Assembly (NCBI GenBank): GCA_033391075.1
Contig: JAWPMV010000005.1
Coordinates: 248,001-312,000, forward strand
Length of the DNA stretch: 64,000 nt
Source of the DNA: Bacteroidia bacterium
Lineage (GTDB): Bacteria; Bacteroidota; Bacteroidia; J057
Direction: 5' to 3'
Shown: positions 1-64,000 of the stretch, in pieces
Layout of the letters: each line of letters begins with the position of its first letter
How positions within the stretch are numbered: the first letter of the stretch is position 1
Made by a program: the position numbers and the translations under genes
The notes under the pieces: model-generated
Database searches by the model: none
What the model was told of the DNA's origin: nothing
What the model saw: the letters and a program-made list of their open reading frames with translations, nothing else

Positions 1-780
1 GGAGAAATATCGTTTGTATCGGGGAATGGGAAGATTTCGAAGAATGAAGATCGATTCATCTTCGGCTCGTCTCAATTGATAGGCGTACACACATTGCAGA
101 CTTGCAATACACAGAAAAAGAAGATCAAGAGCTTTGGGGGCGAATGGATCATCTATTTCACTCCATACCATCAAAGCTAGTAAAGCCAAACTGATTCCTT
201 TGAGGATGATTACCTGTCTTCTTTTTCGAAACCAAATCATTTGAATCTGGATAAAACTCAAACTCTTTTTGAGTTTACCCTCCATAAAATACTGCCAGCC
301 ACTTTTGATCTCTTTTTCATTGGGTTGTTGAATGACCTTCATCATGGCCCAGGCTGAACCAGCGATCAGAAGGCTATGAATGCCCAGAATCGCCCAAATG
401 TGCCAACTTGCATAATAAACGCTATAGCCAGCTATTACCATCATATACAGCATGCCCGGTCCCATTACGCCTAGCAGCACTTTTACCATCACCAAAAAAA
501 GCTCATCATTAGGTAAGGCTCCCAATAGGTATAAAAATCGATTCTCCGGCAAGCGGATGTTTCGCCAGGTATCCGTCAGACACTTTATATAATAAAGCCC
601 GATCAGGCCAGAAACTACCCCGAAGAACAACAGGTCTTTGATCATGCCCTCAATGAAAAAAGGACTAATCAGTAAGGTGGGCGGGCGAAAAACAAAAGCC
701 AGTAAGCTCAAACAGAGAAAAAATAGCAGGAAGTTTCTCCGATAGAATTGCTGGATCAATACCTCATATACTGCTTTCAT
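1..780 (-). CDS. ABC exporter membrane subunit (partial, runs off left edge)
   Basis: The reverse strand reads open from an ATG at 780 through base 1, 260 codons without a stop, so the C-terminus lies outside the window. The protein begins MKAVYEVLIQQFYRRNFLLF and has several hydrophobic stretches, consistent with a multi-spanning inner-membrane protein. Its start overlaps the end of the ABC ATPase gene by 17 bases, the usual arrangement for an ATPase and its permease translated together. I infer the permease half of an ABC exporter from this linkage; the residues alone identify no family, and the substrate is unknown. Confidence 0.7.
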   Translation of the reverse strand, partial: MKAVYEVLIQQFYRRNFLLFFLCLSLLAFVFRPPTLLISPFFIEGMIKDLLFFGVVSGLIGLYYIKCLTDTWRNIRLPENRFLYLLGALPNDELFLVMVKVLLGVMGPGMLYMMVIAGYSVYYASWHIWAILGIHSLLIAGSAWAMMKVIQQPNEKEIKSGWQYFMEGKLKKSLSFIQIQMIWFRKRRQVIILKGISLALLALMVWSEIDDPFAPKALDLLFLCIASLQCVYAYQLRRAEDESIFILRNLPIPRYKRYFS

Positions 781-1411
781 ATTGCAACAATTTTTGGTCG
801 TGAATCCGAAAGAATAATTCTATTGGAATATCGAGTTCAGAAATATCCTGATGGGTCGCCAGCATAATGCTCGAACCTTTCGCTCTATATAATAAGATAA
901 GTCGCTTCAAGGCTTCCTGCGAAACCTGGTCCAGCGTATTGAGAGGTTCATCCAGCAATATAAGTGAAGGACTCCCCAAAAAGGCCAACAACAGAGCCAA
1001 CTTCTTCTTCATACCGGATGAATAGGAGCCAATTTTATGTTCGAGGTAATCCGTGATTCCCAGAGCGGATTTGATTTCGTCCAATTCTTCCTGCGTCCCG
1101 GATTTTAGTTTCATAAACATCTCCACCAAATAGCTGCCGGTCAGGAATTCAGGAAAAAGAGGTTCTGCTTCGCAATAACTTACACGTCTACGATGCTCTT
1201 TGCGATCTTTCTGCAGATCGATTTCATCCATGAGTCTGATTTTTCCTTCGAAAGGGATCAAGCCCGATAATACTTTGAGCAGGGTACTTTTGCCGGAACC
1301 ATTGGGGCCTTGAAGGAGATGCAAGCCCTCAGGAATCTCCACCTGGTCTATTTCCAGGATGATGTGATATCCGTAGCGTTTAATAAATGAATCGAAGCGA
1401 AGCAGTGTCAT
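764..1411 (-). CDS. ABC transporter ATP-binding protein
   Basis: 215-residue nucleotide-binding subunit. Visible motifs in order: Walker A GPNGSGKST near residues 36-44, a signature region SSGMKKKLAL near 131-140, Walker B with catalytic Glu in LILLDEP near 150, and an H-loop histidine in ATHQ near 187. The length is typical of a minimal single-domain exporter ATPase. It precedes the permease gene at 780 in the same minus-strand unit and overlaps it. It is divergent from hypB, with about 130 bases between the starts, so it is probably not part of the hydrogenase locus. Substrate unknown. Confidence 0.9.
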   Translation of the reverse strand: MTLLRFDSFIKRYGYHIILEIDQVEIPEGLHLLQGPNGSGKSTLLKVLSGLIPFEGKIRLMDEIDLQKDRKEHRRRVSYCEAEPLFPEFLTGSYLVEMFMKLKSGTQEELDEIKSALGITDYLEHKIGSYSSGMKKKLALLLAFLGSPSLILLDEPLNTLDQVSQEALKRLILLYRAKGSSIMLATHQDISELDIPIELFFRIHDQKLLQYESSI

Positions 1412-1465
1412 GCCCCATATGTCGGAGGCTAATTGGATTTATTACAGAAGCGCTTGTCCCCTTTC

Positions 1466-1481
1466 TAGAAAATATTTTCTA
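1466..1481. promoter_or_regulatory. Palindromic operator upstream of hypB
   Basis: A perfect 16-base palindrome TAGAAAATATTTTCTA lies between the divergent ABC ATPase gene and hypB. The same motif recurs upstream of hypC (4544-4561) and hupS (13077-13094). I infer that it is the binding site of one or both TetR-family proteins encoded in the cluster. Confidence 0.75.
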
Positions 1482-1518
1482 AACCCTTCAATTCCTTCTT
1501 TTTCTCAAACAGCTCTCT

Positions 1519-1525
1519 TATTTTG
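1519..1525 (+). promoter_or_regulatory. Putative -7 element of the hypB promoter
   Basis: TATTTTG resembles the Bacteroidota -7 box TAnnTTTG but is one base shorter. It starts 45.5 bases after the centre of the palindrome at 1466-1481, the same spacing as TACTTTG upstream of hypC. A TTCCTTCTTTTT block (1492-1503) lies between, also shared with hypC. Confidence 0.45.
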
Positions 1526-1542
1526 ATAAAAAGATTAAAAAT

Positions 1543-2253
1543 ATGGTCTCCAAATCCAATCGTGCCGCCCGAGGAACTGTACAATGCGACAATACTACTA
1601 TGCATTTGCTCAAAGCCAATGACTTTGTAGCTGAAAGCATTCGCAAAAAAATGGAGGAAGAAAATATCCTCCTCATCAACATTGTTTCTTCCCCGGGAAG
1701 CGGTAAAACCACGCTGCTTCAAGAAACTGCTAAGCGAATCGGAGATAAGGTAAAAATGAAAATTCTGGTTGGGGATTTAGAAACGGAACGGGATGCAGAA
1801 AGACTCAAAGAAGTGGGAGCTGATGCCATGCAAATCGTGACGGGTGGAATTTGCCATTTGGAGGCCCAAATGATTTGGCAGGGGATGGAGCAAATCGACA
1901 TTAAAGGTATTGACATCCTCATTATCGAAAATGTAGGAAATCTTGTATGTCCAGCCTCTTTTGATTTAGGAGAAGATTATAGGGTAACCCTGATAGCAAC
2001 TACTGAGGGAGATGACAAGCCCAAGAAATATCCAAAAATGTTCCTGACCAGTGATATGATGCTGGTTTCAAAGTCTGATCTTTTGCCCTATTTGCCGTTT
2101 GAGGTGGATGCTGTGGTAAAGGATGCCAGAGACATCAATCATGAATTGGAATATCTGCCTATTAGCAGTTTGAATGGAGAAGGTATGGATGAATGGTGCG
2201 ATTGGTTGCTGGAGAAAGTAGCCGAGAAAAAAGCTCAAAAGATTGCGCTTTAA
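1543..2253 (+). CDS. hypB: Hydrogenase nickel-incorporation GTPase HypB
   Basis: 236-residue SIMIBI-class GTPase that, with HypA, delivers nickel to the hydrogenase large subunit precursor. Seen: P-loop SSPGSGKTT at 49-57, metal-site residues Cys104-His105 and Cys136 (ENVGNLVCP at 129-137), and a base-recognition SKSD at 176-179. There is no His-rich N-terminal nickel store. The start at 1543 keeps the family N-terminal helix; an internal Met (residue 20) is possible but would shorten it. It is the first gene of the hydrogenase cluster, 6 bases before hypF, behind a palindromic operator. Confidence 0.95.
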   Translation: MVSKSNRAARGTVQCDNTTMHLLKANDFVAESIRKKMEEENILLINIVSSPGSGKTTLLQETAKRIGDKVKMKILVGDLETERDAERLKEVGADAMQIVTGGICHLEAQMIWQGMEQIDIKGIDILIIENVGNLVCPASFDLGEDYRVTLIATTEGDDKPKKYPKMFLTSDMMLVSKSDLLPYLPFEVDAVVKDARDINHELEYLPISSLNGEGMDEWCDWLLEKVAEKKAQKIAL

Positions 2254-2259
2254 GGCAGC

Positions 2260-4512
2260 ATGAAAAGCTGGCAAATTCGATTTAAAGGGATTGTTCAGGG
2301 CGTTGGCTTTCGGCCTTTCGTCTACAAACTTGCCAAAAAATACCAGCTTCCAGGAGAAGTCAGCAATGGACCCTCAGGCGTTAGAATTGCCTTTAATTCG
2401 GATGAAGTCACAGCTAAAGCTTTCTTTGCTCATTTACAAAAGAATGCTCCACGTCTCTCCCATATTTCCTTTCAAGAACTTGTAGAAATCCCCTCTCATA
2501 GCTATGTGGATTTCCAAATAGTAGCCAGCCAGCGGGAAGGAGAAAAAGACTTACTCTTTACCCCTGATTTTGGTATTTGTGAAAACTGCAGAGAAGAAAT
2601 AGCTGATCCAACAAATCGCAGGTATGGCTATGCCTTCACCACCTGTACCCTTTGTGGTCCACGCTATTCGATAATCCAAGACTTACCTTATGATCGGGAA
2701 TTGACGGCCATGCATGTTTTTGAGATGTGCGAAAGCTGCCAAAAAGAATATGAGCTCCCCACGGATAGACGCTATTACTCTCAAAGCAATTCCTGTTCAA
2801 CTTGTGGGATAAGTTTGCGCCTTTGGGATACTAAAGGTCCCCGCTCTTTTCCCTCTGAATCCTCACTCATTTCTCAAGTTATTGAAGAATGGAATAATGG
2901 GAAAATCATTGCTATAAAAGGAATTGGTGGCTATTTGCTAAGCTGCGATGCTACCCAAGGATCAGTTATTCAAAAACTACGAGAAAAAAAGCATCGCCCA
3001 GGAAAACCTTTGGCTCTCATGTACCCCAGCTGGAAAGAATTGGGAGACTATGATTTCTCCTGGGAGGAGCAAGCAGAACTTCTCACTTCGGTATCGCCTA
3101 TCCTTTTACTCCGTAAAGGTCCTTCCTATGATTTACCTAAAGAAATAGCGCCTGGATTGGATTCAGTCGGGATCATGTTTCCCTATACCCCTTTATATCA
3201 AATACTACTAAGCGCTTTTCAAAAACCCATAGTTGCGACAAGTGCCAATATTAGCAATTCTCCCATCATTTATGAATCTGATAAGCGGGAAGAACTCTTT
3301 CAAATTGCTGATCTGATTCTGGACAATGATAGAGAGATCCTCACTCCTCAGGACGATTCTGTTATTCGACATAGCAAGTTTTTCAAACAGCGAATCATTA
3401 TCCGAAGATCACGGGGACTAGCTCCCACTTTATTTCATAAGGAAGAAGAAAAGAAGGTATCCTATCTGGCTTGCGGAGCAGATATGAAATCCAGTCTTGC
3501 CCTTCGCCACAGGGGCAAATACTACATCAGTCAATATCTCGGAGATTTGGGGCATTTTGATACAGAATATTCTTTTCGGAAAGTCCTTACACACTTTGAA
3601 AATATCTTAAAGCCTGACATACAACACATTTTCCACGATTTACATCCCAACTATGCCAGTAGTAGAATATCCGAAGAGCTGGCTGGTCAGAAACAGTTGC
3701 CTCAAACCGCCTTTCAGCATCATAAGGCTCATTTCGCTGCCATCATGGGAGAGCACAGCTTACAAAAATCCAGGGAACCCATTTTGGGTATCATTTGGGA
3801 TGGAACCGGTTATGGAGAAGATGGACATATATGGGGAGGAGAAGCCTTCATATACCAGGACAAAGAAATCAAACGACGGGCACATTTAGCCTATTATCCG
3901 AGTTTAGGAGGAGATAAATTTGCTAAAGAACCAAGAATGGCCCTCTTTTCTCTTTTACCCAGTCATGAAAAGGTTCGTAAAAAGTTCTCCACCTCTGAAT
4001 TAAAAGTCTACGACAAACTCCATGCTAATACCCGAATCAAATGCAGTAGCATGGGGAGGGTTTTTGATGCAGTGGCTTCTTTATTAGGTATCTGCGATAA
4101 ACAGGTTTATGAAGCCGAGGCAGCCATGAAATTGGAAGCTCTGGCAACGGATTATTTTGGTAATAGTCTCGCTTTTGGGGAACATTATGAAATCCCTTTA
4201 ACTCAGGAGGGGTTTTTGATTAGGCCTATGTTCGAAGAGATGTTGGCAGAAAAAGAAGTAGGAAAACCAAAGGGTAAAATTGCTGCAAAGTTTCACAACA
4301 GCCTGGTTCGATTAGTGGAAGAAATAGCCAGAAAAGAAGAGATCCGTAAAATCGCCTTCAGCGGCGGTGTATTTCAAAATGCTTTATTACTTGACTTATG
4401 TATGGATCGGATGGGCAAAGCCTTTGACTTATATTTCCACAAGCAACTTAGTCCTAATGACGAAAACATCGCTTATGGACAGCTTATATTAGCTGATTTG
4501 TTTAAGGTCTAA
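2260..4512 (+). CDS. hypF: Carbamoyltransferase HypF
   Basis: 750 residues, the full family length. HypF makes carbamoyl-adenylate from carbamoyl phosphate and ATP and transfers the carbamoyl group to the C-terminal Cys of HypE, the first step toward the active-site cyanides. Domains in order: acylphosphatase-like (VQGVGFRPFVYKLA at the N-terminus), two zinc fingers (Cys107/110 with 129/132, Cys157/160 with 179/182), a YrdC-like domain in the middle (KHRPGKPLALM), and a Kae1-like domain with HHKAH at 487-491. Six bases after hypB, so co-transcribed. No anomalies. Confidence 0.96.
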   Translation: MKSWQIRFKGIVQGVGFRPFVYKLAKKYQLPGEVSNGPSGVRIAFNSDEVTAKAFFAHLQKNAPRLSHISFQELVEIPSHSYVDFQIVASQREGEKDLLFTPDFGICENCREEIADPTNRRYGYAFTTCTLCGPRYSIIQDLPYDRELTAMHVFEMCESCQKEYELPTDRRYYSQSNSCSTCGISLRLWDTKGPRSFPSESSLISQVIEEWNNGKIIAIKGIGGYLLSCDATQGSVIQKLREKKHRPGKPLALMYPSWKELGDYDFSWEEQAELLTSVSPILLLRKGPSYDLPKEIAPGLDSVGIMFPYTPLYQILLSAFQKPIVATSANISNSPIIYESDKREELFQIADLILDNDREILTPQDDSVIRHSKFFKQRIIIRRSRGLAPTLFHKEEEKKVSYLACGADMKSSLALRHRGKYYISQYLGDLGHFDTEYSFRKVLTHFENILKPDIQHIFHDLHPNYASSRISEELAGQKQLPQTAFQHHKAHFAAIMGEHSLQKSREPILGIIWDGTGYGEDGHIWGGEAFIYQDKEIKRRAHLAYYPSLGGDKFAKEPRMALFSLLPSHEKVRKKFSTSELKVYDKLHANTRIKCSSMGRVFDAVASLLGICDKQVYEAEAAMKLEALATDYFGNSLAFGEHYEIPLTQEGFLIRPMFEEMLAEKEVGKPKGKIAAKFHNSLVRLVEEIARKEEIRKIAFSGGVFQNALLLDLCMDRMGKAFDLYFHKQLSPNDENIAYGQLILADLFKV

Positions 4513-4543
4513 GTCCGCTTTTCAGGCAGGACTTAAACAAAAA

Positions 4544-4561
4544 TTAGAAAATAATTTCTAA
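4544..4561. promoter_or_regulatory. Palindromic operator upstream of hypC
   Basis: TTAGAAAATAATTTCTAA is an 18-base inverted repeat with 7-base arms TTAGAAA/TTTCTAA around ATAA. It is the second copy of the operator found at 1466 and 13077. It implies a second promoter inside the hyp gene row, between hypF and hypC. Confidence 0.75.
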
Positions 4562-4597
4562 ACTTCTCATTTCCTTCTTTTTGCCATTTCCTTCCAC

Positions 4598-4604
4598 TAC
4601 TTTG
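4598..4604 (+). promoter_or_regulatory. Putative -7 element of the hypC promoter
   Basis: TACTTTG is close to the Bacteroidota -7 box and begins 45.5 bases downstream of the operator centre, the same distance as at hypB. A shared TTCCTTCTTTTT block (4571-4582) sits in between. Start of transcription is not known. Confidence 0.45.
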
Positions 4605-4653
4605 TATAAACTGCCTCAATCAAGCAGGTATAAAAACGACAATTTCTACTACT

Positions 4654-4947
4654 ATGTGCTTAGCCATACCCGGAAAGATCAAATCCATTGAATCCCAATA
4701 TGACGGCCTTGTACGCATGGCCAAAGTCTCCTTTGGAGGAATAATTAAAGAAGCCAGTTTAGAAATGGTCCCCACTGCTAAGGTGGGTGATTATGTACTG
4801 GTGCATGTGGGAGTAGCGATCAGCATTGTCAAAGAGGAGGAAGCCAAAAAGACCTTTACCTATCTGGAACAGATTGGGGAGCTCGAGGAATTGGGCATGA
4901 TAAAACAGCAGCTCCCGGATCCTTCACAGTATAAAGATGCCACATGA
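4654..4947 (+). CDS. hypC: Hydrogenase assembly chaperone HypC/HupF
   Basis: 97-residue OB-fold chaperone beginning MCLAIPGKI; after Met removal the N-terminal Cys2 binds iron. HypC works with HypD to carry the Fe(CN)2CO unit to the large-subunit precursor. It is slightly longer than typical HypC (75-90 residues) because of an acidic, Gln-rich tail. The stop overlaps the hypD start (ATGA at 4944-4947), so translation is coupled. A dedicated palindrome and -7-like box precede it. Confidence 0.95.
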   Translation: MCLAIPGKIKSIESQYDGLVRMAKVSFGGIIKEASLEMVPTAKVGDYVLVHVGVAISIVKEEEAKKTFTYLEQIGELEELGMIKQQLPDPSQYKDAT

Positions 4948-6056
4948 AATACTTATCCGAATATAGAGACCCGGAATTAGCCCGGCAATACCTCGAAGAG
5001 ATCAAAAAAACTGTAACGCGGCCCTGGACCATCATGGAGGTATGTGGTGGTCAAACCCACAGTTTGGTTAAGCATGGTATCCTCGATGTCCTTCCTCCAG
5101 AAGTTCAAATGGTGCATGGCCCGGGTTGCCCAGTTTGCGTGACTCCGGTCAGCCTGATAGACAAGGCGATCTTCTTGGCTGAGGAAAAAAATGTCATTCT
5201 CTGCTCTTTTGGCGATATGATACGTGTGCCTGGATCAAAAAAGAGTCTTTTGGAATCCAAAGCAGAAGGGGCAGATATTCGCATTTTATATTCTCCTTTG
5301 GAAGCCGTTAAGATTGCGGAGAATAATCCCGATCGGGAAGTAGTCTTTTTTGCTGTCGGTTTTGAAACTACCGCTCCCGCCAATGCCCTCTCGGTTTTGA
5401 CAGCCGAAAGAAAAGGCATCACTAACTATTCTATCCTGGCCTCTCATGTCCTGGTTCCACCTGCGATTGAAGCTGTGATGGAAGATGAAGAAAGCAGCAT
5501 TCAGGCATTTCTCGCTGCAGGACATGTTTGCACCATTATGGGGACCCTGGAATACTACCCCCTCGTAGAGCGTTTCAATATCCCTATGGTTATTTCAGGC
5601 TTTGAGCCCGTTGATCTTTTGCAAGGAATTTTGATGACGATTCGCCAACTGGAAAAAGGAGAAGCAAAAGTTGAAAATCAATATGCCAGAATTGTCGAAG
5701 AAAAAGGAAACCTAATCGCACAGGATACCATTTACAAGGTATTTGAGGTGAGCGATCGCCTTTGGAGAGGTATGGAAGTTATTCCCATGAGTGGATATGA
5801 GGTAAAGGATGCCTATGCGGCCTATGATGCCAAGCGGAAATTTAATGTCAATATCGAAGAAGCCCCTGAACATGAAGCCTGTATCGCAGGTGAAATCATG
5901 AAAGGCATCAAAAAACCGCACGACTGTCCAGAATTTGGGAAAGGCTGTACTCCGCAAATGCCCCTGGGTGCACCCATGGTGAGTTCAGAAGGATCCTGTG
6001 CGGCCTATTACAATTTTTCCAACCTTGTAAACGAATTGGAGCGGGAGAAAATATGA
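4944..6056 (+). CDS. hypD: Hydrogenase maturation Fe-S protein HypD
   Basis: 370 residues, the family length. HypD is the [4Fe-4S] scaffold on which Fe(CN)2CO is assembled with HypC and HypE. Seen: MEVCGGQTH near 31-39, GPGCPVC near 59-66, CSFGDMIRVPGS near 87-98, and the C-terminal cluster cysteines in GKGCTPQMPLG and SSEGSCAAYY. It overlaps hypC upstream and hypX downstream by four bases each (ATGA). No missing key residues. Confidence 0.96.
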   Translation: MKYLSEYRDPELARQYLEEIKKTVTRPWTIMEVCGGQTHSLVKHGILDVLPPEVQMVHGPGCPVCVTPVSLIDKAIFLAEEKNVILCSFGDMIRVPGSKKSLLESKAEGADIRILYSPLEAVKIAENNPDREVVFFAVGFETTAPANALSVLTAERKGITNYSILASHVLVPPAIEAVMEDEESSIQAFLAAGHVCTIMGTLEYYPLVERFNIPMVISGFEPVDLLQGILMTIRQLEKGEAKVENQYARIVEEKGNLIAQDTIYKVFEVSDRLWRGMEVIPMSGYEVKDAYAAYDAKRKFNVNIEEAPEHEACIAGEIMKGIKKPHDCPEFGKGCTPQMPLGAPMVSSEGSCAAYYNFSNLVNELEREKI

Positions 6057-7792
6057 AAATTCTCTTCCTGACATCTTCTTTCAATAGCATGGCCCAGAGG
6101 CTCTGGATCGAACTGGATCGTTTGGATCACCAGGTCAGGGTTCATGTAGTTCAGGAAGAAGTATCCATGGAGGTAGCGGTTGAAGATTTTCAACCCGAAT
6201 TGATCATTGCTCCCTATTTAAGATCAAAAATTCCCAGTCGGATTTGGAAGAATTACCTGACCTGGATTGTCCATCCGGGTCCCCCCGGAGATCGGGGAGC
6301 TTCTTCTTTAGATTGGGCCATAATACAGGAAAAAGAGAGTTGGGGAACTTGCATCCTGGAGGCAGCAGAAAAAATGGATAGCGGAGGCATCTGGGGCTAT
6401 GCCACTTTCAAGATGAGAGCAGGAAGCAAGGCCTCTATTTACCGTCAGGAAAGTACACAAGCAAGTGTAAAAGCCTTAAAACAGGCACTCGAGCATCTGA
6501 AACTACCTGACTTTCGCCCTTTTCGGCCGGAAGAAATACAAGACTCTCCCAAAGGCAAATGGAATCCCAAATGCAAGCAAAAGGATTATGCTATCGACTG
6601 GAACCTATCTGCTGAAGTCCTATTGAAGAAGTTTTGGGCAGCGGATAGTGAACCAGGTGTATCTATTGAATTGAAAGGGCAGCAATACTTTGCCTATGGG
6701 GCTCATTTAGAGGAAAGGTTAACTGGTAAAGCAGGTGAAATTATAGCGAAAAGACATGAGGCGATTTGCATTGCTTGTGGCGAAAAAGCCCTCTGGATTA
6801 CACATCTCAAAAAGGATGCTTCTAATTCCCTCAAATTAGCTGCAAGTAAATCACTGGGAGAGCTCGCCGATCATATTCTCCTTGATGAATTAGATCCTTT
6901 TAGCGCCATATCCTATGAAAGCTTCCGAGAAATTCAGTACACCCAGAAAGGAAAAGCTGGCTATATCAGTTTTGACTTCTACAATGGAGCCATGAATAGC
7001 GATCAGTGCCGGAGGCTGAAAGATTGCATTCAGCAAGCAAAGCAAAGAGATATACAGATTCTGGTGCTGATGGGAGGAAGTGATCTTTGGTCCAACGGCA
7101 TTCACCTCAATGAAATTGAAGCTTCTCAAAATCCAGAAGATGCCTCATGGGAAAATATTCTTGCCATTGATGACCTCATTCAAGAAATCATCCTGAGTCC
7201 GGATCAGTATATCATTTCTGCTATGCGTGGCAATGCTGGAGCAGGAGGAGTACCTATGGCACTTGCCGCAGACAAAATTTTCGCCCGAGAAGGAATCGTT
7301 CTCAATCCCCATACACGACAAATGGGATTATTCGGATCAGAATATTGGACCTATCTATTACCCAAAAGGATAGGGACCGAGAAAGCCACAAGATTTACGG
7401 AAGAATGCTTACCCTGGGGAACCGCAGTTGCCAAAGAAATCGGCTTGATCGATGATGTTTTCGGAGAGGATCAGATAAGCTTCGAAACTGAATTGGATGA
7501 AAGGGTTCAAAAACTGGCTGCTCTCCCCTATTTCGACAAGCTTCTCCTCGCCAAGAAATTACAAAGGAGGAAAGACGAGCGTGTCAAGCCTTTAGAATCC
7601 TACCGAAAAGAGGAGCTGGAGCATATGTGGAAGAATTTTTATGAGAATAATTGGGGATATAAAGAAAAAAGGCAGGCTTTCGTCTATAAAATTCCGATCG
7701 CCTTAGCACAGCATAGTCAAAGAGATTGGTACAGCAGCAGACGCAAAATTTACCGCAGAAGAAAGTGGGAAAGTATTAGCTACAAAGAATAA
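6053..7792 (+). CDS. hypX: HypX, CO-ligand-forming hydrogenase maturation protein
   Basis: 579-residue two-domain protein. The N-terminal half is formyltransferase-like, with HPGPPGDRG at 74-82. The C-terminal half is enoyl-CoA-hydratase-like, with the oxyanion-hole region GNAGAGG near 393-399 and a following LNPHTRQMGLFG segment. In the known family it releases the active-site CO from a formyl group of formyl-tetrahydrofolate via formyl-CoA and is used for maturation under oxygen. It overlaps hypD by four bases and precedes hypE by eight. Its presence implies the enzyme is made under oxic conditions. Confidence 0.93.
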   Translation: MKILFLTSSFNSMAQRLWIELDRLDHQVRVHVVQEEVSMEVAVEDFQPELIIAPYLRSKIPSRIWKNYLTWIVHPGPPGDRGASSLDWAIIQEKESWGTCILEAAEKMDSGGIWGYATFKMRAGSKASIYRQESTQASVKALKQALEHLKLPDFRPFRPEEIQDSPKGKWNPKCKQKDYAIDWNLSAEVLLKKFWAADSEPGVSIELKGQQYFAYGAHLEERLTGKAGEIIAKRHEAICIACGEKALWITHLKKDASNSLKLAASKSLGELADHILLDELDPFSAISYESFREIQYTQKGKAGYISFDFYNGAMNSDQCRRLKDCIQQAKQRDIQILVLMGGSDLWSNGIHLNEIEASQNPEDASWENILAIDDLIQEIILSPDQYIISAMRGNAGAGGVPMALAADKIFAREGIVLNPHTRQMGLFGSEYWTYLLPKRIGTEKATRFTEECLPWGTAVAKEIGLIDDVFGEDQISFETELDERVQKLAALPYFDKLLLAKKLQRRKDERVKPLESYRKEELEHMWKNFYENNWGYKEKRQAFVYKIPIALAQHSQRDWYSSRRKIYRRRKWESISYKE

Positions 7793-7800
7793 GCAGAGAT

Positions 7801-8871
7801 ATGGAAATAGCTCCTAAGAATAAAAAAGCCAAAATGAGGCTGCAGTGTCCCATGCCGAAGTTAACCTTCGACAAAATCACTTTGGGTCATGGCAGCGGAG
7901 GGAAATTGACACATCAATTGCTCGAATCGGGAGTTTTTGACATCCTCAGCAATCCCATTTTGGACAAGCAGCATGACGGAGCCATCATAGAGATGAGCGG
8001 AAAGATTGCCATGAGTACGGATAGCTTTGTGATTTCTCCTGTCTTTTTTCCGGGAGGAAATATCGGGGACCTGGCTGTAAATGGAACAGTCAATGATCTT
8101 GCTATGTGTGGAGCCAAACCCAGATACCTCTCGCTTAGCTTTATTTTGGAAGAAGGACTTAGCATGGAGGAATTTTGGGATATCCTTCTTTCTATAAAAC
8201 TGGCAGCAGAAATGGCTGATGTCCAGATCATCACAGGGGATACTAAGGTAGTTGAAAGGGGAAAAGGAGATAAGATTTTCATCAATACGACCGGAATCGG
8301 AGAACTTCTTCCCGGTGCGGATATTTCCGTTGAGCGCATTTCAGCTGGCGATAAAGTTCTGATCAGCGGGCAATTGGCTGCACACGGAATAGCCATTATG
8401 TCTCTACGTGAAGGACTGGAATTTGAAAGTGATATAGAAACGGATAGCTGTAATCTCAACCACATCATAGCAGCTTTAGTCGAAAACTTTGGGACAGACA
8501 TTAAGCTTCTTCGCGACCCTACCCGAGGAGGCTTGGGCACAGTTCTCAATGAAGTGGCCAAAGGAGCCAATCAGGGAATTCGTATTGAGGAAGGTAAACT
8601 ACCCGTCGATATGCAGGTAAAAGGAGCCTGTGAACTTTTGGGCCTAGATCCCCTCTATGTAGCTAATGAAGGCTTATTTATGGCTGTCGTTTCTCCTCAC
8701 ATTGCCGATGAGGCTTTGGAACTGATCCGCAGTTTTGAATACGGAACTCATGCATGCGAAATCGGAGAAGTTATTGAAGAGCACCCAAAACAAGTCGTCC
8801 TGCATAGTGGTATAGGAGGCAAGCGAGTGATTCATATGTTAGTGGGAGAACAGTTACCCAGAATTTGTTAA
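7801..8871 (+). CDS. hypE: Hydrogenase maturation protein HypE
   Basis: 356 residues, PurM/SelD-like fold. HypE dehydrates the thiocarbamate on its C-terminal Cys to thiocyanate and donates cyanide to the iron. The required C-terminal Cys is present in PRIC at 353-356. Other landmarks: GHGSGGKLTHQL near the N-terminus, DTKVVERGKGD in the middle, and RDPTRGGLGTVLNEVA. The N-terminus extends about 20 residues beyond the usual start; Met12 or Met18 could be used instead. Confidence 0.95.
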   Translation: MEIAPKNKKAKMRLQCPMPKLTFDKITLGHGSGGKLTHQLLESGVFDILSNPILDKQHDGAIIEMSGKIAMSTDSFVISPVFFPGGNIGDLAVNGTVNDLAMCGAKPRYLSLSFILEEGLSMEEFWDILLSIKLAAEMADVQIITGDTKVVERGKGDKIFINTTGIGELLPGADISVERISAGDKVLISGQLAAHGIAIMSLREGLEFESDIETDSCNLNHIIAALVENFGTDIKLLRDPTRGGLGTVLNEVAKGANQGIRIEEGKLPVDMQVKGACELLGLDPLYVANEGLFMAVVSPHIADEALELIRSFEYGTHACEIGEVIEEHPKQVVLHSGIGGKRVIHMLVGEQLPRIC

Positions 8872-8883
8872 GCAAAGATTAGT

Positions 8884-9987
8884 ATGGTGGAAAATACCTC
8901 TATATATAATGAGAGCCTGATCAAAGGCATAGACATCTTCAAAGGAGCAGAAGGCAATCCTTTTTTGGCACCCCGAGGTGTTTTTTTAACGCGAAATAAA
9001 CTCATCGTTTCAGATACGGGACAAAATCGCGTCTTTATTTGGAACGAACTCCCCAAAACCGAATTTCAGGAACCGGATGTCACCCTGGGACAAGAAAGTT
9101 CGGAAGGAGTGGGAAGAAATTCCGGGGGAAAGGTGAGCGCTTCTAGCCTGCTCTATCCGTCAGGAATTTGGTCAAACGGGAAATACCTGATCGTTGCAGA
9201 CGCCTGGAATCATAGAGTACTTATTTGGAATGAATTTCCCCAGAGGGACGGACAGCCCGCAGATGTTGTGTTGGGACAAGAAGATTTCCAATCAAATGAG
9301 CCAAACATCAAAGGCATTGCACATCCCCCTTCTGCCCAATCACTCTATTGGCCTTATGGCGTTTTTTCAGATGAGAAATCTTTGTGGATCGCGGATACGG
9401 GAAATCGTCGGGTACTTTATTTTGAAGAGATCCCGACCACTTCCTTTCAGGCTGCTGATGGGGTAATTGGGAAAGCCTCTTTTGAAGAAAAAGATTATGA
9501 TAATAAAGATGCTATCTGGCCATATTCTGTAAAAGTCTCCCCCAATGGCCAAATGGCGATTACCGATACCCAATATTATCGAGTACTCCTATGGGAGAAT
9601 TGGAAAGATGGGCTTAGGAAAGGAGCAGATACCCTCATCGGCCAAAAGGATTTTGAAGGAAATGGGCAGAATCAATACGCATGGTTTCCTGAAGCCAATA
9701 CCCTCAACTGGTGCTATGACAGCTGCTTTTACAAAGAAGGTCTGTGGGTAGCAGATACAGGTAATAGTCGTATCCTCTGGCATCCAAAAATCCCCAAGGA
9801 AAATAATGCAAAAGCAGATGACCTTTTGGGACAAGATAATTTCAATACCGGGAGCGAAAACAAAAACAGCATTTGGAGTACCGAAAAGAGCTATTACTGG
9901 CCTTTTTCCCTATGCATAGAGGAAGGATACTTCGTAGTAGCTGATACCGGTAATCACAGAATCGTAATAAACCACTTAAAAATATAG
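8884..9987 (+). CDS. NHL-repeat beta-propeller protein of the hydrogenase cluster
   Basis: 367 residues with six NHL-type blades recognisable from D-T-x-N-x-R motifs (SDTGQNRV, ADAWNHRV, ADTGNRRV, TDTQYYRV, ADTGNSRI, ADTGNHRI), alternating about every 60 residues with a G-Q motif (VTLGQ, VVLGQEDF, VIGKASF, LIGQKDF, LLGQDNF). No signal peptide, so presumably cytoplasmic. It sits 12 bases after hypE and directly abuts the nickel permease gene. A protein-binding scaffold role in hydrogenase assembly or electron transfer is inferred only from context. Confidence 0.85.
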   Translation: MVENTSIYNESLIKGIDIFKGAEGNPFLAPRGVFLTRNKLIVSDTGQNRVFIWNELPKTEFQEPDVTLGQESSEGVGRNSGGKVSASSLLYPSGIWSNGKYLIVADAWNHRVLIWNEFPQRDGQPADVVLGQEDFQSNEPNIKGIAHPPSAQSLYWPYGVFSDEKSLWIADTGNRRVLYFEEIPTTSFQAADGVIGKASFEEKDYDNKDAIWPYSVKVSPNGQMAITDTQYYRVLLWENWKDGLRKGADTLIGQKDFEGNGQNQYAWFPEANTLNWCYDSCFYKEGLWVADTGNSRILWHPKIPKENNAKADDLLGQDNFNTGSENKNSIWSTEKSYYWPFSLCIEEGYFVVADTGNHRIVINHLKI

Positions 9988-10593
9988 ATGATGGAAGGAG
10001 GACTAAGTTTGTTATTCGCGGGTTTGATAGGATTTGGACATGCTTTTGAGGCGGATCATCTCCTGGCAGTCAGCACCCTGGTTTCCAAAAGTAAATCCAC
10101 GCGAGAATTGGCGGGTAATGGATTTATCTGGGGCCTGGGCCATACATCGACCATCTTTCTGATTGGCTTGTTATTGATTGTATTCAATGTGCAGGGGCTG
10201 AAAGACTATTTTGAATACTTCGAATTATTGGTCGCCTTTATGTTGATAGCTTTGGGTATAATCAGATTTTTCAAAGATAGATCTCAGCAAGAGGTAGCAT
10301 TTGGAGGAAATACCCGCCGGGAAGCATATGGGATTGGGTTGATTCACGGGCTGGCAGGAAGTGGTGCCCTGGTGCTACTGGTATTGACAGATTTGGATGG
10401 AAAACTCAATGCCTTGAGCTATCTTCTCCTGTTTGGATTGGGTTCTGCTCTAGGAATGTCTTTTGCAGCTTCGGTTTTGCGGATTCCTATTTTGCTAGGG
10501 AAAGCGGATAAAAGCGTAAAAAGAATCTTTTCTATCCTTTCATCCTCCCTATGTATTATCTACGGCTTCATTATTATTGGCCGATTCATTTGA
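9988..10593 (+). CDS. NicO/UreH-type nickel permease
   Basis: 201-residue membrane protein with about six hydrophobic segments. The nickel/cobalt permease signature HxxxxDH appears as HAFEADH at residues 18-24 in the first helix, followed by WGLGHTS with a second conserved histidine at 52. This matches the compact HupE/UreJ/UreH-like members of the NicO group. It starts immediately after the NHL gene stop, so is in the same transcript. Likely role: nickel import for HypA/HypB; cobalt cannot be excluded from sequence. Confidence 0.82.
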   Translation: MMEGGLSLLFAGLIGFGHAFEADHLLAVSTLVSKSKSTRELAGNGFIWGLGHTSTIFLIGLLLIVFNVQGLKDYFEYFELLVAFMLIALGIIRFFKDRSQQEVAFGGNTRREAYGIGLIHGLAGSGALVLLVLTDLDGKLNALSYLLLFGLGSALGMSFAASVLRIPILLGKADKSVKRIFSILSSSLCIIYGFIIIGRFI

Positions 10594-10596
10594 TAT

Positions 10597-10830
10597 ATGG
10601 AAGAGCAATTTGATCCGAGAGAATTCCTGCTGTTTGGGCTCAAGCATTTTGGGATTCAGCTTATCGAGGAGAAAGGGAACATCCTTTACCTTGAACATGC
10701 CTATCAAATCGAAATAGAAGGCCCGTCCTTATTTAAACTTATGCATGAAGGACAGGTCGTTGCTCCCTTTGGAGGAGTAGAAGAATTGTGTGATTTCCTC
10801 AAACAGGATATCCAACTCAATTATGGATAA
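10597..10830 (+). CDS. Small hydrogenase-cluster protein of unknown function (77 aa)
   Basis: A 77-residue soluble protein rich in acidic and hydrophobic residues (FGLKHFGIQLIEEKGNILYL; PSLFKLMHEGQVVAPFGG). No cysteines except one near the C-terminus (EELCDF), no membrane segment, no known motif. It starts 3 bases after the nickel permease and ends overlapping the BFN gene start by 8 bases, so it is translated within the operon. The tight coupling supports a real gene. Function unknown. Confidence 0.7.
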   Translation: MEEQFDPREFLLFGLKHFGIQLIEEKGNILYLEHAYQIEIEGPSLFKLMHEGQVVAPFGGVEELCDFLKQDIQLNYG

Positions 10831-11386
10831 GAAAGAATTAAATATCATTGCCTTATCCAAAAGCCTTTCCAGCAAGGGAAACTTTGTTCTTGTACTGGAA
10901 GAAAATAAAGGCTTCAGACGAATCCCCATAATTATTGGTGCTTTCGAAGCACAGGCCATTGCTCTTGCACTCGAAAGTATGACTACCCCCCGACCTCAAA
11001 CTCATGATCTGGCCATGGATTTGATAGAAGCGGGAGGTTTTGAATTAAAGGAAGTGGTGATTTCTGATTTCAAGGATGAAATTTTCCATGCTCAACTCAT
11101 CCTCAAAAAAGAACAGGAAGAAAAGATTCTGGATGCCAGAAGTTCAGATGCTATAGCCCTTGCTTTGAGACGCCCCTGCCCCATCTTTACTTTTGAACAT
11201 ATCTTACAGGAAACTGGCCTTGTTTTAGACAGTCCTGGTAAATCATTTGGAGAAAAACGCAGGAGCCTGGAACAATATTCCCTGGATGAACTTCAGATGT
11301 TATTAGATAGATTGATCGAAAAGGAGGACTATGAAAGTGCCCGAAAAATCCGGGATATTATAGATAAGAAGACAAATACAAATTAA
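10823..11386 (+). CDS. Bifunctional nuclease (BFN/DUF151) domain protein with UVR motif
   Basis: 187 residues from the ATG at 10823; a longer reading from 10790 adds only out-of-family residues and overlaps the previous gene more. The BFN core is recognisable from RRIPIIIGAFEAQAIALALE and a second conserved block LDARSSDAIALALRRPCPIF. The C-terminal YSLDELQMLLDRLIEKEDYESARKIRDII resembles a UvrB/UvrC-interaction helix pair. BFN-UVR proteins are common single genes in Bacteroidota and are not part of hydrogenase assembly, so its place inside this operon is odd. Overlap with the 77-aa gene indicates co-transcription. Confidence 0.85.
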   Translation: MDKKELNIIALSKSLSSKGNFVLVLEENKGFRRIPIIIGAFEAQAIALALESMTTPRPQTHDLAMDLIEAGGFELKEVVISDFKDEIFHAQLILKKEQEEKILDARSSDAIALALRRPCPIFTFEHILQETGLVLDSPGKSFGEKRRSLEQYSLDELQMLLDRLIEKEDYESARKIRDIIDKKTNTN

Positions 11387-11389
11387 TTG

Positions 11390-11409
11390 TACTTTTGTCT
11401 CTAGAAAAT
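11390..11409 (+). promoter_or_regulatory. tetR1 promoter -7 box and operator half-site
   Basis: TACTTTTG at 11390-11397 matches the Bacteroidota -7 consensus TAnnTTTG exactly. It is followed at 11402-11409 by TAGAAAAT, one half of the cluster palindrome, placed where transcription would begin. The second half is poorly conserved. This suggests a separate tetR1 promoter with possible weak autoregulation. No clear -33 TTTG is seen. Confidence 0.45.
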
Positions 11410-11417
11410 TTATCCTC

Positions 11418-12089
11418 TTGAAGAACAGGGACAAAATACTAACTGCAGCCAAAAGGCTATTCAATGATCATGGCTTCGTAAATGTGCGCCTTCAACACAT
11501 TTCCGATGACACCATTATCAGCGTTGGTAACATTGCCTACCACTTCAAAAATAAAGAAGCTATCGTAAGCCATATATTCGAAGAGCTGGAGCAAAAGCAA
11601 AAAGATCTTCTAATTGAATACAGGCATACCCCCATTTTTGCCAATGTCGACAGAATTTTTTCAGTTTTGAGAGAATTGCAGGAAGAATACAGCTTCTTCT
11701 ACACCGATATTGTCGAAATCAAAAGGTCTTACCCTCTCCTCTTTGAGAAGATAAATCAGTTTTTTCGATATCAGGTATTGCTTTTTGAAGAAATTATTCG
11801 CTTTAATATCTCCAGAGGAGCCCTGCTAAAAGAAGAAACAGAACAACACACGCATTTTCTTGCCTCACTGATCATCAAACATCTGAGCAGTTGGAGAACC
11901 TTCTCCATTACCTGGCTGGAAAATACGAATGAGAACCTTGAAGCTATGTCTGATAGTATTTGGAATATTCTTTTCCCTTACATGAGCAAAAGTGGCAAGG
12001 AAGAATACCAAATTAATAAGGAGCAGAAAGTTAAAATTTATCCCGCCGATAAGATTCATGAGAGCAAGTCTGGACAAAAAGACCTATAA
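11418..12089 (+). CDS. TetR-family transcriptional regulator 1
   Basis: 223 residues from a TTG start chosen because it gives the family N-terminus (KILTAAKRLFNDHGF). The helix-turn-helix recognition region reads ISVGNIAYHFKNK, almost identical to that of the second TetR at 12430 (ISVGNLAYHYKNK). The rest is a helical ligand/dimer domain. It lies 31 bases after the BFN gene, behind its own -7 box. It probably binds the TTAGAAAA palindromes upstream of hypB, hypC and hupS. The ligand is unknown. The last ~30 residues are basic and dispensable-looking. Confidence 0.9.
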   Translation: MKNRDKILTAAKRLFNDHGFVNVRLQHISDDTIISVGNIAYHFKNKEAIVSHIFEELEQKQKDLLIEYRHTPIFANVDRIFSVLRELQEEYSFFYTDIVEIKRSYPLLFEKINQFFRYQVLLFEEIIRFNISRGALLKEETEQHTHFLASLIIKHLSSWRTFSITWLENTNENLEAMSDSIWNILFPYMSKSGKEEYQINKEQKVKIYPADKIHESKSGQKDL

Positions 12090-12411
12090 GTTACTGCTGC
12101 AATTCAAACAGCATTCTATGGATAGCGGTAAGCTGGGAAAGAACCTGGACCTGGATTTTCTTCAGGATGATCTCTGGTTGCAGGATGCCGCAGTTTTTGA
12201 CAGGGTGGTTCGGATAAACGGATCCTGGCAGGTTTTTCTGGTATTTGTTCACTACCGAAATCCTTTGCTTCTCATCAAACGCTTCATCAAATCTCAAATT
12301 TCTCGACAAAAAGCCAAGGTCGACGCCGTTTACATGAAGAGATTGGCTGCAAAAGATCAAAGAGGGACTTTGCATGTCAATCCAGAACTCTACAAGATCT
12401 GCAAAAACTGA
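12058..12411 (+). CDS. Small hydrogenase-cluster protein, family A copy 1 (117 aa)
   Basis: 117 residues from the ATG at 12058, overlapping the tetR1 end by 32 bases; a start at 11992 is possible but overlaps more, and Met21 (12118) is also possible. The C-terminal 81 residues align without a gap to the protein at 16698-17021, with 30 identical positions: DDxWLQxAxV at 37-46, GxWxV near 55-59, SRxKA near 82-86 and KDxRGTL at 99-105, ending YxICxN. No known domain recognised. It lies between the two tetR genes. Predicted soluble and basic at the C-terminus. Confidence 0.8.
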   Translation: MRASLDKKTYKLLLQFKQHSMDSGKLGKNLDLDFLQDDLWLQDAAVFDRVVRINGSWQVFLVFVHYRNPLLLIKRFIKSQISRQKAKVDAVYMKRLAAKDQRGTLHVNPELYKICKN

Positions 12412-12429
12412 TCTTGCTAATGCTTAAGA

Positions 12430-13038
12430 ATGTCTAATACTAAGTCAAAAATACTCTCAGCAGCTCTTGACCTCTTTAATAAAAGTGGCCTCAAAAATAC
12501 GACTCTGCAAACCATCGCAGACGAAGTAGGAATCAGTGTGGGAAACCTTGCTTACCATTATAAGAATAAGCAGGATATCCTTTCCGCACATACAGAAATC
12601 CTGGATGAAAAACTCCAGAAGTCTCTAACGCATTTTCGCAACTTCCCAAATTTCCTCGACTTCCATATACAGCTACAACATATTCTGGAGGTTCAGCAAG
12701 AATTTAGTTACATCTTTAGAAACCAAGGAGAAATCGCCCTCAATTATCCTGAGACATTTGATCTTCTCAAAAGCTTCCGCCAAAAGCTAAAAGCCCAAAT
12801 TGAAAGCAGAATTGAGTATCAGGCCGAAAAAGGACATCTCTTAATTGAGCTGGGAGAGGAAGTCGATTTATTGGCCAATAACCTTACCCACTACATTCTT
12901 TCCTCTCAGATTCATCAATTGTATGAAGAAGAGAAAGATCCTAAACTTCTTTTTAAAAGCCTCTGGGCCCTCCTTAAAACCTATTTGAGCGAACAAGGAT
13001 TGCAAGAATATACCTTCCTCATCCATTCCACTATCTAA
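12430..13038 (+). CDS. TetR-family transcriptional regulator 2
   Basis: 202 residues starting MSNTKSKILSAALDLFNKSG, a standard TetR N-terminus. HTH: TTLQTIADEVGISVGNLAYHYKNK. It is a paralogue of tetR1, similar in HTH and in a mid-protein Q-E-[FY]-S-[YF] segment, but diverged in the ligand domain. It directly precedes the hupSL promoter and its palindrome (13077). Two related regulators with near-identical reading heads in one locus could compete for, or co-occupy, the same operators. Confidence 0.92.
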   Translation: MSNTKSKILSAALDLFNKSGLKNTTLQTIADEVGISVGNLAYHYKNKQDILSAHTEILDEKLQKSLTHFRNFPNFLDFHIQLQHILEVQQEFSYIFRNQGEIALNYPETFDLLKSFRQKLKAQIESRIEYQAEKGHLLIELGEEVDLLANNLTHYILSSQIHQLYEEEKDPKLLFKSLWALLKTYLSEQGLQEYTFLIHSTI

Positions 13039-13060
13039 TCTAGAATAAATCTAAATTAGA
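13034..13060 (+). terminator. Hairpin after tetR2 (possible weak terminator)
   Basis: Stem TCTAATCTAGA (13034-13044) and TCTAAATTAGA (13050-13060), 11 pairs with one mismatch and a 5-base loop, begins at the tetR2 stop codon. It is A/T-rich and a T-rich run follows about 10 bases later, not directly. The arms contain the TTAGA core of the nearby operator, so it could instead be an auxiliary regulator site. Confidence 0.4.
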
Positions 13061-13076
13061 GTATCTTTTCAATTTT

Positions 13077-13094
13077 TTAGAAAAATTTTTCTAA
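13077..13094. promoter_or_regulatory. Palindromic operator upstream of hupSL
   Basis: TTAGAAAAATTTTTCTAA is a perfect 18-base palindrome, the best copy of the cluster motif. It lies 17 bases before a TATACTTG -7-like box (13111-13118) and about 97 bases before the hupS start. Confidence 0.8.
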
Positions 13095-13110
13095 TCAAGT
13101 TTTTTTTGCC

Positions 13111-13118
13111 TATACTTG
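13111..13118 (+). promoter_or_regulatory. Putative -7 element of the hupSL promoter
   Basis: TATACTTG matches the Bacteroidota TAnnTTTG box at seven of eight positions and is the only good candidate between the operator and hupS. The leader to the ATG at 13191 would be about 65 bases. Confidence 0.4.
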
Positions 13119-13190
13119 GATATATGAATTCGTTCATGTGTGAGTTTCTTTAATAATCAACTCACATTTACATCTCATTCTACTACTACA

Positions 13191-14150
13191 ATGGCAAATG
13201 TTTTATGGTTACAAGGAGGAGCATGCAGTGGTAATACCATGTCCTTCCTCGATGCTGAAGAACCTACCGTAGTTGAACTCATTACGGACTTTGGCATAAA
13301 CATTCTTTGGCACCCTACAGTCGGCCTTGAAATCGGTCACCAGGTAAGTGATCTGCTTAATAGCTGTCTCAAAGGTGAAACACAACTAGACATTTTTGTT
13401 TTCGAAGGATCAATTGTTCAGGGACCCAATGGTACCGGGCAAATGAATTTCTTCGCAGATCGTCCCATGAAAGATTGGGTAAAGGAGCTCTCGGAAGTGG
13501 CTCAGTTTGTGGTTGCAATCGGTGATTGTGCTACTTATGGAGGTATTCCTGCAGTTCCCCCCAACCCATCTGAATCAACCGGGATGCAATTTCACAAAAG
13601 AGATAAAGGAGGATTCCTGGGGTCTGGATTCGTATCCAAAGGAGGTTTGCCAGTAATTAATATACCCGGTTGTCCTGCACACCCGGATTGGATCACCCAA
13701 ATTCTTGTAGCCATTTCAACGGGTAGAATTGGAGATGTATTGATCGATCACTACCACAGACCCAAAACCTTTTTCACTGACTTTGTCCAAACTGGATGTA
13801 CCAATGCAGCTGCTTTTGGTGAAAAGATAGATGGAGCCTTTGGAAAAAGAGGAGGCTGTCTCTTCTATGAGGTGGGTTGTAGAGGTCCGATGACTCACGC
13901 AAGTTGTAACCGTATTCTTTGGAATAGACAAAATAGTAAAACCAGGGCCAATCATCCTTGTCTAGGTTGTACAGAACCTGGCTTCCCGCATCATGACCTA
14001 AAGAAAGGCAGCATTTTCAAAACGATGAAATACCTGAATGTCTTTCCGAAAGAAGTGCCCGAGGGAGAAAGTAAACTCGGCTACTATTTTAAAGCTGGAA
14101 TGCACAAGGTATTACCTACCAATAATGCATTGAAAGCTTCCTCCAAGTAA
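13191..14150 (+). CDS. hupS: [NiFe]-hydrogenase small subunit, group 2a-like
   Basis: 319 residues from the ATG at 13191, giving MANVLWLQGGACSGNTMSFL, the start typical of cyanobacterial HupS; a GTG at 13140 would add 17 unlikely residues. There is no Tat signal and no C-terminal membrane anchor, so the enzyme is cytosolic. Cysteines for three Fe-S clusters are present: GGACSGN, GDCATYGG, IPGCPAHPDW, QTGCTN, GCLFYEVGCRGPMTHASCNR and HPCLGCTEPGFP. It transfers electrons from the NiFe site to an as yet unidentified acceptor. Co-transcribed with hupL, 18 bases apart. Confidence 0.96.
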   Translation: MANVLWLQGGACSGNTMSFLDAEEPTVVELITDFGINILWHPTVGLEIGHQVSDLLNSCLKGETQLDIFVFEGSIVQGPNGTGQMNFFADRPMKDWVKELSEVAQFVVAIGDCATYGGIPAVPPNPSESTGMQFHKRDKGGFLGSGFVSKGGLPVINIPGCPAHPDWITQILVAISTGRIGDVLIDHYHRPKTFFTDFVQTGCTNAAAFGEKIDGAFGKRGGCLFYEVGCRGPMTHASCNRILWNRQNSKTRANHPCLGCTEPGFPHHDLKKGSIFKTMKYLNVFPKEVPEGESKLGYYFKAGMHKVLPTNNALKASSK

Positions 14151-14168
14151 ACTCCTAACCGAAAAAAC

Positions 14169-15767
14169 ATGTCTCATATAAAAGAACTTAATATATCTCC
14201 TGTAGGGAGAGTAGAAGGGGACCTGGATGTCAAGGTCTTTATGCAGGATGGCGTCGTCACTCGCGCACATACCCAGGCGGCCATGTACAGAGGCTTCGAG
14301 AAAATCCTCGTGGGTAAAGACCCTCAAGCAGGATTGATTGTTACGCCTCGTGCTTGTGGAATATGTGGGGGCTCGCACCTTTACTGTGCATCTTCAGCAT
14401 TGGATGTTGCCTGGGGCACTACTCTACCCCCTAATGCGCTCTTACTCAGAGCCATAGGACAGGCCACTGAAACCATTCAAAGTATTCCCCGCTGGTTTTA
14501 CGCCATTTTCGCTACCGACTTAGCCAACAAGAAATTTGCCAATAAACCTCTATATCAGGAGGTAGTAAAAAGATTTGCCGCCTATGTAGGTACCTCTTTC
14601 CAAAAAGGAGTAACTGCCTCTGGTAGACCGGTGGAAGTTTATGCCCTCTTCGGTGGACAATGGCCTCACTCAAGCTATATGGTTCCGGGAGGAGTAATGT
14701 GTGCTCCTACACTCAAGGACATTACCCGTGCGCATTCCATTATGAATCATTTCCGCAATGATTGGTTGGAAACTGTTTGGTTGGGTTGTTCTATCGAGCG
14801 CTACCTGGAAATTAAAAGCTGGGATGATATGCTGGCATGGGTGGAAGAAAATGAATCTCAAAGAAACTCTGACCTTGGCTTATTCATCAGAGCCAGTTTG
14901 GAATTTGGATTAGATAAATTTGGACAGGGAGTAGGTAAATACCTCGCATGGGGTACCTATCTACACAAAGATCTTTACCAAAAGCCTACCATAGAAGGAA
15001 GAAATCCTGCTACTATCAGTCCATCCGGATTCTTTGATGGGAAAAATTATCATGAAGCAGACCAAAAGCAGGTAAGGGAACACGTTACCCATTCGTGGTA
15101 TGAAAATCAGGATGATTCTATGCATCCTTTTGATCAGCCAGCTCCTTCGGGTTCTCTTAACTCAACTATTCTCGAAAATACAGACTTTAACGGTAAATAC
15201 TCCTGGGCCAAAGCCCCAAGATTTATGGAGTATGCAGCCGAAACCGGCCCACTCGCACGAGTGATCATGGCAGCTAATCCAGCAAATACCTCCCACCAAT
15301 TCCAGGATCCTCTCTTTGGAGATATCATGGATAAAATGGGACCTAGTGTTTTTACACGTGCTCTGGCAAGGGTACATGAAGCACCCAGACTTTACAATAT
15401 GATCAACAAGTGGTTATCTGAAGTCAATCTGGATGAAGCTTTTTACATCAAGCCAGAAGAAAAAGATGGCGTGGGTTGGGGAGCTACCGAAGCAGCTCGT
15501 GGAGCACTTGCTCATTGGATCAAGATCAAAGATGGCGTAATTGAAAATTACCAAATCATTGCTCCTACTACCTTCAATGTAGGGCCTAATGACAGCCAGG
15601 GTAATTCTGGTCCGATTGAAGCTGCCCTTGAAGGTACAGAAATCGAGGATCCACACGATCCAGTTGAAGTTGGTCTGGTTGCTCGTTCATTTGACAGTTG
15701 TCTGGTATGTACCGTACATGCACATGACGAAAAAACAGGCAAAGAATTGGCAAAATTCAAACTATAA
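14169..15767 (+). CDS. hupL: [NiFe]-hydrogenase large subunit, group 2a-like
   Basis: 532 residues holding the NiFe active site. N-terminal ligands Cys63 and Cys66 lie in RACGICGGSH; C-terminal ligands Cys511 and Cys514 in SFDSCLVCTVH. Both motifs fit the group 2 uptake type. Maturation would cut after His517 and release a 15-residue tail (AHDEKTGKELAKFKL), so a protease is needed and is encoded next. The second ligand motif reads DSC rather than the common DPC, as in cyanobacterial-type enzymes. Reaction: H2 to 2 H+ and 2 electrons. Confidence 0.97.
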   Translation: MSHIKELNISPVGRVEGDLDVKVFMQDGVVTRAHTQAAMYRGFEKILVGKDPQAGLIVTPRACGICGGSHLYCASSALDVAWGTTLPPNALLLRAIGQATETIQSIPRWFYAIFATDLANKKFANKPLYQEVVKRFAAYVGTSFQKGVTASGRPVEVYALFGGQWPHSSYMVPGGVMCAPTLKDITRAHSIMNHFRNDWLETVWLGCSIERYLEIKSWDDMLAWVEENESQRNSDLGLFIRASLEFGLDKFGQGVGKYLAWGTYLHKDLYQKPTIEGRNPATISPSGFFDGKNYHEADQKQVREHVTHSWYENQDDSMHPFDQPAPSGSLNSTILENTDFNGKYSWAKAPRFMEYAAETGPLARVIMAANPANTSHQFQDPLFGDIMDKMGPSVFTRALARVHEAPRLYNMINKWLSEVNLDEAFYIKPEEKDGVGWGATEAARGALAHWIKIKDGVIENYQIIAPTTFNVGPNDSQGNSGPIEAALEGTEIEDPHDPVEVGLVARSFDSCLVCTVHAHDEKTGKELAKFKL

Positions 15768-15797
15768 TGTCATAACTAAAATCATAAAAGATCATGG

Positions 15798-15830
15798 GCC
15801 TGTCCTCCCACTTGGGGAGACAGGCTTTTT
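15798..15830 (+). terminator. Intrinsic terminator/attenuator between hupL and the protease gene
   Basis: Stem GCCTGTC (15798-15804) with GACAGGC (15819-15825), extended inward by CCC/GGG, then TTTTT at 15826-15830. It lies between the hupL stop and the protease ATG at 15842. It would let structural subunits be made in excess of downstream accessory proteins if read-through is partial. Confidence 0.85.
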
Positions 15831-15841
15831 ACATCAAACAT

Positions 15842-16321
15842 ATGGGAAAGATCACGATAATGGGATTTGGGAATCCAGTTCGGGAAGATGATGGAGTAGG
15901 CATTTATGTAATTGAGAAACTGAAGGAGAAAATCGAGCATGAGGACATAGAAATCCTGGATATGGGAACAGCTGCTTTTGAGGTTTTATTTAAGCTTCGT
16001 GGTAGGGAAAGAATCATACTGGTCGATGCCGTAATCAATACTGGAGAGGCGGTAGGTACCCTTTATAAGCTACCTGCTTCGGAGATCAATGCGCATATTC
16101 AAGACGATCCTCTGGTATTTCTCCATAGCTTAAAATGGGACCAGGCACTCAGCTATGCTAAAAAGATTTTGCAAGAAGATTATCCTGAGAATATCGATGT
16201 ATACCTCGTGGCCATAGATAGTACCCGCTTTAATACAGAAATGACCCAAGAAGCCCGTGAGGGTGGAGATAAACTGGTTGATAAAATTCTTGAAGATATT
16301 GACGCAAAGGTCCTAAATTAA
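15842..16321 (+). CDS. hupW: Hydrogenase maturation endopeptidase (HupW/HyaD type)
   Basis: 159 residues from the ATG at 15842; the longer reading from 15794 runs through the terminator hairpin and adds no family sequence. It cleaves the C-terminal tail of HupL after nickel insertion. Seen: GFGNPVREDDGVG near 9-21 (first nickel-sensing acid residue), DMGTAAFE near 40, LVDAV near 62, and HSLKWDQ with the conserved histidine near 90. It follows hupSL behind a terminator-like hairpin and precedes the next gene by 3 bases. Confidence 0.93.
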   Translation: MGKITIMGFGNPVREDDGVGIYVIEKLKEKIEHEDIEILDMGTAAFEVLFKLRGRERIILVDAVINTGEAVGTLYKLPASEINAHIQDDPLVFLHSLKWDQALSYAKKILQEDYPENIDVYLVAIDSTRFNTEMTQEAREGGDKLVDKILEDIDAKVLN

Positions 16322-16324
16322 GAT

Positions 16325-16696
16325 ATGATTATACCTCCCAATAAGGATATCGCCAATCTGTACAAAGCCAAGAAAGCCAAAACTGAAGTCTATTTGGAAG
16401 CTATGCATCTATGCATCGATCAGGAACTTAGTAAGAAGGTTTTCGGGACTAATTTGAGTGTGTATCTCTCGCTGAAAATTGAACACAAATTCATTTTGCT
16501 GGCATCCGTTGATCATGTTTTCTTTAAGAAAATGCATGAATCCAGCCAACATATGCTCAAAATTCGAAATGCAAAAGGAGGCAGCTCGGTTGCATTGCAT
16601 GAAATCCTCATTGACCACGACTTTGACTTAGCAGATGGAGCCTTGAAATACGAGGTTTTGGAGAAAGCAAAAATCCTGAAAGTTCAGCTTACATGA
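16325..16696 (+). CDS. Small hydrogenase-cluster protein of unknown function (123 aa)
   Basis: 123 residues, soluble, mixed alpha/beta in appearance, beginning MIIPPNKDIANLYKAKKAKT. One cysteine (MHLCIDQE). No domain recognised, no signal or membrane segment. It starts 3 bases after the protease stop and ends one base before the next gene, so it is firmly embedded in the operon. Candidate accessory or assembly factor by context only. Confidence 0.75.
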   Translation: MIIPPNKDIANLYKAKKAKTEVYLEAMHLCIDQELSKKVFGTNLSVYLSLKIEHKFILLASVDHVFFKKMHESSQHMLKIRNAKGGSSVALHEILIDHDFDLADGALKYEVLEKAKILKVQLT

Positions 16697-16697
16697 G

Positions 16698-17021
16698 ATG
16701 TACATTGACCCAGATGCTTCTTATCCGCTCACCTTTGAATGTCCGGCTCCTGAAGGGGATTTGGTCTTGCTAAAAGATGATCGTTGGCTACAGAATGCGG
16801 AAGTTCAATATCTGGTCTATGGGAGAAGAGGAAGATGGTATGTGGATATATTATTTTTTGATATTCATGAGGAAATCAAAATCAGGATTCGAAAAATCAA
16901 TGACTATCATTCTCGCAAAAAAGCAGAGACTTTCGCCAGTATTTTTCAAAGAGGGATAAGAAAAGATACCCGGGGAACCCTAAAAAGAAAAAATAATGCT
17001 TACCATATTTGCAACAACTGA
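16698..17021 (+). CDS. Small hydrogenase-cluster protein, family A copy 2 (107 aa)
   Basis: 107 residues. The segment from residue 27 to the end aligns without gap to the protein at 12058-12411 (30 of 81 identical; shared DDxWLQxAxV, GxWxV, SRxKA, KDxRGTL, YxICxN). The N-terminal 26 residues are Pro- and acid-rich and differ. Its end overlaps the TPR gene start by 26 bases. The conserved Trp/Gly/Arg/Cys pattern suggests a folded domain, not a linker. Function unknown; conserved presence in duplicate suggests a specific job in hydrogenase biogenesis or electron transfer. Confidence 0.8.
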   Translation: MYIDPDASYPLTFECPAPEGDLVLLKDDRWLQNAEVQYLVYGRRGRWYVDILFFDIHEEIKIRIRKINDYHSRKKAETFASIFQRGIRKDTRGTLKRKNNAYHICNN

Positions 17022-18483
17022 TTTACATTCAACTATACATGAGATGATTCTTCAGGAGGATCGTCTGGAAGAGCTAATCGAAATTAGGGAAGGGACAGCG
17101 GAAGAAGGGTTTCAGTTTTCAATACATGAAGGAAAGATATCCTTGCCCATTTTCTGGGATAATAGTCTCCCCCCCTATTTATTTCCCCAATCCATTGCAT
17201 TTTCTCCGGAAAATCTTCTGGCACTCATCTTTCATTTTCTGGAAAATGATCCAAAGGCCTGGCAATATGCAGAAGGAGGAGAATTGGCGATGGCTATCGA
17301 AAACCAAAACAGACTCAAATACGGATTTCCCATAGAAAAGCTTCCTGTAGGAAACGAATCTTATGAAAACCTCCATAATTTGGGGGTTATTCATCATTAC
17401 TCTACTCAAAAGCCTGAACCAGTTACAGCTAATTATTCTCTCGCCATAGAAAAAGCTCCAAATGATGATTATGCAGCTTTCAGCCTTAAAGAATTGGCAA
17501 CCTATGAATTGGATAGAGGCAACCTGAGCCAGGCTGAGGCTTATCTGGAAAAGGGCTTGGAGAAATCCCTGTCCGAACAAGCTACTTTCGCCTTAAAATT
17601 TTTACTAGGGAAAGTCTGGATGCAAATGCTCCAGGTACCCTACGATCAAGAATTGCTAAGCAAAGTAAAAGGAATCATTTGGGAGGGAGTTAATTTCTTC
17701 GAAAAATCAGCGAATAAAGGCCAACTGGGCTTATTACTACTGGATGCGACACATATCGCCAACATATCAGAGAGTTATAGCGAGGCTTTAGGCTACATTA
17801 GTAGGGCCATATCGATTTTTGAAGAAGAAGGCTATCAGGAATTAGTCGGAAGTGCGATTTTACGAAAAGGTACCCTGCTATATACATGGGCACAAAATGG
17901 CAATCCACAATTTTATAAATCAGCCGTAGAAGCCTATCAAAAGGCTTTGCAAATTTTCAGCAAAGAAGTCCATCCGGATGTCTTTGCGGATATTCATCAC
18001 AATCTGGCAGTTTTATATGCAGAGATTCCCAGTGATCCCAAAAGGAAAAGCATCTGGGCTGGCGTTTCCTCTGCCTCCTTTCAGGAAGCCCTGGAATTTT
18101 ACACTAAGCAGGCTTATCCCTACCAGTATGGAAGTATCTGCAATAACTATGGAAATGCTTTGATCAAATTTCCCAAAGCGGTACACTCTGACAATTACGA
18201 AAAAGCTATTCAGTACTATAATGAAGCACTATCGGTCCGAACAGCTGATCAATTTCCCTATGAAAGAGCCATTTCGCTGCTCAATTATTTAGAGGCAAGC
18301 TGGAGTGTAGGAAACGATCCGGATCCTGAGGTATTCAATTACATGCGCTTTGAAGATATGTTGGAGAAAGCGAAGGAGGTAAAAGAATTGGTAACTGATG
18401 CCAGCATGATAGAAGAAGCTAATCGTCATCTCCAGAATCTCGAAGAGCTCAGGTCAGTGTCAAATTACAGCGGTCATGCATGA
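16996..18483 (+). CDS. TPR protein of the hydrogenase cluster
   Basis: 495 residues. The C-terminal two thirds has tetratricopeptide-like repeats (DDYAAFSLKELATYELDRG, YKSAVEAYQKALQIF, DNYEKAIQYYNEALSV). The N-terminal ~150 residues are non-repetitive. No signal peptide, so cytoplasmic. The start at 16996 overlaps the preceding gene by 26 bases; an ATG at 17044 (Met17) would avoid the overlap. Its end overlaps hypA by 8 bases. Likely a protein-protein scaffold for hydrogenase assembly or its electron partner; partner unknown. Confidence 0.85.
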   Translation: MLTIFATTDLHSTIHEMILQEDRLEELIEIREGTAEEGFQFSIHEGKISLPIFWDNSLPPYLFPQSIAFSPENLLALIFHFLENDPKAWQYAEGGELAMAIENQNRLKYGFPIEKLPVGNESYENLHNLGVIHHYSTQKPEPVTANYSLAIEKAPNDDYAAFSLKELATYELDRGNLSQAEAYLEKGLEKSLSEQATFALKFLLGKVWMQMLQVPYDQELLSKVKGIIWEGVNFFEKSANKGQLGLLLLDATHIANISESYSEALGYISRAISIFEEEGYQELVGSAILRKGTLLYTWAQNGNPQFYKSAVEAYQKALQIFSKEVHPDVFADIHHNLAVLYAEIPSDPKRKSIWAGVSSASFQEALEFYTKQAYPYQYGSICNNYGNALIKFPKAVHSDNYEKAIQYYNEALSVRTADQFPYERAISLLNYLEASWSVGNDPDPEVFNYMRFEDMLEKAKEVKELVTDASMIEEANRHLQNLEELRSVSNYSGHA

Positions 18484-18826
18484 ATTATCCCTCGTACAAA
18501 GCATTTTCCAAACCCTGGAAAGTGAGCTTTCCCAGGAGGAATTAGCCAAATTAGAAGCTGTAGAACTCAACATTGGATTGTTGGCCAATGTTGAGCCCGT
18601 TCTTCTAAATAATGCCTTCAAAGCTTATCAGGAAACCCGCAATGCATATTTGGGAGTAGAACTTAAAACCAATATGATTCCCATCACCATCAACTGTCCC
18701 AGCTGTAATAAAAAATCTACGATCAAGAATTACGTATTCTTGTGCACGCATTGCGGTACACCCAGCAACCAGATTTTAACCGGAGAAGAACTACTCATTC
18801 ATCGGATTCATTATGCCGAGAATTAG
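18476..18826 (+). CDS. hypA: Hydrogenase nickel-insertion protein HypA
   Basis: 116 residues beginning MHELS, with the nickel ligand His2 and a structural zinc site formed by Cys74/Cys77 (CPSC) and Cys90/Cys93 (CTHC). It transfers nickel with HypB to the large subunit. It is the last gene of the hydrogenase cluster, overlapping the TPR gene by 8 bases, and lies far from hypB. Its stop overlaps the stop of the convergent minus-strand gene. Confidence 0.95.
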   Translation: MHELSLVQSIFQTLESELSQEELAKLEAVELNIGLLANVEPVLLNNAFKAYQETRNAYLGVELKTNMIPITINCPSCNKKSTIKNYVFLCTHCGTPSNQILTGEELLIHRIHYAEN

Positions 18827-21800
18827 CGTCTAATCACTTTCTTCACATCTACCTCAATTCCCTCATCCATAATCCGAAGGAAATAGATTCCTCCTGCCAA
18901 AAGACTAAGATCCAGATCCACCACTCCTATTCCATTCAGGCCAAAATCTCCTTCCAGTACCTTTCGCCCGGATGCATCTATGACCTGATAATCGTAGCGT
19001 GCAAATCCCTCTGATTCCAACAACATCCGAATAGGACCTTCAGTTGGATTGGGGAATAGGGCAATATCTTGCTTAAGATTATTGAAATTGATCCCTCCTG
19101 CATCATGTTGAATTTCCAGATCATCTATAGCCCAGCCCCAGCCGGTAGCGAGAGGGTCTGTAAAAAGTCGAAATCGAATAGCAATGGTATCTCCTGCAGC
19201 AAAGGTATTGCTCAAGTCTACTGCATGATTGACAAACATAGAGGAAGTTCCGTCCTGACTGCTATTATAGGCATTGGTCCAGCGGCCATCAAAACTGGCA
19301 TCATATCCATTTTCCAAAGGTTCCCAGTTTTTCAAATCTTTACTTCCTTCTACTACTACAAAATCAAAGAAATTAGCCTGTCCAAATACAGCGCCTTGCT
19401 GTCCCAGCTCTACAATTGCAACATCCTTATATCGCAAAATTGGATCAGTTGCAGAAACTACGATGGGAAATCGTAAGGTAGCTGTATAATTCCCTACCCC
19501 ACCCGTAAGATCTATTCCGGAAGTATAGGGATGATTGGTATGAAGCACATTTCCACTAAAGCCCGTCAAATTTCCAATCTGAAAGGAATCGCTCAAGGCA
19601 AAATCAGTCGCGCGCTCAAAATCGCTTTGGTAAGAAGCTACTGGCAAGATAAAATCGATTCGATCCTCTTCCTTTAATAGCACTTTGCCTGATGAATAGG
19701 CTTCTCCGTCTTTATAGCCAATCAGTCGGATGGTAATGTCTATGTCCCGATTATCAATGTATTTTCGTTTGATGACTTCCGGAATCGAATTGCCATTTAT
19801 GCTTTCTTTGCGGATTCCATTGAGCAGGATTTGGGTTGAATCATAGGCTTCCCGTAATTCCGCCTCCAGTACCAGTCCATCACTTTCGAGGATATCGCTG
19901 GTCAAACATAATACCTTGGGGCCAAGTATAGGATCAGGCAGCGGAACATTTCCCAGTTCATCTATAGTTGCTGTCCATATTCCCCTCCCGTGGGTAGCAA
20001 TCACAATCTCATCATCCACCCATTTCATGTCCCAAATGATGGTTTTGGGAAATTCATCAATGATTTGCCAGCTTTGACCATCATCAGTGGTCTCAAATAT
20101 TCCAATATCAGTTCCTGCCCAAATGGTTCCGGGCGCATGCGGCATCACCTGTAAAGAAAAGACCGAAACATCCGGAAAGCCCCGATCTATTCCTTCCTGA
20201 AATCCGGATAAGTCTTCCCAGCTCCTTCCCAAATCCCGGCTACGCAGAATTTTGGGGACACCCTTGGGAGAGAAGAGCATATAAGCGGTGTTTTCATCTA
20301 AAGGATCGGTATACAACCCACTTATCCTGCCGATATCAGCAATTTCCTGTGCTCTCCTCAGGCTGCTTCCTCCATCAGTGGAAACATACACATCCCGGTT
20401 TCCTGACATGCCCGTTGCTATCCAAACGACCTGGGGATTGGCGAGAGATACGGCTACATCCGGAGAGCCAAACCAGTTATTATTAATGGGTGTCAAGGAC
20501 CAGGTTCTACCAAAATCATCACTTCGCCATAAACCGGAAGGTCCGCCTGTATATACTAGATCAGGATCAGTAGCTTCATTGGCGATCCGACTTACAAAAG
20601 GTGCATTTCCTCCTCCCACATCATCCAGGCCTTGAGTTGCGCTTTCACTATTTCCATTTGCTACATCGACCAGGACAAAATTATTAAATTGAGAGCCTCC
20701 CAATAGTTTGCTGGGATCAGCTTTATTCCATGCTACTTCAAATCCATCCCCCCCTATCACAAATCTGTATGGACTACTAAAGTCTGCCTCTGCATTATCA
20801 TCTCCAATCAATGCACCAGCAAAAGCCCAGGTTCCATTGTCCTGCGCCCCGCCTGCATACTGCCTGCGATCTGGCCTTTTATCTGCACCGTAGAATTGAG
20901 TAGTATTATAAGTATTGCCCACCATGTTCCAGCTTCCATTTTCAAAGCCGGGATCCACACTGGAGTTGGAGACGAAAATTCCTCCATCATCCCCTAAGAG
21001 TATCCTGAATTCATCGCCAGCATCTCCAGGAAGGTAGGTCAGAAAATGTTGATCCGGATGTACACCTCCGCTAAACCAGCTATTCTTTCCTCTGTCCTGT
21101 CCACTCGCTCTGAAATAACTATCAACCAGAACTCCCACATTCTTCTCGAAACCTCCATTCCCATCTGGCAAAAGATTGATTTTCCAAAGATCAACTCCCC
21201 CGACGAAAAGCACTGAATCCGTCATCGGACTCACCATAATGGTATTATCATACCAACCTTGCCCTCCCAACAAATCGGGATCCAGACCTCCATTTACAGA
21301 TCTCGCTTCCTGCCATTGATTTCCTCCATCCAAACTATAATAAATCACCCCTCTCCGGATATCATTTCCCTGTGCATCTTTTTGCCAGCGTTCGAGAGAA
21401 GCAAATACCCAGTCTGGATTATTCCTTCCAACAGCGAGTTCCAATCGATTCACTGAATTGGGCATGCCATTATTTATCTCTTGCCAGCTCTCTCCCCCAT
21501 CATCTGAACGAAATACGCCCCTCCCCACAATACTAAGGTATTGACGATTGAAATCTGAAGGAGCTGCTATAATTTGGCTGATAGTAAATGCATCTGAAAA
21601 AGTACGGGTCCAGCTTTGTCCCCCATCGGTACTGCGGAATATGCCAGAATTTTGACCTGCCGGAGTTGATCCGAAAAATTCTGTTCCTCCTGAAGCCAAA
21701 ACAAGATCAGCATCAGTAGGGGAAACAATAAGGCGAGTAATGTTCTGGAAAAAGGGGTCCTCAGCTCCTACGCTCAATTGAGTCCAGCTATTTCCCCGAT

Positions 21801-22380
21801 CTGAGGATTTGAAAATCCCATCACCATCTCCATTGGCTCCTCCAAGTCCTCTTTCTCCTGTACCTGCATAAATGATATTCGGATTAGCATTGGATTGAGC
21901 CATCGTACTGAATTGTAGATTGGGTAAATCCGGAGTAATATGGATCCAATTCTGACCTGCATTACTGCTTTTCCATATCCCTCCGCTCACCGAGGCTGCC
22001 AACCATGTACTGAGAGGGTCAGCAGGATCAGGCAAAATCGAGCGAGTTCTTCCAGGAACATTGGCTGGCCCTCTTTCTGTAAAGGTAACGGCCCTCCTAC
22101 TCAGGATCGGACCATTTCTATAGGCCCTTTGCAGGGCCTCCTGTTTATAGTTGTAGGAATATGCAGGACGCTCGTCTCCCTCTTTCGTCCTGAGTTCATC
22201 AAATAGTTTGCTGTATTCGTCCGGGGAATCAAATTTCTTTCCCTTTTCTTTCTTTTTGACAATATGTATAGGATCCCTTGACTCGCTGCTAGACTCCTGC
22301 TCTGATGCACATTTATAAAAGTAAAATCCAAGACATAAAATTAGAAATAGGCTAGATAGTAATTTTGCTTTCATAGACAT
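18823..22380 (-). CDS. T9SS-secreted Asp-box (sortilin/VPS10-like) propeller protein
   Basis: 1185 residues. N-terminal hydrophobic export segment (AKLLSSLFLILCLGFYFYKC) followed by a Ser/Lys-rich linker. Many Asp-box motifs (S-x-D-x-G-x-x-W), e.g. SSNAGQNW, SSDRGNSW, STDGGQSW, SDDGGESW, SRDLGRSW, TTDDGQSW, indicate a large multi-bladed propeller over residues ~100-770. A beta-sandwich-like region follows, then a type A T9SS sorting domain starting FPNPTEGP and ending VKKVIRR. Probably surface-exposed or released. Enzymatic role unproven; the substrate could be peptide or glycan. Convergent with hypA. Confidence 0.88.
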   Translation of the reverse strand: MSMKAKLLSSLFLILCLGFYFYKCASEQESSSESRDPIHIVKKKEKGKKFDSPDEYSKLFDELRTKEGDERPAYSYNYKQEALQRAYRNGPILSRRAVTFTERGPANVPGRTRSILPDPADPLSTWLAASVSGGIWKSSNAGQNWIHITPDLPNLQFSTMAQSNANPNIIYAGTGERGLGGANGDGDGIFKSSDRGNSWTQLSVGAEDPFFQNITRLIVSPTDADLVLASGGTEFFGSTPAGQNSGIFRSTDGGQSWTRTFSDAFTISQIIAAPSDFNRQYLSIVGRGVFRSDDGGESWQEINNGMPNSVNRLELAVGRNNPDWVFASLERWQKDAQGNDIRRGVIYYSLDGGNQWQEARSVNGGLDPDLLGGQGWYDNTIMVSPMTDSVLFVGGVDLWKINLLPDGNGGFEKNVGVLVDSYFRASGQDRGKNSWFSGGVHPDQHFLTYLPGDAGDEFRILLGDDGGIFVSNSSVDPGFENGSWNMVGNTYNTTQFYGADKRPDRRQYAGGAQDNGTWAFAGALIGDDNAEADFSSPYRFVIGGDGFEVAWNKADPSKLLGGSQFNNFVLVDVANGNSESATQGLDDVGGGNAPFVSRIANEATDPDLVYTGGPSGLWRSDDFGRTWSLTPINNNWFGSPDVAVSLANPQVVWIATGMSGNRDVYVSTDGGSSLRRAQEIADIGRISGLYTDPLDENTAYMLFSPKGVPKILRSRDLGRSWEDLSGFQEGIDRGFPDVSVFSLQVMPHAPGTIWAGTDIGIFETTDDGQSWQIIDEFPKTIIWDMKWVDDEIVIATHGRGIWTATIDELGNVPLPDPILGPKVLCLTSDILESDGLVLEAELREAYDSTQILLNGIRKESINGNSIPEVIKRKYIDNRDIDITIRLIGYKDGEAYSSGKVLLKEEDRIDFILPVASYQSDFERATDFALSDSFQIGNLTGFSGNVLHTNHPYTSGIDLTGGVGNYTATLRFPIVVSATDPILRYKDVAIVELGQQGAVFGQANFFDFVVVEGSKDLKNWEPLENGYDASFDGRWTNAYNSSQDGTSSMFVNHAVDLSNTFAAGDTIAIRFRLFTDPLATGWGWAIDDLEIQHDAGGINFNNLKQDIALFPNPTEGPIRMLLESEGFARYDYQVIDASGRKVLEGDFGLNGIGVVDLDLSLLAGGIYFLRIMDEGIEVDVKKVIRR

Positions 22381-22538
22381 TTTTAGGCCAGGTAATGTAG
22401 AAATAGAAGGAAGGACAAATAGCCGACCTTTCCAAGACAGAAATCATTCTCTCTCTGTCATAATTGAGACAGCTAAGTCTGCTTTCTTCCCCTATTTATG
22501 TAGAAAAATTAGCTAGCAAGCATAAAACCTTAAATCTC

Positions 22539-23357
22539 ATGCTTCAAAAAGGTCCTTACAATAGACTTGAAAACCAGATCGCCCTGATTACCGGTGCAAA
22601 TTCAGGGATCGGAAAAGCGGTAGCTCTTGAACTTGCCCAAGAAGGAGCAACTGTTATCGTAAACTGGGTGTTTAATGAAGAGGCTGCAGATGAAGTGGTC
22701 CAACAAATTCATGCTGAAGGAGGCGAAGCGATGCACATCAAAGCCGATGTTTCTCAGGAGGCGCAAGTTGTAAAGATGTTTGAGGAAATCGTCTCTCAGT
22801 ACGGTCGTCTGGACATACTTGTCAATAATGCCGGTTTACAAAGAGATGCACCTTTCTGGGAAATGAGCCTACAGCAATGGGAAAAAGTCATCGATGTCAA
22901 CTTAACCGGCCAATTCCTATGTGCACGTGAGGCTGTCAAATTATTCATGAAACAGGGAGTAAATGATAAGATCTCCTGTTCTGCTGGAAAGATCATTTGC
23001 ATGAGTTCTGTCCATGAAGTGATTCCCTGGGCAGGCCATGCAAATTATGCTGCATCCAAAGGAGGAGTAATGCTCTTGATGCAGAGTTTGGCGCAAGAAG
23101 TTGCTCCCTACAAAATCCGGGTAAACAGCATCGGTCCGGGGGCTATAAAAACGCCTATCAATACCGCTGCCTGGTCCACGCCGGAAGCAGAAGCAGAATT
23201 GCTAAAACTTATTCCTTACAATCGAGTTGGAAATCCAGTTGATATAGCTAAAGCGGCAGTTTGGTTGTCTTCAGATGAATCTGAATATGTACAGGGAATT
23301 ACCTTATTTGTAGATGGAGGAATGACGCTCTATCCCGGATTTGCAACAGGTGGCTAA
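22539..23357 (+). CDS. SDR-family NAD(P) dehydrogenase (glucose 1-dehydrogenase-like)
   Basis: 272 residues from the ATG at 22539, just before the NAD(P)-binding domain; the reading from 22464 adds 25 unlikely residues. Classical short-chain dehydrogenase motifs: TGANSGIG (cofactor), NNAG, catalytic Ser (CMSSVHE), YAASKGG (Tyr/Lys), and PGAIKTPI. Family members of this type reduce or oxidise sugars. It is followed 66 bases later by glycoside hydrolase genes, suggesting sugar or compatible-solute metabolism. Exact substrate not visible. Confidence 0.9.
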   Translation: MLQKGPYNRLENQIALITGANSGIGKAVALELAQEGATVIVNWVFNEEAADEVVQQIHAEGGEAMHIKADVSQEAQVVKMFEEIVSQYGRLDILVNNAGLQRDAPFWEMSLQQWEKVIDVNLTGQFLCAREAVKLFMKQGVNDKISCSAGKIICMSSVHEVIPWAGHANYAASKGGVMLLMQSLAQEVAPYKIRVNSIGPGAIKTPINTAAWSTPEAEAELLKLIPYNRVGNPVDIAKAAVWLSSDESEYVQGITLFVDGGMTLYPGFATGG

Positions 23358-23423
23358 AGCAGGATTTTAGCGTCTCAAGCATAATACAAACATTCAACAG
23401 CAACACATTATAAAAGATCAATC

Positions 23424-26066
23424 ATGCTACAGGAAGAGCAAAGACTCAAACTAAATTATGGCAGAAAGGAACACTGGTTAAAGTGGGGACCCTACCTCAG
23501 CGAAAGGCAATGGGGAACGGTTCGAGAAGATTATAGCGAAAATGGATCTGCCTGGGATTATTTTCCCCACGATCATGCACGTTCACGAACCTATAGATGG
23601 GGAGAAGATGGGATAGCCGGGATTTCAGATAAATACCAACAGCTTTGTTTTGCGATTGCGTTGTGGAATGAAAAAGACCCCATTCTCAAGGAACGTTTAT
23701 TTGGACTTACAGGTCCGGAAGGGAATCATGGCGAGGACGTGAAAGAGCTTTATTATTACCTGGATAGCTCTCCTACGCATTCCTACATGAAACATTTATA
23801 TAAATACCCTCAGGCAGCGTTTCCTTATGCAGATTTGGTGAATACAAATGGAAGGAGATCAAAGCAGGAATTGGAATATGAATTATTGGATACAGGCATA
23901 TTTGATGAGGGAAAGTATTTCGATGTTTTTACGGAATATGCAAAAGCTGCTGAAGAAGACATTTGTATAAAAATTACGATTGCTAATAGAGGAAAGGAAG
24001 CGGCTCCCATTCAACTCCTCCCTACCCTATGGTTCCGCAATCGTTGGTCTTTTGGTTTGACGGAAAATAAGCCTGCAATTTCTTTGGCCAAAGGAAGTAA
24101 AGAGTATGATTTACTGGATGTCAAGCATGAAAGGCTGGGTGATTATTTTTTTTATGTAGAAAAGGCAGAGGGTTTATTATTTACAGAGAATGAGACCAAT
24201 GCGGAGCGGATTTTTGGCTTAGAGAATGAGCATCCTTTTGTGAAAGACGCCTTTCATCGAGCAGTCGTAGAGGGAGATGCAGAATTTTTAGCGAGCAAGA
24301 AAAGTGGGAGTAAATTTGCTCCTTTGTATAAATTTGAGGTAGCGGGCGAAAGTGAAATCTCGATTAGGCTCCGGCTTTCCAGAAAAAAGCATAGAGGCAA
24401 TCCTCTTAAAGCTTCCTTCGAAGAAGTTTTTAACAGTCGAATCCAGGAAACAGATGAGTTTTATCAGCAATTCCTCCCTAAAAAGTCCGATTCTGACCTC
24501 GCCAATATCCAAAGACAAGCATTTGCGGGTCTGATGTGGACCAAGCAATACTATTATATCGACATTCCTCAGTGGCTTGATGGTGATCCGGGGCAACCGA
24601 CTCCTCCCGAAAGTCGGAAATATGGCAGAAATAGCAATTGGAGATATCTCAATAATGAGGACATTCTTTCTATGCCCGACAAATGGGAATATCCCTGGTA
24701 TGCAGCCTGGGACCTGGCCTTTCACTGTGTACCTATCGCGATGATTGATCCGGACTTTGCCAAAGATCAGCTCATACTGATCATGCGGGAGTGGTACATG
24801 GCCCCTAATGGCCAAATTCCTGCCTATGAGTGGGCCTTTGGAGATGTGAATCCGCCTGTTCAGGCCTGGGCAGCTTTGAAGATTTATCAGATGGAAAAGG
24901 AGCGTAAGGGGAAAGGAGATATAAAATTTCTCAAACGAGTCTTTCAAAAACTCATGCTCAACTTCACCTGGTGGGTCAATCGAAAAGACTCCGAAGGAAA
25001 CAATGTCTTTGAAGGTGGATTTCTGGGATTGGATAATATTGGGATTTTCGACAGGAGTAATGAATTGCCGCAAGGGGGGCATTTAGAACAAGCGGATGGT
25101 ACAGCATGGATGGCGACTTATTCTCTCAATATGATGCAGATCGCCCTGGAGATTACACGCGTGGATGACTCATTCGAAGATGTTGCCACCAAATTCTTTG
25201 AGCACTTTGTATACATTGCCGAAGCCCTCAATGATTTTGGGCCGGCGCATACCGGACTTTGGAATGAGGAAGAAGGCTTCTACTATGATCTTTTACACTT
25301 GCCCGGAGATCGTTATGAGAAAATCCGCGTCCGCTCTCTGGTTGGGCTTTCTCCCCTATTTGCCACTTCTGTTATCACAAAAGAAGATCAGGAACATGCA
25401 CCTGATTTTATGAGGCGTTTACACTGGTTTCAAAATTACTACCAGGAGCAAAGCAATTTCTGTATATCAGAAGAAAACAAAGGTACCGATGACATCCTTC
25501 TGGCTATGGTGAACCGGGAGCGCCTACTGAGATTACTGGAGGCCCTTTTCAGCACCTCCGAATTTTTATCTGAGCGAGGTATTCGTTCCATATCTTTGCA
25601 TCACAAAGAGAATCGCTATTCCCTGATGATCGATGGAGCAGACCATAGCATCAGTTACACGCCTGCAGAATCAGATACCCATCTTTTTGGAGGGAACTCC
25701 AATTGGCGAGGGCCGATATGGTTTCCGATGAATTATATGCTGATTGAATCCTTACGACAATTCTACAAATTCTACGGAGATAGGTTGACGATAGAATTTC
25801 CCGTAGGATCAGAGGATTATAAAAACCTCGATCAAATCGCAGATGATATTTCCCAAAGACTCATCAGCATTTTCCAAAAAGATAAAAATGGGAAAAGACC
25901 CGTAAATGACCTCCATGAGATCTACCATAAAGATCCTCATTTTCAGGAACTCATCCTTTTCTTTGAATATTTCCATGGAGATACTGGTCGTGGCGTGGGT
26001 GCCAGCCATCAAACCGGCTGGACAGCTTTGGTCGCAGAATTGATTGATAAATCGGGCTGGAAATGA
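23424..26066 (+). CDS. GH63-like glucosidase (mannosylglycerate-hydrolase-like)
   Basis: 880 residues, cytoplasmic (no signal). The N-terminal half is the accessory beta-domain typical of the large bacterial GH63 'glucosidase' group (WGPYLSERQWGTVREDY; WDYFPHDHARSRTYRWGEDG). The C-terminal half is an alpha/alpha barrel with W-rich conserved blocks (WYAAWDLAFHC, NGQIPAYEWAFGDVNPP, GGNSNWRGPIWFPMNYML, GASHQTGWTALVAELI). Likely cleaves a short glucosyl or mannosyl compound. Followed by a debranching-type enzyme. Confidence 0.85.
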   Translation: MLQEEQRLKLNYGRKEHWLKWGPYLSERQWGTVREDYSENGSAWDYFPHDHARSRTYRWGEDGIAGISDKYQQLCFAIALWNEKDPILKERLFGLTGPEGNHGEDVKELYYYLDSSPTHSYMKHLYKYPQAAFPYADLVNTNGRRSKQELEYELLDTGIFDEGKYFDVFTEYAKAAEEDICIKITIANRGKEAAPIQLLPTLWFRNRWSFGLTENKPAISLAKGSKEYDLLDVKHERLGDYFFYVEKAEGLLFTENETNAERIFGLENEHPFVKDAFHRAVVEGDAEFLASKKSGSKFAPLYKFEVAGESEISIRLRLSRKKHRGNPLKASFEEVFNSRIQETDEFYQQFLPKKSDSDLANIQRQAFAGLMWTKQYYYIDIPQWLDGDPGQPTPPESRKYGRNSNWRYLNNEDILSMPDKWEYPWYAAWDLAFHCVPIAMIDPDFAKDQLILIMREWYMAPNGQIPAYEWAFGDVNPPVQAWAALKIYQMEKERKGKGDIKFLKRVFQKLMLNFTWWVNRKDSEGNNVFEGGFLGLDNIGIFDRSNELPQGGHLEQADGTAWMATYSLNMMQIALEITRVDDSFEDVATKFFEHFVYIAEALNDFGPAHTGLWNEEEGFYYDLLHLPGDRYEKIRVRSLVGLSPLFATSVITKEDQEHAPDFMRRLHWFQNYYQEQSNFCISEENKGTDDILLAMVNRERLLRLLEALFSTSEFLSERGIRSISLHHKENRYSLMIDGADHSISYTPAESDTHLFGGNSNWRGPIWFPMNYMLIESLRQFYKFYGDRLTIEFPVGSEDYKNLDQIADDISQRLISIFQKDKNGKRPVNDLHEIYHKDPHFQELILFFEYFHGDTGRGVGASHQTGWTALVAELIDKSGWK

Positions 26067-26110
26067 TATACTCACGCCCTGAATCTCCCTCTCTTAAGCA
26101 TTGTATGAAA

Positions 26111-26150
26111 GGGGGTAGCGTAGAGAACCGTCAAAGCGGGGCGGAGTCCC
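26111..26150. repeat. Possible degenerate copy of the intergenic dispersed repeat
   Basis: GTAGAGAACCG...GCGGGGCGGAGT resembles the reverse complement of the repeat at 28165-28237 (GCAGAGCCCATCGGGAGACG then GGGCGGCAAGT). The match is partial and judged by eye only. Confidence 0.3.
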
Positions 26151-26163
26151 AATTGAATTATAT

Positions 26164-28131
26164 ATGCCTCAACATAAACTTTCACTTAAAAGCTCTTCAT
26201 TCGAACAGATCAAAGACCGTGAATGGCTGGTCCATAATGGAATTGGAGGCTATGCTTCTGCCCATATCAGTGGCATGAATTCTCGTCGTTATCACGGGCT
26301 CCTGGTCGCTTCCCTCAATCCTCCTACCGAAAGACAAGTCTTCGTTTCACGATTAGAAGAGCGTGCGATTTTAGCAGATCAGGAGCTTGATCTGGCGACC
26401 AATCAATATCCGGGAGCCATTTTCCCTAAAGGCTATACCTATTTAAGCAGCTTTAAGCGAAATCCAGTACCAGAGGTACTTTTTGAATTTGCAGGTCATA
26501 AATTGAAAAAGCAGGTATTCATGCCTTATGGAAGTAATACGACCATAGTCCGCTATGAAAATGCCTCAAAAAATGGCTTCGAATTGCATGTCCGTTTACA
26601 ATTGAGCTATAGAAATCATCATGCTATTTTTCGGGAAGAGGAGGCTTATGATTTTTATCGGGAGCAAAAGGATGGATATGAGGTTTTTTATCCTGCTTTT
26701 AAGAAAGAGCCCTTATTTTATCGCCAGAGTTTAGGGAGTTTTATCGAAGATCGACATTGGAACAAGGACATCCAGTTTCATCGGGATGAAATGCGGGGAC
26801 AAGAATTTGAAGAGGACAGCTATTCTCCAGGTTATGCAGTTATCAATTTAGCAGCGGGAGAAGAAGTATTTCTGACTTTTTCCCTGGAAGAAACTCAAAT
26901 GAAAGCTGTGCCGGCATTGCTTCTCAAAGAAGAGGTCAAACGGCAGAAAAAGTTGGTGAAAGCATTCCCCAAACAGGAATTTTTACAGGACCTCATAAAA
27001 GCAGGAGATCAATTTCTGGTAGACCGGGCATCCACAAAGGCAAAAACCATATTGGCGGGCTATCACTGGTTTACAGATTGGGGTCGGGATACAATGATTG
27101 CTATGCGGGGCTTAACCATAGCCACAGGACAACAAGAAGTATCGAGACAGATATTTGAAACCTTCTTTCAATATCTCGATCAGGGCATGCTCCCCAATCG
27201 ATTTTTTGATGAAGGGGAAGAAGCCGAATACAATACAGTCGATGCCACCCTTTGGCTGTTTGTGGCCCTTTATGATTATGTTCAGAAATTTGAGGATTGG
27301 GCCTATATTGAATCCGTCATGCCAAAGTTGCACAGCATAATTTGTGCTTATTCGGATGGGACACGTTATCACATTCATGCGACAAAAGAAGGTTTGCTAT
27401 TTGCAGGCGACCCTAATAGTCAGTTGACCTGGATGGATGCAAGGATTTGGGGGCATACGGTTACGCCACGCTGGGGATGCCCGGTAGAGATCAATGCTTT
27501 GTGGTTCAATGCCCTTTCGATCTTTCAGTTATTCAGCGAAAAGGTCGGACAGGAATCCGAAGCTTGCCTGGACAATCTCCGAAAGCTGAAGCAAAGCTTC
27601 CTTCCTGCTTTTCAACATGCTGAAGGGTATTTGTATGATGTGGTTCTTCCGGATGGAAGCAAAGACGATAGCATACGTCCCAATCAATTGTATGCGCTAA
27701 GCCTCCCCTTTCCTTTGGTCAGCAAAAAACTTGGGAAGAAAATCCTAAAAAAGCTGCGTGAGGAATTGTTTACTCCCCTGGGCATACGAACTCTTAGTCC
27801 TTCCCATCCCGACTTCCGTCCCATCTATAATGGGGGGCCCTGGGAGCGAGACACTGCCTACCATCAGGGAACCGTTTGGCCTTTCTTGTTAGGGCCTTAT
27901 TTCGAAGCCTATTTGTGGGCAGAATCTTATTCAGAGAAAGCTAAAGAAAAAGTCGCTTCGGATATGAAAGCCATAAAACAGCATTTCTATGAAGAGGGCT
28001 GTATCCAGGGAATCTCTGAGATTTTTGATGGGGAGCATCCCATATCTGAATTGGGCAAAGGAACGGCTCATCAGGCCTGGTCTGTGAGTGTATTGATTGA
28101 AGTTATTATTAAGTATGGGATTGCTTTTTAA
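26164..28131 (+). CDS. Archaeal-type glycogen debranching enzyme (GH133-like)
   Basis: 655 residues, no signal peptide. The N-terminal GDE_N-bis-type domain is recognised by WLVHNGIGGYASAHISGMNSRRYHGLLVA. The C-terminal alpha/alpha barrel has DWGRDTMIAMRGLTIATGQ, DAT-WLFVALYDY, TWMDARIWGHTVTPRWGCPVEI and HQGTVWPFLLGPY, which hold the acidic residues of amylo-alpha-1,6-glucosidases. It removes alpha-1,6 branch glucose from glycogen-like polymer. Located 97 bases after the GH63-like gene and probably in the same unit. Confidence 0.9.
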   Translation: MPQHKLSLKSSSFEQIKDREWLVHNGIGGYASAHISGMNSRRYHGLLVASLNPPTERQVFVSRLEERAILADQELDLATNQYPGAIFPKGYTYLSSFKRNPVPEVLFEFAGHKLKKQVFMPYGSNTTIVRYENASKNGFELHVRLQLSYRNHHAIFREEEAYDFYREQKDGYEVFYPAFKKEPLFYRQSLGSFIEDRHWNKDIQFHRDEMRGQEFEEDSYSPGYAVINLAAGEEVFLTFSLEETQMKAVPALLLKEEVKRQKKLVKAFPKQEFLQDLIKAGDQFLVDRASTKAKTILAGYHWFTDWGRDTMIAMRGLTIATGQQEVSRQIFETFFQYLDQGMLPNRFFDEGEEAEYNTVDATLWLFVALYDYVQKFEDWAYIESVMPKLHSIICAYSDGTRYHIHATKEGLLFAGDPNSQLTWMDARIWGHTVTPRWGCPVEINALWFNALSIFQLFSEKVGQESEACLDNLRKLKQSFLPAFQHAEGYLYDVVLPDGSKDDSIRPNQLYALSLPFPLVSKKLGKKILKKLREELFTPLGIRTLSPSHPDFRPIYNGGPWERDTAYHQGTVWPFLLGPYFEAYLWAESYSEKAKEKVASDMKAIKQHFYEEGCIQGISEIFDGEHPISELGKGTAHQAWSVSVLIEVIIKYGIAF

Positions 28132-28451
28132 ATTTCTTCAAACTTTTTTTAGAAAAAAGTTTGGCAAAAAAGCGCAGAGCCCAAAGCCAGTCGCACTTGC
28201 CGCCCCGTCTCCCGATGGGCTCTGCAGGGCCAGCCCGCCTAAGTAGTGGGGTCGTTTGATGTCAGGGACTAAAATCATCTGACTTTCACTAACACTCAAA
28301 CACCCTAACACCTCTCCCTTTTCACCCAAGCGCGAGGGCCTGCAAGATATGGTGGTCGGGGCGGACTGTGCTGCTGGTATAAAATCTTGCCGGTTTTTGC
28401 TGACTTTTTGGCGGCAAAAAGTCAGAAGAATCTATAAAAAGCGATAAAAAT
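28132..28451. other. Gene-free 320-base region with repeats and hairpins
   Basis: No supported coding sequence. It holds a dispersed repeat (28165-28237), a wide inverted repeat GCAAGAT (28342-28348) with ATCTTGC (28384-28390) enclosing a G-rich segment, and a perfect hairpin TGACTTTTTG-GCGG-CAAAAAGTCA (28401-28424). Together these look like an intergenic mosaic repeat element, not a promoter. Confidence 0.55.
28165..28237 (+). repeat. Intergenic dispersed repeat, copy 1
   Basis: Matches the reverse complement of 43642-43712 over about 70 bases, including an exact 17-base block CCAAAGCCAGTCGCACT (28181-28197) and a conserved CCGATGGG. It is non-coding and G/C-rich compared with its surroundings. 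Confidence 0.8.
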
Positions 28452-29174
28452 ATGATCCCAAGAATAACCACAGAACAAATGATCGAAGTAGACCGCCTCA
28501 TGATCGAAGTCTACAAAATCGAACTCATCCAAATGATGGAAAATGCCGGTCGCTGCCTGGCTTTGACAGCAAAGCGTCATTTCTTTAGGGGCGAAATCCC
28601 GGAGAAGAAGCTTATTGTACTAGCAGGAACCGGTGGCAATGGAGGTGGAGCCATGGTAGCTGCACGGAGGTTGGCTAGCTGGGGAGCAAAGGTAGAGGTC
28701 TATCTGACAAGTGTGGAGAAATTAACGCCTATTCCAAGGCATCAATACGAAATTCTGCTGAATATGGGGATAGCTGTTAAGGCGGGAGAAATTCCTTCCG
28801 ATGATGTGAAGGCGGATTTGATCCTGGATGGGATTATAGGCTATAGCCTAAGAGGAAATCCCCGAGGAATCGCAAAGCAAATGATTAAGTGGGCGAATGA
28901 TCATCAGGCCCCTATCCTTGCATTGGATACGCCATCGGGCATCAGTTTGACGGAGGGGGAGATATTCGATCCAGTAATCCATGCAGAAGCGACCCTTACG
29001 CTCGCTTTGCCTAAGGTGGGCCTGTTTAGGGAGGAAGTCAAACTGATACGTGGAGCGCTTTATTTGGGAGACATATCTGTTCCGCCAGAATTGTATGCCC
29101 AGTCAAGTTTGGGAATAGAGTTGGGGCCGATCTTTGGGAAGGATGATGTCTTGCGCATTGAGCCTTTAGCCTAA
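28452..29174 (+). CDS. nnrE: NAD(P)H-hydrate epimerase (YjeF N-terminal domain, stand-alone)
   Basis: 240 residues, the length of a stand-alone epimerase; the ADP-dependent dehydratase half normally fused in bacteria is absent from this window. Conserved: MMENAGRCLA, VLAGTGGNGGGAMVAARRL (dinucleotide-binding), ILDGIIGYSLRGNPRG and LALDTPSGIS with the catalytic Asp. It repairs hydrated NAD(P)H by interconverting the R and S forms. Upstream lies the repeat-rich gap, so it is probably transcribed alone. Confidence 0.88.
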   Translation: MIPRITTEQMIEVDRLMIEVYKIELIQMMENAGRCLALTAKRHFFRGEIPEKKLIVLAGTGGNGGGAMVAARRLASWGAKVEVYLTSVEKLTPIPRHQYEILLNMGIAVKAGEIPSDDVKADLILDGIIGYSLRGNPRGIAKQMIKWANDHQAPILALDTPSGISLTEGEIFDPVIHAEATLTLALPKVGLFREEVKLIRGALYLGDISVPPELYAQSSLGIELGPIFGKDDVLRIEPLA

Positions 29175-29217
29175 AACATACTTGAGTCAGGATTTTTATA
29201 TTTAAAAATTCATAACC

Positions 29218-29235
29218 AAATTGGTAAACCAATTT
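29218..29235. promoter_or_regulatory. GntR-like palindromic operator upstream of the PL6 lyase
   Basis: AAATTGGT-AA-ACCAATTT is an 18-base inverted repeat with perfect 8-base arms, 45 bases before the lyase ATG at 29281. The TTGGTnnACCAA core resembles sites of FadR-type GntR regulators. No GntR gene is in the window. Confidence 0.6.
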
Positions 29236-29280
29236 TAGGATTAAAAAATGCTCTATCGGTCAATCATAATTTTTGAAAAA

Positions 29281-31872
29281 ATGAAGACGCTCTGCCTTGT
29301 AAAGATTCAACTGTTTTTTGCAACCTCTATTCTGTTACTATTCCCAGTTTATATATTTTCTCAAACCACTTATAATATTACTGATCCTGAGGACCTGGAG
29401 ACTCATACTTACGTAGCCGGCGATGAAATTATATTAGCAGATGGTATTTACGATACTGACTCGCGTATTGACTTTATTGGCAATGGAACAGCAGACAATC
29501 CTATAGTTTTTAGAGCAGAAAATCCTGGAGGGGTTAAGTTTACGGGTGGTTTGCAGATGAATATTGGTGGAGATTATGTGGTTGTTGATGGCTTTCACTG
29601 GCAAGGTGGTTATGGTGCAAGCAATTTTATTCAATTCAGAAATGGGACTGATTATGCCAATCACAGTACCATTCAAAATTGCGCGATTGATGGTTTAGCT
29701 ATACATCCAGATGACGTAGCAGATGATCTAGCGAATAATTCGATTACAAAGCACAGGTGGATTGTTTTGTACGGAACCTATAATACTGTGATTAACTGCT
29801 CATTCATGAACAAAGCGAGTGCAGGTGCTTTAATTTTAGCAGAATATGAATACAATGCTGAAGACGATCCTTGTGCAACGGTTGGGCATACAATAAGCAA
29901 TAACTATTTCTATAAATATGAAAAGATTGATAATACCTTAAGCAATTCTGGAGATAGTGAAACTATACGTATAGGTACAAGTGAATACCAAAATGTAAAC
30001 AGCAATGTAACCCTTAGCAATAACTATTTTGTTGAAGCTGATGGTGAAAATGAAATCATTACGAATAAAAGTAAGGGCAACCTATATATTAATAATACTT
30101 TCAGAAGATGTAGAGGGTCTTTAGTCCTACGTCATGGCTCTCATGCTACAGTGGAAGGAAACTATTTTCTAGGGGAAAATGTAGAGGGTACGGGAGGCAT
30201 TAGGATTACCGACAGTGAGCACACAATTACGAATAACTATATTCAAGATTGTATTACAGTTAACAATCAAGCTAAATGGAATAATGGCATAACCTTTTTA
30301 GGAGGTAGCGCTAATGCTGCGGTTCTGTGCGCTTCTACTAGTACTTCAAACGGATATCAAAAATCTGAAAACATCAGCCTTTCCAATAACTCAATTGTAA
30401 ATACCCATGCTCCTTTATTTTATAACACAGATAAAGGATCAACGGATCCAACAGGGACGGTTTCTAATAACTTAATTTATTTCGCTGCTGGCAACTCAAA
30501 TATTTCTGACCTTATTACAGGAGATACGCCTACTTCTTATGCTAATCTTGGTACTACATTGGTATACTCGGGAAATGTTTATACGGGAACTAATTTAGGT
30601 GCTACGAATTCAGGATTTTCCTTAGAAGCAGGAATTACAGCTGTTGCCGATGGGGAAATTTTTACTTTTTCTGGAACGGGGGCTGCAGGCAAAGGGGCTG
30701 ATATGGGTACTTATACCCCAATAGCTGACAGTATGGTGGGGTATGGAATTGGTGCGTGTTTCTTAGATAATCTAGGTGGAAATATAAGTAATGGAAATTG
30801 TACCATTGTAGCAGCTGAAAGCTTAAGGCTTAGCAATTTGCCGACATTTACTGCAGCTGCAGATACCAATATAGTTTCTGTTAATGCAAACGTAAGTTGG
30901 ACTGCCGTTTCTAATGATGCCTGGATAAGTATTGATACTAATTCAGGTACGGGCAATGCAAGCGTCTCGGTTATGGTTACTGAAAATACAGACCTTAACA
31001 GCAGAGTAGGTACGCTGACATTTACACAAGATCCCGGAGGGAATGATATTGTAAGGACCTTAAGCGTTACGCAAGCAGGGGTAGATTTAACAGAATTATA
31101 TGACCTTATAAATATAGGTACAGGCTTGCCTGGCGACAAGGTCAGCGTGCATTCTTTCTCAAAAGAAGAAGTAAATGGAACTACTAAATTTAATTACGCA
31201 AAAAACACTTTAGATAAAGACAATGCTACTGTATGGGCTGCCGATGATGGTGCTATTGTAAGCGGAGATTACAAAGGGGATGGAGAATATATTATTTATG
31301 ATTTAAGTAGTAAGCACAGCATTAATTTTATCCAGTTTAGTACCACTAATAAATCAGATGCTTTTGGATATCAAATTTGGGTATCAACTACAGGAACTGA
31401 CTCCTCAGATTTTTCCATGATCCTGCCTACTTCAGGAGATTTGATCCTAACAGCAACTAATACTATAGATTTTAATCAATATGAAGTTCCTTCAACAGAG
31501 GCTCGCTATGTAAAAATAATAGGGTATGGAAGATTTAATAGTGCCGGAGATACGAGAACAAGTGTATGGAATGCAATAGGAGAAATAGAGTTTTATGGAA
31601 GTGATATTGTTTCTATCGACGAAAATGAAGGTGTAAATCAAGCGTTAATCTACCCCATTCCTAGCCAGGATATATTATATATCAAAAACTTGCAGCGTGT
31701 TAATTTGATATCAATATACGGTACAGATGGTAGAAAAATTTTAGATAAAAGCATTTCTGCTTCAGAATTAGAAATCAATCTAAATCTTTCTTCTATTTCC
31801 AATGGATCCTATATTATAATCCTGAAGGGAGATAATATATACCAATCAACACGCTTTATTATATCACGCTAA
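29281..31872 (+). CDS. PL6-family polysaccharide lyase (alginate lyase-like), T9SS-secreted
   Basis: 863 residues from the ATG at 29281, which starts a clear signal peptide ending near IFSQ; an upstream in-frame ATG (29248) adds 11 residues. Parallel beta-helix of the chondroitinase-B/alginate lyase family over ~27-510, with candidate catalytic Lys263 and Arg284 (21 apart, as in the family). Then a BACON-like domain (~515-600), a discoidin-like C-terminal carbohydrate domain (~605-770) and a T9SS type A sorting domain (IYPIPSQDILYI...FIISR). Visibly more A/T-rich than its neighbours. Confidence 0.85.
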   Translation: MKTLCLVKIQLFFATSILLLFPVYIFSQTTYNITDPEDLETHTYVAGDEIILADGIYDTDSRIDFIGNGTADNPIVFRAENPGGVKFTGGLQMNIGGDYVVVDGFHWQGGYGASNFIQFRNGTDYANHSTIQNCAIDGLAIHPDDVADDLANNSITKHRWIVLYGTYNTVINCSFMNKASAGALILAEYEYNAEDDPCATVGHTISNNYFYKYEKIDNTLSNSGDSETIRIGTSEYQNVNSNVTLSNNYFVEADGENEIITNKSKGNLYINNTFRRCRGSLVLRHGSHATVEGNYFLGENVEGTGGIRITDSEHTITNNYIQDCITVNNQAKWNNGITFLGGSANAAVLCASTSTSNGYQKSENISLSNNSIVNTHAPLFYNTDKGSTDPTGTVSNNLIYFAAGNSNISDLITGDTPTSYANLGTTLVYSGNVYTGTNLGATNSGFSLEAGITAVADGEIFTFSGTGAAGKGADMGTYTPIADSMVGYGIGACFLDNLGGNISNGNCTIVAAESLRLSNLPTFTAAADTNIVSVNANVSWTAVSNDAWISIDTNSGTGNASVSVMVTENTDLNSRVGTLTFTQDPGGNDIVRTLSVTQAGVDLTELYDLINIGTGLPGDKVSVHSFSKEEVNGTTKFNYAKNTLDKDNATVWAADDGAIVSGDYKGDGEYIIYDLSSKHSINFIQFSTTNKSDAFGYQIWVSTTGTDSSDFSMILPTSGDLILTATNTIDFNQYEVPSTEARYVKIIGYGRFNSAGDTRTSVWNAIGEIEFYGSDIVSIDENEGVNQALIYPIPSQDILYIKNLQRVNLISIYGTDGRKILDKSISASELEINLNLSSISNGSYIIILKGDNIYQSTRFIISR

Positions 31873-32024
31873 ACAAAGAACTAGTTTTTATATATGCTTT
31901 TTCCTTTGTGCAAATAGCTTTAAGAGTTTACTATCCAGAGCAAGAGGTCTATACTCTTTTGGTGCAAGCTTCCTCGCTAAAGCCTTAGCAGTATAGATAT
32001 CCAAGCTTGGCAAAAACAAATAGC

Positions 32025-32471
32025 ATGGTATGCTTAAGTTGTAAATCGAATGAAGGGATAAAACGCATCAGCCCGGGTGTTCAAATTTTTGAATCAGAAT
32101 ACTGGCTTGTTGAACATGCTTATCCTTGTTCTTTAGAAGGCTGGTTAGTCATAGTTTTAAAACGCCATTGTGAGGAATTTCACAACTTGAGTAGGGAGGA
32201 ATTTTTAGAGCTTTCACATGTTCAGCTAGCTGTGATTAAAGCTATACATCAATATTTTCATTCGGAAAAGGAATACATATTCTGCTTTGCAGAAGCTGAG
32301 GGATTTAAACATATTCACTTTCATGTGGTACCCAAGACAAAAGATTTTGATACTCAATACCAGGGTGCTAAAGTTTTTCACTATTTAAAGACGCCAAAAG
32401 AAAAATGTGTTTCTCAGCCAAGAATAAAAGAAATCTGTAAAGAACTGAAAGCAATAATGGAAAAGCGATGA
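32025..32471 (+). CDS. HIT-family hydrolase-like protein
   Basis: 148 residues from the ATG at 32025 (a TTG at 32007 adds six). The histidine triad appears as KHIHFHVVPK, matching H-x-H-x-H. Upstream landmarks WLVEHAYPCSLEGWLVIVLKRHCEEF fit the family. A CLSC pair at the N-terminus may bind metal. HIT proteins hydrolyse nucleotide phosphoramidates or dinucleotides; the substrate here is unknown. The gene is A/T-rich like the lyase before it. Confidence 0.8.
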   Translation: MVCLSCKSNEGIKRISPGVQIFESEYWLVEHAYPCSLEGWLVIVLKRHCEEFHNLSREEFLELSHVQLAVIKAIHQYFHSEKEYIFCFAEAEGFKHIHFHVVPKTKDFDTQYQGAKVFHYLKTPKEKCVSQPRIKEICKELKAIMEKR

Positions 32472-32724
32472 AAATCTATGATCCAGACTCCAGAATAAAA
32501 CCATTGTACCCAAGGTAAATCCACGAAACACTGACGACAATATCGTCCTCCTCTAAGCATTATGGCTACCCACTCATGGATACTTAGCCGAATGTTAGCA
32601 CTCGCAAATATTATCTACATTAGATATGAATCAGGAAAAATTGCAAAATGAATGTTGTGAAGCATGCTATATATGTTTGCTCTAACATTCCTCTCTTCCG
32701 CATTTCTGAGCGCTAATTGTAGGC
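32472..32724. other. Gene-free stretch before the LytS-like kinase
   Basis: About 250 bases with no convincing coding sequence or terminator; a short hairpin GACGA/TCGTC lies near 32532-32546. Confidence 0.4.
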
Positions 32725-33918
32725 ATGACAACTACGCTTGGGCATAAAATAGAAATATCCTCAACGTCCATCACCAAATATCCACTACTATGTACTTTCT
32801 CTTTTGAAATTGTGTGTATCCCTCTATTATTGATAAGAATTTTGGATCAGGAAATAAACATATTGCCAGAAAAAAGGGCTTACAGATATTGGACATACCA
32901 ATTATTAGGCTGGGGCTTAGCCTCGATATATTGGGCATATATCGTATATGTTAACAATGACTATTCTGTACTTCACACCTTAGTCAATTTCATCTTTGAT
33001 GTACTTATCGGTATTTCCTTGACACATACTTATAAGCTGATGATCCATAATTCAGGTCGAATATCTTTTAGCAAGGGAAGTGTGCTTCAACTCGCAATCG
33101 CAATTATCCTCCTATCCGTTTCATTTATGTTATTGGTCAATGCAAAATGGTATATCTACTGGACTATGATCAAAGCTCAACATCCGGATTTTCTTGCCTC
33201 CATGTTATTTTGGGATCCGCCTTTGATTACTGGTTTGAGATTAATGACTATTTGGGTACTTGCCTATCATTTATATCATTATCACAAACAACAGATAGCC
33301 CTAACAAAGCATAATGCAGAACTCTCTGTGCTGGCAAAGCAAATTCAAATAGATCAATTGTCGAATCAATTGAACCCCCATTTTTTATTCAATGCGTTAA
33401 ATAGCGTTAAGTCTCTGATTGCTGAAAGCCCACAGAGAGCAAGGCGATCCATAGACTTATTATCTGATTTGTTGCGCTCTTCCCTTTATACTAAAGGCAA
33501 CTTACAGAGTCTGGAAGATGAATTGCAATTGATCAACGATTATATCGAATTGGAAAAAATCCGCTTTGAAGAGCGTTTGCAACTACAGCTTAGCATTGCC
33601 GATGATGTTGACTTAACTTACAAAATACCTGCCCTGAGCATTCAATTACTCATAGAGAATGCCTTGAAACATGGCATTCAAAATTCGATTGCTGGAGGAT
33701 GTATATCATTGAGTATTAATAAGAAAATAGAGTACCTGGAGATTATTGTTCAAAATCCGGGACGATTGAAGCTAAGCGAGGAATCACAGAATACGGCTTT
33801 GGGAATCAAGAATTTGCGACAAAGACTTCAATTGCAATATCAGGAGAAAGCAGCTTTTGAGCTGATAGAAAAACCCAAAGGCTTTGTAAATGGAACCATA
33901 AGAATACCCTTAACTTGA
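32725..33918 (+). CDS. LytS/YehU-type sensor histidine kinase
   Basis: 397 residues. The N-terminal half has about four membrane segments, the C-terminal half a His_kinase domain with phospho-acceptor His219 in LNPHFLFNALNSV and an ATPase N-box LLIENALKHGIQN, plus GIKNLRQRLQLQY. The N-terminal ~35 residues are atypical, so the true start may lie nearer residue 35. Its response regulator follows within 8 bases. Signal unknown. The pair likely controls the adjacent S15-type lipoprotein or peripheral functions. Confidence 0.88.
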   Translation: MTTTLGHKIEISSTSITKYPLLCTFSFEIVCIPLLLIRILDQEINILPEKRAYRYWTYQLLGWGLASIYWAYIVYVNNDYSVLHTLVNFIFDVLIGISLTHTYKLMIHNSGRISFSKGSVLQLAIAIILLSVSFMLLVNAKWYIYWTMIKAQHPDFLASMLFWDPPLITGLRLMTIWVLAYHLYHYHKQQIALTKHNAELSVLAKQIQIDQLSNQLNPHFLFNALNSVKSLIAESPQRARRSIDLLSDLLRSSLYTKGNLQSLEDELQLINDYIELEKIRFEERLQLQLSIADDVDLTYKIPALSIQLLIENALKHGIQNSIAGGCISLSINKKIEYLEIIVQNPGRLKLSEESQNTALGIKNLRQRLQLQYQEKAAFELIEKPKGFVNGTIRIPLT

Positions 33919-33926
33919 GCTTTGCA

Positions 33927-34646
33927 ATGAATACGTACAAGGTTGTTGTAATAGATGATGAGAGATTGGCTCGCGAAGAGATCAAGCGTCATTTAGTTGA
34001 TCACCCTGAATTCAGGCTTGTAGGGGAAGCCAGCCATGCAAATGAAGGCTTGAAATTGATTGAAGCCAACATACCGCATCTGATTTTTTTAGATATCCAA
34101 ATGCCCGAGAAGTCAGGTTTTGATTTATTGGATGAATTGAGCACGATTCCTGAAGTTGTTTTCACAACGGCCTATAGCGAATACGCAGCAAAAGCTTTTG
34201 ATATTAATGCCCTCGATTATTTGGTTAAACCCATACGCGAAGAACGATTCTCTAAAAGTATGGAAAAGGTGAGAAAGGAACTTGCCAACATACATGAGAC
34301 ACGTTCTGCATTTTCAATGCATCATAAAATTTTCATCAAAGATGGCGAGAAATGTCATTTCATTCCGATAGCTGACATTCAATACATTGAATCCTTAGAA
34401 AACTATGTCCGCTTTCATTTCAATGGAAATATGGCTGTGATGAAAAAATCACTTAATCGCATCGAAGAAAAGTTGGACCCCTCTGTGTTTTTCAGAATCA
34501 ACAGGAGTCAAATCATCAATGTGAATTTTATAAGCGAAATTTATCCGGCTTTTAACAACAGACTCAAAATAGTCCTTACGAGTGGGGAAGCATTTGAAGT
34601 TTCCAGTCGAAAATCTGTACAGTTTAAAAACTGGAATAGTCTATAG
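33927..34646 (+). CDS. LytTR-family response regulator
   Basis: 239 residues from the ATG at 33927 (a TTG at 33915 is also in frame). Receiver domain with phospho-acceptor Asp56 in LIFLDIQMPEKSG, acidic pocket VVIDDERLA, Thr in FTTAYSEYA and Lys in YLVKPI. The C-terminal LytTR DNA-binding domain reads IQYIESLENYVRFHF...FFRINRSQIINVNFI. Partner of the preceding kinase. Confidence 0.93.
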   Translation: MNTYKVVVIDDERLAREEIKRHLVDHPEFRLVGEASHANEGLKLIEANIPHLIFLDIQMPEKSGFDLLDELSTIPEVVFTTAYSEYAAKAFDINALDYLVKPIREERFSKSMEKVRKELANIHETRSAFSMHHKIFIKDGEKCHFIPIADIQYIESLENYVRFHFNGNMAVMKKSLNRIEEKLDPSVFFRINRSQIINVNFISEIYPAFNNRLKIVLTSGEAFEVSSRKSVQFKNWNSL

Positions 34647-34741
34647 TAATCAAACTTAAGCTAAAGAGAATCCTAAAGAATAGTTGCTTCAAACAGGCAG
34701 CTAAGGATATTGTAATCTCCAAACTTTAAGCAAAAAGTAAA

Positions 34742-36556
34742 ATGAAAGAAGCAATTATTTCTACCACAACTTTACTCCTTATATTGGCAGGCCTTGCTTC
34801 TTGCAGCCTGAAAAACGCTCAGGTAAGCGAAAAAATCATTACTGAGAATGGAAAGGAGTACCTTCTCCAAGATAGCCTGTTGATCAAAACTGCTGATGGA
34901 GCAGAAATAGCCCTTTTAGTACTAAGAGATAAAAGATTGAAGGAGCCTTTGCCCACGATTTTACACCATACGATTTATACCCGGGATACCGACTTTAAAA
35001 GAGCAGTCCTGGCAGCAAGTCATGGCTATGTAGGAGTGGTAAGTTACACGCGTGGCAAAGCATGGAGTTCTAGTGAAATTATCCCCTATGAACTTGAAGT
35101 CAATGATGTAAACGAAGTAATCGAATGGATCAGCAAACAAGCCTGGAGCAATGGGGAAGTAGGGATGCGCGGAGGAAGTTATACGGGTTTTACCCAATGG
35201 GCAGCCACAAAAAAACTACATCCTGCCCTTAAAACCATTGTCCCATCAGCATCTTCCTGTCCCGGGATTGCTGAACCCTCCGAAAATGGGGTTTATATGT
35301 CCTTCCTATATCCCTGGTTTCCACATGTTAGCAATAATAAATCCCTGGATAACGAGAGCTATAATGATCATCAAAGATGGAACAGGCTAAAACAAAACTA
35401 CTACCAAACAGGCATAGCCTACCGTTCGCTGGATAGTCTGGATGGAAGCCCCAACCCATTATTTAACACACAATTGAAGCATCCCACTTTTGATGAATAC
35501 TGGCAAAATATAATTCCCTACAAACAAGATTTTTCAAAGATTGACATACCCATACTAAGTACAACCGGGTATTTTGACGGTGGTCAATTAGGCGTGATGT
35601 ATTACCTCAAGGAGCATTACAAATACAATAAAGGAGCAGCACACTATTTAGTCATTGGACCTTTTGGGCATTTAGGATCTCAATATAAACCCGAAGAAGA
35701 AATCGGAAACTACAGCATTGATCCTGTGGCTCAAATCGATATCACCAAATTGAGCTTTGAATGGTTTGATTATATTTTCAAAAATGCTCCTAAACCCGAA
35801 TTGTTAAAAGATAAAATCAATTTTCAGGTGATGGGAACAAATCAATGGAAGCATGTTTCCTCTTTGAATGAAATGAGTAATGATACGCTTACTTTTTATT
35901 TAAGCAATGAATCTTCAAAGGTCCATTTTGTGGCAAGACATGAGACTGGAAATAATGGAAACAAAGCCCATTTTTCCCTATCCAACACTAAACCCAATGA
36001 CTTAGATTATATTCCTCAAGAAGTAGATTTCACAGATAGATCTATGGTAGGTGAGAATAATTATTTCAACCCAAATATTGTAGATAGCAGCCTTCCTCTG
36101 AGCAATGGCTTTTCATTTATTACCGAAGCATTTGAAACAGATACCGAATTCAATGGATCTTATTTTGGGGAATTAAAAGTAGCCATCAACAAAAAAGACT
36201 TTGACTGTTCTATAGTCATGTACGAACAAACCCCTGAAGGAAAGTATTTTAAGTTGACCCAACAATTTATAGGCAGAGCCAGTCTGGCAAAAAATAGAGA
36301 GAAAAGACAATTGTTGACTCCTGATACGATAGAAGCCTTTCCTTTTACTAATGTGAGAATGGCAAGTAAAATACTCAAAAAAGGAAGTCGGCTAATATTG
36401 GTCCTAAACGTAAATAAACACCCACATGAACAGCTAAACTACGGCACAGGGAAAGACGTAAGCATGGAAACCATGAAAGATGCAACTGAAGTATTACAGG
36501 TAAAATGGTATAACGATAGCTTTGTTAAAATTCCCATTTATAGGAATAAGAAATAG
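34742..36556 (+). CDS. CocE/NonD-family (X-Pro peptidase S15-like) lipoprotein hydrolase
   Basis: 604 residues. Lipoprotein signal with lipobox LASC near residues 18-21. Alpha/beta hydrolase of the CocE/X-Pro dipeptidyl-peptidase group: candidate Ser146 nucleophile in GMRGGSYTGF, Asp in STTGYFDGG, His in IGPFGHLGS, and the C-terminal jelly-roll domain of this family. Likely anchored in the outer or inner membrane, facing the periplasm or surface. The substrate may be an ester or a proline peptide. About 95 bases after the LytTR gene. Confidence 0.87.
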   Translation: MKEAIISTTTLLLILAGLASCSLKNAQVSEKIITENGKEYLLQDSLLIKTADGAEIALLVLRDKRLKEPLPTILHHTIYTRDTDFKRAVLAASHGYVGVVSYTRGKAWSSSEIIPYELEVNDVNEVIEWISKQAWSNGEVGMRGGSYTGFTQWAATKKLHPALKTIVPSASSCPGIAEPSENGVYMSFLYPWFPHVSNNKSLDNESYNDHQRWNRLKQNYYQTGIAYRSLDSLDGSPNPLFNTQLKHPTFDEYWQNIIPYKQDFSKIDIPILSTTGYFDGGQLGVMYYLKEHYKYNKGAAHYLVIGPFGHLGSQYKPEEEIGNYSIDPVAQIDITKLSFEWFDYIFKNAPKPELLKDKINFQVMGTNQWKHVSSLNEMSNDTLTFYLSNESSKVHFVARHETGNNGNKAHFSLSNTKPNDLDYIPQEVDFTDRSMVGENNYFNPNIVDSSLPLSNGFSFITEAFETDTEFNGSYFGELKVAINKKDFDCSIVMYEQTPEGKYFKLTQQFIGRASLAKNREKRQLLTPDTIEAFPFTNVRMASKILKKGSRLILVLNVNKHPHEQLNYGTGKDVSMETMKDATEVLQVKWYNDSFVKIPIYRNKK

Positions 36557-36754
36557 ACTAAGTCTTCAGGATCTTATGCTTCACATATATCAAAGCTTGT
36601 GGAGTAGCAGAGATGTAGATTACCAGATGATACAGATGAAGTTCAAGAAATTTAAAACTGAGGAAATCTTCCTTCTTTTTCACTCACTCAATCTGATATA
36701 TTTAAGCCAAAACCTTTGTAACTTTAGGTCTGATTTCGCTTAAATAGCTCACTT

Positions 36755-37345
36755 ATGGATTCTGAAAACTTCCTGATAAACTACTTCTCTCAATACATTA
36801 CCCTCAGCGAAGAAGAAGCTCAACTTATCCAAAAGGAAGATATCATTCGAGAGTATCAAAAGAATGATATCCTGCTAAGAGAAGGCGAAATTGCAAAAGA
36901 ATGCTTCCTGGTCTTGAAAGGTTGTGTAAAAAGGTATTATCTGGAGGATGGGGATGAGAAAATCATGGAGTTTTACACCGAAAATGATCCAATTGCACCC
37001 GTGAGTTATACCACAAGGGAGCCCTCTAAATACTTTTTATCCTGTGTCGAGTCCTGCGTAATTTCTACCGGAACTGAGGAACGAACTCAGCGCTTTTTAC
37101 AAGAATTCCCTCGCTTTATCCCGATTTTCGTTAAAATTGGAGATAGCCTTTCTGCCAAGAAACAAATCTTCCTCGATGATTATAAAAACCTTTCTCCTGA
37201 AGACCGCTATCAAAAGTTGTTAGAAGACCGACCCCAATTGGTCAATCGAGTCCCTCAATACATGATTGCCAGTTATCTGGGCATTCAACCCGAATCTCTA
37301 AGTAGAATCAGAAAAAGAATCTGGTCCAATAAAAACAAATCTTAA
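36755..37345 (+). CDS. Crp/Fnr-type regulator
   Basis: 196 residues. An N-terminal cyclic-nucleotide-binding-like beta barrel (LREGEIAKECFLVLKGCVKRYYLEDGDEK) is followed by a compact helix-turn-helix (QLVNRVPQYMIASYLGIQPESLSRIRKRI), a form common in Bacteroidota. No Fe-S cysteine set typical of FNR is evident, so a redox role is not supported. Stands alone with about 200 bases before it. Confidence 0.9.
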   Translation: MDSENFLINYFSQYITLSEEEAQLIQKEDIIREYQKNDILLREGEIAKECFLVLKGCVKRYYLEDGDEKIMEFYTENDPIAPVSYTTREPSKYFLSCVESCVISTGTEERTQRFLQEFPRFIPIFVKIGDSLSAKKQIFLDDYKNLSPEDRYQKLLEDRPQLVNRVPQYMIASYLGIQPESLSRIRKRIWSNKNKS

Positions 37346-37681
37346 ATACCTCCTTAACTCTTCCGATTCTCCCCTACTCCATTTTTTTCTTAACCGAGAT
37401 CAATGAATAGCTGCTAAGCCGCCTCTAGCTTTGTGTCATCAAATGTAGCTAAGGAATAATTTCAAATGGTGTATTCTCAAAATCCCCACATGCAGGCCTT
37501 GTGGAGAAGGAATCATATGTCCTGTTCTCCTCTGATGTTGGAACTCGATTCGCCCAGTCCAATGAAATGAAGATAGGCCATCAGGATTCGGGCGATGGAT
37601 TTTGTGGGCTCTTTTTTCCGCAAAAAGCCCTTATACCAACAAAAAAAGTACAAACCTTAAATCATATTAAAAAGAAAGAAA
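37346..37681. other. Gene-free 336-base region
   Basis: No supported coding sequence. It contains an imperfect hairpin (GGGCTCTTTTTT with AAAAAGCCC, 37606-37630). A short open stretch at 37501-37689 has no protein-like features and no start context, so it is not called. Confidence 0.4.
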
Positions 37682-38068
37682 ATGTATAACAAAAAGCTCA
37701 AGCCCCAATCTCTCCTCTCCAGCCTTTGGATCTTTGTCCTCTTTAACATGATCCTGAGAGATTTGCACGAGTTCCCAACAGAGGGATATATCGAAGAAAT
37801 GATGGGCCTCCATTTATCCGAAGAATCTATGCTCTTTTTCGCCTTCATTGTGGAAATTCCTATTCTGATGGTCATTCTTCCCAGAATACTCACTGACAAA
37901 GCCAATAAATGGATGAACCTTATAGCCGTAATTCTTTCAAGCCTGGGCATACTCTATACTTTGCCTGGCGGTCATTTGGATGAATACTTTTTTGCGGCCA
38001 TGAATCTGGGAGCATTCTTTCTGATTATTCGAACCGCCTGGAGGATGCCAGCCATTAATCCGGCATAA
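37682..38068 (+). CDS. Small four-helix membrane protein (DUF6326-like)
   Basis: 128 residues with about four hydrophobic segments (SLWIFVLFNMIL, MLFFAFIVEIPILMVIL, LIAVILSSLGILYTL, FAAMNLGAFFLII). Looks like the DUF6326 family by architecture; function unknown. Located 73 bases before a cytochrome b561 gene and may be co-transcribed. Confidence 0.65.
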   Translation: MYNKKLKPQSLLSSLWIFVLFNMILRDLHEFPTEGYIEEMMGLHLSEESMLFFAFIVEIPILMVILPRILTDKANKWMNLIAVILSSLGILYTLPGGHLDEYFFAAMNLGAFFLIIRTAWRMPAINPA

Positions 38069-38141
38069 ATTCCTATGTTGCAGAATAAATGAGGGAAAGG
38101 CATTGTCCAATGCGTAAAAGCTTCACAGATTCTCACACAAA

Positions 38142-38669
38142 ATGGAAAAAAGGAATTATAGCGATAGAACCGTTTGGATTCACTGGTTATCTGCACTACT
38201 GATATTTGGATTGATTTATACCGGCATCAATATGGAACATGCCGAGCATGATCCTGCCAAATTCAGTCTGTATAAGATTCATTTTAGCATCGGATTTAGC
38301 GTATTTTTGCTGACCATCTGGCGGGTAATTGCCTTACTCAAAGACCAACGTCCCCAGGTTTTGTATCCGGAGAAATCTTTTCACCAGCGCTTCATCAACT
38401 TTGTACACAAGGGTTTTTATGTGGTTATCATTTGGATGTGCATTTCGGGTATGTCTTCCTTATTTCTGGAAGGAATCTATCCAGCCCTTTTAAGTGGAAA
38501 TTTCGCAGACCTGCCCGAAATAAATGCAGATGGATTTCATCCTATTATGTTATCCCATCACATTGTTGCCAAAGTGGTTTTCCTTCTCCTGATCTTTCAT
38601 ATTCTGGGCTTTTTCCTACATTTTATCAGAAAAGGAGAAAATACCCTGAAAAGAATCTGGATTAGCTAA
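38142..38669 (+). CDS. Cytochrome b561 domain protein
   Basis: 175 residues with four transmembrane helices. Paired haem-ligand histidines occur in the expected helices: VWIHWLSALLIFG, SLYKIHFSIGFSV, MLSHHIVAKVVFLL and LIFHILGFFLHF. These proteins move electrons between quinol or donors and periplasmic acceptors. Too far from the hydrogenase to be assigned as its subunit. Confidence 0.85.
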   Translation: MEKRNYSDRTVWIHWLSALLIFGLIYTGINMEHAEHDPAKFSLYKIHFSIGFSVFLLTIWRVIALLKDQRPQVLYPEKSFHQRFINFVHKGFYVVIIWMCISGMSSLFLEGIYPALLSGNFADLPEINADGFHPIMLSHHIVAKVVFLLLIFHILGFFLHFIRKGENTLKRIWIS

Positions 38670-38721
38670 GACTTTCTTTAAACGCTATACTACTGGCAAT
38701 CCTGTATTTGCAGGACTTATT

Positions 38722-39258
38722 ATGAACAAACTCCCTCTATTTCTCTTCTGCATGCTGAATCTGGTACTACTTGATCCAGCTCTCGCTTGTTCCTGTGATT
38801 GGGAAGGTCCCTTTCTCGAAATGGCTAAAGAATCAGATTTGGTAGCCAAAATCAAAGTCCTCGAATATCAGGAAATGATGGAGATATATGAGGACAGTAT
38901 TCCCAATGTGATGATTGTGGAGATTGTCGAGATATTTAAGGGAAAGGAAGAGAGAAAGCAGGTGAAAGTTTGGGGAGACAATGGCTTTCTTTGCAGGCCC
39001 TATTTGAGTATTTTTCAGTCAGGCTCGGAATGGATTTTAAACCTGAATAAAGGGGAAAAGAGTTTGGAAGGAGAAGCTGAAGAAGATTATTCACTCCTCA
39101 TTTGCGGAGAAAACTGGCTAGCCCTGGAGGAAGGCCTGCTTAAAGGAGTCATCTTCCCTAAAAATGTTAGCCGTATTCGCTCAGCTGGAGATGAAGAAAT
39201 CAAGCTAAATGTCCAGGAACTCTCACTATCAGCTTTTAGAGAAGAATTTGAATATTGA
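38722..39258 (+). CDS. Secreted netrin/TIMP-like domain protein
   Basis: 178 residues with a signal peptide ending near ALA and then CSCDWEGPFLEMAKESDLVAKIKV, the start of a TIMP/NTR-like fold as found in many secreted bacterial proteins. Further cysteines (FLCRPY, LICGEN) could form disulfides. Function unknown, presumably periplasmic or external. Confidence 0.7.
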   Translation: MNKLPLFLFCMLNLVLLDPALACSCDWEGPFLEMAKESDLVAKIKVLEYQEMMEIYEDSIPNVMIVEIVEIFKGKEERKQVKVWGDNGFLCRPYLSIFQSGSEWILNLNKGEKSLEGEAEEDYSLLICGENWLALEEGLLKGVIFPKNVSRIRSAGDEEIKLNVQELSLSAFREEFEY

Positions 39259-39468
39259 GTGGGGCTTATCTAAATAAATCCACTAACAAAATAACTTTTT
39301 CTAAAAAAGATTCAGAAAATCCAATCTGTATAAGGGAAAATCCCGGATATTTAGGATATTAAAGAAACCATATATGATTAACCTCCATTTTGAGCATTAT
39401 GCTTAAACAAAATGAGTGTATAATTTATTAATTTGGATAGAAACTGATACTACTAAATACTTCAAATA

Positions 39469-40107
39469 ATGTCTGCAGATACTATAATCCTACTGATTGG
39501 CGGTTTATTTATTCTATTAGCCATTGTTGACAGCCTAAGCTTCAACGGTTCCTCTCTGGGCCTCATCAATATTAAATTGAGAGTTCCGATTGGGATACTC
39601 GGTATTTTGCTCCTCATGTATGGAGGATATTCCTATGGAATGATCAACCCTCAAGCTCAAATTGAGCAAGCAGATAGAGGGAATAAGCTTACCATTGATT
39701 TTCCTATAGAAAACGTGAAATTGATCTCTCCTATAGAAGGGGATGCAGTTAAATGTAGAACTCTATCTATGGGCGTTTATCCTGATGCCCATGAAAAAGA
39801 CCTTTGGGTTCTCCTGAAGCCCTCCGATGGCAAATACTATCCCCAATCTGACCATACCAATACTTCCTACAAGAGAAATGGAGAATGGCAGGTAATCACA
39901 AGATTCGGTGGAGATAAAGGAGAAGCCTATGATATCATTGTATACGAAACAGATGCCGCAGCATCCGAGTTTTTTAGCGCTACCATTTTAGACTGGAAAA
40001 GCGTGAACTCCTTCCCGGGACTCCAGCTTGCAGATATTCCAGCAGGCGCCAATGAAGTAGATAGAATCAAAATCTCCCTGCAAGAGAACTGCAGAGGAGT
40101 CTTTTAA
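39469..40107 (+). CDS. Membrane-anchored protein of unknown function
   Basis: 212 residues. Two N-terminal hydrophobic segments (IILLIGGLFILLAIVDSL; LGILLLMYGGYSYGMI) followed by a ~150-residue soluble domain with C-and W-containing strands (KDLWVLLKPSDGKYYPQ; GEWQVITRFGGDKGEAYDIIVYETD). The latter resembles a beta-sandwich. No family recognised. Confidence 0.6.
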   Translation: MSADTIILLIGGLFILLAIVDSLSFNGSSLGLINIKLRVPIGILGILLLMYGGYSYGMINPQAQIEQADRGNKLTIDFPIENVKLISPIEGDAVKCRTLSMGVYPDAHEKDLWVLLKPSDGKYYPQSDHTNTSYKRNGEWQVITRFGGDKGEAYDIIVYETDAAASEFFSATILDWKSVNSFPGLQLADIPAGANEVDRIKISLQENCRGVF

Positions 40108-40133
40108 ACAAAAATCCTATTACATAAAATACT

Positions 40134-40160
40134 GAGGCAGATCATTTGGTCTGCCTCCTT
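40134..40160 (+). terminator. Hairpin after the 39469 gene
   Basis: GAGGCAGA (40134-40141) pairs with TCTGCCTC (40150-40157), loop of 8, followed by a short CTTCG with few Ts. It separates the previous gene from the GH17-like lipoprotein. Probably a terminator, although weak in T-tract. Confidence 0.55.
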
Positions 40161-40208
40161 CGCTTCCTATTCGCTTAACAGCTGTACACGCATACTCATA
40201 AGATCTAA

Positions 40209-41477
40209 ATGAAAACTATACTAAATACCCTCCTAATTTTCCCATTACTTTGTTTTGCCCTGGGATGTAGCCCTCCAAAAGAAGATATAAAAAGAAAAGG
40301 TATGGACATCACAGCCGCGGAAATTCTGGGAAACCTCGACTACATGGCCTTCTCCTATGGAGGCTATAGAGAAGACTCTCGAGAGCTAGTTCCCACTATT
40401 GAGGACTTAAAGGAAGACATGAAAATTCTGGCGGCTATGGGAGTTAAACTCCTGAGGACTTACAATACCCAACAATTCAAGCATGCTTCTAATCTACTGG
40501 AGGCTATCAGCCAATTGAAGGATGAAGACCCGGATTTTGAGATGTATGTGATGGTGGGAGCCTGGATTGATTGTGAAGGAGCCTGGACTGCTACGGTAAA
40601 TCACGAAGCAGAAAGTTTGGAAAACAATACCGTTGAGATTGCTGCTGCTGCCGAAATGGCTCGGAAGTATCCGGATATCGTAAAAATCATTGCAGTAGGA
40701 AATGAGGCGATGGTGCATTGGGCAGCGAGTTATTTTGTGAGGCCGAAAGTCATTCTCAAATGGGTCAATCATCTGAAGGGGCTGAGAGAAGAAGGAAAAA
40801 TCCCTGCAGGAGTCTGGATCACAAGTTCTGACAACTTTGCTTCCTGGGGCGGAGGCTCCACTGACTATCACAATGATGATTTGGAGGAATTAATAAAAGC
40901 CGTTGATTATGTTTCACTCCACACCTACCCTTTCCACGATTCTCACTACAATCCTGCCTATTGGGCAATCCCTGAAGGAGAGCAAGACCTGGAGAAAATG
41001 GATCAAATAGAAGCCGCTATGCTCAGAGCCAAAGCGTATGCAATCTCCCAGTATCAGGCGGCAGCTGATTATATGAAAAGCCTGGGAATAGAAAAGGACA
41101 TTCACATTGGAGAGACTGGATGGGCAAGTGTATGCAATTCCTTTTACGGAAATGAAGGTTCCAGAGCTGCAGATGAATACAAAGAGAAATTGTACTATGA
41201 TCACATGAGGGATTGGACGAATGCAGCAGGGATTTCCTGCTTCTATTTTGAAGCATTCGATGAGCAATGGAAAGACCAGGCAAATCCCCTGGGATCAGAA
41301 AATCATTTTGGCCTGATCAATCTCCAAGGAGAGGCTAAATATCCCCTTTGGAAGATGGTAGATGCTGGTATCTTTGAAGGATTGACTCGAAATGGCTCGC
41401 CTATCACCAAAACCTATGGAGGAGATGAAGGCCAATTGTTGGAAAATGTCTTTAGTCCGCATGTAAAGACCGAATAG
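40209..41477 (+). CDS. GH17-like glycosidase lipoprotein
   Basis: 422 residues. Lipoprotein signal with lipobox FALGC near residues 16-20. A (beta/alpha)8 barrel of the GH17 type: acid/base Glu166 in AVGNEAMVHW and nucleophile Glu302 in HIGETGWAS; LRTYNTQQF is an N-terminal landmark. GH17 enzymes act on beta-1,3-glucans such as laminarin. First of three related genes, the only exported one. Confidence 0.82.
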   Translation: MKTILNTLLIFPLLCFALGCSPPKEDIKRKGMDITAAEILGNLDYMAFSYGGYREDSRELVPTIEDLKEDMKILAAMGVKLLRTYNTQQFKHASNLLEAISQLKDEDPDFEMYVMVGAWIDCEGAWTATVNHEAESLENNTVEIAAAAEMARKYPDIVKIIAVGNEAMVHWAASYFVRPKVILKWVNHLKGLREEGKIPAGVWITSSDNFASWGGGSTDYHNDDLEELIKAVDYVSLHTYPFHDSHYNPAYWAIPEGEQDLEKMDQIEAAMLRAKAYAISQYQAAADYMKSLGIEKDIHIGETGWASVCNSFYGNEGSRAADEYKEKLYYDHMRDWTNAAGISCFYFEAFDEQWKDQANPLGSENHFGLINLQGEAKYPLWKMVDAGIFEGLTRNGSPITKTYGGDEGQLLENVFSPHVKTE

Positions 41478-41777
41478 CAATATTTTCTTTTTTCAGGGCA
41501 ATCGATTCCTATTTTTTACTAGCTTAGCGCCCGCTTTGCAAAATCATGCTAAATCACATGAGCGCATTTCACAACGAAATACAATTCAAAGCTTTATCAC
41601 AACAGCCTCTCAAAAAGGTCTGTTATCATAATATACGCTTAGCAATGGCTGATTCTATCATGCAGGAATCGCCTGAAATTCAAACACTTTACCTTAGCCA
41701 AAACTTATATTTTAAGAACAATCACTTGCCCTGGATACAGGCAAGCTCTTTTTAATTCCATAAAAACTACCCCTAAA
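41478..41777. other. Gene-free 300-base region
   Basis: No supported gene. A 69-codon stretch at 41546-41755 runs across the terminator at 41725 and lacks family features, so it is rejected. A small RNA ending at that terminator is possible. Confidence 0.45.
41725..41752 (+). terminator. Intrinsic terminator before the second GH17 gene
   Basis: CTTGCC (41725-41730) pairs with GGCAAG (41740-41745), followed by CTCTTTTT. It lies about 250 bases after the previous stop codon, which leaves room for an uncoded transcript in between. Confidence 0.65.
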
Positions 41778-42671
41778 ATGTCAATACGAACTGAAAATAT
41801 CCTATCGCTAGCGGGAATAGATACAGGCAGTTTTTCAACAGAAGACCTTTCAACCTTATTTGGCAAATACCTCAATAATGGGATTCATGGTATCTGTTTT
41901 AGCGCTTATGTCGAAGGACAAGAACCTGGTTCCATCATCAGTGATGCCCAAATCAGGCAACGCATCGAAATACTCAAGCCTTATTCAAATTGGGTACGAA
42001 CTTTTTCCTGCACGGATGGAAATGAATTGATCCCTGCCATAGCAAAAGAGTATGGGATGAAAGTGATGGTAGGTGCCTGGCTGAGCGAGGACAAAACGCT
42101 CAATGAAAAGGAAATCAATAATCTCATCGAAGTAGTCAAAGCAGGCCATGCCGACCTGGTGGCTGTTGGGAATGAGGTGCTCTATCGGGAAGAATTGACC
42201 GAAGAGGAATTGTTGGCCTACATTTACCGGGTTAAAGAAGAATTGCCTGGTGTAGAAGTCGGCTATGTGGATGCTTATTATGAGTTTAGAAATCGCCCGG
42301 CAATTACCGAAGCCTGCGATGTGATTTTTGCCAATTGTTATCCTTTCTGGGAAGGATGCCACATAGATTACTCTTTACCCTATATGAAAACCATGTACCA
42401 AATAGCGGTTCAGGCAGGGAATGGGAAAAAAGTAATCATCAGTGAAACCGGTTGGCCAAGTCAAGGCAGCAATTTTAAAGCATCAGAACCTTCTTTCGAA
42501 AATGCGATGAGGTATTTCATCAATACCCAGCAGTGGAGCAAAGAAGACAATATAGAAGTTATGTATTTCTCAAGCTTTGATGAAGCCTGGAAAGTGGGAG
42601 ATGAAGGAGATGTCGGGGCATATTGGGGCATTTGGGATAAAGATGGAAATTCAAAATTCACAGAACATTAG
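41778..42671 (+). CDS. GH17-like glycosidase, cytoplasmic copy 1
   Basis: 297 residues, no signal peptide. Acid/base Glu133 in AVGNEVLYREE and nucleophile Glu223 in IISETGWPSQGS. About half the flanking barrel matches the neighbouring copies by pattern. It follows a terminator and precedes the third copy by 9 bases, so copies two and three form an operon. Likely acts on imported beta-1,3-glucan oligosaccharides. Confidence 0.8.
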   Translation: MSIRTENILSLAGIDTGSFSTEDLSTLFGKYLNNGIHGICFSAYVEGQEPGSIISDAQIRQRIEILKPYSNWVRTFSCTDGNELIPAIAKEYGMKVMVGAWLSEDKTLNEKEINNLIEVVKAGHADLVAVGNEVLYREELTEEELLAYIYRVKEELPGVEVGYVDAYYEFRNRPAITEACDVIFANCYPFWEGCHIDYSLPYMKTMYQIAVQAGNGKKVIISETGWPSQGSNFKASEPSFENAMRYFINTQQWSKEDNIEVMYFSSFDEAWKVGDEGDVGAYWGIWDKDGNSKFTEH

Positions 42672-42680
42672 ATTTCGTGT

Positions 42681-43622
42681 ATGAGTCTATATAAGAATGT
42701 AAATCTTGCTTTTGGAACAGCCATTTGCTATTCCGGATACAGAGACGGTCAAAGTCCGGGTACAGAAACCTACCCCACATACGATCAGATTAAAGAGGAT
42801 TTATTGATCTTACAGGGTCGTTGGAAATACCTGCGACTATATGATTGCAGTAAACATGCAGAATTGACCCTTGAGGTCATTCATAAAGAGAAGCTTGACT
42901 TTCAGCTTATGCTGGGCGCTTACATCAATGCCGAAGTTAGCAATCCCAATTGTCCATGGGGAGCCAATTATTCTGAGGAAGTGCTGGAGCAAAATCGAGT
43001 CAATAATATCGAGGAGATAAATAAGTTGATCAGCCTGGCTAATCAATATCCTGATATTGCCCTTGCCCTCTCCGTTGGAAATGAAGCTACGGTCGATTGG
43101 ACAGATCATTTAGTTCCGGTTGAAAGAGTGATAGAATATGTGCGTATGGTAAAGAAAGCGGCAAAGCAACCGGTTACCTTTTGTGAAAATTATGTTCCCT
43201 GGCATGGCAAATTAGCTCCCCTCGTTGAAGAAGTGGATTTTATTTCTATTCACACCTATCCGGTATGGGAATACAAAAATATTCACGAGGCTATGGCTTA
43301 CACCAAAGACAATTATTGGGGAGTAGCCAATAAATATCCTCAAAAGCCCGTGATGATCACAGAAGCGGGTTGGGCCACAAATTCTAATGGGAGAGGCATC
43401 CACCCGGAAAATGTAAATGAGGATATTCAGGAGATGTATTACCATGATCTGGCGAAATGGACTGAGGAAGAAGGAATCATCTGCTTTTTATTTGAAGCCT
43501 TTGATGAATCCTGGAAAGGTTCGCCTGACGAATTGGAACCTGAAAAGCATTGGGGAATTTTCAAAGTAGATCGGACCCCCAAAAAAGTCATGAAACCCTT
43601 TTATCCTCATCTCGTGAATTAG
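42681..43622 (+). CDS. GH17-like glycosidase, cytoplasmic copy 2
   Basis: 313 residues, no signal peptide. Acid/base Glu135 in SVGNEATVDW and nucleophile Glu228 in ITEAGWATNSNG. The nucleophile motif reads EAGW here, in place of ETGW. The N-terminal CYSGYRDGQSPGTETYPT resembles the first copy's AFSYGGYRED. Co-transcribed with the previous gene. Confidence 0.8.
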   Translation: MSLYKNVNLAFGTAICYSGYRDGQSPGTETYPTYDQIKEDLLILQGRWKYLRLYDCSKHAELTLEVIHKEKLDFQLMLGAYINAEVSNPNCPWGANYSEEVLEQNRVNNIEEINKLISLANQYPDIALALSVGNEATVDWTDHLVPVERVIEYVRMVKKAAKQPVTFCENYVPWHGKLAPLVEEVDFISIHTYPVWEYKNIHEAMAYTKDNYWGVANKYPQKPVMITEAGWATNSNGRGIHPENVNEDIQEMYYHDLAKWTEEEGIICFLFEAFDESWKGSPDELEPEKHWGIFKVDRTPKKVMKPFYPHLVN

Positions 43623-43641
43623 AAGGAAGAAAATAGGGAAA

Positions 43642-43712
43642 CGGGATGGCTCCGTAGAACCCATCGGAATCGTGGCGCTGAGTGCGACTGGCTTTGGCCT
43701 TTGCGATTTTTG
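43642..43712 (-). repeat. Intergenic dispersed repeat, copy 2 (inverted)
   Basis: The reverse complement matches 28165-28237, including the exact block AGTGCGACTGGCTTTGG on this strand (43681-43697). It begins about 20 bases after the third GH17 gene and is non-coding. Confidence 0.8.
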
Positions 43713-43803
43713 GCCCCGCCTTTTTTAGAAAAGGTGGGAATACATTCTAAATCATAAATAATACTTCTTGTCAAACTCCTTCAAAGAATTCAAGCCAAAG
43801 AAG

Positions 43804-44403
43804 ATGCACTACCCCGAAATAGCCCAACAAATCATTGAACTGAAAAATGAAGATCTGAGAGTGAGAGATCAACTCATTCAAAAGGGGCTATTAGCTAAGG
43901 GATATCATGAGGAAATGAAAGCCGTTCACGACAAGAATGCTGATGTTTTAGGCGACATACTTGATGAAATTGGTTATCCGACCATCGATAAGGTAGGAGA
44001 AGAAGGCAGTCAGGCAGCCTGGCTAGTCATACAACATGCAATAGGACAGCCCACCTTTATGAAAAGATGTGCGACTCTATTGGAAGCAGCCGTAAAGGAA
44101 AATCAGGCAGATCCTAAAAATCTGGCTTACCTCAGTGATCGAATCGCCATTTTTGAACAAAAAACCCAGCTTTACGGGACACAATTTGATTGGGACGAAA
44201 AAGGAGAACTGAGTCCTCAAGCCTTTGATGACTTAGCCAAAGTGAATCAAAGAAGAAAATCCATAGGCCTCAATACCCTCGAAGAACAAACCGAAATAAT
44301 CAGGAAGCAAGCAAAGAAAGAGAAGGAATTGCCCCCTGAAGATACAGATGCAAGAAAAGCGGAACTGCAGGCATGGCTGAAGTCAGTAGGCTGGATAAAC
44401 TAG
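43804..44403 (+). CDS. DUF6624-like protein
   Basis: 199 residues from the ATG at 43804 (a TTG at 43768 adds 12). Family landmarks: VRDQLIQKG, NADVLGDILDEIGYPTIDKVGEEGSQAAWLVIQHA, FEQKTQLYGTQF. These occur in DUF6624 proteins, whose role is unknown. No signal peptide. Confidence 0.75.
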   Translation: MHYPEIAQQIIELKNEDLRVRDQLIQKGLLAKGYHEEMKAVHDKNADVLGDILDEIGYPTIDKVGEEGSQAAWLVIQHAIGQPTFMKRCATLLEAAVKENQADPKNLAYLSDRIAIFEQKTQLYGTQFDWDEKGELSPQAFDDLAKVNQRRKSIGLNTLEEQTEIIRKQAKKEKELPPEDTDARKAELQAWLKSVGWIN

Positions 44404-44594
44404 AAAGGATTAAAAGCCTCGAAATAGCTACTTCCTCAATGCTTTATAGGGCATAGAAAACGAAAAGAAAAGTGTATTATAATCAATGCGAATTCTCCGC
44501 TCAGGCAATTACAATGAAAGGTGTTATATAAACGTTAAAAATGTTTTGAATTAGACTTCGCAATTGGTATACTTCGTGTAAAATATTTTATAAA

Positions 44595-45524
44595 ATGAAA
44601 GATTTCTCACCTACAACAGTTATCAAGAGAAAAACAATTGGAGGGATACGGAATGTGTTGAAGGCTGTAAAGCTTGAGGATTATCTGTATAAACAGAATC
44701 GAAATAATCTCCGACTGCAAAGGCAAGGAATCCAGGATATCACCCTTTCTGCAAAAGGAGGACTGGATATCAATAAAGCAACTGCACTTATTGAACGTCA
44801 GGGAATCGCCATCATTACTGATTATTTTGAGGAAGATCTGATCAATAAAGCGGGATCAGAATTGGGGAACTTTATTAAAGATTTCGACAAAAATAAACAG
44901 GGTGAGACTTATGGAGAATACAATGAAGTAGAATGGCAATACTTCGGGCATAAGTATAATAAGAGCGAGATTACCAACATGCCCATTGTAAACATTCGTA
45001 ATAAAGACAAGGGCAAGAATGATGGCGGAATGATTGATGTTTACAATGTAGACAAGATCGCAGAGAAAAAAAGTCTTTCGGCTAGTCTTGAATTGTTTGA
45101 GAAGTTAAAGAGCGGGGATATAAATACCCTGACTAATAATCTGATGAAAGGGTATAATTCCCGATTCAATCTATATTTCAATGATTCGATCCTCAATACC
45201 CGAGGGGCTCATAGGGATGATTACGAAACCACCTACAAAGTATTCACTTATCTGACTGATGTCACCGATGAAAGTTATGGGCCATATGCTTTTGTTCCAG
45301 GCTCTCAAAAAGTACATGATTACCTAAATAGGGAAATAGCGCTGAATAATTTCTTTGGTAAAGATTTTGGCGATATTTCTTCCATGCCTGATGATTTATT
45401 TGTCAAGTGTATTGGGAAAAAAGGGACGGTCATTATCAGTGATCAATCAGGCGTGCATAGAGGGGTACCTCAGGCAGATGGAAAAGTCCGCTTAGCCCTG
45501 GTAAATTCATTTATCAAAACCTAA
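44595..45524 (+). CDS. Phytanoyl-CoA dioxygenase-like Fe(II)/2-oxoglutarate enzyme
   Basis: 309 residues. The 2-His-1-carboxylate ligands are likely in AHRDDYETTYKVF (HxD) and GVHRGVPQADGKVRLAL (second His and the 2-oxoglutarate Arg). Upstream block GIAIITDYFEEDLINKAG fits the PhyH family. No signal peptide. Substrate unknown. It ends just before a strong terminator. Confidence 0.8.
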   Translation: MKDFSPTTVIKRKTIGGIRNVLKAVKLEDYLYKQNRNNLRLQRQGIQDITLSAKGGLDINKATALIERQGIAIITDYFEEDLINKAGSELGNFIKDFDKNKQGETYGEYNEVEWQYFGHKYNKSEITNMPIVNIRNKDKGKNDGGMIDVYNVDKIAEKKSLSASLELFEKLKSGDINTLTNNLMKGYNSRFNLYFNDSILNTRGAHRDDYETTYKVFTYLTDVTDESYGPYAFVPGSQKVHDYLNREIALNNFFGKDFGDISSMPDDLFVKCIGKKGTVIISDQSGVHRGVPQADGKVRLALVNSFIKT

Positions 45525-45557
45525 AACTCTCCTCTTCGAATAAAAAATATCTAAAAG

Positions 45558-45589
45558 AGTGTTCCTTAGCATTAAGGGACACTTTTTTT
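45558..45589 (+). terminator. Intrinsic terminator after the dioxygenase gene
   Basis: 11-base stem AGTGTTCCTTA (45558-45568) with TAAGGGACACT (45573-45583), 4-base loop, followed by seven Ts. Textbook form. Confidence 0.9.
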
Positions 45590-45676
45590 ATAAGGGAATT
45601 CTACTTTAGGGTATCAACAGCCTATACCCTATTTTGCTATTAAGAAATTTGATAGCTTGGAAAAAACTACTTGGAC

Positions 45677-46849
45677 ATGAAAAATCTACTACTACTCAGT
45701 TGTTTACTCTTCATATGGAGTCTTAGTTTCGGCCAAAAGCCTCGTGCTCGGGATCTGGGTATTCCTTTTGATGGCAAAACGGGTACTTTCAATGCTATTA
45801 CTGATGTTGAAGGCCTGGAAGTAGGTTATTCAACGATCATTTCCGGCGAAGGAGAAAATATTCTGGGTAAAGGTCCTGTTCGAACTGGAGTTACCGCAAT
45901 ATTCCCAAGAGGTAAAGCCAAAAAGTTTAGTCCCGTCTATGCCAATTGGTATAGCCTGAATGGAAATGGGGAAATGACCGGTACGACCTGGATTACTGAA
46001 TCTGGATTCCTGGAAACTCCCATTATGATTACCAATACAAATAGTGTTGGCGTCGTCAGAGATGCCGTTTTGAAATATTATGTAGAGACGGATTGGTACC
46101 GGGGTGAAAACTGGTGGTATACCTATCCCGTTGTCGCAGAAACCTATGATGGTTTATTGAATGACATTTATGGATTCCATGTGAAGGAGGAACATGTATG
46201 GGAGGCTATCAAAGATGCAAAAAGTGGTCAAATTGCAGAAGGTAATATCGGAGGGGGAACGGGTATGAATTGCCTGGGCTTCAAAGGGGGAACCGGAACA
46301 GCTTCCCGTGTCCTTGAATTTGAAAATGAGACCTATACAGTTGGTGTACTTGTTCAGGCAAATTTTGGGGCGAAAAGGAAATTAACCATCGCAGGAGTGC
46401 CAGTCGGAAAGGAATTGGTTGATACCCTAAACTATGAATTCAAAGCAGCTCCTAAAAGTAGAAAAGAAGGAGATGGTTCAATTATCGTGATTGTTGCAAC
46501 CGATGCTCCTCTCCTGCCCCATCAATTGAAACGCATCGCGCAAAGGGTTCCACTGGGCATAGGACTAGTGGGAGGTAGAGGAAGCAATGGATCCGGAGAT
46601 ATCTTCCTCGCATTTTCCACAGCTAATGAAGGAGCTTTTAATCGAAATGAAAGTACTACCGTAGAAGTATTTCCCAATGATCGAATCTCACCCTTTTTTG
46701 ATGCGACTACCCATGCCGTTGAAGAAGCCATCATAAATGCTATGATAGCAGCAGAAACCATGGAAGGCATCAATGGAAATAAATCATATGCCATTCCCCA
46801 TGACCTCCTGATTCAAACCTTAAAGAAATACAATCGGATCAGGGAGTAA
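45677..46849 (+). CDS. P1/DmpA-family (S58) aminopeptidase, exported
   Basis: 390 residues from the ATG at 45677. Signal peptide LLLLSCLLFIWSLSFGQ. Family motifs: GKTGTFNAITDVEGLEVGYSTII, NSVGVVRDA, GNIGGGTGMNCLGFKGG and the autocleavage/nucleophile region RGSNGSGDIFLAF. DmpA-type Ntn hydrolases self-process to alpha/beta chains before that Ser and remove N-terminal residues (often D-Ala or beta-peptides). Periplasmic. Confidence 0.85.
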   Translation: MKNLLLLSCLLFIWSLSFGQKPRARDLGIPFDGKTGTFNAITDVEGLEVGYSTIISGEGENILGKGPVRTGVTAIFPRGKAKKFSPVYANWYSLNGNGEMTGTTWITESGFLETPIMITNTNSVGVVRDAVLKYYVETDWYRGENWWYTYPVVAETYDGLLNDIYGFHVKEEHVWEAIKDAKSGQIAEGNIGGGTGMNCLGFKGGTGTASRVLEFENETYTVGVLVQANFGAKRKLTIAGVPVGKELVDTLNYEFKAAPKSRKEGDGSIIVIVATDAPLLPHQLKRIAQRVPLGIGLVGGRGSNGSGDIFLAFSTANEGAFNRNESTTVEVFPNDRISPFFDATTHAVEEAIINAMIAAETMEGINGNKSYAIPHDLLIQTLKKYNRIRE

Positions 46850-46944
46850 ATCTTAAATACCAGCTGAACTTCTTTTTCGCTTAGTGTGGAAGTAAAATTC
46901 AAATTTCGTAATTTGAGGGGAAAGGCATATATGTCTAAGCCCTT

Positions 46945-49680
46945 ATGCCGGGACTACTACACACAAAAAAACTGCATCTGAAAGCTGCTATCCTTTCTTT
47001 TTTGGGAGGCTTGATATTGCTATCCTGCCAGCAAAAGTCATCCGCAAATCTTTCCTCTTCTGCTCTTCCCGAAGCAAACAGATTTCATTTTGAGGATTTA
47101 GTGAAGAATCTAAATGAACCCATGGAATTGGATTTCCTGCCAAATGGGAACATCCTTTTTATCGAAAGAAGGGGAATACTAAAATTATACGATCAGGCCA
47201 CCAAGATCGTGCAGGTGGTAGGTGAAATTCCCGTCTATTACATCAATGAAAATGGCCTCCTGGGAATGGCGATAGATCCCGATTTTCAGGAAAACAATTG
47301 GATTTACTTTTTCTATACCGATCCTGTCCGTAAAAGCTTTCAGCAGATTTCCCGCTTTGATTTCCGTAATAACCAATTGCAAAATGAAAGCGAAAAGAAA
47401 TTGCTGGATTTTTATATCGATGTGAAGAATTGCTGCCACTTTGGAGGAAGTATAGCTTTTGGCCCAAAAGGAAATTTATTCATCTCATCCGGAGATAATG
47501 TAGGCGGCAAAGACTATGCTCCTATTGACGAACGGCCCGGAAGATTTCTCCACGACTCCCAACGATCTTCAGGCAATGCCAATGACCTGAGAGGAGCAAT
47601 TCTACGAATAAAGCCGGAAATAGATGGAAGCTATAGCATACCAAAAGGCAATCTCTTTCCTCCCGGAACCCCTGGGACCAGGCCAGAGATTTATGTTATG
47701 GGTGCTCGAAATCCCTTGAAAATTGATGTCGATCAGGAAACAGGATGGCTATATTGGGGAGATGTAGGCCCAAATCCCGGATGGAAGTACAAAGAATGGG
47801 GCCCTCCGAGTTATGAAGAAGTGAATCAGGCTCAGCAAGCCGGTAATTATGGTTGGCCTTACTTGATGGGGGACAATCAGGCATTCAAAGATGTGGATTT
47901 CGCTTCTATGGAAGCAACTGATTTCTTCGATCCGAAACAATTAGTCAATAATTCCCCCAATAATACCGGCATCCAAGAACTTCCTCCTGCACAAAAAGCT
48001 TTGATCTGGTATCCGAACACCACTTCAGACAGCTTTCCACTCGTGGGAACAGGGGGAGGAACTATCTGTGCTGGACCTGTCTATCATTTTGAGGAGCAAT
48101 TGGAATCTGCAGGAAAATGGCCGGCTTACTTTGATAAAAAGCTCTTCATATTTGAATGGATGAGAAGTTGGGTATTGGCTGTAGAACTAGATGAAGAGGG
48201 CGACTACAAAGGCATGGAGAATCCCTTCGAAGGCAATCCTTTTAAAAAGCCCATAGATATAGGATTCGGACCGGATGGAGCCATGTATGTCCTGGATTAC
48301 GGCAGCAATTGGTATGCACATAATCCGGATGCCCGTTTAACAAAAATCAGCTATCAATATGGCAATCGATCTCCAAAAGCGATTATAGAAAGTAGCGAGC
48401 AGGAAATAGGCAGTTTTACCGAAATTCAATTTTCAGCCCTCAAATCCTCTGATCCGGATCTAGGAGATCAGTTAAGTTATCAATGGTTTTTTGAGGGGAA
48501 AGAAATTCCAGCTCAAGATGTCGAAATAAGCTATGCTTTTAACAAAGTGGGGATTCAAGAGGTAATGCTTGTAGTAAAGGATAAATCAGGTCTTTCCGAT
48601 ACAGCCTACCACAAAATTGCCGTCGGCAATGAGCCTCCAAAAATACAGATTGAACTCGAAGGAAATCAAAGTTTCTACCAACCAAATCAAAGCCTTGCTT
48701 ATGAGGTTTGGGTGGAAGATGCAGAAGACGGAAAGAGCAGAAATGCTTCTATTCCTGAAAACAAAATTCAAGTAAACTTAAAACATCTGCCAAATACTAC
48801 GAATCTGGCAGCTATCAGAACTACCGAATCTATCTCCTCTTCCAGTCTTTCTTTTTTACAGGGCAAAGAATTGATGGAAGGAAGTGATTGTTTTGCCTGC
48901 CATGCCATGCAGGATACATCTGTAGGTCCATCTTTTCAACAAATTTCTCAACGATATAAGTTGACAGATAAAGAGAAATTGGCCCATAAACTCCTGGAGG
49001 GAGGTTCTGGTGTCTGGGGCGAAAAATTGATGCCCGCACATCCTCAACATACTGCCTCAGAAGCAGCCTCTATGATTTCCTATATACTTGCACTGACCGA
49101 AGAAGGGGATGAAGGCAAAAAACTGGAAGCCAAAGGCAGGATTCCAGATAAAGATCTTGCATCAGATAAACTCCTGATTCTTACAGGCAGTTATACGGAT
49201 CAGGGTGCAAATGATCAGCCTTCTATCCAAAGAGAAGAAAGGAAAATCCTGCTTCCCAGCTTACTGCCAGCCGTTAGCTATGATTACTCAAAACGAATCA
49301 AAGCAAAACCCTATAATGAAGCCGGAGATCTTTATGCAGAAGTAGCTCTCAATGGCTGTTACATCGGCTATCAGAATATAGACCTGAAAGGGGTAAAGCG
49401 TATTCGAGTTAAAATCAGGAGTACCTCCGATTGGGTAGAGGTAGAACTCAGGCAAAAGAGTCCAGAAGGAAAACTCCTCAATAAAAAGCGCAAGGAACTG
49501 GGTTTCAAAGAAAATAAATGGGCCCCTTACAAGGAGGAGGATTGGTTTTACATTGAGCTGGACATTCCGTCCGGGGTGGGCATGAATGACCTTTATTTTG
49601 TATTCAATTCCAGCAAACTGACTTCCGAATTTATTTATTATGATATCTGCCAGGTACACTCATTTGAATTTATCTTTTAA
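46945..49680 (+). CDS. PQQ-type sugar dehydrogenase fused to PKD, cytochrome c and carbohydrate-binding domains
   Basis: 911-residue lipoprotein-like protein (hydrophobic start with lipobox LLSC). Residues ~40-450 are a PQQ-dependent sugar (sorbosone/glucose) dehydrogenase propeller (GLLGMAIDPDFQENNWIY; HFGGSIAFGPKGNLFISSGD; GARNPLKID). Then a PKD-like domain (~455-545), a c-type haem domain with CFACH at 649-653 and axial Met696 (KLMPAHP), and a CBM6-like C-terminal module (~770-910). Electrons could pass from sugar via PQQ to the haem. Confidence 0.85.
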   Translation: MPGLLHTKKLHLKAAILSFLGGLILLSCQQKSSANLSSSALPEANRFHFEDLVKNLNEPMELDFLPNGNILFIERRGILKLYDQATKIVQVVGEIPVYYINENGLLGMAIDPDFQENNWIYFFYTDPVRKSFQQISRFDFRNNQLQNESEKKLLDFYIDVKNCCHFGGSIAFGPKGNLFISSGDNVGGKDYAPIDERPGRFLHDSQRSSGNANDLRGAILRIKPEIDGSYSIPKGNLFPPGTPGTRPEIYVMGARNPLKIDVDQETGWLYWGDVGPNPGWKYKEWGPPSYEEVNQAQQAGNYGWPYLMGDNQAFKDVDFASMEATDFFDPKQLVNNSPNNTGIQELPPAQKALIWYPNTTSDSFPLVGTGGGTICAGPVYHFEEQLESAGKWPAYFDKKLFIFEWMRSWVLAVELDEEGDYKGMENPFEGNPFKKPIDIGFGPDGAMYVLDYGSNWYAHNPDARLTKISYQYGNRSPKAIIESSEQEIGSFTEIQFSALKSSDPDLGDQLSYQWFFEGKEIPAQDVEISYAFNKVGIQEVMLVVKDKSGLSDTAYHKIAVGNEPPKIQIELEGNQSFYQPNQSLAYEVWVEDAEDGKSRNASIPENKIQVNLKHLPNTTNLAAIRTTESISSSSLSFLQGKELMEGSDCFACHAMQDTSVGPSFQQISQRYKLTDKEKLAHKLLEGGSGVWGEKLMPAHPQHTASEAASMISYILALTEEGDEGKKLEAKGRIPDKDLASDKLLILTGSYTDQGANDQPSIQREERKILLPSLLPAVSYDYSKRIKAKPYNEAGDLYAEVALNGCYIGYQNIDLKGVKRIRVKIRSTSDWVEVELRQKSPEGKLLNKKRKELGFKENKWAPYKEEDWFYIELDIPSGVGMNDLYFVFNSSKLTSEFIYYDICQVHSFEFIF

Positions 49681-49712
49681 CGCTCATGAGTTTCCTGTAA
49701 ACCGAATCTATT

Positions 49713-51008
49713 ATGCTTAGTCGAAGAAATTTTCTCAAAAATGGTAGCCTCACAACCCTTGGTCTTTCTACTAGCCTATCTTCCATGGCAACTATAGGCC
49801 AAAAGTTTGACAAAATCGATAAAGGTCCCAGCATAAAGAAGATCAGTGTATTTGCGGGCAGCGGTTCCTTTTACCGCTACATAGGCCCCAATTCTTATGA
49901 CGAACGCCCAAAAGGTATCAGTGGACATAAAAGGCGAACCGTTTTAGTGGAGCTATCCGATGGAACCATAGGTATGGGAACGGTTGGATATCGTCCCTTT
50001 ACAGAGGAGGTGCTAAAGGAAGTTAAAAACCTTATCGGAAAGGATGCCTTTGGATTCTACCAATGGAAAGATGAGAAGATTGTTGACTTGAGTCCTGCAA
50101 CAGAAAAGTATTTTACGGATTCTATGTACTCCTGGGTAGAAAGTGCGATTCTGGATGCTATAGGAAAGAGCAAGCAATTGCCTGTCTATCGTTTGTTTGG
50201 GGAAAGTGTGAAAGAAGGTATAGATCCCTATGATGGAACCTTATACTTTGCAGATCTTGCCCAGAAGAGAGGAGTAGAAATCATCAGTCAATTGGGAAAA
50301 CGTATCAAACAGGACGGATATCGAGCCATTAAGTTGAAAGTGGGAAGGCATGATAAATGGATGCCGGGAGAGGCCGGAGTTCAAAGGGACATAGACGCCT
50401 TCATCGCATTGCGAGAAGCGGTTGGCACCAATTTCAACCTGATGACAGATGCCAACAATGGCTATAAGAATAAGATCGATTGGGCCCTGAAATTTTTGAA
50501 AGCTTGTGCGCCTTATGATATGTATTTCATGGAAGAGTTGATTCCTGATGATACCGAACAGTATCGAAAACTGATCGAGGCTTTACATGCAGAGAGTTTA
50601 CACATTCCCATTGCAGATGGAGAGAATGTATGGCATACCGATATGATGGATGTCTTTCATGATTATTGCGAATCTGGCGTGTATAGCTTTATTCAACCGG
50701 ATATCCCGACCTGCGGCTTCACCAATCTACTTCGCATTGCTCGTATGGCTGAAAAATATCCCCATGTCAAAGTGATCCCGCATGTCTGGCAGAGTCAGAT
50801 GGGCCTACTTATGAGCAATCATATCGCAAAGATTCAGGCCAATATTCCTTTTGTAGAAGATTCCCGCTATAACGAACATGTGATGCTGGCTCCGGGATAT
50901 TCTTTTCAGGAAGGACAGTGGTTTGTACCGGAAGAAGCAGGTTGGGGTGTTTATCTGGCACCCGGCTATGAAGAATTTATCGAAGAAGAAGCTGTCGTTT
51001 TAGAATAA
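49713..51008 (+). CDS. Tat-exported enolase-superfamily enzyme (mandelate racemase-like)
   Basis: 431 residues. Tat signal SRRNFLKNGS at the N-terminus. The barrel domain shows AIKLKVGRHDKW (K-x-K), LMTDANNGY, MEELIPDD, IADGEN and FIQPDIPTCG, the metal and catalytic motifs of the mandelate racemase/muconate lactonizing group. It is 33 bases after the PQQ-fusion gene, suggesting a joint sugar or sugar-acid pathway in the periplasm. Substrate unknown. Confidence 0.82.
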   Translation: MLSRRNFLKNGSLTTLGLSTSLSSMATIGQKFDKIDKGPSIKKISVFAGSGSFYRYIGPNSYDERPKGISGHKRRTVLVELSDGTIGMGTVGYRPFTEEVLKEVKNLIGKDAFGFYQWKDEKIVDLSPATEKYFTDSMYSWVESAILDAIGKSKQLPVYRLFGESVKEGIDPYDGTLYFADLAQKRGVEIISQLGKRIKQDGYRAIKLKVGRHDKWMPGEAGVQRDIDAFIALREAVGTNFNLMTDANNGYKNKIDWALKFLKACAPYDMYFMEELIPDDTEQYRKLIEALHAESLHIPIADGENVWHTDMMDVFHDYCESGVYSFIQPDIPTCGFTNLLRIARMAEKYPHVKVIPHVWQSQMGLLMSNHIAKIQANIPFVEDSRYNEHVMLAPGYSFQEGQWFVPEEAGWGVYLAPGYEEFIEEEAVVLE

Positions 51009-51114
51009 TCAGAGGAGGAAAAGAATGAGGCTAAAACGAAACCCTTTGCGAAAGCAAGAGTAAAGCTCTATATAGCACATAAGCAATCATGAAACACAAG
51101 GATCTAATAAGTAG

Positions 51115-51600
51115 ATGGCCATATCAAAAAAAGGAAGCAGAAAAATCACGGTAGCAAATACAGACTACCTCTACAAAGTCTCTAAACTCAAAAAGAAATC
51201 TGATTGGAGGGAGCAGCAAAATGAGTTGGACGAAACATTTATGAAATATGCCTCCTATTATGGACTGGGGAAAGTAAAAGATGCAACGATCAACCTGGTA
51301 GTTCAATCAGCAGATTTGCCCCGCTCTCATTTATTTGTAAAGTTCCATACGCTTCAGGTAGCGGGCTTTATGGGGCCCGAGCAGATCCTGGAAATCAAAC
51401 CTGCTTTAGTCGCTAAACTCATAGAAAAAGCCCTGAAAGAGGGCTGGAGAGCAAAGCAAAAAGGGGATCATCGATTCACTTTGGCCCAAAAATGGCAGGA
51501 AAACAAAAAGCCGGTCATTCTCCAACTGCCGCAAATGAATAAAGAAGCGGGCACTTATGAAAATCTGGAAAAACCCATAGAGATCGATCTCGGAGAGTGA
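51115..51600 (+). CDS. Protein of unknown function (161 aa)
   Basis: 161-residue Lys-rich cytoplasmic protein with no recognised family. Contains LGKVKDATINLVVQSADLPRSHL and an end-to-end mixed pattern. About 100 bases after the enolase-type gene and 84 before the NYN gene. Judged coding from its length, start and clean boundaries, but unsupported by homology. Confidence 0.6.
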   Translation: MAISKKGSRKITVANTDYLYKVSKLKKKSDWREQQNELDETFMKYASYYGLGKVKDATINLVVQSADLPRSHLFVKFHTLQVAGFMGPEQILEIKPALVAKLIEKALKEGWRAKQKGDHRFTLAQKWQENKKPVILQLPQMNKEAGTYENLEKPIEIDLGE

Positions 51601-51684
51601 TTTCGGCAATCAAATCTTCCCTTTTACCCTTAAACCTAATAATATCCTTATCTTCAGAAAGGGCAGGGAAAAACCAACACCCAC

Positions 51685-52434
51685 ATGAATAAAAATATAA
51701 ACCTGGCCGTCCTCATTGACGGCGATAATATACCTTCCGCATATGTAAAAGAGATGATGGAAGAAATTGCTAAATATGGCAATCCCACCATCAAGCGCAT
51801 TTACGGAGACTGGACAAAACCCGGCTTAAATAAATGGAAAAAACTTCTCCTCGAGAATGCCATTACTCCCATTCAACAATACGCCTACACAACTGGAAAG
51901 AATGCAACCGACTCAGCCATGATCATCGATGCTATGGACATCCTCTATAGCAATAAAGTGAATGGCTTCTGCCTCGTTTCCAGCGATAGTGACTTTACCC
52001 GCCTGGCAACTCGCCTACGAGAAGCCGGTATGTTGGTCATTGGGATCGGAGAAAAGAAAACCCCCAATCCCTTCATAGTAGCCTGTGATAGATTTATCTA
52101 TATAGAAATCCTGAAAGATGAGGAGGAAGAAGAAGAAAAGGTCGAAAAGAAAAAGGAAAAGCCGACTTTCGACAAAATTACCCGCAAAGAAATCAGACTG
52201 ATATCCTCCAGCATCAATGCCCTTTCGGATGATGACGGTTGGGCTTTTCTTGGAGATGTCGGGAGTTTGCTACAGAAAAAGCAGCCCAATTTCGACTCCA
52301 GAAATTATGGTTTCGAAAAGCTCACTCCTCTGATCAAATCCATCGGAAGATTTGAAATCGACCAAAGAGAGAGTGGGAAAAGTAAGTATAAGTTGATCTA
52401 TGTGAGGAATAAGAAATCAGGAAAGCGGAACTAA
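51685..52434 (+). CDS. NYN-domain ribonuclease-like protein with LOTUS/OST-HTH domain
   Basis: 249 residues. NYN (PIN-like) core with acidic motif VLIDGDNIPSAYVKEM, KNATDSAMIIDAMDILYS and CLVSSDSDFTRLATRLRE, as in LabA/NYN proteins. An acidic Lys/Glu linker (EEEEEKVEKKKEKP) leads to a C-terminal OST-HTH/LOTUS-like RNA-binding domain (~165-245). Likely RNA turnover or RNA binding; target not known. Confidence 0.88.
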   Translation: MNKNINLAVLIDGDNIPSAYVKEMMEEIAKYGNPTIKRIYGDWTKPGLNKWKKLLLENAITPIQQYAYTTGKNATDSAMIIDAMDILYSNKVNGFCLVSSDSDFTRLATRLREAGMLVIGIGEKKTPNPFIVACDRFIYIEILKDEEEEEEKVEKKKEKPTFDKITRKEIRLISSSINALSDDDGWAFLGDVGSLLQKKQPNFDSRNYGFEKLTPLIKSIGRFEIDQRESGKSKYKLIYVRNKKSGKRN

Positions 52435-52443
52435 GCCTATTCC

Positions 52444-53346
52444 ATGAAAGAACAGCTGACTTATCTAATTTTCCTCTCTCTCTTTTTTTGGGCATGTCAA
52501 GGAGACGGGGAAAGCCTAAGTCATACGAATCCTTATCTGGCTAGTGAATTGCCTACTTATGAACCTCTGGATCTTGGTTTAATACAAATTCCTGAGGACA
52601 TGCTTGTCCATCGAGGAGTCTTTTCCCCGGACCTGAGTCATTTCTACTATACCCTATCCCCTAGAGATTTTAGTCAGTTTGATATGTATGTGATAGATAA
52701 AAAAGGGAGCAGATGGAGTAAAGGGAGAAAGGCTTCCTTCAATTCCGACTTTTCCGATCACGGCATGAGTTTTTCGGCAGATGGGAATAGTCTTTATTTT
52801 AGTTCGACTCGCCCACTAGATGAAGAAGACATTCCAAATACCTGGCATATCTGGAAATCTGAACGAATGGGGGAAAGCTGGGGGGAAGCCCAGTATATCG
52901 ACATTCCGAATTTACGGGATAAACTCCTCTCACATCCCAGCATAGGAAATTCAGGCAGGCTATATTTCCATGCCAGCAATCTGGACTATTCTGACATGAA
53001 TCTCCATTATGCCGACATCCTGGATGGAAAATATCAAGCGGCTGTAAAGCTGGACATTCCCGGCTTGGGAGATTTACAAAGTTGTACGCCCTATATTAGT
53101 CCTAAAGAAGATCTCCTCATCTTCGCTGCTATTTCAAATCAGCTTGATCTCATGATCACACATAAGAAAGCTGATGGGAGCTGGACAAAAGCCAGAAAAT
53201 TTAATACTAAAATCAATACAAAAGGCCAGGGCAATCCCTACCTCAGTCCAGATCAAAAATACCTCTTCTATGCTGCAGAAGAAGATAGTTCTTCAAATTG
53301 GTCCATCAAGTGGGTACATATTGAATCAGAATTGAAAAAAGACTAA
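52444..53346 (+). CDS. PD40-repeat lipoprotein (TolB-like propeller)
   Basis: 300 residues, short lipoprotein signal (lipobox FWAC). Repeated WD40-like PD40 motifs: FSPDLSHFYY, FSADGNSLYFSSTR, LSPDQKYLFYA. Nine bases after the NYN gene. Presumably periplasmic or surface; no function assigned. Confidence 0.72.
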   Translation: MKEQLTYLIFLSLFFWACQGDGESLSHTNPYLASELPTYEPLDLGLIQIPEDMLVHRGVFSPDLSHFYYTLSPRDFSQFDMYVIDKKGSRWSKGRKASFNSDFSDHGMSFSADGNSLYFSSTRPLDEEDIPNTWHIWKSERMGESWGEAQYIDIPNLRDKLLSHPSIGNSGRLYFHASNLDYSDMNLHYADILDGKYQAAVKLDIPGLGDLQSCTPYISPKEDLLIFAAISNQLDLMITHKKADGSWTKARKFNTKINTKGQGNPYLSPDQKYLFYAAEEDSSSNWSIKWVHIESELKKD

Positions 53347-53372
53347 ACTGGAAGTCAAAAGCTAATAGTTCG

Positions 53373-53888
53373 ATGCTCATAGACTCTTTACATAGCAGGC
53401 TTCAACTTCAAAAAGGCGAACATTTTCTCGAACAGGCTAAGCTCTGCACACGTATCGGTCGCCTGACCAAAGGGGTTATGCGGGGCTACGTACTGGATGC
53501 GGATGGAAATGAAATAACTACCCATTTCTACAAAGAAGGAGATATGATCATAGCGAGCTATATCCCCAATGTGCCTACTTCCATGAGCTTGCAAGCATTG
53601 GAGGATTGTGAATTGTCCACAGCTGATTATGCGACTGTAATGGATTTGGTGAATAAGAATCCGGAGATCACCGCTATCATCACAAAGACTTTTGAGCAGT
53701 TAAATGCCCAGCTCCAATCTCGTCTGGTTTCTCTACTTAACCTCAACTCCCTGGAAAAATACCAGCTCTTTCTTAAAGAATATCCCCAACTCATCAATCG
53801 TATCCCGCATTACTATGTCGCCAATTTCCTCGGCATCACCCCTACCCAATTGAGTCGGGCCCGTAAAAAATTAGCAGAAAAAAACTGA
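53373..53888 (+). CDS. Short Crp/Fnr-type regulator
   Basis: 171 residues, shorter than usual because the N-terminal ~20 residues of the sensory barrel are missing. The C-terminal HTH reads QLINRIPHYYVANFLGITPTQLSRARKKL, close to that of the regulator at 36755. Ligand binding may be lost. The upstream gene is 26 bases away. Start at 53373 is the only ATG that keeps the barrel. Confidence 0.85.
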   Translation: MLIDSLHSRLQLQKGEHFLEQAKLCTRIGRLTKGVMRGYVLDADGNEITTHFYKEGDMIIASYIPNVPTSMSLQALEDCELSTADYATVMDLVNKNPEITAIITKTFEQLNAQLQSRLVSLLNLNSLEKYQLFLKEYPQLINRIPHYYVANFLGITPTQLSRARKKLAEKN

Positions 53889-53954
53889 CTAAGGATATGG
53901 AATTACTCAGCTGAAGAGATCAAATAATAAGAAAACCAATAAAAACGCATAATC

Positions 53955-54812
53955 ATGAAAGTACTACTGTCAATTACCTTCCTGCTACACTGCTTCCTTT
54001 GCCTTTCTCAAAATTCTATCTCCGGCCTTACATTCAATAAAAGACATGTGGATGCGGTGGATAAATGGGTAGCCTTTCCCGATAAAGATATAGATTCAGT
54101 GTTTTATTGTGGCTTTATTTATATTGATCAACAAGCGGGATTCACCTATCAAATGGGAAGTAAATTTGCCATCAATAAGTCCGGGGAATTCCTGCTTGAA
54201 GCAGAAGATTCAACCGTAAATATAAAGGTCAGACTAGAACCTGAATGGAAAAACATCGCCATTATCCCGGACGAACGTTTGGCTGAAATGGGTTTACCCA
54301 AGGTTCCAGATTGGTTGAAATTCTACAAAGAAGATGAGGGCAAGGTATCCTATTTAAAAGATATCGGTTGGCATTACAATCACATGGGTGCTTGCGAACA
54401 TGCCCTTATCCCTTTATTAACTGCTTACGAAAAGGAACCTCATTACAAAGGCCTGGAATTTGAAATCGGTTTTGCCTACAATGCCCTGCAAGCTTTCGCA
54501 GAGGCAAAAGAAGTCCTGGAAAAGGCCTATAAGCATGATCCCAAAGATCCTTTTATCCTGCGGGAATTAGGCTATACCTATAAAGGTTTGGGGGAAATTG
54601 ATAAAGCCGAAAAGATCTATACAGATGGCATGAAGAAATCAAAAAATGATTTCGAAAAAAGTGAAATGGCCCTCAACATGGCGCAGGTATATTTTCAGCT
54701 AAAAAACCGAAAGAAATTTGACAAATGGGCAAAGTTGACTCGTAAGTATGCGGAAGAAGGTTCCACCTATGCCCAGTATATTGATTATTACGAAGCCCAG
54801 TGGGAGAAATAA
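53955..54812 (+). CDS. Secreted TPR-containing protein
   Basis: 285 residues with signal peptide (KVLLSITFLLHCFLCLSQ) and C-terminal TPR-like repeats (AFAEAKEVLEKAYKHDPKDPFILRELG; GEIDKAEKIYTDGMKKSKN). An N-terminal ~100-residue beta domain precedes them. Immediately precedes a small secreted gene. Role unknown. Confidence 0.72.
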   Translation: MKVLLSITFLLHCFLCLSQNSISGLTFNKRHVDAVDKWVAFPDKDIDSVFYCGFIYIDQQAGFTYQMGSKFAINKSGEFLLEAEDSTVNIKVRLEPEWKNIAIIPDERLAEMGLPKVPDWLKFYKEDEGKVSYLKDIGWHYNHMGACEHALIPLLTAYEKEPHYKGLEFEIGFAYNALQAFAEAKEVLEKAYKHDPKDPFILRELGYTYKGLGEIDKAEKIYTDGMKKSKNDFEKSEMALNMAQVYFQLKNRKKFDKWAKLTRKYAEEGSTYAQYIDYYEAQWEK

Positions 54813-54813
54813 T

Positions 54814-55335
54814 ATGAAGAAATTTAGCCTGCTTATCCTTGCATGTATCATTTCCCTACAAGCCTTTGCTAAGCTTGATACAGACCCAAAAGAAGAAGGA
54901 GCTTTTCCCTTCAGGATATTCTTCCTGAGTATGAAGATCAAATCTCATGCTATAGTTGAAGACCGACTCATCGGGAGAAGTGCGAAAAAGTCAAAGCAAT
55001 ACATTCGAGCGCAGAACCTTGGGGAACTGGCCTCGGATAAAAAACTGATCAAATACTGTGAGTCAAAAAGTCCTACGCTACGCGCATATTCTTATGCCCT
55101 ACTTTGTAAAAGAAAGGATTCTCACTTGCTTGAAATTTTAAGTGAACATCAGACTGATAGCGTTTGCGTCGAGACTTTTGGAGGGTGTATATCGAGTTCG
55201 ATGAGTGTTTTTGAATATATGTTTTACCATTTCGAGGAATTAGTTGAGGACGGGGAATATCAGTTGTCCTCTGAGGAGCAAATAATCTTCACCAAGCTTG
55301 AGGATGTTTATTACGAAATAGAATGTGTTGAATAA
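54814..55335 (+). CDS. Small secreted protein, unknown function
   Basis: 173 residues from the ATG at 54814, one base after the previous stop. Signal peptide FSLLILACIISLQAFA. The rest is helical and acidic, with HEAT-like character (SDKKLIKYCESKSPTLRAYSYALLCK). A longer reading from 54748 overlaps the previous gene and is rejected. Function unknown. Confidence 0.6.
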   Translation: MKKFSLLILACIISLQAFAKLDTDPKEEGAFPFRIFFLSMKIKSHAIVEDRLIGRSAKKSKQYIRAQNLGELASDKKLIKYCESKSPTLRAYSYALLCKRKDSHLLEILSEHQTDSVCVETFGGCISSSMSVFEYMFYHFEELVEDGEYQLSSEEQIIFTKLEDVYYEIECVE

Positions 55336-55361
55336 GGCTTATTCTTAACGTAATTTCCCAT

Positions 55362-55676
55362 ATGCTCCTCACCTACTTCCTACTTAGCAGCTTCCTCTGG
55401 CTGATAGGCTATTTCCACAATGGTCGACTGGTCCGTCCTAAATGGAAAGTTCCTGGCAAATTTCTCTTCTATGTAGGTATCTCTACTTTGCTGGCCTATT
55501 TCTTTCAGCACTATGCCCTCATTTTCATCATCCTACATCCACTCATCGGCCTCTATTTCCATACTAAAATCTGCCGAGAGCACGACATCAATTGGTGGAC
55601 CTGCCAACCCGAAGAGAAATACCTCGAAATACAGGAAAGATGGGCAAAAGGAGATTTTGGGAAGAAAGCTGAATGA
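55362..55676 (+). CDS. Small membrane protein, unknown function
   Basis: 104 residues with about three hydrophobic segments (YFLLSSFLWLIGYF, FLFYVGISTLLAYF, LIFIILHPLIGLYF) and a charged cytosolic tail. No family recognised. Reading supported by length and composition only. Confidence 0.55.
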   Translation: MLLTYFLLSSFLWLIGYFHNGRLVRPKWKVPGKFLFYVGISTLLAYFFQHYALIFIILHPLIGLYFHTKICREHDINWWTCQPEEKYLEIQERWAKGDFGKKAE

Positions 55677-55781
55677 TTTTCCTTCCTTTTTTGTAGCAAT
55701 TTTTAAAAAGTATCAAAAACCTCCTATTTCCCGAAATAAATACCAATCTTAGGAAGAACCATAAACCCTAGACCTAAAATC

Positions 55782-56144
55782 ATGGAACTTGCTATCAAAA
55801 TTATCATCGGACTCGTAGCTCTCCTACACCTCTATTTTCTATACTTTGAAATGTTTGCCTGGGAGACGAGGGGACCTAAAGTATTCAGAGGGTTTCCCAA
55901 ACACCTTTTTGGAGAAACCAAAGCCCTGGCAGCCAATCAGGGTTTGTACAATGGATTTCTTTCCGCGGGCTTGATCTGGACCTTTTTCATCGAAAATGTC
56001 GAATGGAGTCAAAACATTGCGCTCTTCTTTCTGGGATGCGTGAGTGTGGCGGGAATTTATGGTGCGCTTACAGCCGATAAAAAGATATTCTTTGTGCAGG
56101 CAGTTCCGGCTTTGCTAGGCATTGGCTTGATTTTGCTAAGCTAA
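55782..56144 (+). CDS. DUF1304 membrane protein
   Basis: 120 residues with four transmembrane helices. Matches DUF1304 by IIGLVALLHLYFLYFEMFAWETRGPKVF and LFGETKALAANQGLYNGFLSAG. Function unknown; common in Bacteroidota. Confidence 0.82.
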   Translation: MELAIKIIIGLVALLHLYFLYFEMFAWETRGPKVFRGFPKHLFGETKALAANQGLYNGFLSAGLIWTFFIENVEWSQNIALFFLGCVSVAGIYGALTADKKIFFVQAVPALLGIGLILLS

Positions 56145-56236
56145 GTCGCAGCCAAAACTCATTGAGATGCGTATATTTATTGTCATTAGCTTAGCAAGCC
56201 ATTGCTTTGCTACAAAAACCATGAAATCGCAATCTT

Positions 56237-57115
56237 TTGGAGTATATCATTCATGCATATTCGACTGCTCTATTTTCTAGCTGGATCAATATCGAACAAC
56301 TGGGTATCTTATTTGATGCTGGCGATGGCTTGAGTGCAGGGCTTTTACAAAAAGCGCACAAGATCAAACATGTCTTCATCAGTCATCCGGATAGAGATCA
56401 TCTGGGAGGACTACTTCAATTCAACCAGCTCAATGCCCGTCCAGGTTTCCCTGTCATCTATTATCCCAAAGATGCTGGATCATTCCCGGCTTTGAGGGAT
56501 TTTCAGAATAAATTTGATCCTCATGTTCAATTGGCCAAATGGGAAGCCATTATTGATGGAAGCGAAATTCAGATCAAAAAGCAGCTACACGTAAAGGCCA
56601 TTCGGAATGAACATATTGCCTGTGATCCGGGAATACACAAAAGCCTGGGTTTTAAAGTCTTTGAATCTCGGAGAAAACTGAAAAAAGAATTCCAGGGCTT
56701 AGGTGAGCAGGAAATTAAAGAGATTGTTCTGAAAAAAGGAAGGGAATTTCTCACTCATGAACTGAAAAGAAATGTCATTTCCTATTCCGGAGATACGCCC
56801 GTAGATAATTATGAGAAATGGGATAAATCTGAAATTCTGATTCATGAAGCTACTTTCCTCAAACCAGAGAAAGATGATGCGATTGAATCCAAGGGCAATA
56901 AACATAGTCGGATTGATGAAGTGTTTAAAATGGTATCGGAAATTGAAGTTGGAAGCTTGATCTTAAGTCATTTTTCCAGTCGATATTCAAAAGAACAAAT
57001 TCAAGCCTCCATCCGGCAGATGTGCAAAAACTTTCAAATTAAAATACCGGTTTATGCCATTTACCCTGGACAAATCCATCGAGACCTATTAAAGGGAGAA
57101 GCACTTAATGCCTGA
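56237..57115 (+). CDS. MBL-fold metallohydrolase (RNase Z-like)
   Basis: 292 residues from a TTG start. Zinc motif FISHPDRDHLGG and a second His/Asp set (SYSGDTPVDNY; LILSHFSSRYS) fit the RNase Z/MBL superfamily. AYSTALFSSW and GILFDAGDGL are N-terminal landmarks. An ATG at 56221 lies one frame away and stops after 19 codons (MKSQSFGVYHSC...), so either TTG is used or a single-base frameshift hides the native start. Substrate may be tRNA or cyclic nucleotide. Confidence 0.78.
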   Translation: MEYIIHAYSTALFSSWINIEQLGILFDAGDGLSAGLLQKAHKIKHVFISHPDRDHLGGLLQFNQLNARPGFPVIYYPKDAGSFPALRDFQNKFDPHVQLAKWEAIIDGSEIQIKKQLHVKAIRNEHIACDPGIHKSLGFKVFESRRKLKKEFQGLGEQEIKEIVLKKGREFLTHELKRNVISYSGDTPVDNYEKWDKSEILIHEATFLKPEKDDAIESKGNKHSRIDEVFKMVSEIEVGSLILSHFSSRYSKEQIQASIRQMCKNFQIKIPVYAIYPGQIHRDLLKGEALNA

Positions 57116-57171
57116 ATTCCTTATTTTTCCTTTTAGCAAATCAGCCATACACACAACTATAAAAATCATAC

Positions 57172-58047
57172 ATGAAAAAGATTCCAATCAAAGCATTATC
57201 CGCCATTATTATTAGCCTCCTGTCTCTGGGGTTCATAGGGGAGACAAATCGATCAGAAGCAGTCGAACTGAGATGGAAATTAAAAGAAGGCGACACCCTT
57301 ACTTATGAAACCAGCATGGTGGAGATGGATTCATCCACCTTTAACTTTAACATTGATGAAATATTTGGAAATGCTTCTGATAGTAGCGATTCTGAAGCCA
57401 ATGAATTTTTCGAAAAATTTAAGAATTTTTATACCAACACAAATATCATAACTCGCCTGACCCACTCTCAACATTTCGAAGATGTCTTAGCTATAGAAAT
57501 GCTCGCTATCCCCAAGAAAAAAGTAACAGAAAAGGAGGAGGAAAAAGATCAATTTATGAATGCAATGTTGAGAGGGACTATGCTGCGCGGTTCTGTTCAC
57601 CCCTCTGGTGAATTACATAGCTTTTGGGTCCAGTCTAAACAGAAAAACCTTATTTCCATTTTCTTCGAGTTACCCCCAGGAAAAGTAAGTGCAGGTGATA
57701 GCTGGAGCCTAAATAATGTAAACCTGATAGGAAATGATCAAAATTTCGTCTGTGAAGAAGCAAATAAATCCAATCAGGTACGTTTACGTGAAATTAAGTC
57801 TGTTGAAGGTGAATCAATTGCTGTTCTGGATTATGACATCCTGGAATATGTATCTGGTCAGTTCAACTCACCTTTTGGGGCAAAAAACAAGGGCAAAAAG
57901 ACGATCATGAAATTTGTATACAAAGCACAGGCAGAATTTTCGATCGACAAGGGAAAATGGATCTCTTATCAAGGCATTATGTCACTCGATGTTCAGGGCA
58001 TCATGAACTCCAAACAAAGACAAAAATTTGCCCTGGTAGAAAAATAA
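57172..58047 (+). CDS. Secreted protein of unknown function
   Basis: 291 residues with signal peptide (IKALSAIIISLLSLGFIG). A beta-rich domain of the type often annotated as DUF6263-like in Bacteroidota (ELRWKLKEGDTLTYETSMV; LPPGKVSAGDSWSL). It is a periplasmic or surface protein by signal; function not known. Confidence 0.6.
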   Translation: MKKIPIKALSAIIISLLSLGFIGETNRSEAVELRWKLKEGDTLTYETSMVEMDSSTFNFNIDEIFGNASDSSDSEANEFFEKFKNFYTNTNIITRLTHSQHFEDVLAIEMLAIPKKKVTEKEEEKDQFMNAMLRGTMLRGSVHPSGELHSFWVQSKQKNLISIFFELPPGKVSAGDSWSLNNVNLIGNDQNFVCEEANKSNQVRLREIKSVEGESIAVLDYDILEYVSGQFNSPFGAKNKGKKTIMKFVYKAQAEFSIDKGKWISYQGIMSLDVQGIMNSKQRQKFALVEK

Positions 58048-58062
58048 AAACGCCCCTGGATT

Positions 58063-58911
58063 ATGAACCAAAACATCCCTACTCCCCGCGGAACTTTCAA
58101 CATTAAAGCTTATGGTGATCCCAAAAATCCAGCCCTGATCCTGATTCATGGTTGGCCTCAAACCTCATATTGTTGGCACCACATGACTCCCTGGTTCAAG
58201 GAGTTTTATGTGATTGCTCCTGATCTTAGGGGAATGGGCGATAGCAATCGAGAATTAGACATCAAAGCCTATGCGAAAGATGAAATGGCTCGGGATATAT
58301 TTGCCATAGTCGATGAATTGGGTATAGATACATTCTTTTTGGGCGGGCATGACTGGGGAGGTGCTATTGTGCAGGAAATGGCTTTTCTGCATCCGGAAAG
58401 AATCAAAAAGTTGATTGTCATAAATATGGTCCTTATCAACAATGAGACCGGACAAAATAAGGCAGCAGAGATTTTGGTCAAGCATCTCTTCCGTTCATCC
58501 TGGTACCAGTTTTTTATGAGCATCAAAGAATTTCCAGAGGCTTTATTGGCGGGAAAAGAAGAGATCTGGGTTCGCTTTTTCAGTAGGGGAATCAGTAATC
58601 CTGTGCCTGAGGATGCCATTGAAGAATACATTCGCTGCTACAAAATCCCCCATACGATCACCACAGCCGCTAACATTTATCGGATGCTCCCCAAAGACCG
58701 GGAAAGATGGGAGGCTTTCAAAGGCAAAGTCATCGACATTCCCACAAAAATTATCCATGGTATACTAGACCCGGTGATTATCAAGGAATATGTCATCGGA
58801 GTTGAGGAAGTCTACTCCCAGGTCGAAGTTGATCGTTTAAAAGGAGGACATTTTATCTGTGACGAACAGCCGGAAGCAGTGGCCAATTCCATCAAAGCCT
58901 TCTTGCTATGA
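58063..58911 (+). CDS. Alpha/beta hydrolase (epoxide-hydrolase/haloalkane-dehalogenase-like)
   Basis: 282 residues. HGWPQTSYCWHHM (oxyanion HGxP), a nucleophile elbow GGHDWGGAIV whose Asp fits epoxide hydrolase type, and a C-terminal His in GGHFICDE. No signal peptide. Substrate could be an epoxide or ester. Its stop overlaps the next start (ATGA). Confidence 0.85.
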   Translation: MNQNIPTPRGTFNIKAYGDPKNPALILIHGWPQTSYCWHHMTPWFKEFYVIAPDLRGMGDSNRELDIKAYAKDEMARDIFAIVDELGIDTFFLGGHDWGGAIVQEMAFLHPERIKKLIVINMVLINNETGQNKAAEILVKHLFRSSWYQFFMSIKEFPEALLAGKEEIWVRFFSRGISNPVPEDAIEEYIRCYKIPHTITTAANIYRMLPKDRERWEAFKGKVIDIPTKIIHGILDPVIIKEYVIGVEEVYSQVEVDRLKGGHFICDEQPEAVANSIKAFLL

Positions 58912-59294
58912 AAGAGCAAGAAAATCTTTCCGGATGTCTCTGGGCAATTGGTCTCATATTATTTATTCCATTCATTCTCTTTATGATTCCCTACATCATG
59001 CAGGATTGGAAAATCTACCAAAGCAGAACAACTATCAATAATGAGTTTCGATTGGAGTATGCAGAATCAGCAAGTAGCATTTCCCTCACCAATGGAAGTC
59101 AGATATTTGTGGGCAATGTAAAAGAAGCATATTGGAATAAGGATACTTTGCTTGTTTCAGGAAAACACGAGTGCTTCATGCTCATTTTTGGAAAAACTCA
59201 TTATAGGGACCAAATGATCCCAAGCGGATGTTATTGGCTGTCCAAAAAGCTTAAAAGTGGATCCATTGAAAAGTATATAGCCAATCAAAAATAG
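58908..59294 (+). CDS. Small membrane-anchored protein, unknown function
   Basis: 128 residues with one strong membrane segment near the N-terminus (GLILFIPFILFMIPYIM) and a beta-rich soluble part. Coupled to the hydrolase by a four-base overlap. No family recognised. Confidence 0.6.
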   Translation: MKEQENLSGCLWAIGLILFIPFILFMIPYIMQDWKIYQSRTTINNEFRLEYAESASSISLTNGSQIFVGNVKEAYWNKDTLLVSGKHECFMLIFGKTHYRDQMIPSGCYWLSKKLKSGSIEKYIANQK

Positions 59295-59333
59295 ATTTTT
59301 ACTTAAATTTCTATAACCAACGACATAGCACCC

Positions 59334-60380
59334 ATGAAAATAAACAGCTGCATACTCATCTTCTTCTCATTCCTTTATACCCAGGTTTTTAGCCAGGCTC
59401 TTAGCCATCAACCCAAAGAAAAATACCAAAATGAAGCCGGTAGGTTTAAGGTTGCTTTCCCTTCTCCCCCCGAAATTTCAAACAAGAAAGTCAAAACTGA
59501 TTTAGGGGAATTAGTGTTTCACGTTTTTCAGGTGGAGCCTGAAACAGACGATAATGAGAAGTACGAAGTATCCTACCTGGATTATCCGGAAGGTTTTGCA
59601 GATAGTCTTTCGATACTGGACATTTATGAGGTATTCAATGCTTCCCAATCTAGCCTTGCAAGCTCGCCAGACATACAGTCTTTAGGAACTTTTGATCTCT
59701 ACCTGCTGGGATACCCGGGCAGAGAATACAGGTGGCAATTTACTAAGGAAAATTACTTCAGGAGGTTGCGCTTTTTTATGGTAAAGGATCGATTATATCT
59801 TCTCTCTGTAAAAACTGCGCCTGACAATAATTTCAATAAAAGCATCAATCAATTTTTCAACTCCTTTGAATTGATCAACACCCCTAAGAAAGAAGGAGCG
59901 GCTCCCTTAAGTGATAAAGAATTAAACAATACCTTTTTCTCAATAGAATACCCAGGACCAACAGAAAGCAGAGAAATTCAGACGACCACAGAATACGGAC
60001 AAACAAAACTTATATTTGAAGGCTACCAACCCAATCCCGGAGATGAACCCAATCTGGCGTATTTTACTTCTTTGATCCGTTACCCTATGGATATCACCAA
60101 GGTTGAGGGTTTTGACTTAGAGACCTATTATGAGAATGTAACTGCCAATTCCCTGAAGGCAACTCAATCTAGCCTAATCAACAGTAAAGAGATCATGCTG
60201 GAGGGAGTAAAAGGGGTGGAGACAAAACAAAACTTCAAAGAAGGCCAAATCATCATTACGACTCGAATCTTTTTGATAAAAGATCATCAAATTTCCCTAC
60301 AGGTAATGAGTTTGCGTGGACAAGATGGAAATGAAAAAATGATGAAATTCATAGATTCCCTAAAATTGCTTAAGAAATAA
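59334..60380 (+). CDS. Secreted protein with internal duplication, unknown function
   Basis: 348 residues. Signal peptide (LIFFSFLYTQVFSQ). Two related halves: NEAGRFKVAFPSPPE... and LNNTFFSIEYPGPTES..., each ending with an E-x-Y or S-x-I-R-Y-P-type strand (SYLDYPEGF; SLIRYPMDI), suggesting a repeated domain. Function unknown. Confidence 0.6.
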   Translation: MKINSCILIFFSFLYTQVFSQALSHQPKEKYQNEAGRFKVAFPSPPEISNKKVKTDLGELVFHVFQVEPETDDNEKYEVSYLDYPEGFADSLSILDIYEVFNASQSSLASSPDIQSLGTFDLYLLGYPGREYRWQFTKENYFRRLRFFMVKDRLYLLSVKTAPDNNFNKSINQFFNSFELINTPKKEGAAPLSDKELNNTFFSIEYPGPTESREIQTTTEYGQTKLIFEGYQPNPGDEPNLAYFTSLIRYPMDITKVEGFDLETYYENVTANSLKATQSSLINSKEIMLEGVKGVETKQNFKEGQIIITTRIFLIKDHQISLQVMSLRGQDGNEKMMKFIDSLKLLKK

Positions 60381-60490
60381 GGCTGATTTTCTCTCCCTTC
60401 ATTTAATTTTCAAAAAAAATCTATCCATTTGTAACGTTTCAAAAAAAGGCCGGTTTACCTCTTTACAAAAGCCAATAATTACGCACAAGA

Positions 60491-61045
60491 TTGAATAAGC
60501 AATCAGACAACGAGATCATGCTACGAGTAAAAGCTGGTGAAATAGCCCAGCTGGGCATACTCTATGAGCGATACAAAAAGAGGATCTTTGGATTTTTTTA
60601 TCATATGAATGGCGACAAAACCCAAAGTGAAGATTTAGTTCAAAATGTGTTCGTTCGAGTCTTGTCCTACAAGCATAGCTATAAATCTCAAAGCAGTTTT
60701 ACTTCCTGGATTTTTCAGATTGCGAGGAATGTGAATTATGATGCTTTTGGATCACGCAAAAAGAACCTGAGTTCGACAGATTCCCTGCAAAAAGTGGAGA
60801 AATATGCCCATCCCGAAGACATTCATGCTCAGATAGTCCTGGGAGAAGATTTATCCACCTTGCGGATAGCCTTGAATAAGCTGAGTGTAGAGAAAAGAGA
60901 ATTCCTGGTTTTGAGCAAACTCAAAGGACTTCGCTACAAAGAGATCGCGGACATTATGGAATGTACAGAAGGAAATGCCCGAACCAAAGTACACCGGGCT
61001 TTGCACGAACTCAAAGATATTTTTCATCAATTGGAAACAAGATAG
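60491..61045 (+). CDS. ECF sigma-70 factor
   Basis: 184 residues from a TTG start. Region 2 is YERYKKRIFGFFYHMNGDKTQSEDLVQNVFVRV with TSWIFQIARN, region 4 is KLSVEKREFLVLSKLKGLRYKEIADIMECTEGNARTKVHRAL. Controls its own operon by family analogy. The next gene begins 3 bases later with a membrane protein fitting an anti-sigma factor. Confidence 0.9.
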   Translation: MNKQSDNEIMLRVKAGEIAQLGILYERYKKRIFGFFYHMNGDKTQSEDLVQNVFVRVLSYKHSYKSQSSFTSWIFQIARNVNYDAFGSRKKNLSSTDSLQKVEKYAHPEDIHAQIVLGEDLSTLRIALNKLSVEKREFLVLSKLKGLRYKEIADIMECTEGNARTKVHRALHELKDIFHQLETR

Positions 61046-61047
61046 AC

Positions 61048-61857
61048 ATGCAGCATCAGGATTTCATAGACATGCAAATGGATTATCTCAGCGGGAATCT
61101 GCAAGAGGAGCAAAGGGATGATTTCGAGCAATATTTACATACTCATCCAGCAGCTGTAAAAGAAATAAATGCGCTCAAACAAAGCTGGGAGAGATTACAT
61201 GTATTGCAAACTCCAGAGCCCAGTAAAAGTATGGACCAGAATTTCTACGCCTTTTTGGATCAGGAAGTAGATAAGCAAAAAGCCGAAAAGCCTACTTTCT
61301 GGGGAAGATTGAACGAATATCTTTTCGAACGCAAGATGAGTGTATCCATGGGGCAACTGGCTTTTGCGATCTCCTTGCTGCTGATCGGTATCATGCTGGG
61401 TTCAAGAATGCAGAAGGGAAATACTCCTCTTCAGCAAGCCGAGGCAATAAATGGGAGTGAAGTGGAAGAGTTGAGGACCCAATTGGTAATGTCATTGATC
61501 GAACAACCCTCTGCAAGTAAAAGATTACAAGCAGTAAATGAGGCAAACAAATTGAGTGAAATTACAGGACGTATTATCCAGGCTTTACTCAAAACCCTCA
61601 ACAATGATCCCAATGCAAATGTACGCCTGGCAGCTCTGGAGTCTTTGGTTCAATATATAGACTTGCCGGAAGTTCGTGAAGGCCTCGCTACCTCCATTAC
61701 TCATCAGGATTCTCCCCTTGTTCAGATTGCATTGGCAGATTTGATGGTGCGTTTACAGGAATCCGGATCTATAGAGGAAATGAAAAAACTCTTACAAAGA
61801 CCAGAAATTGATAAAACAGTAAAACAAAAAATAGAAGAATCAATTCTTCAGATCTGA
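61048..61857 (+). CDS. Anti-sigma-factor-like membrane protein with HEAT repeats
   Basis: 269 residues from the ATG at 61048; the longer reading from 60961 overlaps sigma in another frame. The N-terminal ~75 residues resemble a zinc-less anti-sigma domain, one membrane segment follows near 97-117 (MGQLAFAISLLLIGIML), and the C-terminal part has HEAT repeats (LKTLNNDPNANVRLAALESLVQYIDLPEVREGLATSI). Likely senses an envelope signal and holds the ECF sigma factor. Confidence 0.82.
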   Translation: MQHQDFIDMQMDYLSGNLQEEQRDDFEQYLHTHPAAVKEINALKQSWERLHVLQTPEPSKSMDQNFYAFLDQEVDKQKAEKPTFWGRLNEYLFERKMSVSMGQLAFAISLLLIGIMLGSRMQKGNTPLQQAEAINGSEVEELRTQLVMSLIEQPSASKRLQAVNEANKLSEITGRIIQALLKTLNNDPNANVRLAALESLVQYIDLPEVREGLATSITHQDSPLVQIALADLMVRLQESGSIEEMKKLLQRPEIDKTVKQKIEESILQI

Positions 61858-61897
61858 TTGATTCTCACCTTATTTCATTCATTCAATACACATCATT

Positions 61898-62767
61898 ATG
61901 AATTTATCACGATTGGTGGTACTACTACTTAGTACCGCATTGAGTCTCCCTGTCTTTGCTCAGGAGTCAAAAGAAGAAATCAAAAAGGAATTGCGTTTTG
62001 GCAGCTCCTCCTCGGATAACCATCTTACCGTCCAGAATATCAATGGCTCTATCAGTATTGAAGGCTATAGCGGAAGTAGTATCCAGGTAAGTGCGACCAA
62101 AACTATCAAAGGAGAGAACGGAGATGCCCTCAATAAAGGCAAAGAAGACGTTCAGCTACGATTCGCTGAAAAAGGGAATAAAGTTTTCGTTTATCTTGAA
62201 ACTCCTATGAATCAGTATGATGTCGAAAAGGGAAAATACAAGGATTGGGACGATAAGAATCGCAAGTATAAGCGACCGGACTATCAGTACCTGCTTGATA
62301 TTACGATCAGGGTACCTCGTTCTAGCAGTTTGAAAGTAAATACCATGAATGATGGTGACATATTGATCAAGGATGTGCAAGCCAAAGATTTGCATGTAGG
62401 CAACCTCAATGGTGCCATCAATATGGAAAATGTAGCTGGTAAGACCTATGTCAATGCTTTAAACAAAGACATCAACATTAGCTATGCCAGCAATCCCACA
62501 GAAGAGTCCGTATTTAAATCCCTAAATGGAGACATCAACATTCAACTTGCCTCCAGCCTGAATGCAGATGTTAGCTTCAAAAGCTTGAATGGGGATTTCT
62601 ATACCAATATGGAAGCTACGGTGGTTCCACAGAAGATGTCTCAGACTCGAGACAGCAGTGGAAAAACGAAATATAAAATTAGCAAAAACGAGTCCTTTAG
62701 ATTGGGTTCTGGCGGAGTAAAATATCGCTTCGATTTGCTAAATGGAGACGTAATGCTTAAAAAGTAA
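61898..62767 (+). CDS. Exported DUF4097-like beta-helix protein 1
   Basis: 289 residues with signal peptide (LVVLLLSTALSLPVFAQ). A right-handed beta-helix of the DUF4097/adhesin-like type: NGSISIEGYSG, MNDGDILIKDVQAKDLHVGNLNGAINMENV, LNGDINIQLASS, LNGDFYTN, LNGDVMLKK. Follows the anti-sigma gene. Envelope structural role likely. Confidence 0.8.
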   Translation: MNLSRLVVLLLSTALSLPVFAQESKEEIKKELRFGSSSSDNHLTVQNINGSISIEGYSGSSIQVSATKTIKGENGDALNKGKEDVQLRFAEKGNKVFVYLETPMNQYDVEKGKYKDWDDKNRKYKRPDYQYLLDITIRVPRSSSLKVNTMNDGDILIKDVQAKDLHVGNLNGAINMENVAGKTYVNALNKDINISYASNPTEESVFKSLNGDINIQLASSLNADVSFKSLNGDFYTNMEATVVPQKMSQTRDSSGKTKYKISKNESFRLGSGGVKYRFDLLNGDVMLKK

Positions 62768-62771
62768 TAGA

Positions 62772-63593
62772 ATGAAAGATCTAGATAAAAACGTAAAGAG
62801 ATTACTACTCGTACTGGCAGTTTTGTTCTTCTGCAATCCCGGTTTCGGCCAGAATATAGATGGGGAGACTTTTAGCCTCGAGCTCAGCAATCCCAACAGT
62901 CCAGGCAAATTGGAATTCCAAAATACAAATGGCGGGATTTCCATAGTCGGACACGATAAAGCCACCATAGAAATTTTTGCTAAGAGAAGGGAAAAAAGAA
63001 AAGCTCCCAAGACACGGGAAGGCATGAAAAGCATTAGCAATAATAATCTTGAGTATTCGGTTGAAGAGATAAAAAACACGGTGCTTATCAGAACCTGGAA
63101 TAGTGGAACCGTCGATTTCGAGATTAAAGTGCCCAGAAAGTTTTCCCTTAATATTAAAACTGTCAATAGGGGAAATATTTATGTCGAGAAGGTAAGTGGA
63201 GAGTTTGAAGTCAGCAATGTAAATGGATCCATTACGATGAAGGATGTATCCGGCTCAGTTATCGCGGATGCATTGAATAAAGATATAATCGTCAACTTCA
63301 TCTCCATCAATAACAGTCCTATGGCTTTCTCAAACTTTAATGGAGATATAGAGGTAAGTTTTCCCGGAAGTTTACAAGCTGAAGTGAAGGCAAAATCTCA
63401 AACGGGCGAAATTTACACTGACTTTGACATGAAAATAAAAGCAGCCGATCCTACCATCAGCAAAAAAGAGGCGAATGGTGCCTATAAGGTGACTCGGGAC
63501 GAATGGGTCAGGGGAAGCATAAATGGAGGAGGAGCTGAGATTGTGTTTCAAACCCACAATGGCGATATCCTCATTCGCAATAAAGATAAATAG
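62772..63593 (+). CDS. Exported DUF4097-like beta-helix protein 2
   Basis: 273 residues with signal peptide (LLLVLAVLFFCNPGFGQ). The same repeat pattern as the preceding gene: NGGISIVGHDK, NRGNIYVEKVSGEFEVSNVNGSITMKDV, NGDIEVSFPGS, NGDILIRNKDK. Four bases after the previous stop. Paralogous pair in one operon. Confidence 0.8.
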   Translation: MKDLDKNVKRLLLVLAVLFFCNPGFGQNIDGETFSLELSNPNSPGKLEFQNTNGGISIVGHDKATIEIFAKRREKRKAPKTREGMKSISNNNLEYSVEEIKNTVLIRTWNSGTVDFEIKVPRKFSLNIKTVNRGNIYVEKVSGEFEVSNVNGSITMKDVSGSVIADALNKDIIVNFISINNSPMAFSNFNGDIEVSFPGSLQAEVKAKSQTGEIYTDFDMKIKAADPTISKKEANGAYKVTRDEWVRGSINGGGAEIVFQTHNGDILIRNKDK

Positions 63594-63605
63594 TATGCTC
63601 ATAGC

Positions 63606-63648
63606 GGCAGAGCGTGTTCATCCAGTTTTCACTCTCTGCCCTTTTCTC
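63606..63648 (+). terminator. Intrinsic terminator after the DUF4097 operon
   Basis: GGCAGAGcGTG (63606-63616) pairs with CACtCTCTGCC (63630-63640) with one mismatch and a 13-base loop, followed by CTTTTCTCTTT. Ends the ECF-sigma operon. Confidence 0.7.
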
Positions 63649-63771
63649 TTTCCTTAGTTCTCATTCCCTTCCATCCATTTTGTATTTCAAGCATCAAGAA
63701 TCAGCATTTCCAAAATGCCTGAATCGAATTCCTATCTCTAATCCTAAAGCTTCAATTATCAAAAAATAAGT

Positions 63772-64000
63772 ATGAAAAATATAGCCTTTCTTTTTTTGCT
63801 CCTCCCCTATTTCTCCTTAAGTATTTTTAGTCAAGATGCTCAGGAAATAAAGGACGAAGAACGTTTCACTTCCGTCTATCCTCAGGAAAAATACCTGGCT
63901 GATCTGGATGAATTTGCAAAGAGCTTGACCGAGACTCATCCACAAGCTTATGAATTTATGAGCAAAGAAGATTTCTGGAAATCTGTTTCGGAAAAGAAAA
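63772..64000 (+). CDS. S41-type peptidase-like secreted protein (partial)
   Basis: The reading frame is open to the window end. Signal peptide KNIAFLFLLLPYFSLSIFSQ then acidic text and DLDEFAKSLTETHPQAYEFMSKEDFW, which resembles the N-terminal region of S41-family C-terminal-processing peptidases and related secreted proteins in Bacteroidota. The catalytic part lies beyond the window, so the call is tentative. Confidence 0.55.
   Translation, partial: MKNIAFLFLLLPYFSLSIFSQDAQEIKDEERFTSVYPQEKYLADLDEFAKSLTETHPQAYEFMSKEDFWKSVSEKK

Follow-up and report, generated by a model that had tools for sequence, protein, structure and literature searches.

Two small proteins encoded in the hydrogenase gene cluster of the window (the whole stretch of 64,000 nucleotides of Bacteroidia DNA that was analysed), referred to here as copy A and copy B, belong to a family that is specific to the Huc/Hup-type hydrogenase when its occurrence with and without the enzyme is compared, the exceptions being one genome (G207) and two loci (L065 and L137). 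Among the explanations weighed below, we lean towards one in which the family is dedicated to the Huc/Hup-type [NiFe]-hydrogenase and the probably ancestral B would act in late assembly with the maturation protease and the orf123 and TPR proteins. The positions of the genes are listed in Table 1.

Table 1. Genes of the hydrogenase cluster and its surroundings in the window.
Feature	Position	Strand	Remarks
NHL-repeat-like protein	8884..9987	+	homologues annotated NHL in five non-Bacteroidota loci
tetR gene 1	11418..12089	+	upstream of copy A
Copy A (upstream copy)	12058..12411	+	117 aa; predicted helices, three strands, helix, conserved basic tail; tail here RLAAKDQRGT
tetR gene 2	12430..13038	+	downstream of copy A
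Hydrogenase small subunit (hupS)	13140..14150	+	library match
Hydrogenase large subunit (hupL)	14169..15767	+	library match, HupL searches
Hydrogenase maturation protease (HycI/HyaD kind)	15794..16321	+	Pfam, NCBIfam
orf123	16325..16696	+	123 aa; lies between protease and B; second small protein lacking a Pfam match
Copy B (downstream copy, probably the older form)	16698..17021	+	107 aa; 26 bases overlap TPR gene start
TPR-repeat protein	16996..18483	+	homologue after protease in 5/5 non-Bacteroidota loci inspected
hypA-like gene	18476..18826	+	similar genes in plasmid loci L132, L134 and L135 carry a hypA annotation

Residues 31-117 of A align by BLASTP with residues 21-107 of B without a gap, 33 of 87 positions being identical (E 1e-13). 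Three of these identities lie within the first six columns, leaving 30 in the last 81 residues, which reproduces the count given in the original prediction; the motifs listed there (DDxWLQxAxV, GxWxV, SRxKA, KDxRGTL and YxICxN) are present. Profile-profile comparison of the A kind with the B kind returned an alignment probability of 99.8% and an E of 1.4e-29, and the two reading frames are, judged by sequence, paralogues. They are the sole family copies found by searching their own genome of 9.49 Mb, where a third match (E 0.55), interrupted by three internal stop codons, was taken as chance. Of the 62 A members 56 entered the A alignment, of the 29 B members 28 entered the B alignment, and a third alignment took 48 of 91; the B of locus L022, which has no good start and a broken end, was excluded from the B alignment and from the tree. 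Most of the proteins are basic, with a median pI of 9.2 in the A kind and 9.1 in the B kind, and the A kind carries a conserved basic tail motif, RRxAAKDxRGT. No invariant or nearly invariant cysteine occurs in the A or B family alignments, and no strongly hydrophobic stretch occurs in the window proteins, for which the highest 19-residue means are 1.2 and 0.5.

The open reading frame coordinates bear out the location of copy A between two tetR genes, with its start 32 bases inside the 3' end of tetR gene 1. The second copy had been placed between the protease and TPR genes; its position stands, but orf123, which intervenes after the protease, had been overlooked. Both genes cluster with those of the hydrogenase subunits and the maturation protease, as members of a Huc/Hup-type accessory set would. 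The hydrogenase is probably of the Huc/Hup type, group 2a, because the HupL of the window shares 60% identity with a mycobacterial HupL whose locus has a huc-like gene order.

Comparison with the distribution of HupL indicates that the family tracks this hydrogenase type. Among the 395 genomes of the phylum sample, the five with a close HupL are exactly the five with a strong family match, while none of the 390 genomes that have no close HupL yielded one (Fisher 1e-11, uncorrected for relatedness); the 99 genomes with only distant HupL matches gave none either. Within the order, the family is present in 6/6 genomes with HupL and in 1/16 without. In the phylum sample and the order, therefore, the family was not seen to be widespread without hydrogenase, and the earlier description of a hydrogenase-specific accessory family is supported, "accessory" being the interpretive part of it. 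At least one copy is present in 60 of the 61 loci whose flanks were long enough, A in 51 and B in 25; A stands alone in 35, B alone in 9, both are found in 16 and neither in 1 (p 8.5e-4). Since the two proteins accompany this enzyme type in nearly all bacteria examined, they are probably dedicated helpers that build the hydrogenase or keep it in place. Regarding the exceptions, G207 contains a divergent orphan copy of the family and no HupL, and L065 and L137, both Bacteroidota loci, have a hydrogenase of this type without either copy. In L065 approximately 275 bases separate orf123 from the TPR frame, and profile searches detect no B there. Weak matches near E 0.003 in two phylum-sample genomes, G348 and G503, are read as chance because about one is expected (395 x 0.0026). 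The former disappeared on re-search; the frame in the latter, scored against the B profile within small fetched sets, reached E 4e-6 and 3e-6; it covers only about 40 positions, has no tail motif and is tentatively read as chance. None of the tested cluster genes was found in the fetched 19-kb stretches of either genome.

The family also extends, on sequence comparison, past the phylum of the window. Plasmid records with a HupL match numbered 130, of which 17 reached at least 54% identity, and seven of these were inspected (five non-Bacteroidota, two Bacteroidota). In the mycobacterial plasmid locus a B match (E 3e-7) lies exactly between the protease and the TPR gene, and this was the single match at E <= 1 when the profile was run against six whole plasmid records that had not gone into it. 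The slot itself is compact: the last 26 bases of B overlap the nearest TPR start codon in 25/29 loci by script, and in the window by the listed ATG. The Sulfobacillus locus encodes a fusion in which a B-like domain follows a relative of orf123. The B part scored 37.9 against at most 15.9 in 60 shuffles, although the whole-record search at E <= 1 did not pick it up and single profiles gave E 0.002 to 0.09. The N part shares 38% identity over 92 columns with the Thermus slot protein, and is joined to the Bacteroidota orf123 through intermediates, direct comparison being no better than shuffles. In Mycobacterium, a relative of orf123 is fused to the protease (37.9 against at most 18.9 in 60 shuffles). 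An orf123-like protein and no detected B characterise three loci that have this hydrogenase, that of Thermus and two on alphaproteobacterial plasmids, implying that B is not needed everywhere. Relatedness of orf123 as a third family copy was considered and is not supported, the probability against the A and B profiles being under 3%.

The tree places every upstream copy in a single branch (97/93) that is nested among the B copies, and the Mycobacterium/Sulfobacillus pair falls outside. B is probably the older form, because the mycobacterial plasmid locus holds B in the protease-TPR slot. A would then have arisen in Bacteroidota as a duplicate of B, a direction held less firmly than the homology, distribution, synteny and fusions.

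As originally predicted, no known domain was recognised: neither protein reached the curated cut-off of any Pfam or NCBIfam family, and 48 members searched at E <= 0.01 gave nothing in NCBIfam and a single Pfam match, for one member (E 0.0013). The family profile found no PDB chain at E <= 10, and PHROGs and PADLOC gave nothing credible for either protein. Weak Pfam matches, Colicin_immun (E 0.07) among them, and one to a PHROG of unknown function (E 0.02) were taken as chance. Neither DUF1641 (PF07849), the Pfam domain of HucM, nor the NifU domain of HucE was matched by the window proteins or the 48 members. The predicted models (mean pLDDT 77 and 71) have a core in the order helix, three strands, helix, which is also that of the double-stranded-RNA-binding domain, with no sequence match to the latter. 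All Foldseek matches were weak, the best to double-stranded-RNA-binding domains having E 0.04 and 0.08, and they are mixed with RNase H, monellin and PH domains; none fell under E 0.001, and VIA-align, run for A only, gave no Z of 5 or more. The modelled fold thus has no clear match, and none is claimed.

It is useful to set the family beside known hydrogenase helpers. The rhizobial-type proteins HupG, HupH, HupI, HupJ and HupK serve another hydrogenase type, and no library match connects them to A or B. They are comparable as dedicated helpers tied to small-subunit maturation, with genes between the structural and hyp genes in the cited account (PMC3126725). In the extended hyp operon of Nostoc PCC 7120, asr0689 and asr0690 encode two small unknown proteins and adjoin TPR, NifU-like and NHL genes between hupSL and the hyp genes; the cited papers report them only with the uptake hydrogenase and propose that the gene set aids small-subunit maturation (PMC2408588, PMC3126725). 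The likeness to A and B is one of description; they differ in having two predicted membrane regions each (PMC2408588, PMC3126725). HucM of M. smegmatis resembles A in being small, non-catalytic, beside a Huc-type hydrogenase and upstream of hucS/hupS, but its long coiled-coil tail, as described in the cited paper (PMC10017518), is not seen in the models of A and B. HucE, a NifU/Rieske protein of the huc operon, is likewise a dedicated partner of the same hydrogenase type and is needed for H2 oxidation in M. smegmatis; the cited text calls it a putative iron-sulphur protein (PMC6883350), whereas the A/B family has no invariant or nearly invariant cysteine.

The late-assembly reading has homology, distribution, synteny and gene fusions behind it, as supported by the sequence comparisons; the physical binding, the subunit bound, the timing and the interchangeability of A and B are what we infer. 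B would take part late in the assembly of the enzyme, together with its protease and the orf123 and TPR proteins. Its folded core, as modelled, may bind the orf123 or TPR partner, and the conserved basic tail, which is poorly ordered in the model of the protein alone, could grip a precursor of a hydrogenase subunit until metal insertion and trimming finish. Duplication in Bacteroidota would have brought a copy to the tetR-hupS side of the cluster, where it became A, able to replace B. Huc-type hydrogenases are described in the cited papers as serving trace hydrogen use by aerobic bacteria (PMC10017518, PMC7784904). Their dedicated assembly steps are little known. Small genes between the protease and the TPR gene are carried as "hypothetical" in the records and papers examined; one of them can now be assigned to a family that spans two phyla or more and is linked by gene fusions to a partner, orf123, and it offers a clear target for knock-out in a standard laboratory strain.

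An unlikely but bolder alternative, raised because the Bacteroidota loci are without HucM- and HucE-like genes, is that the mature enzyme includes the family as a structural component, which in Bacteroidota would act as a scaffold or electron-exit adaptor on HupS and take the place of the HucM, and perhaps the HucE, of Mycobacterium. In single-sequence queries, a HucM-like (DUF1641) gene was found in 3/5 non-Bacteroidota plasmid loci and a HucE-like NifU gene in 5/5, and each in 0/83 Bacteroidota loci, some of which are incomplete; the genome of the window has no DUF1641 match, and its three NifU matches lie on another contig. By these counts, the Bacteroidota version of the cluster seems to manage with neither HucM nor HucE in its vicinity. 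Furthermore, the M. smegmatis gene for HucM immediately precedes hucS and its product, in the cited account, is required for the oligomer (PMC10017518), and A lies upstream of hupS, directly so with no tetR between in L049, L055, L060 and L068. However, the Mycobacterium and Sulfobacillus loci each have B together with a HucM-like protein, which rules out at least B as a HucM substitute, and where B is the only copy it stays between the protease and TPR genes. A or B as a HucM relative was rejected, since the M. intracellulare DUF1641 protein, taken as HucM from its position, matches neither profile. The lack of an invariant or nearly invariant cysteine also argues against a redox centre. It is quite improbable that the Bacteroidota proteins are a new subunit that docks on HupS and passes electrons or quinone to the membrane as an independent electron-exit solution for an enzyme of the atmospheric-hydrogen type.

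Binding of RNA or DNA, with regulation of the cluster, would fit the core element order, the double-stranded-RNA-binding domains among the weak structural matches, the basic pI and the place of A between tetR genes. We doubt it strongly: those matches fell short of the thresholds and were mixed with other folds, no regulator gene adjoins B, its Sulfobacillus form is fused to orf123, and tetR matches are entirely absent from the B-only loci L036, L041, L054, L059 and L062. The divergent orphan in G207 would be expected if the genes were operon passengers with a role outside hydrogenase assembly, a reading that appears very unlikely in view of the strong co-occurrence in the phylum sample, the identical slot in another phylum, and the fusions joining orf123 to B in one case and to the protease in the other.

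Copy A (the upstream copy, 117 residues) and copy B (the downstream copy, 107 residues) align without gaps over 87 residues with 33 identities (BLASTP, E 1e-13), so that the two paralogous small proteins of the original prediction are confirmed, and a search of the 9.49-Mb genome found these two copies only. The claim that no known domain is present was likewise borne out. Pfam and NCBIfam gave nothing significant for either copy, none of 48 members matched NCBIfam, one matched a Pfam family (DUF5348, E 0.0013), and the 48-member profile retrieved no PDB chain at E <= 10; structure searches gave weak matches throughout. Most members are basic, with a median pI of 9.2 for A and 9.1 for B. The predicted models (pLDDT 77 and 71) display helices followed by three strands and a helix, located in A at 45-53, 56-64, 72-80 and 83-98, respectively. 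The most conserved stretch in A, A97-A98-K99-D100-x-R102-G103-T104, spans the end of the last helix and the low-confidence tail and would partly not fold alone, suggesting that the conserved tail may act as a docking segment. Regarding the neighbours, A does lie between tetR genes as had been claimed; B was placed between the protease and TPR genes, but orf123 intervenes on the protease side. Most hyp genes in the cluster are named tentatively, by the look of their sequences, and so is the HypX-like ORF. Separately, a PF02577 gene occurs near this hydrogenase type in 24 of the 88 loci searched.

Features of the window and of the compared loci
Feature	Locus	Coordinates	Strand	Remarks
Hydrogenase cluster	window	about 1543 to 18826	+ throughout	hyp genes, NHL-like gene, tetR, copy A, tetR, hupS, hupL, maturation protease, orf123, copy B, TPR gene, hypA-like gene
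Large ORF, presumably HypX-like by sequence	window	6053-7792		among hyp genes
Bifunctional-nuclease-domain gene (PF02577)	window	10790-11386		preceded here by a 77-aa ORF
Copy A	window	12058-12411	+	between two tetR genes
orf123 (123 aa)	window	16325-16696		between protease gene and copy B
Copy B	window	16698-17021	+	between orf123 and TPR gene
Protease + orf123-like domain fusion	L132, Mycobacterium	9680-10453		
orf123-like + B-like domain fusion	L134, Sulfobacillus	10074-10571		
Tandem small proteins	L133, alphaproteobacterial	9686-10395		between hupL and protease
Tandem small proteins	L136, alphaproteobacterial	9701-10352		between hupL and protease
Orphan family member (159 aa)	L140, genome G207	9449-9928	-	

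The distribution was analyzed in the best 80 of 302 HupL relatives from species genomes, 77-89% identical, whose titles are of Bacteroidota except for L014, titled plain “bacterium”. When open frames were searched with A and with B, each query hit 91 frames, spread over 73 of 81 loci (the window included); of the eight loci without a match, six extend less than 1 kb and L063 less than 0.4 kb from hupL, on the upstream and downstream side, respectively, and L065 is the eighth. Counting the window, 61 loci reach at least 4.5 kb upstream and at least 3.5 kb downstream of hupL; among these, an upstream copy was observed in 51, a downstream copy in 25, both in 16 and neither in one (L065), while L022, scored as B only, bears a piece of the A gene at the contig edge. 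A and B exclude each other beyond independence (Fisher 8.5e-4, for loci that are related and hence not truly separate observations), consistent with a single common function. Of two more Bacteroidota loci, both on plasmids, that of Runella slithyformis bears A and that of Hymenobacter psoromatis neither copy. A tetR gene was found behind A, no more than 400 bases away, in 58 of 62 loci, and ahead of it in 47 of 62. orf123 and the TPR gene are both present in all 76 of the 80 HupL-relative loci that have either. The end of orf123 lies at most 30 bases from the start of B in 25/29 loci, and the B stop stands at a fixed offset from the nearest TPR start codon, with 26 shared bases, again in 25/29; in the window the overlap is again 26 bases when counted from the listed TPR ATG (16996), although a later start codon is nearer.

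Co-occurrence with HupL was assessed in 395 genomes of the phylum. The family profile (E <= 0.01) matched seven, five strongly (E <= 4e-24) and two weakly (E near 0.003), and HupL (E <= 1e-20) matched 104, five closely (76-100% identity along almost the full length) and 99 partially (30-49%). The five close-HupL genomes are the same five with a strong family match; none of the 99, taken as carrying other hydrogenase groups, has a family match. The two genomes with a weak match have no HupL match, and these weak matches were attributed to chance, in one case without proof. Of 295 genomes of the class searched earlier with a single protein, five gave a match, and all five have a close HupL. In the order sample (22 genomes), the family is present in all six genomes with HupL and, as a divergent member (E 5.7e-11), in a seventh, the near-complete G207, where HupL gave no match. 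The predicted hydrogenase specificity is supported in both samples, with G207 as an exception. The G207 member has largely lost the tail motif, and none of 11 cluster genes tested was found in its 19.5-kb neighbourhood. The family is real, without a name and hydrogenase-linked; the original prediction was correct in its observation and largely so in its reading.

A plasmid search with HupL led to Mycobacterium intracellulare, Sphingopyxis, Sulfobacillus, Thermus and Bradyrhizobium. These five records and that of Hymenobacter, none of which is in the profile, were searched whole, and the sole match at E <= 1 was mycobacterial (E 3.3e-7), a hypothetical gene in the slot between protease and TPR gene. 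The Sulfobacillus record gave no match in that search; the second half of its single slot ORF is B-like, with E 0.002 to 0.09 when hmmsearch filters were off, an hhalign score of 37.9 (60 shuffles reached 15.9 at most), and 34% identity to the mycobacterial protein over 64 columns. The first half is 38% identical, across 92 columns, to the protein in the Thermus slot, which in turn resembles Bacteroidota orf123 (36.0 vs at most 18.9 in 60 shuffles); compared directly with orf123, this half showed no match (12.0 vs a shuffle mean of 11.9). The mycobacterial protease has an orf123-like end (37.9 vs at most 18.9 in 60 shuffles). Accordingly, orf123 occurs fused to the protease in one case and to B in another, and no fusion unites protease and B. 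orf123-like proteins are present in Thermus, Sphingopyxis and Bradyrhizobium, where B was not detected. The tandem small proteins of the two alphaproteobacterial loci are similar and cysteine-bearing, and the two scanned had no Pfam match. The tree (99 rows, 119 columns) places all upstream copies in a single branch (97/93), which is nested among B copies and also includes the G207 orphan; the Mycobacterium-Sulfobacillus pair lies across the deepest split. Given the midpoint root, several very long branches and many weak forks, the derivation of A from B is only likely, not proven.

We lean, with modest confidence, towards the family being an assembly partner of the hydrogenase, B acting with the protease and TPR protein and A being a Bacteroidota duplicate. 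In published accounts, the extended hyp operon of Nostoc, with two small uncharacterised genes and TPR, NifU-like and NHL genes, has a proposed role in small-subunit maturation (PMC2408588, PMC3126725); a hypothetical gene after the protease is induced along with the enzyme in Parageobacillus (PMC12976888); and hypothetical proteins in group 2a operons, together with a Bacteroidota-associated enzyme clade, are reported in PMC7784904. In the portion seen of PMC13098282 no mention of the slot gene was found, nor was the family described in the portions searched of the literature on these hydrogenases, which does not prove its absence from print. A rival explanation is that, in Bacteroidota, A and B are structural parts of the mature enzyme in place of HucM and perhaps HucE. 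In Mycobacterium smegmatis, HucM is reported to form the oligomer and HucE to be required for activity (PMC10017518, PMC6883350). NifU (HucE-like) and DUF1641 (HucM-like) genes, searched with four and two single-sequence queries, respectively, were found in 5/5 and 3/5 non-Bacteroidota loci and in 0/83 Bacteroidota loci (the 80 HupL relatives, two plasmid loci and the window), some of them incomplete. No DUF1641 match was obtained in the window genome, whose NifU matches are on a different contig. These roles and absences keep the structural explanation in consideration, as a rather unlikely one. As for the small subunit itself, two long hupS frames precede hupL in 14 of the 81 loci with such a frame (88 searched), namely L017, L018, L021-L024, L026, L027, L029, L030, L037, L039, L052 and L058; in the five inspected, both proteins are full-length, have 9-11 cysteines and differ from each other.
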